Source: a virus. From it: DNA of 29,046 bases. Shown piece after piece: positions 1 to 29,046 of the stretch. Made by a program: the position numbers and the translations under genes. Each line of letters starts with the position of its first letter. The stretch's first letter is position 1. The notes beneath the pieces are model-generated. The model saw only the letters and a program-made list of their open reading frames with translations. It ran no database searches and was not told where the DNA came from. The stretch lies in the IMG/VR virus record IMGVR_UViG_3300006845_000034, positions 1 through 29,046 of that record, one strand, 5' to 3'.

Positions 1-1
1 C

Positions 2-2023
2 TCGAAGGCGACACGCACCGACAGCTCGAAGCGCTCGGACAGCCCGAAGCGCTACAGGTCGCCGCCGTTGGCGCCTGGCACGATGCGCGCGGACGGGTTC
101 CGCAACGTGCTGACGGCGATCGGCACGGCGTACGACAAGTCGCTGTACACGACGTTCTGCGCCGATCACATGGAGTGGTGGGAGGCCGAGCAGCTCTGGC
201 GCGGCAACAGCTTCGGCCGCAAGGTCGTCGAGCTGGCCATCACCGACATGCTGCGGCCTGGTCTGGAGATCAAGATCGCCGGCGGCGACAAGGCGATGAT
301 CGAGAAGATCAACGCCGTGCTCGAGGACATGCTCGCGATCGAGCAGATGATGCAGGCCGGGTTCCGCGAGAGCGCGTTCGGCGGTTGCGCGGTGATGCCG
401 GTGGTCAACGACGGTCGGCCCTTCTGGCAGCCGCTGAACCTTGAGGGCCGCGTGCCGGCAGTCGAGGAGCTGCAGATCCTGGAGGCGCGCGAGCTCCAGG
501 CGTCGACGTACTACGCGACGTTCGGCGCGCGGAAGTTCGGCCGGCCCGAGCGCTACCGGCTCGGCGCGACCGCGCTCAGCGCCGCGATGGGGGCGTCGAC
601 GTCGACGCGTCCGGGCGATCGTCGCGTTGGGATGGGCACGTTCACGGAGATCCACGAGTCGCGGCTGATCATCTTCCCGGGCATCGTGACGTCGCGCGAG
701 CAGGTGATCGCCAACGCCGGCTGGGGCGAGAGCGCGCTGTCGCGCCCGAAGAAGGCGATCCACGAGTTCGGCCTGACCTTCGCCGGTGTCGCGCGCCTGA
801 TGGACACGTTCAGCGAGGGCGTGCTCGGCCTTGATCAGCTCGGTGAGCTGATGGCTGAGGATCGCGAAGACGTGGTGCAGAAGCGCATCGAGCTGATCGA
901 CCAGTGGCGCTCGTCGCTAAAGACCTGGGTCGTCGACGCCAAGGACAAGTACGAGCGAAAGCAAACGCCGCTCGGCGGCCTCGGCGACGTGATGCGCATG
1001 TTCATGTACGTACTGTCGAGCGAGACCGACATCCCGGCCACGAAGCTCTGGGGCAAGTCACCCGACGGCATGAACGCGACCGGCGAGAGCGACAACGACA
1101 ACTGGGACGACACCACGGCAAACGTCTGGACGCACCGATTCTGCCGGCCGTTTCAGCAGCTACTGCGGCTGCTGTTTCTGTCGAACACCGGGCCGACCGG
1201 CGGCAAGGAACCAGAGCAGTGGTCGATCGAGCGCAAGCCGTCGAAGCAGCCGAGCGAGAAGGAGAAGCAGGAGACGGAGAAGACGCGCGCCGAGACCGAC
1301 AAGATCCTGGTCGAGAGCCTGCAGGTTCCGCCGGAGATCCTGCTGCGCGCTCGCTACGGCGGCGACACGTTCTCGTACGAGCTGCAGATGTCCGAGCAGG
1401 ACTTCAAGGACATGGCTGCGGCGCAGGAGGAGCAGCAGCTCGCCGAAGAAGAAGCTCGCCAGGCGCAGCTCGAGGCGATGAAGCAGAGCGCTGCCGCCGG
1501 CGGGAACGAAGCCGGGGAACTTGCCGATCCTGAGAAGCCCGCAGAGAAGAGCGACGCGGTCGCGACGTACAAGCAACTCCGTCGCGCGGCGCCGAGCCCG
1601 CTGTTGATCCGCCGGACCTTTGCCGGCATGCAGATCTGCGTCGAGAACCCGCGTGGCTCGACGCGGACCTGGACGCAGCAGGACGGCAAGACCGGCGCGA
1701 CGAAGATGAAGCACGATTACGGGTTCATCGAGGGCTCGCTCGGCGAGGACGGTGAAGGCGTCGACGTGTACATCGGGAAGAACGAGTCGGCGCCGTGGGC
1801 GTACGTCGTGCACACGATGCGACCGCCGGAGTTCGACCAGCGCGACGAGGACAAGGTCATGCTCGGGTTCGACTCACCGACGAAGGCTGTCGAGGCGTAC
1901 CTGGCGCACTACGACGACCAGCGATTCCTCGGTGGGATGTCGATGATGACGGTCGCAGAGCTGAAGGCGCGGCTCGAGACGCGGCGCTCGAAGCGGATCG
2001 CCAACGACAAGGCGGCGCGGTGA
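2..2023 (+). CDS. Portal protein (DUF1073 type) with C-terminal pyrophosphatase-like domain, 5' partial
   Basis: This is the dodecameric portal through which DNA enters the capsid. The start RADGFRNVLTAIGT..DKS, followed by an acidic 'WEAEQLWRGNSFGRKVVELAITDML' stretch, is the typical N-terminal signature of DUF1073 portals. The frame is open to the window edge with strong GC at third positions from base 2, so the true start lies upstream; a TTG at 68 and an ATG at 83 are only internal candidates. Residues near 400-490, counted from the TTG, form a charged helical wing. Residues about 520-640 form a separate domain with DYGFIEGSLGEDGEGVDVYI, closely matching the soluble inorganic pyrophosphatase signature DG(D/E)xVDV (D561, E563, D566), followed by DEDKVMLGF. 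Pfam calls such phage domains InPase. The portal call is firm; the activity of the C-terminal domain is inferred. Confidence 0.9.
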   Translation, partial: SKATRTDSSKRSDSPKRYRSPPLAPGTMRADGFRNVLTAIGTAYDKSLYTTFCADHMEWWEAEQLWRGNSFGRKVVELAITDMLRPGLEIKIAGGDKAMIEKINAVLEDMLAIEQMMQAGFRESAFGGCAVMPVVNDGRPFWQPLNLEGRVPAVEELQILEARELQASTYYATFGARKFGRPERYRLGATALSAAMGASTSTRPGDRRVGMGTFTEIHESRLIIFPGIVTSREQVIANAGWGESALSRPKKAIHEFGLTFAGVARLMDTFSEGVLGLDQLGELMAEDREDVVQKRIELIDQWRSSLKTWVVDAKDKYERKQTPLGGLGDVMRMFMYVLSSETDIPATKLWGKSPDGMNATGESDNDNWDDTTANVWTHRFCRPFQQLLRLLFLSNTGPTGGKEPEQWSIERKPSKQPSEKEKQETEKTRAETDKILVESLQVPPEILLRARYGGDTFSYELQMSEQDFKDMAAAQEEQQLAEEEARQAQLEAMKQSAAAGGNEAGELADPEKPAEKSDAVATYKQLRRAAPSPLLIRRTFAGMQICVENPRGSTRTWTQQDGKTGATKMKHDYGFIEGSLGEDGEGVDVYIGKNESAPWAYVVHTMRPPEFDQRDEDKVMLGFDSPTKAVEAYLAHYDDQRFLGGMSMMTVAELKARLETRRSKRIANDKAAR

Positions 2024-2226
2024 TGCTGGATGCGCACGCGAAGAACCTGCGCCGCGGCCTGATCGTTCGCCGTGTCGCAGCGCGGAAGAAGAGCGAGGCG
2101 ATGCGCCGGCACTGGGAGGAGCGGCGTCGGCAGCAGCAGGAGTTTCTCGGCGACGACTACGGCGATGCTGGCAGCGCCGACAGCGAGCTCGCCGATCTTC
2201 CTGACGCCCTTGCGGGTGACCGATGA
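2023..2226 (+). CDS. Small basic protein of unknown function
   Basis: This encodes 67 residues. The ATG overlaps the portal stop as TGATG, and the stop overlaps the next ATG as ATGA, so it is translationally coupled on both sides. The first 40 residues are rich in Arg and Lys (LRRGLIVRRVAARKKSEAMRRHWEERRRQQQ) and probably helical. The C terminus is acidic (DDYGDAGSADSELADLPD). Third positions are almost all G or C, which supports real coding. I recognise no family. A basic helix with an acidic tail, sitting between portal and minor head protein, could bind DNA or act as a small adaptor, but this is only a guess. Confidence 0.65.
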   Translation: MLDAHAKNLRRGLIVRRVAARKKSEAMRRHWEERRRQQQEFLGDDYGDAGSADSELADLPDALAGDR

Positions 2227-2657
2227 CGCCGATGGAGCGGTGCGAGTACTTCGCGCTCGTCGCGCGACCGTGGATGAATAGCGTCGCGCTGATGCTCGGC
2301 GGGCCGGTGTATCTCGTAGGTTCGTGCCTCGTCAGCGAGACGCCGGGCGACATCGACCTGCGCTGCATGATGGAGCGCGAGCACGTCATCGCGCTCTGGG
2401 GCGAGGACGCTCTCGGACACGACTGGACGCCTGGCCGCTACCTGCACCATCGCGAGATGCTGAAGCAGTCGCGTCGGATGACGCGATCGATCGGCCGGCA
2501 CATGGTCAAGGGCGTGGTGATGCGCGTCGACTTTCAGATCGAGACGACGCTGTACAGCGAGGTCGACGGGCTGCCGATCATGCGCGAGGGCCGGCCGCAC
2601 CTGCGCCTCGACGACGTTCCGATGGCTCACTTCACGGCAGGGCTGGGCAACCCGTGA
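2223..2657 (+). CDS. Nucleotidyltransferase-fold protein
   Basis: This encodes 144 residues and starts at an ATG that overlaps the preceding stop. The segment VYLVGSCLVSETPGDIDLR has the DNA polymerase beta-like nucleotidyltransferase signature: G33-S34, then D43-x-D45 about nine residues on. A third possible metal-binding Asp is D103, in the strand VVMRVDFQIE. All three carboxylates of the fold therefore appear to be present, so the protein may be active. The family transfers a nucleoside monophosphate from NTP to a protein, RNA or small molecule and releases pyrophosphate. The substrate is unknown. Its position between portal and gpF-like genes suggests a role in head assembly or packaging, or a packaged effector. 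No antitoxin-like partner is seen, which argues against a simple toxin-antitoxin pair. Confidence 0.7.
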   Translation: MTPMERCEYFALVARPWMNSVALMLGGPVYLVGSCLVSETPGDIDLRCMMEREHVIALWGEDALGHDWTPGRYLHHREMLKQSRRMTRSIGRHMVKGVVMRVDFQIETTLYSEVDGLPIMREGRPHLRLDDVPMAHFTAGLGNP

Positions 2658-3718
2658 GCGAGAGCGTTCTCCGCAGCGTCCGCGTGGCGCGCCTGGTCGG
2701 TCAGGCGAGGCGAGGCCGCGCTGTGCCGCGCGCCGTGCGTCCGGTCGCTGCCGAGGCCGGGTTCGTCGGGGCGCTGCGCGAGCAGCTCCGGCCCGGGCTC
2801 GAGGCGATGCGTCGCGGCGTCGCTGGCGTGCCAGCGCTGGTGCTGCGGGCGCGGCGCGGCGAGGTCGGGGCGGCAGGCGCCATCCGCGGCGTGGTGACGG
2901 CGGCCTACGTGGCGGCGCTCGGCGCGTTCTCCGAGGCCGGCGTGCGCGCGATCGCGCTGCGCTACGGCCTGCGCGCGGTCGACCACAACGCCCGCGAACT
3001 CGCGCGCCAGCTGCACGCGGCGCTCGGCGCGGCGATCCACGTCCCGACGACGGGCACCGAGGCTGCGATGCACGGCTACCTCGAGCACGTGCAGGCGCTC
3101 GCGGCGGACGTGCTGCTGCAGGCGAAGCAGAGGATCGAGTCGGACGCGCTGCGGCTGGCCACCGGCGGACGCCTCGACCAGCTCGAGCACGTCGACGAGC
3201 TGAGGCTCGACGCGGAGGCTCCGATCGAGCACGCGACCGGCAACGTGCAGCTCATCAAGTCGATCGCCACGAGCACGCGCGAGAAGCTCGCCGCGGGCCT
3301 GACGGCAGCGCACGCGGCCGGCGACCTCACGCCAGATCAGGTGCAGGAGCTGCTGATGCGCCGGCTGCGGTTCGGAGAGTCGCGCGCGGAGCTGATCGCC
3401 GTCGACCAGGTCGGCAAGCTGTTTGGCCAGGTAAATCGCGACCGGCAGATGGCGCTCGGCATCGAGAAGTTCCGCTGGATGACGAAGCGCGACCCGAAGG
3501 TTCGCAAGCTGCACCGACCGCGGCACCGCATCGTGTTCCGCTGGGACAGCCCGCCGAGCGACGGGATCCCTGGCTTTCCGATCCGATGCAGGTGCCACGG
3601 AGACCCGGTGGTCGACGACCTGCGCGCGCTGGTAAACGCGCCGGACGAGCTAGCCGCGATGCGCGGGGAGGTGGCCCGGGCCCGCAGGATCGGCGCGGTT
3701 ACGTTCGGCGAGCGCTGA
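2654..3718 (+). CDS. Minor head protein, Mu gpF-like head morphogenesis protein
   Basis: This encodes 354 residues from a GTG that overlaps the previous stop as GTGA. The N-terminal 250 residues are Ala/Arg-rich and helical. The C-terminal part has the gpF family pattern (PF04233): a helix with the acidic/Gln-Asn sequence AELIAVDQVGKLFGQVNRDR, then FRWMTKRDPKVRKLH (W275), then WDSPPSDGIPGFPIRCRCH with C312 and C314. Proteins of this family sit at the portal vertex and are needed for head assembly; some carry effector domains at their C terminus, but here the protein ends about 40 residues after the CRC motif. A much longer open frame extends upstream to 2324, but only the part after 2654 is needed, because the upstream part overlaps the nucleotidyltransferase gene completely. 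Confidence 0.9.
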   Translation: MSESVLRSVRVARLVGQARRGRAVPRAVRPVAAEAGFVGALREQLRPGLEAMRRGVAGVPALVLRARRGEVGAAGAIRGVVTAAYVAALGAFSEAGVRAIALRYGLRAVDHNARELARQLHAALGAAIHVPTTGTEAAMHGYLEHVQALAADVLLQAKQRIESDALRLATGGRLDQLEHVDELRLDAEAPIEHATGNVQLIKSIATSTREKLAAGLTAAHAAGDLTPDQVQELLMRRLRFGESRAELIAVDQVGKLFGQVNRDRQMALGIEKFRWMTKRDPKVRKLHRPRHRIVFRWDSPPSDGIPGFPIRCRCHGDPVVDDLRALVNAPDELAAMRGEVARARRIGAVTFGER

Positions 3719-3733
3719 CGATTCTCGTTGCAC

Positions 3734-3762
3734 TGGCGGACGGTCGATGTTTGTGCGACCGT
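3734..3762 (+). promoter_or_regulatory. Candidate promoter for a leaderless transcript
   Basis: TGGCGG at 3734-3739 is separated by 17 nt from GACCGT at 3757-3762, which lies 7 nt upstream of the ATG at 3770. No Shine-Dalgarno is present at that start. The same layout recurs at three other starts in this window. The match is low in information and overlaps the hairpin at 3738-3764. Confidence 0.3.
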
Positions 3763-3764
3763 CC
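3738..3764 (+). other. Perfect 9-bp hairpin between minor head gene and next gene
   Basis: GGACGGTCG (3738-3746) and CGACCGTCC (3756-3764) are perfect inverted repeats around a 9-nt loop. The stem begins 19 nt after the minor head stop and ends 5 nt before the ATG at 3770. No T-tract follows, so a standard terminator is unlikely. It could be an operator palindrome or an RNA structure that limits translation of the next gene. Confidence 0.55.
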
Positions 3765-3769
3765 TGTGC

Positions 3770-4177
3770 ATGGCGAACGCTCTCTACGACAAGGGCCGCG
3801 AGGGCTTCCTCGACGGCTCCATCGACTGGGATACCAACACCATCAAGTCGATCCTGGTCGACGAGGGCGCTGATACGATCGACCTCGCTGTCGACGACAA
3901 CCTCGATGATCGCGCAGCCGGCTCGCGCATCTCGACCAGCGCCGCGCTCACGACCAAGACGGTCACGAACGGCGTCGCCGACTCCGACGACATCACGTTC
4001 ACCGCAGTAAGCGGCGCGAGCGTCGAGTCGGTGGACTTCTTCAAGGACACCGGCACGGAGTCGACGTCGCGGCTGATCTGCAACGTCGACACGGCGACTG
4101 GCCTGCCGGTCACGCCGTCGGGCGGCGACATCGTGTTCCGCGTCGACAACGGCGCCAACAAGCTCTTCAAGCTCTGA
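3770..4177 (+). CDS. Small phage virion protein homologue (head-associated, function unproven)
   Basis: This encodes 135 residues. I chose the ATG at 3770 because the protein then begins MANALYDKGREGFLDGSIDWDT, the usual N terminus of a widespread small phage protein family found near capsid and head genes. An upstream in-frame start at 3728 would add a non-conserved extension that runs through the hairpin. The rest is Thr/Ser/Asp-rich and beta-like, ending in IVFRVDNGANKLFKL. Members are commonly annotated as hypothetical or putative virion proteins; a decoration or head-tail joining role is likely but not shown. There is no Shine-Dalgarno before the start. It is the first gene after the only clear gap in the early head operon. 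Confidence 0.75.
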   Translation: MANALYDKGREGFLDGSIDWDTNTIKSILVDEGADTIDLAVDDNLDDRAAGSRISTSAALTTKTVTNGVADSDDITFTAVSGASVESVDFFKDTGTESTSRLICNVDTATGLPVTPSGGDIVFRVDNGANKLFKL

Positions 4178-4186
4178 GGCCAGCCC

Positions 4187-4558
4187 ATGCAGGTCATTGT
4201 TCCGAAGCAGGTCGAGTTCCGCGTCCGCCAGGAAGGCGACCGCGTACTTCTCATCATCAACGGCCAGTGCGTTGCCGACCTCGAGTGGAAGGCGGCGGAA
4301 GTGCTGTGGCAGGCGCTGCGCGAGAAGACGCGGCGGGCCGAGGAGGTCGCGAAGGCGTTCAGCGTCGCGCGTGACTCGGCGATCCTGCTGCGCGCCGGAG
4401 CGCGGATGGTGCTGTCCGGGTCGCGGAAGATCATTGCCGAGGCCGTGAAGATGGCCGGCCATGACCGCGACCTGCGTCGCTTCATGCCGTTCATCAAGTC
4501 GCAGGAGTCGTTCGGTCACCCGGTCGTCGAGAAGCTGCCACCCAAGGAGATGCTGTGA
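4187..4558 (+). CDS. Hypothetical phage protein
   Basis: This encodes 123 residues and is preceded by GAGG a few bases upstream of the ATG. The N-terminal 35 residues alternate hydrophobic and polar positions, like a beta hairpin (VEFRVRQEGDRVLLIINGQCVADLEW). The remainder is helical and charged (WQALREKTRRAEEVAKAF...). I do not recognise the family. It has no signal peptide or membrane segment. It overlaps the next gene by 4 nt, and the three small genes from here to 5157 form a compact set between the gpF-region protein and the repeat protein. Coding is supported by strong third-position GC and tight packing. Confidence 0.7.
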   Translation: MQVIVPKQVEFRVRQEGDRVLLIINGQCVADLEWKAAEVLWQALREKTRRAEEVAKAFSVARDSAILLRAGARMVLSGSRKIIAEAVKMAGHDRDLRRFMPFIKSQESFGHPVVEKLPPKEML

Positions 4559-4821
4559 AGGAAGCCGACATCGACGCGAAGCTCGCCGCTGCGAACGTGC
4601 AGCTGCAGGAACTCAACGCACAGCGCGACGCCATCGTCGAGAAGATCCGCGCGATCAGCGCGTACCGCGCGGATCTCGAGGGGAAGAAGAAGCTCCTCGA
4701 GATGCCGCCGTCGAAGGCGCGCACGCAGGCGCTGGAGGCTGTCGGCGTCGAGCCGACCCGCCTGGTCAAGGAGATCAAGGCGAAGAGCATCCCGTCGGCG
4801 GAGAAGTTCGGCAAGGCGTAG
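4555..4821 (+). CDS. Small coiled-coil protein, unknown function
   Basis: This encodes 88 residues from a GTG that overlaps the preceding stop (GTGA), with AAGGAG a few bases upstream. Residues 3-50 form a clear heptad-like coiled coil (IDAKLAAANVQLQELNAQRD). A short Pro-containing hinge follows at LEMPPSK, and then a basic helix with AVGVEPTRLVKEIKAK. Phage modules of this type often carry such small helical proteins, but I cannot assign a function. It might be a chaperone, a scaffold helper or a structural linker. Confidence 0.7.
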   Translation: MKEADIDAKLAAANVQLQELNAQRDAIVEKIRAISAYRADLEGKKKLLEMPPSKARTQALEAVGVEPTRLVKEIKAKSIPSAEKFGKA

Positions 4822-4836
4822 GCCACGGGAGAGACC

Positions 4837-5157
4837 GTGGCCTGGCGCATCTATTACCGCGGCGGTCGCGTCTTCTCGTCCGACGACGGCGACTGGGCGG
4901 ACGCGCCGGCTGACGGCGTGCTCGCCGTGCTGGAGATCTCCGGCGAGCGCGGGCGCATCGTGTCGGGCGGTGACTTCTACCGCCTGGCCGACGACGGATC
5001 CGTGGTGTGCCACGAGACCCCCGACGCGATCCTGCATGCCGTTGGGCACGTGCAGCTGAGCGCGATCAAGTTCGGGTGGGCGGTCGGTCCGAGCGAGATG
5101 GAGCGCGCGCTGAGCGTTGCGCGCCGCGACCTGGCTGAGCTGCGAGGGGAGGGCTGA
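4837..5157 (+). CDS. Conserved-type hypothetical phage protein
   Basis: This encodes 106 residues from a GTG with GGGAGA just upstream. The sequence WRIYYRGGRVFSSDDGDWADAPADGVLAV, then GDFYRLADDGSVV, then IKFGWAVGPSEMERAL, resembles a family of small phage proteins of unknown function seen near head genes (pattern W-x-Y-YxDGxxFSSxDGxWxxAP ... GDFY ... KFGR). The fold is probably a small beta sheet with a C-terminal helix. There are no transmembrane or signal sequences. It ends 3 nt before the repeat protein and may be translated together with it. Confidence 0.7.
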   Translation: MAWRIYYRGGRVFSSDDGDWADAPADGVLAVLEISGERGRIVSGGDFYRLADDGSVVCHETPDAILHAVGHVQLSAIKFGWAVGPSEMERALSVARRDLAELRGEG

Positions 5158-5160
5158 GCG

Positions 5161-6768
5161 ATGGCTGGCGCGGCGATCACCCTGTTTATGACGAACACGC
5201 TCGTGTCCGTCTGGCAGGAGATGAGCGAGACGTCGCCGGGTGCGGACGCGACGAGCTCGCCGAACGTCGGGTGGGTGGTCGGCACGACAGCGCCGACGGT
5301 CTACTCCGAGATGGATGCTGGCAACAAGGCCGCGAACGGCACGTTCAGCGCCACGGTGCGGCCGGACGGATCGCTGAACACCACGCTCGGCGACGGACTG
5401 CGCTCGACCAACAAGTACACGGGCGACTTCGCGTCGGCGAACTGGACGATCAACGGCGTTGTGATCGGCGTGACCAACTCGGGCGCGCAGGATGGTCGAC
5501 TTCGCTACCGGCTGTTCCGAAGCGTGAACGCCGACGGGTCGGGGGCCACGGAGATCACGGCCGGCGTGCAGATCGGCGCGACCATCACGAACCTCAGCAC
5601 GACGCAGCAAAACAGCTCGGTGACGTTCAACCCCGGCGCGTTCAGCCTCACCGACGAGTACCTGTTCATCCAGATCGGCTGGGAGATCACCGGCGCCGGT
5701 GGCATGTCGACCACCGACGTTGTGTTCCGCATCGGCAACACGGCGACGCGCGTCGTCACAGCAGCCTTCACGCCGCGCATTGAGCCGGCAGGCATCGCAA
5801 GCGCAGAGGCGTTCGGCACGGCGAAGACGGAGATCTCGTTCTCTCCGAGCGGCATCGCTGGCGCTGAGGCGTTCGGCACTGGTATCGTCGTTCGGTACAT
5901 CGACGCCGCTGGCATTGCGAGCGTGGAGGCGTTCGGGTCTGCCACCGTCGAGCTGATCTCGAACAATCAGTTCATCGACCCAGCGGGGATCGCGGGCGCG
6001 GAGGCGTTCGGGTCTGCGCTCATCGAGCTGCCGATCACACCGAGCGGCATCGCTGGCGCTGAGGCGTTCGGCACGGGCACTACCGTGCAGTACGCCGACG
6101 CCTCTGGGATCGCCGGCGCAGAGGCGTTCGGAGGCGCGTCGATCGGATCAGGCAACACCATCGATCCGACAGGCATCGCGAGCGCAGAGGCGTTCGGGAC
6201 GGCGAACGTGTCGAGGTTTGTAGATCCGGCGGGCATCGCAAGCGGCGAGGCGTTCGGAGCTAGCAACGTCAGCAAGCTGATCGTGGCCACTGGGATCTCA
6301 GGCGCAGAGGCGTTCGGTAGCGGAGCGATCGTCGAGTACGTGTCGCCGACCGGCATTGCGAGCGCCGAGGCGTTCGGTACGGCGATGCTCAGCCGGGCGA
6401 TCTCGCCTGTCGGTATCAGCAGCGCTGAGGCGTTCGGGTCAGGCATGGCGCAGCAGATCGTTGCCCCGAGCGGGATCGCCTCGCTTGAGGCGTTTGGCGT
6501 CGCCATCGTCGGTCCTGCGCCGAAGTTCATCGATCCAGCGGGTATCGCGTCGGTGGCTGCGTTCGGCTCGGACTCGATCGCGCTGCAGCTCGGCGCCTCT
6601 GGCATCGTCAGTCAGAACGCGTTTGGCTCGGCGATCGTTCAGGGCGGCGCGAATCGAGCGCAGAAGGACTTTCCGACGTTCAGCCAGTCCCTTCGCCACG
6701 ACAACTCACTCCGATGGTCGCTGCGCAGGCGGCTGACTAACGTCGGCCGCGGCGACGACGATTGGTGA
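5161..6768 (+). CDS. Virion protein with 14 tandem GIASAEAFG repeats
   Basis: This encodes 535 residues. Residues 1-207 form a beta-rich N-terminal domain (TSSPNVGWVVGTTAPTVYSE..., then VVFRIGNTATRVVTAAFTP). From residue 208 to about 495 there are 14 imperfect repeats of about 20 residues with the core P-x-GI-(A/S)-(S/G)-AEAFG followed by a variable strand. The last 40 residues are Arg-rich and end FSQSLRHDNSLRWSLRRR. Similar repeats occur in phage structural proteins, and an extended beta-solenoid or fibre-like decoration is plausible. Placement before the protease gene points to the head. The exact role is not known to me. The gene is preceded by AGGGGAGG-like purines, a good ribosome binding site. 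Confidence 0.75.
   Translation: MAGAAITLFMTNTLVSVWQEMSETSPGADATSSPNVGWVVGTTAPTVYSEMDAGNKAANGTFSATVRPDGSLNTTLGDGLRSTNKYTGDFASANWTINGVVIGVTNSGAQDGRLRYRLFRSVNADGSGATEITAGVQIGATITNLSTTQQNSSVTFNPGAFSLTDEYLFIQIGWEITGAGGMSTTDVVFRIGNTATRVVTAAFTPRIEPAGIASAEAFGTAKTEISFSPSGIAGAEAFGTGIVVRYIDAAGIASVEAFGSATVELISNNQFIDPAGIAGAEAFGSALIELPITPSGIAGAEAFGTGTTVQYADASGIAGAEAFGGASIGSGNTIDPTGIASAEAFGTANVSRFVDPAGIASGEAFGASNVSKLIVATGISGAEAFGSGAIVEYVSPTGIASAEAFGTAMLSRAISPVGISSAEAFGSGMAQQIVAPSGIASLEAFGVAIVGPAPKFIDPAGIASVAAFGSDSIALQLGASGIVSQNAFGSAIVQGGANRAQKDFPTFSQSLRHDNSLRWSLRRRLTNVGRGDDDW
5782..6645 (+). repeat. Tandem repeat array, about 60-nt period, 14 copies
   Basis: The array encodes the GIASAEAFG repeats of the protein at 5161. 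The core gaggcgttcgg recurs in nearly every unit. Units differ by a few substitutions, and three have short spacer insertions (units 3, 6 and 12). A 35-nt stretch is identical at 5845-5879 and 6040-6074, which suggests recent duplication or conversion between units. The array lies within coding sequence, so copy-number changes would keep the frame. Confidence 0.9.
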
Positions 6769-6791
6769 TCTTGCGGAGAGTGCCGGTCACT
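6763..6791 (+). promoter_or_regulatory. Candidate promoter upstream of the protease gene
   Basis: TGGTGA (6763-6768, overlapping the repeat-protein stop) is separated by 17 nt from GTCACT (6786-6791), which lies 6 nt before the ATG at 6798. There is no well-placed Shine-Dalgarno; GGAGAG lies about 17 nt from the start. A short inverted repeat (GTGCC 6780-6784, GGCAC 6792-6796) spans the -10-like element. This is weak evidence, listed because the layout repeats elsewhere. Confidence 0.2.
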
Positions 6792-6797
6792 GGCACC

Positions 6798-8297
6798 ATG
6801 CGAGGCGTGAGCGTTCAGCGATTCGACATCGGCGGACTTCAGCCGGCGAAGCGACGCGCCGACGGGACCATGGTCGTCGACGCGTACTTCGGTCGCATCG
6901 GCGTGCAGCTCTACTCCGACGGCAAGGGCGGCGTTCGCCGTGAGCTGCGGCTGCCGGAGCACGTGTTCGAGAAGGCGTCGCTCGACTCGTTCGGCAACAT
7001 CACCGTCACCAACAATCACCCAGACACGGGACTGATCAATGCGGCGGTGGCGAGCCGCTACGCGGTCGGCATGACCGGCGACGTGGTTGCGCGCGACGGC
7101 TCCAGGATGCGCGGCAAGATCGCTCTGTTCGACGGAGGCGCCATCGACGCCGCCGAGAGCGGCAAGGTGCAGCTCTCGAACGGGTACACGTGCGATCTCG
7201 TGCATCAGAGCGGCGTGCACCCGGAGTTCGGCGAGTACGACGCGATCCAGACGAACATCCGCGGTAACCACGTCGCGATCGTCGACGCAGGCCGCGCGGG
7301 TCCCGAGTGCCGGATGCGGGTCGACGGCGTGCTGGTCGAGGGCGTGCAGATGCCTGCGGCGCCTGGCGAGTTCGAGCTGAAGGTCGGCGATCGCGTGTAC
7401 GCGTACTCGCCTCGGGCCATCGCCGGAGAGTACGGCGAGGCGACCATCCGGGAGATCGTCGGCAACGAGTTTGCCGTCGAGTTCGACACCCGTCCGGGCG
7501 TCGTCGCCCGGTGGTTCAACAGGACCGAGCTGACCCCGATCCGAGCGCTGCGCCCAGACGGACCAGGCGAATCAAAGAAGGTCGATGACGGTCGATTGTT
7601 GACAGGCGATCAGAAGTCGCCGAGGATGCGTGGCATGGATCCCGAAGAGGCGCTTCGAGCACTGGGTGTGAAGGTCGCGCAGCTCGAGACTTCGAACACG
7701 AAGCTCGACAGCGACCTCAAGACGGCAACGAATCGCGCGGCTGCCGCTGAAGCCGAGCGCGACCTCCTCAAGGGGAAGGTCGAGAAGCTCGAGGCTCAGC
7801 GCCTCGACGAGTCTGTTGCGCTGGTCGATGCGACCGTCAAGCGCATCACCGCCGAGCGCGACGAGCTCCAGAAGAAGCTCGACGGCGAGAGCGCGCGCTT
7901 CGACCTGGCCGTCGCCGATCGCGCCGGCCTGCTGTCGCAGGCGTTCGCCGTGCTCGGTCCCGATCGCAAGGACCTCGCCGGCATGACGGACCGCAACGTG
8001 CGGATCGAGATGATCAAGCATCTCGACTCGACCGTCGACGTCAGCGAGAAGGCGGAGGACGCCGCGCTGAAGGCGGTCGGCAGCATGCTCTACGCCGACT
8101 TCGTGTCGGGCGCAGAGGCTCGCGCTCGCGTCGCCGAGACCCTCGCCGGCCTCGGCTCGCGCCGCTCGCGCGCCGACGTCGCGACCGCTCCGGTCCAGAC
8201 GCCGGTCAACCCGTACACGGGCGAGCGCGTCGTGGCCCGGCGCTACGCCGCGTCTCAGCCCCTTCCATCGGCCAAGTTCCGCAACACCGGGCGCTGA
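6798..8297 (+). CDS. Prohead protease (DUF2213) fused to coiled-coil scaffold
   Basis: This encodes 499 residues. The ATG at 6798 gives MRGVSVQRFDIGGLQPAKR, the expected N terminus of DUF2213 proteases; an upstream TTG at 6762 only adds residues without support, and GTG at 6807 is an alternative. Residues 1-185 are the protease, with VTNNHPDTG (H74), LSNGY (S127) and GNHVAIVDAGRAG (H158), consistent with a Ser/His protease that matures the capsid. Residues about 194-250 form a small beta domain (VGDRVYAYSPRAI...) not usual for the family. Residues 280-370 are a long coiled coil (LETSNTKLDSDLKTATNRAA), the scaffold part. The tail RRYAASQPLPSAKFRNTGR is basic and may bind the capsid shell. It sits directly before the cement and capsid genes. 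Confidence 0.85.
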   Translation: MRGVSVQRFDIGGLQPAKRRADGTMVVDAYFGRIGVQLYSDGKGGVRRELRLPEHVFEKASLDSFGNITVTNNHPDTGLINAAVASRYAVGMTGDVVARDGSRMRGKIALFDGGAIDAAESGKVQLSNGYTCDLVHQSGVHPEFGEYDAIQTNIRGNHVAIVDAGRAGPECRMRVDGVLVEGVQMPAAPGEFELKVGDRVYAYSPRAIAGEYGEATIREIVGNEFAVEFDTRPGVVARWFNRTELTPIRALRPDGPGESKKVDDGRLLTGDQKSPRMRGMDPEEALRALGVKVAQLETSNTKLDSDLKTATNRAAAAEAERDLLKGKVEKLEAQRLDESVALVDATVKRITAERDELQKKLDGESARFDLAVADRAGLLSQAFAVLGPDRKDLAGMTDRNVRIEMIKHLDSTVDVSEKAEDAALKAVGSMLYADFVSGAEARARVAETLAGLGSRRSRADVATAPVQTPVNPYTGERVVARRYAASQPLPSAKFRNTGR

Positions 8298-8318
8298 CCC
8301 GGAGAGGACCCAGCGACA

Positions 8319-8849
8319 ATGAGCACCGCTCCACAGACGTCCGTCGATGCCAAGGCCGCAGGCATCCCGGGCCAGACCTGCGGCATGGCCAACCCGCTGA
8401 TCGAGCCGGCAGTCAACGGCGAGACCAGCGCGTCAATCCCGTTCGGCGTGATGGTTCAGCAGTCCGCACAGGGTGAGGTCAAGCTTCTCACCGGCGGCAC
8501 CAACAAGATGGCCGGCATTGTCGTTCACGACAATGACCTCAACCGCGGTACGCAGGTCGACGACCTCGGCGTGATGATCGACGCGATGTGCTCGATCGCC
8601 CGCCGCTGGCGCGGCTACGTGCTGATCGAGGTCACGGTCGCGGTCGGCGACGCGGTTCGCACGCGTCACACCGCGACCGGCAACGAGCAGGCCGGCGCCT
8701 TCCGCAACACCGCGGACGTCACCGACTGCTTCAACCTGTCCTCGGTCGCATCGTGGCGCGAAGGCGGCACGGCGAGCGGTTCCCCGGCACGCGGCGTCGC
8801 GCTGCTGGAGATCGACATGACCAACGCGGCGCTCATCGCCTCCGACTGA
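8319..8849 (+). CDS. Structural cement / capsid decoration protein
   Basis: This encodes 176 residues, with a good ribosome site GGAGAGGA at 8301-8308. The pattern GIPGQTCGMANPLIEPAVNGETS, then IPFGVMVQQSAQGEVKLL, then AGIVVHDNDLNRG, matches the structural cement protein group (gp24-like) that binds the capsid outer surface. Its place between protease and major capsid genes is usual for phages with the DUF2213-cement-DUF2184 order. The fold is beta-rich without signal or membrane segments. I am confident of the family and less sure of its detailed role in this virion. Confidence 0.8.
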   Translation: MSTAPQTSVDAKAAGIPGQTCGMANPLIEPAVNGETSASIPFGVMVQQSAQGEVKLLTGGTNKMAGIVVHDNDLNRGTQVDDLGVMIDAMCSIARRWRGYVLIEVTVAVGDAVRTRHTATGNEQAGAFRNTADVTDCFNLSSVASWREGGTASGSPARGVALLEIDMTNAALIASD

Positions 8850-8878
8850 TCCACCCAAGAGCAAGGACCAGCACGCCA

Positions 8879-9937
8879 ATGCGCACCCAGCACCAGCCAA
8901 TCGGTCGGCTCGACGCGAGCGACGTCGCCTACCTGTATCGTCAGCTCGCTCAGTTCGAGTCGATCGCGCGCGGAGAGATCAACGTCCGCGCGGACGGCTC
9001 TCGCATCGACGCCAACGAGACCGCGTTCCTGCAGCGCGAGCTCCTGGCCGTCGATCCGACGCAGTACCAGGAGCTGTTCGGTGCGCTGCTCGGTCGGCGG
9101 TACGTTCCGCTGATCACGGGCATCCCCGAGCACAAGATGGCCTACTCCTACAAGATGTGGACGGTTGTCGGCAAGGCCAAGAAGGGCACCGCCCAGGGCA
9201 CGACCGACCAGTCGTTCAAGGTCACGGTCAAGGAGAAGCCGTCGAGCATCGTCGCGATCCCGGGCATGATCGAGTACACGGTCGACGAGATCAAGGCGGC
9301 TGCGGCCGAGGGCGTCCCGCTCGAGCCGATGACGATGATCGCGGCCCACTCGGGCCTCGAGACGGTCGTCGACACGATGCTCGCAGTCGGCGACTCGGAC
9401 ATCGGCGCCGAGGGCCTGCTGAACGCGACCGGCGTGAACAGCACAACCCCGGCGACGAAGACGGCCGGCGGCACCACGTGGGCCGTCGCGACGCCCGCCG
9501 AGATCCTCGCCGACATCTTCAAGATGCTCGGCGAGCTCCTCGACGCGATGTCGCAGGCGTCGGCGGATGGTGGCCTCGCGCCGCCGACGTTCACGAAGTT
9601 CGTGCTGCTCGTCCCCGTGAAGCAGCACACGCTGTTGCTCAAGCCGCGCAGCGACAACAGCGACAAGTCGATCAAGGCATGGCTGCTCGAAAACCTGATC
9701 GAGCACATCGAGGCGATCGAGCCTTGGTACAAGTGCAAGGGCGCTGGTGCCGGCGCGACCGACCGCGCGGTCATGTACCCGCGCAACCTGCAGGCGCTCG
9801 GCACGGTGATCAACCAGGAGTTCTCGACGCTCGCCGCGCAGGCCGTCGGGCACAAGATCCAGATCCCCTGCCAGATGAAGTGCGGTGGCGTGAGCTGGAA
9901 GTACAAGGTCGCCGCGCGCTACATGGACGGCATCTGA
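8879..9937 (+). CDS. Major capsid protein (DUF2184)
   Basis: This encodes 352 residues. The ATG at 8879 follows AAGGA at 8863-8867; a longer open frame extends back to 8588 but overlaps the cement gene. Recognisable family segments include RRYVPLITGIPEHKMAYSYK, then IPGMIEYTVDEIKAAA, a long helix EILADIFKMLGELLDAMS, and MYPRNLQALGTVINQEF, in the manner of DUF2184 coat proteins with an HK97-like fold. It forms the icosahedral shell and should be the most abundant protein made. A strong intrinsic terminator follows at 9973. No separate scaffold gene is present, since the scaffold is probably the C-terminal half of the protease gene. Confidence 0.88.
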   Translation: MRTQHQPIGRLDASDVAYLYRQLAQFESIARGEINVRADGSRIDANETAFLQRELLAVDPTQYQELFGALLGRRYVPLITGIPEHKMAYSYKMWTVVGKAKKGTAQGTTDQSFKVTVKEKPSSIVAIPGMIEYTVDEIKAAAAEGVPLEPMTMIAAHSGLETVVDTMLAVGDSDIGAEGLLNATGVNSTTPATKTAGGTTWAVATPAEILADIFKMLGELLDAMSQASADGGLAPPTFTKFVLLVPVKQHTLLLKPRSDNSDKSIKAWLLENLIEHIEAIEPWYKCKGAGAGATDRAVMYPRNLQALGTVINQEFSTLAAQAVGHKIQIPCQMKCGGVSWKYKVAARYMDGI

Positions 9938-9972
9938 GCCGTCGCGGCCCGTCGACGGTCGTGTTCTAAGAT

Positions 9973-10000
9973 GGGCCGGGCTCGAGCAGCCCGGCCCTTT
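9973..10000 (+). terminator. Intrinsic terminator after the major capsid gene
   Basis: GGGCCGGGCT (9973-9982) pairs perfectly with AGCCCGGCCC (9988-9997) around a 5-nt loop, followed at once by TTTCGATTTT. This 10-bp GC stem plus T-rich tail is a classic rho-independent terminator. It lies 35 nt after the capsid stop and 24 nt before the next start, and probably lowers readthrough into the connector and tail genes. Confidence 0.85.
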
Positions 10001-10023
10001 CGATTTTCTGGGAGGAACGCGAG

Positions 10024-10704
10024 ATGACCAGGATCAGCAGCAAGGTTGGAGACGGCATCGCGATCGCCAGCGCTGTCACGGCGCTCGCGCTTCCGCCAGG
10101 CACCAACGTCGCCATCGTCAGCCACTGGAACAACGACGACATCGGGTCGGTGCCAAAGTTCGACATCGAGATCTGGGCAGACGGCGCGCGCGCTCTGAGC
10201 AACGCCACGCTCTACGGCGCGCACCTGCACCCGCTGGTGTTCGCCGACATCACCGTCACGGCGAGCAACGCCACCAACGAGTTCGCCGCCACGGCGCACG
10301 CGCGTCTTACCGGAGACGGCCCCGCGTTCCTGACCACGACCGGCACGTTTCCGGGCGGCACCGATGGCGTGACCCCGTACTACGTCGTCGAGGGTTCGGA
10401 CGCGAACCATTTCAAGATCGCGCCGACGCGCAACGACGCGCTGCTCGGCACCAACCTGATCGACCTCACGTCGGACGGCACGGGCACCATCAAGCTGATC
10501 GACGATCCCCTCACGATGCGCGTGCACTGGCACTCGCACGGCCTGCTCGGTCTGCTCGACGACGGGGCGATCGACCTGACAGCACAGAAGTCGTACATGA
10601 CGCGCGGCCGGCACTCGCCGCGCGCGTTCGCGTACGCGATCGAGGCATCCTTCGGAGCCGGCTCAGGCGCGGTGAGCGCCCGGCTCTACCCGATCGAGGA
10701 CTGA
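10024..10704 (+). CDS. Beta-rich structural protein after the capsid gene
   Basis: This encodes 226 residues with a strong ribosome site GGAGGA at 10011-10016, 7 nt before the ATG. Residues about 85-160 hold a module with TGDGPAFLTTTGTFPGG, then TPYYVVEGSDANHFKIA, then ALLGTNLIDLTSDGTGTI. This resembles a small beta module that recurs in many phage structural proteins (TGDGPxxLxTTGTLPxG ... YxVxxxDxxxFKLA). The C terminus RHSPRAFAYAIEASFGAG is also virion-like. The exact role is unknown: head decoration, neck or minor capsid are all possible. It is the first gene after the terminator, and its strong ribosome site may compensate for reduced transcription. Confidence 0.7.
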   Translation: MTRISSKVGDGIAIASAVTALALPPGTNVAIVSHWNNDDIGSVPKFDIEIWADGARALSNATLYGAHLHPLVFADITVTASNATNEFAATAHARLTGDGPAFLTTTGTFPGGTDGVTPYYVVEGSDANHFKIAPTRNDALLGTNLIDLTSDGTGTIKLIDDPLTMRVHWHSHGLLGLLDDGAIDLTAQKSYMTRGRHSPRAFAYAIEASFGAGSGAVSARLYPIED

Positions 10705-10707
10705 CCG

Positions 10708-11082
10708 ATGGCGGCGATCGTATGGCAGGACGTTCTCGACTTCGGCTACACGAAGATGTCGAGCGTGCCGTCGAACGCTCAGACGCTGATCCTCGAGTTC
10801 GTGAACGTTCAGCTGCGGCTCGACCTCCTCGGCGGGGACACGTCGGCGAAGGCGAAGATCGCTCGCATCCTGTACGCCGCGCACTTCGGCGAGCTGTCGC
10901 TGCGCGCGCTCGGCAAGAGCAAGGGCGACGCGACCGAGGAGACCATCGCCGACGCGTCGATGTCGGTGGTCTACGCGCAGCAGTCTGCCGCCGAGCTCGC
11001 CACCACGGTGCCCGGCGCTGCGTACCTGCGGCTCGTCAAGAATTCCGCGGCGCGCCTGCCGTTCGTCTCGCGGAGGTTCTGA
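10708..11082 (+). CDS. Head-tail connector (DUF4054-like)
   Basis: This encodes 124 residues. It is an all-helical protein typical of the adaptor that sits under the portal. The segments AQTLILEFVNVQLRLDLLGG, ARILYAAHFGEL and VPGAAYLRLVKNSAARLPFV follow the DUF4054 layout (AHxLxL, then small and Ser-rich region, then T.YGxxYxxL). It begins 3 nt after the previous stop and ends 3 nt before the stopper gene. It would join portal to the neck. Placement directly before the neck genes supports this strongly. Confidence 0.75.
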   Translation: MAAIVWQDVLDFGYTKMSSVPSNAQTLILEFVNVQLRLDLLGGDTSAKAKIARILYAAHFGELSLRALGKSKGDATEETIADASMSVVYAQQSAAELATTVPGAAYLRLVKNSAARLPFVSRRF

Positions 11083-11085
11083 GCC

Positions 11086-11502
11086 GTGACTGACCTCCTC
11101 GACCGCGACTGGGCAGCCACGTTCGGCGATCGCTTCGCCGGCCGGCTGACCTCGGCCACGTTCGTGCGCGAGGTCGTGACCGGGTACAACTCCAACGATC
11201 CGTCAGGGCCGCCGCAGAAGACGACGACCACGTACGCCTGCGACGGCCTGGCATGGCGCTACATCGAGCGCTACGTCGACGGCGAGAAGGTGCACAAGGG
11301 CGACTACGTCGTGACGATCCTCCGCAGCACGGTGAAGAACGCCAGCTCGCAGGCGCTGACGCCGAGCATCGTGCCGCAGCCCGGTGATGCGATCAGCATC
11401 CCGCCGCCAGGTGAGTCGTCGACGAAGAACGGGCGCGTGCTGCGCGTCAAGGCAGTCACGGCCGCGTACGCGACCGTGGTCGTGTCGGGAGACGCGCTCT
11501 GA
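11086..11502 (+). CDS. Head closure / stopper protein
   Basis: This encodes 138 residues from a GTG (MTDLLDRDWAATFGDRF). After a short helix, the protein is mostly beta, with YACDGLAWRYIERYVDGEKVHKGDYVVTIL and a C-terminal strand pair VLRVKAVTAAYATVVVSG. This matches small head-closure proteins that follow the connector gene and hold the DNA in the filled head. It overlaps the next ATG as TGATG. The assignment rests on position and fold impression rather than on a strong motif. Confidence 0.65.
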   Translation: MTDLLDRDWAATFGDRFAGRLTSATFVREVVTGYNSNDPSGPPQKTTTTYACDGLAWRYIERYVDGEKVHKGDYVVTILRSTVKNASSQALTPSIVPQPGDAISIPPPGESSTKNGRVLRVKAVTAAYATVVVSGDAL

Positions 11503-11942
11503 TGGGGAACGCGGCGGCAGTCGGACGCGAGCTGCGCGAGTTCCTGTCGAACCTCATGCGCGACGTGATGCTGCTCGCGGCGGACAACGTCACCAACAGC
11601 ACGCCGGTCGATACAGGGCACGCGGCGAGCAACTGGGTGCTGTCGACCGGCTCGCCGTACGCGGGCATCGACGGATCGCGCGCGGCGGTGTCGACGGCAG
11701 CCCAGGAAGCGGGCATCGAGCGCATCCAGCACTACGACATCGGCCGCGACGGGCCCATCTTCCTTCGAAACAATGTGCTGTACATCCAGTTCCTGGATCA
11801 GGGCTGGTCGCAGCAGGCGCCGCCCAACTACGTGGCGCTGGCACTGCAGGCCGCGGCGAGGCGCGCTCCTCGCGGTCGGAAGCAGAGCGTGCGGCGGGTG
11901 CTGCGCGACATGTCCCGGAGCGCGTACGTGAAGACGTACTAG
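11502..11942 (+). CDS. Neck / tail completion protein, HK97 gp10-like
   Basis: This encodes 146 residues; the start overlaps the previous stop by one base. It contains NSTPVDTGHAASNWVLSTGSP, the TPVDTGxxxxxW motif of the HK97 gp10 family, and LYIQFLDQGWSQQAPPNYVALALQ, which matches the family's (Y)xxxLExGxSxQAPxG segment. The C-terminal 25 residues are Arg-rich. These proteins act at the neck or tail completion step between connector and tail terminator. Confidence 0.8.
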   Translation: MGNAAAVGRELREFLSNLMRDVMLLAADNVTNSTPVDTGHAASNWVLSTGSPYAGIDGSRAAVSTAAQEAGIERIQHYDIGRDGPIFLRNNVLYIQFLDQGWSQQAPPNYVALALQAAARRAPRGRKQSVRRVLRDMSRSAYVKTY

Positions 11943-11944
11943 CC

Positions 11945-12382
11945 ATGAACTCGGCGCAGGCGAACGCGGCGATCATCAAGCGCTGGCTTGACGCGTGGCC
12001 GGGTGCGAGCAGCAACGTGCCGTTCTCCGTCGACAACATCGTCAAGCCCGAGGCGTCGACGTACGCAATCATGGAGATCCTGTCGCTCGACACGCAGCAG
12101 GTAACGCTCGGACGCAAGGCGAAGGTCCGGCACGATGGCATCATCCAGATCCGCCTGGTCGGCCCGGTGAATGCCGGCCGCGGGGCGCTCGACCTGCTGG
12201 CGCAGGCTGTTCGGGTGGTGCTGCAGCGCCGCCGCATCGGCGCCAACCCGCCGCACGAGATGGGCATCGTCACGCAGATCGCCGAGGACGCCGAGCTTCG
12301 GCGCGACCGGGAGGCGCCAGGCTCCTGGGTTCTGGCGGTCAGCGTCCCCTTCCACTACCATGAGGTCGTTTCCCAGGGCTAG
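11945..12382 (+). CDS. Tail terminator protein
   Basis: This encodes 145 residues. The ATG at 11945 lies 2 nt after the previous stop; an open frame extends upstream to 11384, but that part overlaps the two neck genes. The sequence begins with a helix (QANAAIIKRWLDAWPGASSNVPFSVDN) and continues as an alternating beta region with VKPEASTYAIMEIL, ending with PGSWVLAVSVPFHYHEVVSQG. This is the usual pattern of tail terminators that cap the tail tube and join it to the head. Position directly before the tail tube gene supports it. Confidence 0.75.
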   Translation: MNSAQANAAIIKRWLDAWPGASSNVPFSVDNIVKPEASTYAIMEILSLDTQQVTLGRKAKVRHDGIIQIRLVGPVNAGRGALDLLAQAVRVVLQRRRIGANPPHEMGIVTQIAEDAELRRDREAPGSWVLAVSVPFHYHEVVSQG

Positions 12383-12411
12383 CCGCCCGCAGCACCGAGG
12401 AGCACCACGAG

Positions 12412-14217
12412 ATGAGCCAGGAAACCGACACCCAGGTCCAGACCGAGAGCACCAACCTCGCGGTCGTGGAAGAGTCCGTGCTCGGCGCGATCACGCCGCC
12501 GACTACCGGCTGGTTCAACCTCGACCCGAACGGCTACGGCGAGTTCGGTCCGTCGTACAAGAAGCAACCGCGTCGGCCGATCAGCCGGAACCAGCAGCTC
12601 CGCAAGGGCATGCTGACCGGCATGGACTCGGGCATTACGGTCGAGTTCGACGTGACGAAGCACGTGATCGATCGCTTCGCCGCCGGCATGTTCCGCTGCA
12701 AGCCGAAGCACAGCGGCGGCACGGGCCAGTCGCTGTACGACGTCGTGAACTTCACGGCCACCGGCATCGGCGTGGCGTCGAACGGCACGCTGCAGGCGAA
12801 GACGCTGGTCTACGTGCGAGGCGCCGACAACGACGCGAACAACGGCCTGTTCGAGGTCAACTCGGGATCGACCAGCACGGAGATCAAGGTCACCGGACTG
12901 GTCACCGAGACGCCGACGGGCTACTGCACCGTCGAGGTCGCCGGCTTCCGGTTCGCCACCGATGACGCCACGCTCGACTCGAGCGGCAACGTGAACATCG
13001 CTGCGGCCAACTGGACGACGATGGGTCTCAACGTCGAGCAATGGGTGTACTTCGGCGGCCGCGCGACGGCCAACTCGTTCCTCGACGATCGCATTCGCGG
13101 TGCCGCGAAGATCAAGGCGATCACCGCGACGAAGCTGACGCTCGAGAAGCGCACCTGGGCCATCGAGTTTCTCGACCTCAACGGCGTGGCGACCGGCAAC
13201 ATCGACACCGTCGTGGAGTCGCGGTCGCTTGGCACCGAGGTCGACATCACGCTGCAGATCATCGGCGACGGGACCGGCGCGGGCACGCTCACCGAGAGCG
13301 GGTTCGCCGTGGTCGCACACGTGCAGGTCGGCGTCACGACGGTCGCCCAGTTCGAGGCGCTCATCAACAGCTCGTCGCTGATCAAGGTCCGCACCGCCGA
13401 CGCAACCGGCTCGGACCTGGTGCAGGCTGGCGACGTGATCGCCGCGACGCCGATCCAGACGATCGCCTACGGGCCCGACGCGGCGACCGGCAAGCGCATC
13501 GAGGTCTTCTTCACGCGCTGGTACCGGAACGTGCCGATCGGTCACTCGGACCACGACAAGCCGTCGTACGCGTTCGAGGTCGAGTTCCCCGAGCTCGAGA
13601 CGGGCACGGAGTGGGAGTACCTGCTCGGCAACGCGGTGAGCGAGGTCGAGTGGAACTTCCCGACCGAGGGCAAGTCCACCGTGCGCATCACGTTCGTCGG
13701 CACGCGCACGCTGAACCCGACGGCCACGCGAAAGACGGGCCCGGCGACGGCAAAGGATCCGAACACGCAGGAGGGCGTGTCGACCTCGACCGACCTGCAG
13801 CGCCTGCGCTACCTGAAGGCGGACGAGACCGGCATCTCGACGGACTTCGAGTCGCTCAAGATCACCCAGAAGAACAATCTCGATCCGCAGAAGCAGCTCG
13901 CGCGGCTCGGCGCGAAGCGCCTCAACCATGGCGAGCACGAGGCAGCGATCGAGGCCGACGTGATCTTCACGTCGACCCAGGTGATCAAGATGGTCCGCAG
14001 CAACGAGACCGGGTCGCTCGACATACTGATGCGCAACCCGGACTTCGGCGCGCTCTACGAGCTGCAGGCGCTGACGGTCGATGCCGCCGGCCGCAAGCTC
14101 GAGAAGAACAAGGGCGTGACCATCACGTCGAAGGCGACCGGCTTCCAGAAGAAGCTCTCGACGGACAGCCTGTCGGTGTTCGCGTTCCTGCCGGCCCTCC
14201 CCGAGGACTCGGCGTAA
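12412..14217 (+). CDS. Major tail tube protein, large form
   Basis: This encodes 601 residues with the ribosome site GAGGAG at 12397-12402. The segments LDSSGNVNIAAANWTTMGLNVEQWVYFGGRA and AAKIKAITATKLTLEKRTW match the large phage tail tube proteins that contain a GLxxGxWVxIGG module. After it come a beta-rich stretch, then EWEYLLGNAVSEVEWNFPTEGKSTVRITFVGT and the C-terminal RNPDFGALYELQALTVD region, also typical. Residues about 110-185 hold an extra module, with TLVYVRGADNDANNGLFEVNS, that may decorate the tube surface. The protein polymerises into the tail tube around the tape measure. A long stem-loop follows the stop. Confidence 0.85.
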   Translation: MSQETDTQVQTESTNLAVVEESVLGAITPPTTGWFNLDPNGYGEFGPSYKKQPRRPISRNQQLRKGMLTGMDSGITVEFDVTKHVIDRFAAGMFRCKPKHSGGTGQSLYDVVNFTATGIGVASNGTLQAKTLVYVRGADNDANNGLFEVNSGSTSTEIKVTGLVTETPTGYCTVEVAGFRFATDDATLDSSGNVNIAAANWTTMGLNVEQWVYFGGRATANSFLDDRIRGAAKIKAITATKLTLEKRTWAIEFLDLNGVATGNIDTVVESRSLGTEVDITLQIIGDGTGAGTLTESGFAVVAHVQVGVTTVAQFEALINSSSLIKVRTADATGSDLVQAGDVIAATPIQTIAYGPDAATGKRIEVFFTRWYRNVPIGHSDHDKPSYAFEVEFPELETGTEWEYLLGNAVSEVEWNFPTEGKSTVRITFVGTRTLNPTATRKTGPATAKDPNTQEGVSTSTDLQRLRYLKADETGISTDFESLKITQKNNLDPQKQLARLGAKRLNHGEHEAAIEADVIFTSTQVIKMVRSNETGSLDILMRNPDFGALYELQALTVDAAGRKLEKNKGVTITSKATGFQKKLSTDSLSVFAFLPALPEDSA

Positions 14218-14230
14218 TCGTCTCGACCTC

Positions 14231-14300
14231 GGTCGCCCGGCGCGCCGCCAGGGCAGCTGCGCCGCGTCCTCCCGACCCGCAGCAGGCGCGTCGGGCGACC
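14231..14300 (+). other. Long stem-loop after the tail tube gene
   Basis: The arms 14231-14246 and 14285-14300 pair over 16 bp with a single G-U at 14240/14291, closing a 38-nt loop that itself has a GCAGCTGC palindrome. It begins 14 nt after the tail tube stop. Only TTGGG follows the second arm, so it is not a standard T-tract terminator. It could slow transcription, protect the upstream mRNA end or be processed. It fills the largest gap (14218-14341) in the window. Confidence 0.7.
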
Positions 14301-14306
14301 TTGGGC

Positions 14307-14335
14307 TGGACGCGCGTCGATTGGCGTGCGAGGCT
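14307..14335 (+). promoter_or_regulatory. Candidate promoter for the tail assembly chaperone gene
   Basis: TGGACG (14307-14312) and GAGGCT (14330-14335) are 17 nt apart; the second element ends 6 nt before the ATG at 14342. It lies just after the stem-loop, a sensible place for a new start of transcription. GAGG in the second element could equally be a Shine-Dalgarno, 8 nt from the ATG, so the promoter reading is uncertain. Confidence 0.3.
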
Positions 14336-14341
14336 CGCCGC

Positions 14342-14776
14342 ATGCCCTTCGAGAAGATTCGCGCCGCCGCAGTGCCGGCAGGCAAGCTCATCAAGATCAA
14401 GCTCGACAACCTGCCGGGTGCGCCGGAGATCGAGATGGAGCACCTCGGCGAGACCAACGCGACCTGGATGTCCGACCAGCACTCGCGCGCCGGCACGCAC
14501 GACGCTCTCGTGCTGACCGGCAAGGATCGCCCGATGACATCGCTGGAGCGTCAGAAGCAGATGCTTCGGTTCCGCGAGACCCTCGCGAAGCATGCGATCC
14601 GCCACCTCACCGACGTGAAGCACGACGACGGGCAGAAGGCGACCGACGCGGACATCCCCGACTGGGTCGATGCGCTGCCGCCCGACATCGTCAACCGGCT
14701 CATCTCGATCGCCTTCAACATCGACCACTGGCGCGAGGTGCCGATGCCTGACGTGCAGGAGCTCGCGGAAAAATAG
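14342..14776 (+). CDS. Tail assembly chaperone, first frame (lambda gpG-like)
   Basis: This encodes 144 residues. The ATG at 14342 gives MPFEKIRAAAVPAGKLIKIKLD; a TTG at 14321 would add only MACEARR with no support. The protein is a soluble alpha/beta type with KIKLDNLPGAPEIEMEHLGETNATWM, then a helical region EALTSLERQ-like (TSLERQKQMLRFRETLAKHAI), and ADIPDWVDALPPDIVNRLISIAF. Its position between tail tube and tape measure, and the immediately following second gene in the -1 frame, fit the G/GT pair of tail assembly chaperones that bind the tape measure. I recognise no closer homologue. The stop follows GAAAAA. Confidence 0.75.
   Translation: MPFEKIRAAAVPAGKLIKIKLDNLPGAPEIEMEHLGETNATWMSDQHSRAGTHDALVLTGKDRPMTSLERQKQMLRFRETLAKHAIRHLTDVKHDDGQKATDADIPDWVDALPPDIVNRLISIAFNIDHWREVPMPDVQELAEK
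14767..14776 (+). other. Candidate -1 programmed ribosomal frameshift site
   Basis: The last codons of the first chaperone gene read GCG GAA AAA TAG. A one-base backward slip on the run of five A's (14769-14773) continues as ATA GTG into the next gene's frame, which is open upstream only to 14752. A slip would give a 272-residue fusion, like lambda gpGT. The heptamer GGAAAAA is not the ideal X-XXY-YYZ form in the P site, so efficiency is uncertain. Confidence 0.4.
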
Positions 14777-15159
14777 TGGCCCGCCTCGACTTCGAGGCCC
14801 GACGCGCCGACGCTCGGCGCATCGTCAAGGCGGGGAAGCAGAAGAAGCGGCGCACGGCCGACGACGTCATGCGCAGGCTCGACGCGGATCCCCAGCCGCT
14901 CGACCTCGGAGCGCTTGAGCTGGTGAGCCTGTACGCGCGGCTGTCGCGCGGGCGGCCGGTCGGCGGCATGTCGATGCTTCCTATCTCTTCGACCGACATG
15001 GCCTTTTGGCTCGACCGGCTCGGCCTGCCGCTCGATGTCGCGAACAGGTCGATTCACGTCCTGGAACTTGTGGACGATGAGATAGTTCGGCGAGACGCGG
15101 CGCAGCGAAGCAAGCCACCGAGGCCGGCAGAGCGGCCCGAACCGAAGCGGAGACGATAG
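14776..15159 (+). CDS. Tail assembly chaperone, second frame (T-like)
   Basis: This encodes 127 residues if initiated at the GTG at 14776, which overlaps the first chaperone's stop by one base. It may also, or only, be made as a -1 frameshift extension. The sequence starts with an Arg/Lys-rich helix (RLDFEARRADARRIVKAGKQ), a helical middle (DLGALELVSLYARLSRGRPV) and a highly basic, Pro-rich end (KPPRPAERPEPKRRR). The neighbouring genes are the reason for the call, since this slot between first chaperone and tape measure normally holds the T part of the G/GT pair. No strong Shine-Dalgarno is seen before the GTG, which favours coupling or frameshifting. Confidence 0.65.
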   Translation: MARLDFEARRADARRIVKAGKQKKRRTADDVMRRLDADPQPLDLGALELVSLYARLSRGRPVGGMSMLPISSTDMAFWLDRLGLPLDVANRSIHVLELVDDEIVRRDAAQRSKPPRPAERPEPKRRR

Positions 15160-15161
15160 GC

Positions 15162-17561
15162 GTGTCGTTCGACTACACCATCAAGGCCGACGGATCTCAG
15201 GCGCAGCAGACGAACGAGAAGGTCACTGACGGCCTGCGCCGTATCGAGAGCGCTGCGGCGCGAGCTGGCGTGGCGATCGGCGGCATGGCCAAGTCGGCGG
15301 CAACCCCGGTCGACGGCCTTACGCGGGCGCTTCGCGCCGAGCAGGAGGTGCTCGAGCGCATCCACGGCCCGCTGCAGCGCTACCAGACCGACCTCGGCGC
15401 GCTCGACAAGCTGTACCGGCAGAACATCATCTCCGTCCAGGAGTACAACCGCGAGCTGGAGGCGATGAATCGCCGGCTGACCTCGGCGCGCGGCGGAAGC
15501 GCGCCGTCCGCACCTGTGCCGGCGCGCGGTGGCGCCAGCGGCGGAGGCGCGGGACTCGCGACCGCGGCGGCCGGGTACCTGACCGCCGGAGCTGCGGTCG
15601 GCGTCGGCAGGGAGATCCTCGACCTCGCCGGCTCGTATCAGCAGCTCGAGAACCGCTTCCGCTCGGTGGCGACAACGCAGGGCGAACTCAACAAGCTGAT
15701 GGACAAAACGCACGGCATCGCCGACCGCACGCGCTCGGACTGGGGCGCGACCGGCGAGGCGTTCGTGCGGATGACGCGCGTGACGAAGGATCTCGGCCTG
15801 TCGCAGGATCGCGTGCTGCGCGTAACCGAGACGCTCGCGAAAGCAACCAAGCTGCAGGGCGCGACGTCCGAGGAAGCATCGGCGTCGATGATCCAGCTAT
15901 CGCAGGCGCTACAGAGCGGCGTGCTCGCGGGCGACGAGTTCAAGTCGCTCAGCGAGAACATGCCCGAGCTTCTCAACAAGATCGCCGAGACCATGGGCGT
16001 GCCGCGGTCGGCGCTGAAGAAGCTCGCGTCAGAGGGCAAGGTCACGTCCGACATCGTCATCAAGTCGATCGAGGGCATGGCCAACGACGTCGACATCGCG
16101 TTCGGCCGGATGAAGCCGACGCTCGCCGACGCGTGGACGAAGTTCAAGAACGACACGACCGAGACCGCCGGCAAGATGCTCGAGAACAGCAACGTGATGG
16201 AGGTGCTGACGAAGGCGATCACGGCGATCGCGCAGGGCTTCAAGGATCTGGCCGGCGTGCTCGGTCCGCTGATCAACGTCGCCGGCAAGGTCGTCGGCGT
16301 CTTCTCGGACATCAAGGACGCGCTCGGTCCCGTCGGCACCGCGCTCGACTACCTCACGAGCCCGCTGAAGCTGGCGAGCAAGACCATCAGCCTGCTCGGA
16401 GACGCCTGGGACTACGTCAACGGTAAGCAGGTCAACTGGCTCGAGCAGGTGCAGCAGATCAACGTCCGCGCTGAGACGATGCGGTCGCTGGCCGAGCGCG
16501 GCGAGAAGGCGTGGCGCGGGTTCGGTGACGCGATCGCCGACATCGCCGGCTCGGTGGTCAAGGCCGGCGACGCGATCGACAAGTTCTTCGAGCCCGGAAA
16601 CAACCGCGCGTTCTTCGGTCTCGGCGACGAGCTGGGGACGACGAGCTTCTCGAGCTTCAAGCGAAACAACGACGAAGTGAAGGCGATCGAGGATCGCCGG
16701 AAGGCCGCATCGGCGGCGCAGCGCAAGTTCATGGAGGAGACGCGCGAGTTTCGCAGGCTGCTCGAAGAGGGCACCGTTCGGAAGAAGCAGGGCGCGTCGG
16801 TCGTGCCGGCGGAGATCCAGGCCGAGTACGACGCGGCCGAGCGCCTGTTTCACCTCGAAGAGGAGCTCGCCGAGGCGTCACGAAAGGCCATCGCCGACCA
16901 GCAGCCCGACCTTGCCGCCGACCTTGCGGCGTACGACAAGATGCGCGAGGCGACGTTCCGCTGGAAGATGGAGCTGCAGTCGCTGAAGAAGGACGGTTTC
17001 GACGAGCTACGCAAGGGCGCGGTCGCCGGCCTCAACGAGATCAAGTCGGAGATCTTCGACATCTCGACCGTCGAGGTCGAGGCGATGAAGAACGCGTTTC
17101 GCGGCATCGAGGACAACCTGGTCGAGGCGTTTCGCGGCGGCAAGACGGCGTGGGCCGAGCTGGCGAAGGCGATCGAGGGCGACCTGCTGCGCATCGCGCT
17201 TCGGCTCGTCGAGATGCGGCTCATCATGCTGGCCGGCGGCGGTGGTGGCGCTGGCGCTGGTCTCGGCGGCAGCACGTTCCTCACGATGGGCGGCAACCAC
17301 GCCACCGGCGGTTCGTACACCGAGCGCCGCGCCGGCGGCACGGACTCGCACATGGTGATGTTCCGCATGTCGACCGGCGAGCGCGCGGACTTCGTGCCAC
17401 GCGGTACCAGCGGCGGCGGCGCGGCCAGCGTCGTCAACCACATGGTGTTCGACCCGCGCCAGCTGACCGGCTACATCGGGACGGCCGCTGGACAGCGGGC
17501 CGTGTTCAGCGTTATCAAGAGCAACCCGCGGGCCTTCCGCGCAGCCCTGGAGCGAGCGTGA
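15162..17561 (+). CDS. Tape measure protein
   Basis: This encodes 799 residues from a GTG. Residues about 159-305 match the tape measure N-terminal domain (TIGR02675) closely: SYQQLENRFRSVATTQGELN, DRVLRVTETLAKATKLQGAT, SMIQLSQALQSGVLAGDEF and ENMPELLNKIAETMGVPRSALKKLASEGKV. An Ala/Gly-rich hydrophobic part (about 126-155) precedes it, and long helices follow. The C terminus has the Gly-rich FLTMGGNHATGGSYTERRAGG and GERADFVPRG often seen in this family. I see no cysteine in it. At about 0.15 nm per residue the tail would be near 120 nm. It sets tail length and is ejected ahead of DNA. No peptidase motif is evident in the protein itself. Confidence 0.93.
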   Translation: MSFDYTIKADGSQAQQTNEKVTDGLRRIESAAARAGVAIGGMAKSAATPVDGLTRALRAEQEVLERIHGPLQRYQTDLGALDKLYRQNIISVQEYNRELEAMNRRLTSARGGSAPSAPVPARGGASGGGAGLATAAAGYLTAGAAVGVGREILDLAGSYQQLENRFRSVATTQGELNKLMDKTHGIADRTRSDWGATGEAFVRMTRVTKDLGLSQDRVLRVTETLAKATKLQGATSEEASASMIQLSQALQSGVLAGDEFKSLSENMPELLNKIAETMGVPRSALKKLASEGKVTSDIVIKSIEGMANDVDIAFGRMKPTLADAWTKFKNDTTETAGKMLENSNVMEVLTKAITAIAQGFKDLAGVLGPLINVAGKVVGVFSDIKDALGPVGTALDYLTSPLKLASKTISLLGDAWDYVNGKQVNWLEQVQQINVRAETMRSLAERGEKAWRGFGDAIADIAGSVVKAGDAIDKFFEPGNNRAFFGLGDELGTTSFSSFKRNNDEVKAIEDRRKAASAAQRKFMEETREFRRLLEEGTVRKKQGASVVPAEIQAEYDAAERLFHLEEELAEASRKAIADQQPDLAADLAAYDKMREATFRWKMELQSLKKDGFDELRKGAVAGLNEIKSEIFDISTVEVEAMKNAFRGIEDNLVEAFRGGKTAWAELAKAIEGDLLRIALRLVEMRLIMLAGGGGGAGAGLGGSTFLTMGGNHATGGSYTERRAGGTDSHMVMFRMSTGERADFVPRGTSGGGAASVVNHMVFDPRQLTGYIGTAAGQRAVFSVIKSNPRAFRAALERA

Positions 17562-18277
17562 CCGAGCAGACCGAACCACCGTGGGCGCGTCCGGTGCCGA
17601 TGCCTGACCGTCCGATCCACGTCAGCCCGAACGTGGTCGACCATCGCCGACGCACCGCGGCAACGCATGCTGGGGCCGCCGGCGGCGGCGCCGTGGCCGG
17701 CGCGATCGCTGCCTGCGTCGCCGTGCATCCCGGGCCGGTGACCGACCGCGACCTCGACCTGTACGAGCTGACGAGCGTGACGCTCGACCGCGTGCAGGGC
17801 TTCTGGCAAGGCCAGATGCCCGACGGCTGGCGCGACGCCCGAGTGGTCCTGACGGCCGAACTGGGCGAGACAACCCCGTGCGGGCGCGCAGACGCCGCGA
17901 GCGGGCCTTTCTACTGCCCGGCCGACCGGAAGGTCTACCTCGACCTGACCTTCCTACGAGCGATTCAGGGCGACCTGGCGCGCGCGTACGTGATCGGTCA
18001 CGAGGTCGGGCACCACGTCCAGGAGCTGCAGCGCGCGGCCGTGACGGACGTGGAGATCGAGCTCGAGGCTGACTGCCTCGCGGGCCGCTGGATCGCCAGC
18101 GAGCTGGCGGCGGGGCGCGTCAAGGACCAGGACGTAGAGCTGGCGCTCGCCGAGGCTGCGGCTGTCGGTGACGACCGGATCTGCCCGAGCTGCTCGCCGG
18201 AGTCGTGGACGCACGGCTCAAGCGCGCAGCGTGTCGCCGCGGTCAAGCGCGGCATGGAGGAACTCAAGTGCAGGTAA
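17558..18277 (+). CDS. Neutral zinc metallopeptidase, YpfJ family
   Basis: This encodes 239 residues. The GTG at 17558 overlaps the tape measure stop as GTGA. Residues about 38-56 are hydrophobic (AGAAGGGAVAGAIAACVAV), a possible membrane anchor with a lipobox-like IAAC, but 38 residues precede it. The rest matches YpfJ-type Zn peptidases (PF04228): SGPFYCPADRKVYLDLTFL, then YVIGHEVGHHVQ (H148-E149-x2-H152), then ELEADCLAG (E170 as probable third ligand), then AAAVGDDR and PESWTHGSSAQRV. All catalytic residues are present. E. coli YpfJ is somewhat longer at the N terminus. Substrate and location are not known; in this slot it could be a tail-tip enzyme for peptidoglycan or envelope protein, or a moron expressed in the host. 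Confidence 0.85.
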   Translation: MTEQTEPPWARPVPMPDRPIHVSPNVVDHRRRTAATHAGAAGGGAVAGAIAACVAVHPGPVTDRDLDLYELTSVTLDRVQGFWQGQMPDGWRDARVVLTAELGETTPCGRADAASGPFYCPADRKVYLDLTFLRAIQGDLARAYVIGHEVGHHVQELQRAAVTDVEIELEADCLAGRWIASELAAGRVKDQDVELALAEAAAVGDDRICPSCSPESWTHGSSAQRVAAVKRGMEELKCR

Positions 18278-19362
18278 GCAATGTGACGAAGGCGAGGATC
18301 AAGGCCGGCGCGATCGTGGCTGGCGTGCTGCTGCTGGTTGCGGCGTCGGTGTTAGCCGTGCCGCAGCAGCGGCGCAGCATCCAGGGCGCGGATCAGATGG
18401 TGCTGAACGGCGGCGGGCTCCGCAAGGTCTTCACCAACTCTGCCGGAGTGCTCGGCGGGTCGGGCACCAGCGGCAACCCGCTGACCGTGACGATCTCGCA
18501 GGGCTCTGGCCTCGCGGGAACCGGCTCGAGCGGTGACGCGCTCGCGACCGACACGACGTCGAGCTTCAACTATGTCTCCGGCAAGCTCGCGATGCCGAAC
18601 GACTACGCGGCGACGCACATGGAGTGGGTCGACGAGTTCATGTACGGCGCAGGCACCGTCGCGAACGACGCCAAGGTCGGAATGCTGTGGGGCGCGAACG
18701 TCTCGAGCGGAACCTTCTCAGGCAACGCGACCGGCACGACGACCAGGCCGGGCATCGGCGAGCTCGGCACGGGCACCACGACCACCGGACGCATCGCGCT
18801 GACGACCGGAACCAGCCACCTCGACTTCGGGTCAGGGACCTGGAACTTCCAGTGGACGGGCGGATTCCCGACGCTGTCGACCGGCGCCGAGGAGTACGCG
18901 ACCGTCGTCGGGTTCCTCGACAACTCTGGCGCCGTGAACCAGGTCGACGGCTGCTACTTCCTGTATGACCGCGGCAACGTCGCGACGTCGGGGCCGAACA
19001 CCGGCAACGCCGACAAGCTGTCGTGCTGGTGCGCATCGAACAGCAACCGCACCACGTTCCTGATGGACGGCACGACCGTCTCGAACGAGTCGTTCACGAC
19101 GGTGAACGCGCCGGTCGCGGCGCTGACGCTGCCGAGCACCAACATCTACTCGCTGGAGGTGCGCATGACCGGCACGACGCGCGCCGAGTTCTTCGTCAAC
19201 GGTACCAAGAGCTGCAACATCAACACGAACATCCCGAGCGGCGCGACGCGACTGCTCGGCGCGGGGATGCTCATCATCAAGTCGGCAGGCACGACGGCAA
19301 GACAGGTCGATGTCGACCGCGCGAAGCTGGCCGTTGACCTGACCGCAGCGAGGTCGCCGTGA
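18268..19362 (+). CDS. Lectin-like (concanavalin-fold) tail fibre protein with N-terminal hydrophobic segment
   Basis: This encodes 364 residues. The GTG at 18268 follows GGAGGAA (18256-18262) and overlaps the peptidase gene by 10 nt; the 18205 start is rejected because it overlaps more. Residues 8-12 are basic (KARIK), and 13-31 are hydrophobic (AGAIVAGVLLLVAASVLAV), like a signal peptide or anchor. After a Gly/Thr/Ser linker, residues from about 112 resemble the jelly-roll lectin domain of phage fibres (MEWVDEFMYGAGTV, GRIALTTGTSHLDFGSG, YSLEVRMTGTTRAEFFVNG, VDVDRAKLAVDLTAAR). Four cysteines cluster around GCYFLYD, KLSCWC and KSCNI. It likely binds host glycans. Export of such a protein through Sec would be unusual for a tail component. 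Confidence 0.7.
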   Translation: MQVSNVTKARIKAGAIVAGVLLLVAASVLAVPQQRRSIQGADQMVLNGGGLRKVFTNSAGVLGGSGTSGNPLTVTISQGSGLAGTGSSGDALATDTTSSFNYVSGKLAMPNDYAATHMEWVDEFMYGAGTVANDAKVGMLWGANVSSGTFSGNATGTTTRPGIGELGTGTTTTGRIALTTGTSHLDFGSGTWNFQWTGGFPTLSTGAEEYATVVGFLDNSGAVNQVDGCYFLYDRGNVATSGPNTGNADKLSCWCASNSNRTTFLMDGTTVSNESFTTVNAPVAALTLPSTNIYSLEVRMTGTTRAEFFVNGTKSCNINTNIPSGATRLLGAGMLIIKSAGTTARQVDVDRAKLAVDLTAARSP

Positions 19363-22250
19363 AGCTCAGCCGACCGAAGATCGCCGGCCTCACGGCCGCC
19401 TTTGCCGTCATACTCGGCATTGTCGCGCACTGCACAGGCGTGTCGCCGACCAGCCCGCGCGGCATCTCGAGCCCGGTGTTCTCGACCGTCGGCCTGCGTC
19501 GCACCATCGACGTGACGGCGTACGGCGCGAAGGGCGACGGATCGACCGACGACCGCGTATCGATCACGTCGGCGATGTCCGCCGCGTGCGCGGCCGGCGC
19601 AACCGACCTGTTCTTCCCGCCTGGCGTGTACATCGTGTCCCGCAACGGCTCGAGCGCGTTCTCGATCGATATGAGCTGCGGCGACATCGCGTGGACGGGA
19701 ATCCGCGATCGATCGATCATCAAGCAACCGACGGGCATGCCGGATGCGGCCGTGCCGATCATTCGCGTCGACGCGAAGAAGAACGTCACGTTCAGCGGCC
19801 TGGTGCTCGACGGCAACTGGGGGAACTGCGTCACGCGGGTCACCTCGGCGTCCAACGGCGTGGCACTCAACGGTGCTGGCACGATCAACGTCGACGACGC
19901 GTCGTGCTTTCCGGCGGGCACGTTCTTCGCGGTCATCACCGACACGGCCGGCACCGAGTTCCTCTCGTGCACGGGCAAGACAGGCACGACGCTCACCGGG
20001 TGCACGGCGAGCGGCACGCTCGGCGGGTCGGCGATCGGCACGCTTTTTACGGACCAGCGCATCGGGTACGTGATCTCCCAGGCGGGCATCAACCACTCGA
20101 CGCAGGCGCCGACCGGGCACACGACGACCATCGCGTCTGGGTCCAACGGTGCGGTGCTTCCGCAGGCGACGATCAACGTCGTCAGCACGACCGGGTTCGC
20201 GTTCCAGTCCGGTGAGACGCTCTGGATCAGGACGTCGCTGGGCTACCAGCTCGTCACGTGCACGGGCACGTCGGGCGGCACTCAGTTTACCGGATGCAGC
20301 GGCGGCATCGGTACACTGACGACCGGCAACGAGGTCTACAACGGCACGACGAACGCATCGAACCACGGCATCATGGTTCGCGGCTCGCAGAACGTCCTCA
20401 TCGAGAACGTTCGCATGCGGCAGATCTACGGCGACTGCATGTGGATCGGCGCTGCGTCGACATCGGCTGTCGGCAACCACTCGCGAAACATCCGCGTCAA
20501 GAACGTCAACTGCGAGATCGTCGCCCGCAACGGCATCTCGCTGATCGGCACCGAAGACGTTGTCATCGACGGGTTCTACACGCTGAACGTCAAGGCTCAG
20601 GCGATCGACGCCGAGCCGGTCAACATCCACAACCGAGCTGTGTTCGTCACGAACAGCGTGCTCGACACGTGGTTCGAGAAGGAGATCACGCACGGCGGTA
20701 ACCCGCTGTCGATCGTCGGCGGAAAGAACCTTGCGACGGCGAGCGGGTCTGATTCCGCGCGCGGGTGGCGCGTCACTGGAAATCTGATCCGCGGCACCGT
20801 GTACATCGAGAAAACGACCGACGTGGTGTTCTCGAACAATCGCGTCGTCCTCGACTACGGTACGCCCATCGACGGCGACCCTGATCTCGCCGGCGGCGCC
20901 GGCGTGCTCGCCGAGATGGGAAATAACCACCTCGAGATCACCGGGAACTATATCTACTCGCGGCCGAGCTCGTCCGGCGCGGAGGGCGGTGCCGACACCG
21001 CGGCGCTGGCGATCTGGACGTACCAGAGCGGCTCGCTCCGCATCGAGCCGTCGAACGTCATCATCGCGAACAACAAGATCGAAGCGCGCAACGCGCGCAG
21101 CGCCATCATGGTCAAGGGCGCGGGCGGCGCGATCAGCGGCGACAGCGGAACGTCGACGGCGATCGACAACGTCACGCTGACCGACAGCACGAAGTCGTGG
21201 ACCACGAACCAGTGGCAAGGGTTCATGGTGCAGACCGGCAGCGTGATCGGCACGGTGGCGAGCAACACGGCGACCGCGCTCACGCTCAATCGATTCACGA
21301 TCGGAACATCGGGCGCCTGCACGACCACCGTCGGCGCAACGTGCTCGGCCGCGTGGCTCGATGGACTCGGCAACCAGGCAACCACGCCTCCGACCGGCAC
21401 CTATCAGATCTACCGCCAGACCGGCGTGATCGACATCTTCAACAACGAGCTTGACCTCACCGAGGACGGACGCGGCAAGGGCAAGTGGGGCGTGAACATC
21501 ACGAACGGCCCGAACAATGCGACGGGCATGCGCGTGCGCGTGCGGAGCAACAAGATCCGCAACTGCGACACGTACGCGATCCGTCTCCGCTTCGACGGCA
21601 CGACGCCGTACCCGCTGCTCGAGGTCACCGATAACTTCGCCTGGGACGATCTGCCGACGCACACGTGCACGAACCTGCTGCGGTTCGAAAACGCGATCCT
21701 GGCGACGAAGTTCATCATGTCCGGGAACGTCAAGGGCGAGGGCGTGACGAACATGCAGAGCGGCCTGAGCGCGGGCACGTGGCTCGTGCGCGACGGCCTG
21801 GTTCAGGCGTGGGCTGGCTACGGATCGCCGGAGGGCGTCGTCACCGCGCCTGCAGGCTCGACGTATCAGCGGCTCGACGGCGGCATCGGCATCAGCCACT
21901 ACACGAAGGACACCGGCTCGAGCAGCACAGGGTGGAAGGATCGCGGCACGCTGTCGATCCTGTCCACCATTGGACACCACACGACGACCGGAACGTCGCC
22001 CGGCGTGACGTCGTGTGGAACCGGCGCGAGCATCGTTGGCGACGACTACGCGGGAACCGTCACCGAGGGCACGGGCGCGAGCGGTTGCACGCTCACGTTC
22101 GGTACGACGTACACGACGCGTCCGAGCTGCCAGCTCTACAACGAAGACAACCTCGGATTTACCTCGGCAGCCACGGCGACCACGCTCACCATCACCAATG
22201 TCGGCGCGCTGTCCAGCAAGCGCATCGACTACGTCTGCTTCGGCCACTAA
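19359..22250 (+). CDS. Tailspike with pectate-lyase-like beta-helix, N-terminal hydrophobic segment
   Basis: This encodes 963 residues from a GTG that overlaps the previous stop as GTGA. Residues 8-23 (IAGLTAAFAVILGIVA) follow a basic start (MKLSRPK) and precede C25, giving a signal- or anchor-like N terminus. From residue 49, IDVTAYGAKGDGSTDD and FFPPGVYIVS match the start of phage Pectate_lyase_3 beta-helices. Two inserted modules with LSCTG..LTGCT and VTCTG..FTGCS are tandem copies of a small beta module common in phage fibres. Later segments (VTGNLIRG, SNNRVVLDYG, ITGNYIYS, IANNKIEARN) are the rungs of the helix. The C terminus holds a Cys-paired domain ending DYVCFGH. The whole protein has about 19 cysteines. 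It probably degrades or binds host surface polysaccharide. Confidence 0.85.
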   Translation: MKLSRPKIAGLTAAFAVILGIVAHCTGVSPTSPRGISSPVFSTVGLRRTIDVTAYGAKGDGSTDDRVSITSAMSAACAAGATDLFFPPGVYIVSRNGSSAFSIDMSCGDIAWTGIRDRSIIKQPTGMPDAAVPIIRVDAKKNVTFSGLVLDGNWGNCVTRVTSASNGVALNGAGTINVDDASCFPAGTFFAVITDTAGTEFLSCTGKTGTTLTGCTASGTLGGSAIGTLFTDQRIGYVISQAGINHSTQAPTGHTTTIASGSNGAVLPQATINVVSTTGFAFQSGETLWIRTSLGYQLVTCTGTSGGTQFTGCSGGIGTLTTGNEVYNGTTNASNHGIMVRGSQNVLIENVRMRQIYGDCMWIGAASTSAVGNHSRNIRVKNVNCEIVARNGISLIGTEDVVIDGFYTLNVKAQAIDAEPVNIHNRAVFVTNSVLDTWFEKEITHGGNPLSIVGGKNLATASGSDSARGWRVTGNLIRGTVYIEKTTDVVFSNNRVVLDYGTPIDGDPDLAGGAGVLAEMGNNHLEITGNYIYSRPSSSGAEGGADTAALAIWTYQSGSLRIEPSNVIIANNKIEARNARSAIMVKGAGGAISGDSGTSTAIDNVTLTDSTKSWTTNQWQGFMVQTGSVIGTVASNTATALTLNRFTIGTSGACTTTVGATCSAAWLDGLGNQATTPPTGTYQIYRQTGVIDIFNNELDLTEDGRGKGKWGVNITNGPNNATGMRVRVRSNKIRNCDTYAIRLRFDGTTPYPLLEVTDNFAWDDLPTHTCTNLLRFENAILATKFIMSGNVKGEGVTNMQSGLSAGTWLVRDGLVQAWAGYGSPEGVVTAPAGSTYQRLDGGIGISHYTKDTGSSSTGWKDRGTLSILSTIGHHTTTGTSPGVTSCGTGASIVGDDYAGTVTEGTGASGCTLTFGTTYTTRPSCQLYNEDNLGFTSAATATTLTITNVGALSSKRIDYVCFGH

Positions 22251-22263
22251 GGAGCACCAGACC

Positions 22264-22977
22264 ATGCGCCTGAACGAATCGAACGTATTGCTCCGAGAGG
22301 TGAGCGTTCGCCTGCTGAATCCGTCGACAGGCGCTCCGGTGCCAGGCAAGTCGCAGGCGAACGTCACCATCAAGACGGCCAAGCCTGGCGCCAATCTGGT
22401 TGCGTCGTCAGCGACGTTGACCGAGGTCACCGGCGGCGTGTCCGGCGGCGGCTATCGGTTGCGGTTCACGACGGGCGAGGTCGACACGCTCGGCGAGCTC
22501 CACTACGAGATCACCGACGCCAGCATCCAGCCGGTCTACGACGCGGTGACGATCGAATCGCCGTTCCGTGCGCTCGACATCGACGCCGCGGCGATCACCG
22601 CAGCGAAGTTTGCGGCCGACGCGATCGACGCGAACGCGCTGAAGACCGACGCGATCGACGAGATCAAGGCGGCAGTCGCCACGGCCGTCTGGGCAGGCGC
22701 GGTGTCGAGCAACCGGCCGGCCGGCTCGATGGGCGAGATCCTCCAGGTGCTTGCGGGCATCCTGCGAAACAACGTGCTGATCGATAACCCGACGTACGGC
22801 ACGAACAACCTGCTTACCGCTGCCCGCGTCCGCGTGTTCGCCAACGCGGCGGACTGCAACGCGGCGACGCCCGGAGCGGGCGGAGACGAGGGGGCGATCT
22901 TCAAGTTCTCGATCAGCGCCGACGACGCGCTGAACGGCGGCCGCTTCAACAGCTGGAAGCAGACGAGGACGCTCTAA
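22264..22977 (+). CDS. Tail fibre / baseplate-type protein
   Basis: This encodes 237 residues. I chose the ATG at 22264 because it follows GGAG at about 22251 and starts a protein (MRLNESNVLLREVSVRLLNP) with a typical beta N terminus; the long upstream frame overlaps the tailspike gene. Residues 10-100 are Ig-like beta (GYRLRFTTGEVDTLGELHYE). Residues about 108-140 are a low-complexity helix of DAAAITAAKFAADAIDAN type that recurs in phage fibres and probably forms a trimeric coil. The rest is helical and then beta. The assignment rests on composition and location after the tailspike. Confidence 0.65.
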   Translation: MRLNESNVLLREVSVRLLNPSTGAPVPGKSQANVTIKTAKPGANLVASSATLTEVTGGVSGGGYRLRFTTGEVDTLGELHYEITDASIQPVYDAVTIESPFRALDIDAAAITAAKFAADAIDANALKTDAIDEIKAAVATAVWAGAVSSNRPAGSMGEILQVLAGILRNNVLIDNPTYGTNNLLTAARVRVFANAADCNAATPGAGGDEGAIFKFSISADDALNGGRFNSWKQTRTL

Positions 22978-22980
22978 GCC

Positions 22981-23826
22981 ATGACCATGGGCCTCGCCAC
23001 AGTCGGCTACGCAACGCCGACGCCGCCGACGCCGGCGGGCGGCGCGTCTGGCGTGCGGTTCTACTTCACGATGGTTGACGAGAACACCGGCGCGCTGACG
23101 TCCGGCCTCACCATCAGCGCGTCGGAGCTGCAGCTCTCGATCAACGGTGCCGCGTTCGGGGACCGAGTCGGCGCGACGCCGACCAGCATCGGCTCAGGCT
23201 GCTACTACTACGTCCTCGACAGCGCCGAGGCGATCGCCGGCGCGACGGTACTCTTCAAGATCAACAAGACCGGGTACAAGGACTCGGCCGGCCAACCAAT
23301 CATCCAGAAGTTCGTTGTCGACACGCTGGTCGGCGAGGCGCAGAGCGCGATCCTCGCGGCGCTGACCTCGTCGGTGGCTGCCGTGCTCGCCAACCAGTCC
23401 GCGAACGTCACGTCGATCAACTCGAACACCGACTCGGAGATCGCCGCGGCCATCACGGCGATCAACTCGCACACCGACACGAAGGTCAGCGAGTCCGAAG
23501 GCGTCATCACTGATGCCATCGACGATATCCCGACGGCCGCGGAGATCGACGCGCAGCTCTCGGCAGCGCACGGCGCAGGCACGTGGGGAACCGCGGGACT
23601 CGACGTCAATGCCATCGTGACGGCGGTGTTCAACGCGCTTGTCGAGGGCTCGGTCACCTTCGGTGACTCGGTGCGCGCCCTGCTGTCGCTGACCGGCGGG
23701 CCTGTCGGCGACTTCAACACCGGAACGCTGGTGTTCAAGTCGCTCAACGGCGCGAAGACCAGGCTCACGATCACCACGGACGATTCTGGTCGTCTCGTTA
23801 CGACGATCGGAGACCTCTCGCCGTGA
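22981..23826 (+). CDS. Tail fibre protein
   Basis: This encodes 281 residues and starts 3 nt after the previous stop. Residues 20-115 are a beta domain (GVRFYFTMVDENTGALTSGL). From about 120 to 180 the sequence is a helical coil with INSNTDSEIAAAITAINSHTD repeats, typical of trimeric fibres. The motif PTAAEIDAQLSAAHGAGTWG, followed by small C-terminal beta strands, recurs in many phage fibre or baseplate proteins. The likely role is a short fibre or fibre attachment protein; host specificity cannot be read from it. Confidence 0.7.
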   Translation: MTMGLATVGYATPTPPTPAGGASGVRFYFTMVDENTGALTSGLTISASELQLSINGAAFGDRVGATPTSIGSGCYYYVLDSAEAIAGATVLFKINKTGYKDSAGQPIIQKFVVDTLVGEAQSAILAALTSSVAAVLANQSANVTSINSNTDSEIAAAITAINSHTDTKVSESEGVITDAIDDIPTAAEIDAQLSAAHGAGTWGTAGLDVNAIVTAVFNALVEGSVTFGDSVRALLSLTGGPVGDFNTGTLVFKSLNGAKTRLTITTDDSGRLVTTIGDLSP

Positions 23827-25880
23827 GGGCTCGGTTCTGGGGACCGATGTTCCCAGACGGCCGGCTTCACATGTTCGCGAGGCCGGCCGTGCCGGCGACG
23901 CTGCGCCTCGGCGACCCGGTGACCGCACCAGACGGACCGCTCGAGAACGTTTCGCTCCGCGCGCGCAGCGCAGGCACGGCAGGCAACGGCATCAAGGTCA
24001 CGTTCGACGAGAGCGCGCTGACCGAGAGCGGCGAGATGCAGGAGGACACGATCGCCCGCACGGTGCTGATCCGCTTCATCGGCGACGCGACCACAACCGA
24101 CGACCTGTTCGCGCTGCTGAATAACAGCGAGCTGGTCGAGATGATCGGCACCTGGAACGCGACGGACACGCTGCGCGCCACCGACGACGAGTTCGAGGAC
24201 GCGATCCTGACCGGCGGCGTCAACGCGGGCGCTGGCCGTGCCACGTTCTGGGGCCCGCACTTCCCTGATGAGCCAACCACCGGCACGTCGGGTCGCGTGA
24301 TCCCGGTCGGCCCGGCTGGCGCGGCGACGTTCGCGTTCGTGATCGAGTCTGGCGGCTCCGTCAAGTGGACGTGGGAGTCGGCACTGTTCAAGGCGCTCTC
24401 TGGCGCCGAGCGACGCGCCAGCAGCGTGGATCTGCCGGCGGCGAGCTACGCCGGCCAGGTGCATCTGATCGACGAAGACCCGCGGTTCGTGCGCAACCAG
24501 CTCCGCCGGTACGCCGCGCAGGGCGCGCCGTTCTTTCTCGGGCTGCCGTTCGAGGAGGTGCTCGCGACCGGAGAGAGCGACGGCCCATTCGTTCCTGTCG
24601 GCGAAACGTCGATGCTCGACTGGGCTGTGCCTGGCACGACCGTGCTGATCATCTCGGAGGACGAGGCAGAGGCTCACGTCGGCGTGATTCAGCTCGTCAC
24701 GGTCGACACGATCGAGCTGGACGGTGACGTGCCCGAAGGGCTGTGCTTCGAAGGCGCCCGCGTCATGCCGGCGGTCGCCGTCTACCTCGATCCCGAACAG
24801 GGCTTTATCCGTTACTCGAACCCGGACGCGGTCGAGACGTGGAACCTGTCGGCGCACGGCGCTAACCTCGGGTACCCGACCAGCGACGTGCCGGCGTTCC
24901 TGCGCATCGTCGAGTACCTCAACGATGACTCGCCGCTGTTCAGCATGACCATCGTGGCAAAGACGCCCGGGCCGGCAGGCAACTCGATCCAGGTACAGCT
25001 CGCCGGCGACTCCGGCGGCGGCGTGACGATCGACGACGACGGCCTGAGTCCCGTGGTCGCGCACTACGAGGACGGCGTGACCACAGCCGGCGAGCTCGTT
25101 GACGCGCTCGACGCGGAGTCGTTCCGCGTGCGAATGGTCGGCTCCTACGACCGCGACGCCGTGCTGGACGCGTCGCTCAACGAGTTCGGACCGGCTCCGC
25201 TGGAGAACGGCGCGCTCTCGGGCCCGGGCACGTTCGGCAAGGGCGTATTGCTGTTGACGTTCGACGGCCGGCCGATCTGGGATCGCGGCATCGACGTGAG
25301 CGACGAGGCGTCCGACACGGTGCACTCGATGGCTCAGCGCGCGCCGGTCGGCCCGCTCCCGGTGGTGTTCGGAACCACGGACGTTCCCGACGACGGTCGA
25401 CAGCTGAAGTACGGCAACGACGTCGGGCCGGAGCTGCAGTGGCTCAAGGCGTTCTTTGCGTACGCGCACGGGCGCGCGCGGTCGTGGTGGCTGCCGACGT
25501 TCCGGCACGACCTCGACGCAGCGGCCGAGGGACCGCAGGGCGCGACTCCGGTCGTCGGCGGCACGGTTGACCACGCGTACCGCGCGCAGATCATCGTCGA
25601 CTCCGAGGCCGGAGACTTCGACCTGTGGTTCGGTCGCCTGTACATGCTCCGCGTCGCGCTGGCCGACGAGACCGAGTTCTATTGCCAGGTGATGTCGGCG
25701 ACCGACAACCTCGACGGCACGCGCACGCTGGTCGTCGAGGCGAGAAGCTTCCCGCCGTCGCAGGGCATCGCGATGATCTCCTGGATGCAGCTCTGTCGGT
25801 TCGAGGCTGACGAGCTGGAGGTGTCGTTCTCGGGCGGCACGTTCAGCTACGACGGCGTCGCGAGAGGAGTGCAGCAGTGA
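23823..25880 (+). CDS. Distal tail (Dit-like) protein with duplicated internal domain
   Basis: This encodes 685 residues from a GTG that overlaps the previous stop (GTGA). Residues about 41-137 and 371-463 are two copies of a roughly 95-residue module: ENVSLRARSAGTAGNGIKV and MTIVAKTPGPAGNSIQV, each followed by a TT-x-(D/G)ELxxxL helix and an acidic turn. Between and after them lie beta segments such as FVIESGGSVKWTWESA and LPTFRHDLDAAAEG, with the C-terminal YRAQIIVDSEAGDFDLWFGRLYML. The architecture fits the large distal tail proteins of siphophages just before a BR0599 protein and the hub. It would form the ring at the tail end. Confidence 0.7.
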   Translation: MRARFWGPMFPDGRLHMFARPAVPATLRLGDPVTAPDGPLENVSLRARSAGTAGNGIKVTFDESALTESGEMQEDTIARTVLIRFIGDATTTDDLFALLNNSELVEMIGTWNATDTLRATDDEFEDAILTGGVNAGAGRATFWGPHFPDEPTTGTSGRVIPVGPAGAATFAFVIESGGSVKWTWESALFKALSGAERRASSVDLPAASYAGQVHLIDEDPRFVRNQLRRYAAQGAPFFLGLPFEEVLATGESDGPFVPVGETSMLDWAVPGTTVLIISEDEAEAHVGVIQLVTVDTIELDGDVPEGLCFEGARVMPAVAVYLDPEQGFIRYSNPDAVETWNLSAHGANLGYPTSDVPAFLRIVEYLNDDSPLFSMTIVAKTPGPAGNSIQVQLAGDSGGGVTIDDDGLSPVVAHYEDGVTTAGELVDALDAESFRVRMVGSYDRDAVLDASLNEFGPAPLENGALSGPGTFGKGVLLLTFDGRPIWDRGIDVSDEASDTVHSMAQRAPVGPLPVVFGTTDVPDDGRQLKYGNDVGPELQWLKAFFAYAHGRARSWWLPTFRHDLDAAAEGPQGATPVVGGTVDHAYRAQIIVDSEAGDFDLWFGRLYMLRVALADETEFYCQVMSATDNLDGTRTLVVEARSFPPSQGIAMISWMQLCRFEADELEVSFSGGTFSYDGVARGVQQ

Positions 25881-26710
25881 CCTGGGACAGCCTGATTTCC
25901 AGCATCGAGGACAGCGCGCAGCGCGAGTGCTACGAGGTCGTGGCCGGGGCGATCATCTATCGCTTCGTGCGCAGCGACCGCAACGCGAACATCGGCGGCT
26001 TCACGTACGAGAAGACCTCCGTCGAGCGCAGCGAGGTATCGACGCCGACGCTCAACGGACGGAAGCAGCTCACGTTCACGCTCGCGCTCGACCATGCGTT
26101 CGTGCAGCGCTGGTTTCAGCAGGCGATCCCGCCGGCGGCCTACGTGAACATCATCTCGGTCCAGCAGAGTGACAGCTCGAGGCAGCGGATCTTCTCGGGA
26201 GAGATCGTTGCGTGCGAGGTGCACAGCACGCGCGACGGCGTGGCCACGTTCACGGCGATCTCTCGGATGGAGCTGGCGCTCGGCCGGCGCCTGCCGACGG
26301 TCAGCGTCGGGCGCCAGTGCCCGCACGTGCTGTACGACTTCGGCTGCAAGCTGAACCGCAACGCGTTCCGCGTGGTGACCACGGCACAGATCGTGAACGG
26401 CCCGTTCGTCACGGTGCAGACGATGAGCGGTCACCCTGATGGCTGGGCGAAGTTCGGCGAGCTGCTGCACGTCCCGAGCGGAGATCGCATGCCGATCCGC
26501 GATCAGGTCGGCGCGCTGGTCACGCTGCAGCTGCCGATCGTCGGGATGCAGACCGGCGACCAGGTGCAGGTGTTCGCGGGATGCGCGCACGACGCGCAGA
26601 CGTGCTCGACGAAGTTCGACAACATCCTGAACTTCGGTGGCTTCCCCGAGCTGCCGCGGGCGAACCCGTTCATCCCGAACGGGCTTGGCATCTACACGAG
26701 CGAGGGCTGA
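25877..26710 (+). CDS. Tail protein, phage BR0599 / DUF2163 family
   Basis: This encodes 277 residues from a GTG with GAGGAG just upstream. The family signature is clear: GRQCPHVLYDFGCKLN, then GDQVQVFAGCAHDAQTCSTKF, then NILNFGGFPELPRANPF, with conserved Cys that may bind an ion. The N terminus (AIIYRFVRSDRN..., then RKQLTFTLALDHAFVQRWF) follows the DUF2163 layout. This protein occurs between the distal tail and hub genes in many siphophages and gene transfer agents, where it forms part of the baseplate core. Confidence 0.88.
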   Translation: MTWDSLISSIEDSAQRECYEVVAGAIIYRFVRSDRNANIGGFTYEKTSVERSEVSTPTLNGRKQLTFTLALDHAFVQRWFQQAIPPAAYVNIISVQQSDSSRQRIFSGEIVACEVHSTRDGVATFTAISRMELALGRRLPTVSVGRQCPHVLYDFGCKLNRNAFRVVTTAQIVNGPFVTVQTMSGHPDGWAKFGELLHVPSGDRMPIRDQVGALVTLQLPIVGMQTGDQVQVFAGCAHDAQTCSTKFDNILNFGGFPELPRANPFIPNGLGIYTSEG

Positions 26711-26711
26711 G

Positions 26712-28331
26712 ATGGCCTGGGACCTTGCGATCGGCGCGGGCATCATCCTTCTCGACGCCGCGTACCACCGATGGATCAAGCATGACTCGACGCCAAAGCC
26801 GAAGCCCGAGCGCGAGATCTCGCTACCGCGCACCGACGACGGCGCCGTGGTGCCGCTGGTCTGGGGACGCGACCGCGTTCGCGCTCCTGTACTGGCGTGG
26901 ACCGGAGATCCTGCGGCCGTGTCGAACCCGCCGATCGACGCGAGCGATCCACCGCCGGGCTTTCTCTACACGCTCGACATGTTCTTCGCCGTCGCGATCG
27001 GCTTCGAGGACGGCGACAACCGCCTGCATCGCATGTGGACGGGCGAGTTCGAGCTTGCTCCGTACGCGCCTGGTTCCGGCCTCGGCATCTCGAACTTCCA
27101 GGTCGCCAGCCTGTCAGAGCTGACCGGCGAAGGGAACTTCGAGAGCACGTCGCGCGTCGCCTGGGTCGGGACCAGCCAGTTCGTCTCGCCGGGATCGACG
27201 GCGCGCGTCGACGACACGCATCAGTGGGTCGACGGCCAGATCGAGTTTCTCAACGGCTCGGCGATCCAGACGTTGACGGACCCGCCGCCGCCGCACGCGG
27301 CGCGCTGCAAGGCCACCGAGGCGATGATCAGCGCCGGCGTGGATCCCGCGTTGATCCCGTCGTACCGCAACTATATGTGCGTGTACCTGTACCGGCCTTC
27401 GCTCGGCGGCGACGGCACCACGCGATGGCACATCGGGTTCGCGCCGACCGTGCAGGCGTACAGCTTCGAGGTGTCGTCGTACCCGACGCTGCAGTTGCAT
27501 GCATCGTATCCGCTGAGCGACGCGATCGTCGGGCTCGAGGCGAACCCGGCGTACGTGCTCGCGGACCTGCTGCGCGCGCGCTTCGCGAAGCTCGGCTTGC
27601 AGTCGTGGCAGATCAACGCGCTCTCGTTCGCGCAGGCGGCAGCAACGCTGAAGGCCGAAGGCCACGGGTACTCGCGCGTGGTAGACGGACAGCTCGATGC
27701 CGAGGAGCTGATCAGTGACATCGCTCGGCAGATCGACTGCGCGTTCTACGAGGACCCGTTTACCAGCACCATCAGCATCAACCTGGTGAGGCAGAACTAC
27801 GACCCGGCGACCATCAAGCTGATCACCACGAGCAACTGCGACGACATCACCAACCTGACCTCGACCGGCCGTGACAGCGCGCTGCCCAACAAGGTGCGCG
27901 TCGTCTACTCGAGCCGGCAGAAGCGCTACGAGGACGACAGCGAGTCGGCTCACAACCTGGCAAGCGCCAGCGGACAGAGCGGCGTCGCGCAGGAGCTCGT
28001 GCTTCGGTTCCCCGGGATCAAGACGGCAGTGTTGGCGGCAGCCGTTGCCTCGCGCGAGCTGAGCGCGCGGTCGCGTCCGCTGGCGAAGTGCCGGGCGATC
28101 TGCGACCGCCGGCTGATTCGCCTGATCCCGGGCGAGCCGGTCGCCGTGACGTGGCCGAAGCTGACGTGGGACGGCGTGATCTTCCGCGTGGCTCAGGTGT
28201 CGCCGATGAGCGGGCTCGAATCGAACCACGTCGCCGTGGATCTTATCCAGGAGTTTTCGTACGTTCACCGCGGGGCTGTCGTCGGCCAGGGCGGCACCGT
28301 CGGCTCCTTCCCTACGACCGCCGAACCTTGA
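26712..28331 (+). CDS. Tail hub / tip protein
   Basis: This encodes 539 residues. The ATG at 26712 lies 1 nt after the previous stop; the longer reading from 26637 lies in the BR0599 gene. Residues 2-20 begin hydrophobic (MAWDLAIGAGIILLDAAYHR). Then comes LPRTDDGAVVPLVWGRDRV, a common hub beginning. The later segments NPAYVLADLLRARFAKLGLQ, EELISDIARQIDCAFYED and LPNKVRVVYSSRQKRYEDD match the beta-barrel and helical parts of hub proteins of the Phage-tail_3 type. The end has low-complexity RGAVVGQGGTVGSFPTTAEP. It forms the closed tip that contacts the tape measure and opens for ejection. Confidence 0.8.
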   Translation: MAWDLAIGAGIILLDAAYHRWIKHDSTPKPKPEREISLPRTDDGAVVPLVWGRDRVRAPVLAWTGDPAAVSNPPIDASDPPPGFLYTLDMFFAVAIGFEDGDNRLHRMWTGEFELAPYAPGSGLGISNFQVASLSELTGEGNFESTSRVAWVGTSQFVSPGSTARVDDTHQWVDGQIEFLNGSAIQTLTDPPPPHAARCKATEAMISAGVDPALIPSYRNYMCVYLYRPSLGGDGTTRWHIGFAPTVQAYSFEVSSYPTLQLHASYPLSDAIVGLEANPAYVLADLLRARFAKLGLQSWQINALSFAQAAATLKAEGHGYSRVVDGQLDAEELISDIARQIDCAFYEDPFTSTISINLVRQNYDPATIKLITTSNCDDITNLTSTGRDSALPNKVRVVYSSRQKRYEDDSESAHNLASASGQSGVAQELVLRFPGIKTAVLAAAVASRELSARSRPLAKCRAICDRRLIRLIPGEPVAVTWPKLTWDGVIFRVAQVSPMSGLESNHVAVDLIQEFSYVHRGAVVGQGGTVGSFPTTAEP

Positions 28332-28356
28332 TAGCCTGTTGTCGATGTCCGACAAC
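28332..28356 (+). promoter_or_regulatory. TAGCCT element and hairpin with the start codon in the loop
   Basis: TAGCCT (28332-28337), a TANNNT-like -10 element, lies 7 nt before the ATG at 28345. GTTGTCG (28338-28344) pairs with CGACAAC (28350-28356), with ATGTC in the loop. No good -35 element is visible and there is no Shine-Dalgarno. It could be a promoter of a leaderless mRNA or a translational control hairpin. Confidence 0.3.
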
Positions 28357-28686
28357 GACGACGACCGGCCGGGGGACACCGGCCGCCGCCGGCGCATCTC
28401 CGAGAGCGACGCCGAGGAGATCGCTCGCGCCACGCAGCGCGCGCAGGAATCGATGCTGCGTCGAGGCGAGGTGCAGGGCATGAAGATGCAGCTCGTCGAG
28501 GCGTTCGGCATCGACGGCAAAGGCGGCCGGTTCAAGGCCGTGGAGGAAGACGTGCGAGACCACGGAGAGCGACTGGTCGTGCTCGAGGCTTTCAAGATCC
28601 GCGCGATGGCCTACGGCACCGCCGTTGCCGCCATCGGCGGCGCGCTGGCGGCGCTCGCCGGCCATCTGATCGGAAGGCTGTTCTAA
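28345..28686 (+). CDS. Small C-terminally anchored membrane protein, XhlA/holin-accessory-like
   Basis: This encodes 113 residues. I prefer the ATG at 28345; the TTG at 28339 adds only two residues. The N-terminal 30 residues are polar and charged, and a helical middle with GRFKAVEEDVRDHGERLVVLE looks like a coiled coil. The C-terminal 27 residues are hydrophobic, with Gly/Ala (AMAYGTAVAAIGGALAALAG) and a short Arg end, a single transmembrane helix. A soluble coiled coil followed by one C-terminal helix is the shape of XhlA-like lysis proteins. No lysin is inside the window, so the lysis role is an inference from position after the tail hub. Confidence 0.65.
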   Translation: MSDNDDDRPGDTGRRRRISESDAEEIARATQRAQESMLRRGEVQGMKMQLVEAFGIDGKGGRFKAVEEDVRDHGERLVVLEAFKIRAMAYGTAVAAIGGALAALAGHLIGRLF

Positions 28687-28693
28687 GCAGCCC

Positions 28694-28909
28694 GTGCGCG
28701 AGAAGCCCTACTCCTGCTCGAACTGCGGGCAGCCGGGCCACTCGCGGAGAACCTGCGGCCGGACGCCCGAGGAGCGCGCCGAGCGTCGCGGGGCGCAGCT
28801 GCCGGTCCCGAACGGCGCGAGCGCCCGTCGGATCCGCGAGCCCCGACCGGGCGACCGCGTCGAGACGATTCCCGGTGTGGACGTGTACGCGACGTTCCTG
28901 ATCGAGTAA
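28694..28909 (+). CDS. Small CCHC zinc knuckle protein
   Basis: This encodes 71 residues from a GTG. Residues 8-21 read CSNCGQPGHSRRTC: C8-x2-C11-x4-H16-x4-C21, exactly the retroviral-type CCHC zinc knuckle, with the usual G-x2-G-H. The rest is Arg-rich (PEERAERRGAQ, SARRIREPRPGDR) and then a short beta end (VDVYATFLIE). The pattern and third-position GC support real coding. Zinc knuckles bind single-stranded nucleic acid; the role in a phage here is unknown, perhaps RNA or DNA binding during the lytic cycle. No strong Shine-Dalgarno is visible. Confidence 0.7.
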   Translation: MREKPYSCSNCGQPGHSRRTCGRTPEERAERRGAQLPVPNGASARRIREPRPGDRVETIPGVDVYATFLIE

Positions 28910-28913
28910 CCGC

Positions 28914-28942
28914 TGGCGGCGAGCTCGCTGCTGCGGTACCGT
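28914..28942 (+). promoter_or_regulatory. Candidate promoter for the last gene (leaderless)
   Basis: TGGCGG (28914-28919) and TACCGT (28937-28942) are 17 nt apart; the TANNNT-like element ends 7 nt before the ATG at 28950. There is no Shine-Dalgarno. The -35-like hexamer is identical to that at 3734-3739. The element overlaps the palindrome GGTACC. Confidence 0.35.
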
Positions 28943-28949
28943 CGCCGGC

Positions 28950-29046
28950 ATGAGAGAAGCCCTGCTCGAGTTGCTCCAATCGAAGAAGTTTCTGATGGCT
29001 CTGCTCGGAATGCTGGCCGGTCTGCTCGCCAGATTCGGGTGGCAGA
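28950..29046 (+). CDS. Small membrane protein, holin-like, 3' partial
   Basis: This runs off the window with 32 codons visible. The start MREALLELLQSKKFLMALLG is followed by a hydrophobic stretch that ends with LLARFGWQ. A short polar start, SKKF, a single transmembrane segment and RFG are typical of small phage holin-like proteins. The start codon has no Shine-Dalgarno but has a promoter-like element 7 nt upstream. Length and topology cannot be told from this fragment. Confidence 0.55.
   Translation, partial: MREALLELLQSKKFLMALLGMLAGLLARFGWQ

Follow-up and report, generated by a model that had tools for sequence, protein, structure and literature searches.

Organization of the late region

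The window analyzed here, a stretch of 29,046 bases of viral DNA with a GC content of ~67%, covers a head-to-tail late region of a tailed phage, in which genes for a portal, a major capsid protein, a tail tube, a tape measure, a phrog_1082 protein, a phrog_778 protein and a Phage-tail_3 hub were recognized. The matches of the portal among phages are distant and mixed. Between the tape measure gene and the next tail genes lie three consecutive, overlapping genes on the plus strand, encoding a zinc metallopeptidase, a predicted lectin protein and a beta-helix spike (Table 1). The GTG start of the peptidase gene overlaps the stop of the tape measure gene, and the lectin and spike genes join in a GTGA overlap. 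No promoter was found inside the cassette, where terminator-like sites are no commoner than expected by chance. Because the frames overlap and no internal promoter was found, the cassette is probably expressed late, together with the tail. The two genes that follow occupy, by position, the place of two structural genes in KL1-type phages, and Pfam and PHROG searches gave no match for the product of the first. The core tail gene order (phrog_1082, phrog_778, Phage-tail_3) is identical to that of KL1/YuA-type siphophage tails; in the latter, however, the tape measure and phrog_1082 are separated by a pair of structural genes, without any gene that looks exported. Peptidase, lectin and spike are extra to the core tail-tip genes of phages such as KL1. 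The earlier note on this DNA had described three consecutive tail-tip genes: the genes are indeed consecutive and overlapping, but 'tail-tip' is a positional label, and a role at the tip is unproven.

Table 1. Tail genes of the window in and around the three-gene cassette (positions in the window).
Feature	Position	Strand	Basis and remarks
Tail tape measure protein	15162..17561	+	Pfam TMP_3 E 2.3e-56, PHROG tape-measure matches; upstream border of the cassette
Neutral zinc metallopeptidase (PF04228)	17558..18277	+	135.1 bits vs cut-off 23.2; HEVGHH at 148-153; 7 Cys
Concanavalin-A-like lectin protein (predicted)	18268..19362 (alternative start GTG 18283)	+	AlphaFold2 model, Foldseek, relatives
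Beta-helix (pectate-lyase/epimerase-like) spike	19359..22250	+	PF12708, PHROG tailspikes, AlgE6/AlgE4, crAss001 gp22; 19 Cys
237-aa protein, no signal	22264..22977	+	ORF, Shine-Dalgarno-like AAGGAG; downstream border of the cassette
281-aa protein	22981..23826	+	Position relative to KL1-type operons
Tail assembly protein (phrog_1082)	23823..25880	+	E 1.1e-25
Tail assembly protein (phrog_778, BR0599)	25877..26710	+	E 2.4e-49
Tail hub protein (Phage-tail_3, phrog_1101)	26709..28331	+	Profile matches

Export-like N termini

Until the cell lyses, phage tail proteins are expected to remain cytoplasmic. When the highest 19-residue Kyte-Doolittle value was taken for each of the 29 genes of the window, the top three values belonged to the lectin (2.63, residue 13), the spike (2.02, residue 8) and the peptidase (1.78, residue 38). 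The tape measure came fourth with 1.72, so that the peptidase is marginal by Kyte-Doolittle alone. The probability of the three highest values falling by chance on neighboring genes is 27/3654 = 0.007, a post hoc figure. In all three proteins basic residues lie upstream of the hydrophobic segment, and all have, at the level of sequence, the basic n-region followed by a hydrophobic core of a Sec signal or anchor: the lectin with an n-charge of +3 and a core (KD12) of 3.05, the spike with +3 and 2.68, and the peptidase with a core of 2.50 from residue 45, after HRRR. The hydrophobic N-terminal stretches that the earlier note had assigned to these three genes are thus the strongest of the window, each preceded by basic residues. 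Signal calls here and in the relatives were made with a simple home-made rule rather than a predictor of the SignalP class; in the window it marks one further gene (10024-10704), weakly. A standard lipobox ([LVI][ASTVI][GAS]C just past the core) is absent from all three proteins; the spike has V-A-H-C, with His at -1, the lectin has no Cys there, and in the peptidase I-A-A-C matches the pattern, yet at residue 53. The hub protein of the window has a mild hydrophobic stretch at its N terminus, without a basic n-region.

The peptidase belongs to PF04228 (YpfJ family), as judged by its above-cut-off profile match and HExxH motif. Its hydrophobic stretch (residues ~38-61) is the weakest of the three. 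Two phage relatives (L005 and L007) likewise have a basic stretch followed by a hydrophobic segment, so the N-terminal anchor appears to be ordinary for the family. What sets the window gene apart is its place within a tail operon; the homologue of Rhodococcus phage Weasels2 lies near lysin A.

The spike is matched by PF12708 just above the cut-off (28.4 vs 27 bits) and by PHROG tailspike families (E 2.4e-8 to 7.8e-6). Its first part resembles both tailspikes and secreted mannuronan C5-epimerases (AlgE6/AlgE4), with which it shares the start of the beta-helix (IDVTAYGAKGDG), the catalytic or binding domain of tailspikes; crAss001 gp22 was also matched. The PHROG match starts at spike residue 47-50 against profile position 120-186. 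Only ~47 residues precede the beta-helix, and in place of the N-terminal virion-anchoring domain of tailspikes there is a signal-like segment. Scans of viral contigs and phages found no full-length relative of the spike.

The lectin protein and its relatives

The AlphaFold2 model of the lectin protein (mean pLDDT 65) consists of an N-terminal helix (5-29), a disordered linker (29-113) and a beta-sandwich (117-358), the latter mostly at pLDDT 70-90. The best Foldseek match of the domain is SO2946 of Shewanella (2a5z, E 1.9e-8), and SraP, legume lectins and ERGIC-53 are also matched (probability 1.00), so that the predicted structure is a beta-sandwich matching solved lectins of the concanavalin-A-like type. 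By profile search the domain was found in a set of viral contigs, in two metagenome-assembled genomes and in phage Pan5. Five close lectins, those of the window and of contigs L002, L003, L056 and L057, all start with a basic n-region and a hydrophobic core, and these N termini do not align with one another. The L002 and L003 lectins, with differing signal sequences, come from contigs in which no tape measure like that of the window could be detected. Basic residues are also present downstream of the hydrophobic segment in the window and L003 lectins, from which one could assume that these are uncleaved anchors.

Signals are found as well in distant, Bacteroidota-like lectin relatives, namely L045 (from a Chitinophagales genome bin), L011, L051 and Pan5. 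The same contigs have runs of signal-bearing genes in the tail region (L045, 2959-9237; L011, 2725-9541; L051, 3834-9844; Pan5, L006, 3568-7612), three to five genes long in the first three and two genes long in Pan5; among the products are a beta-helix protein in L045 and, in Pan5, one that is heparin-lyase-like. That such runs are a general trait of Bacteroidota phages was considered and rejected, as the fiber and baseplate proteins of crAss001, B40-8, RAP44 and FCL-2 are without them. In Riemerella phage RAP44 a lipoprotein-like signal is carried by an Ig-domain 'structural protein' whose gene (L149, 12853-13545) neighbors that of the tape measure on the opposite strand. Other lectin relatives (L012, L013, L014, L049, L050 and L052) are signal-free, like ordinary tail fibers. 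Judging from these comparisons, the lectin domain is of the receptor-binding type of tail fibers and also occurs in an exported-looking form.

The same locus in related tail operons

The nearest relatives of the window tail operon are L056 and L057, followed by L069 (40% identity); the phrog_778 proteins of the three are 36-40% identical to that of the window. No relatives were found with the phrog_1082 protein as query. Predicted exported genes lie directly 3' of the tape measure gene in all three. The order in L056 and L057 is as in the window, i.e. tape measure, lectin, small tail gene, phrog_1082-type gene, phrog_778 and hub, and both lectins begin with a canonical signal peptide (MKQYIRLALLAIATLLVVASISVAQ in L056, MRRPLVALVMGIMIGLAIVAIPSSAQ in L057). 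In L057 the lectin occupies the place of a structural protein of KL1-type phages. In L056 the lectin gene is followed by one for a 167-aa HEAGH protease-like protein (8847-9350; N terminus MRLILALALFAAC) with a lipobox-like site, whose zinc-protease-like motif (HEAGHILLNTSKH) has weak family support (phrog_87, E 0.0044; M48, E 0.022); a search of 50,697 phage records found nothing that matches this predicted lipoprotein. The interval in L056 also holds a gene for a 120-aa lipoprotein-like product (MRSILALVLFTAC), and L069 has a lipoprotein-like gene at the same spot (MKRVNLVSLALLCAAAGC). The sites in these sister phages are lipobox-like (AAGC, FTAC, FAAC) or resemble those of signal peptidase I (signal peptides ending in S-V-A or S-S-A). 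The sister phages yielded no homologue of the peptidase or of the spike.

Among the operons with a readable interval, exported-looking real genes are present in it in all four of the nearest (the window included) versus 0 of 21 others of the same tail type; in a first count the others numbered 22, with one weak rule match in L091. Since the L069 gene had been seen by reading the frames by eye and was missed by automated gene calls, a blind scan of all frames, covering all but one operon, was used to remove this bias. It gave eight matches in the four operons of the clade and four in the 21 others, all four within other genes. A one-tailed Fisher test gives ~8e-5, or 0.003 if three of the other operons are scored as positive for their spurious all-frame matches, figures that are indicative, given that several of the other operons are near-duplicates and that the test was designed after the first cases. 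In KL1, MMDA13 and Lydia the interval holds two structural genes and no signal.

At the N terminus of the hubs of KL1-type tails there is a strongly hydrophobic helix (2.8-3.1) that has no basic n-region (L042, 9814-12225; L043, 9801-12656; L044, 9824-10057); in Lydia the helix is encoded by a separate 77-aa gene.

Cysteine content

A richness in cysteine had been proposed as a sign of export, in contrast to a cysteine-free tape measure. The counts are those of the earlier note (spike 19, lectin 4, tape measure 0), with 7 in the peptidase; of the four lectin cysteines, C229, C253 and C255 are close together and C316 lies apart. As proof of export, however, cysteine richness was ruled out: the phrog_778 protein is equally rich (6 in 277 residues), and two pairs of the spike (C204/C215 and C301/C313) lie within internal repeats and may simply be a beta-structure motif. 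The one informative point, of moderate weight, is that the lectin gains and loses its cysteines in pairs. All five exported-looking lectins have C229 and C255, C253 and C316 are missing together in that of L056, and the signal-free relatives do not have the set; the paired cysteines fit two disulfides, and with them a putative oxidizing compartment. The five close lectins all keep a signal, of unrelated sequence, and their cysteines are retained or lost in pairs. The lectins of Pan5, L011 and L045 carry signals and not these cysteines, which are thus not needed for the exported form. A weak additional hint is that the numbers of cysteines outside the signal segments are even, namely 6, 4 and 18 in the window proteins and 6, 8, 6 and 12 in the lectins of L002, L003, L056 and L057, a pattern from which the L056 protease departs.

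Discussion

We favor, with a probability of roughly 55%, the view that the three genes form a Sec-exported, envelope-acting cassette inserted in the late tail operon and co-expressed with the tail. From the comparisons made, the cassette would be specific to its clade, and its export is partly supported. N-terminal signal or anchor sequences would direct the three products, translated alongside the tail proteins late in infection, to the Sec pathway. The peptidase would then be an N-terminally anchored, outward-facing zinc protease, and the lectin and the spike released or membrane-tethered proteins with disulfides that bind and act on glycans. The most likely target would be the host envelope, with surface glycans or proteins being bound, masked, trimmed or stripped, and the benefit could be that neither the producing cell nor its debris captures sister phages, or that progeny are freed. 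We infer the export itself, a location outside the virion and a purpose in shielding or stripping receptors. Against this, the lectin domain is otherwise, in the signal-free sequences at hand, a C-terminal domain of tail fibers, the position of the L057 lectin suits a virion fiber, searches of the sister phages gave neither peptidase nor spike, and the peptidase has a modest segment, well away from its start. It may still be that the lectin serves as a virion fiber, or that the spike joins virions.

The earlier note had left it between export or surface display and helices that plug into the tail tip. In the latter case lectin and spike would be ordinary tail-tip appendages whose hydrophobic helices bundle or insert into the tip, nothing would be exported and the peptidase gene would stand apart as an accessory. 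The two proteins are encoded among tail genes and have domains of receptor-binding type, and the KL1, MMDA13 and Lydia hubs demonstrate that hydrophobic N termini occur in tail-tip proteins; since they do, hydrophobicity by itself proves nothing. The features that appear to discriminate are the basic n-region, which these hub helices lack, the lipobox-like sites and signal peptides of the sister-phage genes at the same spot, and an N-terminal sequence that drifts freely, being alike in character and not in sequence, as Sec signals would be. The fiber and baseplate proteins of crAss001, B40-8, RAP44 and FCL-2 are also without such a segment. We therefore regard docking helices as unlikely; the claim of export has gained from the recurrence of exported-looking genes with unrelated N termini at the locus.

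It could also be that the lectin and the spike are moved across the inner membrane, acquire their disulfides in the periplasm and join the tails at lysis. Such exported virion fibers would unite the signals, the paired cysteines and the fiber-like domains, and in L045, L011, L051 and Pan5, where whole fiber-region runs carry signals, few other fiber candidates are left. The presence of a peptidase and of lipoproteins at the same locus nevertheless suggests envelope proteins, and we know of no tailed phage established to export its virion fibers, which makes this explanation improbable. A fuller version, in which a co-exported zinc protease processes the Sec-exported fibers or the receptor, seems very doubtful. 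Equally hard to credit is a role in lysogenic conversion, with the three as moron genes that a temperate phage expresses as a prophage to alter the host surface. The lambda Lom precedent (PMC12309495) and the accessory, variable content among sister phages may speak for it; against it, no separate promoter was found, the overlaps with the tape measure gene and among the three genes point to late co-expression, and this fragment has no integrase.

An exported, envelope-acting cassette would have counterparts among known phage proteins. Lpp021 and Lpp010 of mEpimmI phages are encoded in the structural gene cluster and exclude phages when expressed (PMC11893012), and Llp of T5 is encoded beside pb5, such proteins stopping adsorption to infected cells and fragments (PMC9586334). 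These proteins and Cor have in common that they are exported, encoded beside tail or receptor-binding genes and active at the envelope (PMC11893012, PMC9586334); the cassette lies in the structural cluster, and its products carry predicted signals and would be exported. Lpp021, Lpp010, Llp and Cor are, however, small lipoproteins blocking protein receptors, whereas the cassette products are 239-963 aa long, have no standard lipobox near the start and comprise a protease, a lectin and a beta-helix protein. Lambda Lom, a signal-peptide protein encoded between the tail spike and tail fiber genes (PMC12309495), is an outer-membrane beta-barrel, unlike the cassette proteins. What distinguishes the cassette from Lom, Cor, Llp and Lpp021 is its tail-fiber-type lectin and its depolymerase-like and protease parts. 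No such cassette was reported in the literature covered on signal peptides of tail fibers, most subscription journals being outside that coverage. The repeated presence of exported-looking lectin, protease and lipoprotein genes at one spot of the tail operon suggests a late, envelope-directed function in protecting or freeing progeny, which annotation of such genes as tail fibers would hide. Labels such as 'tailspike' and 'tail fiber', when taken from C-terminal domains, can mislead as to location.

Other features of the window

A 535-aa protein without a family match (5161-6768) contains an [AS]GI[AS]x[AV]EAFG-like motif ~12 times, a repetition visible in the protein and missed by tandem-repeat detection in the DNA. 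A 71-aa protein (28694-28909) has a zinc knuckle, CxxCxxxGHxxxxC, with zf-CCHC slightly below the cut-off. The portal gene (68-2023) encodes, in a single reading frame, a portal (PF06381) with a C-terminal inorganic-pyrophosphatase-like domain (PF18823, E 3.9e-32).
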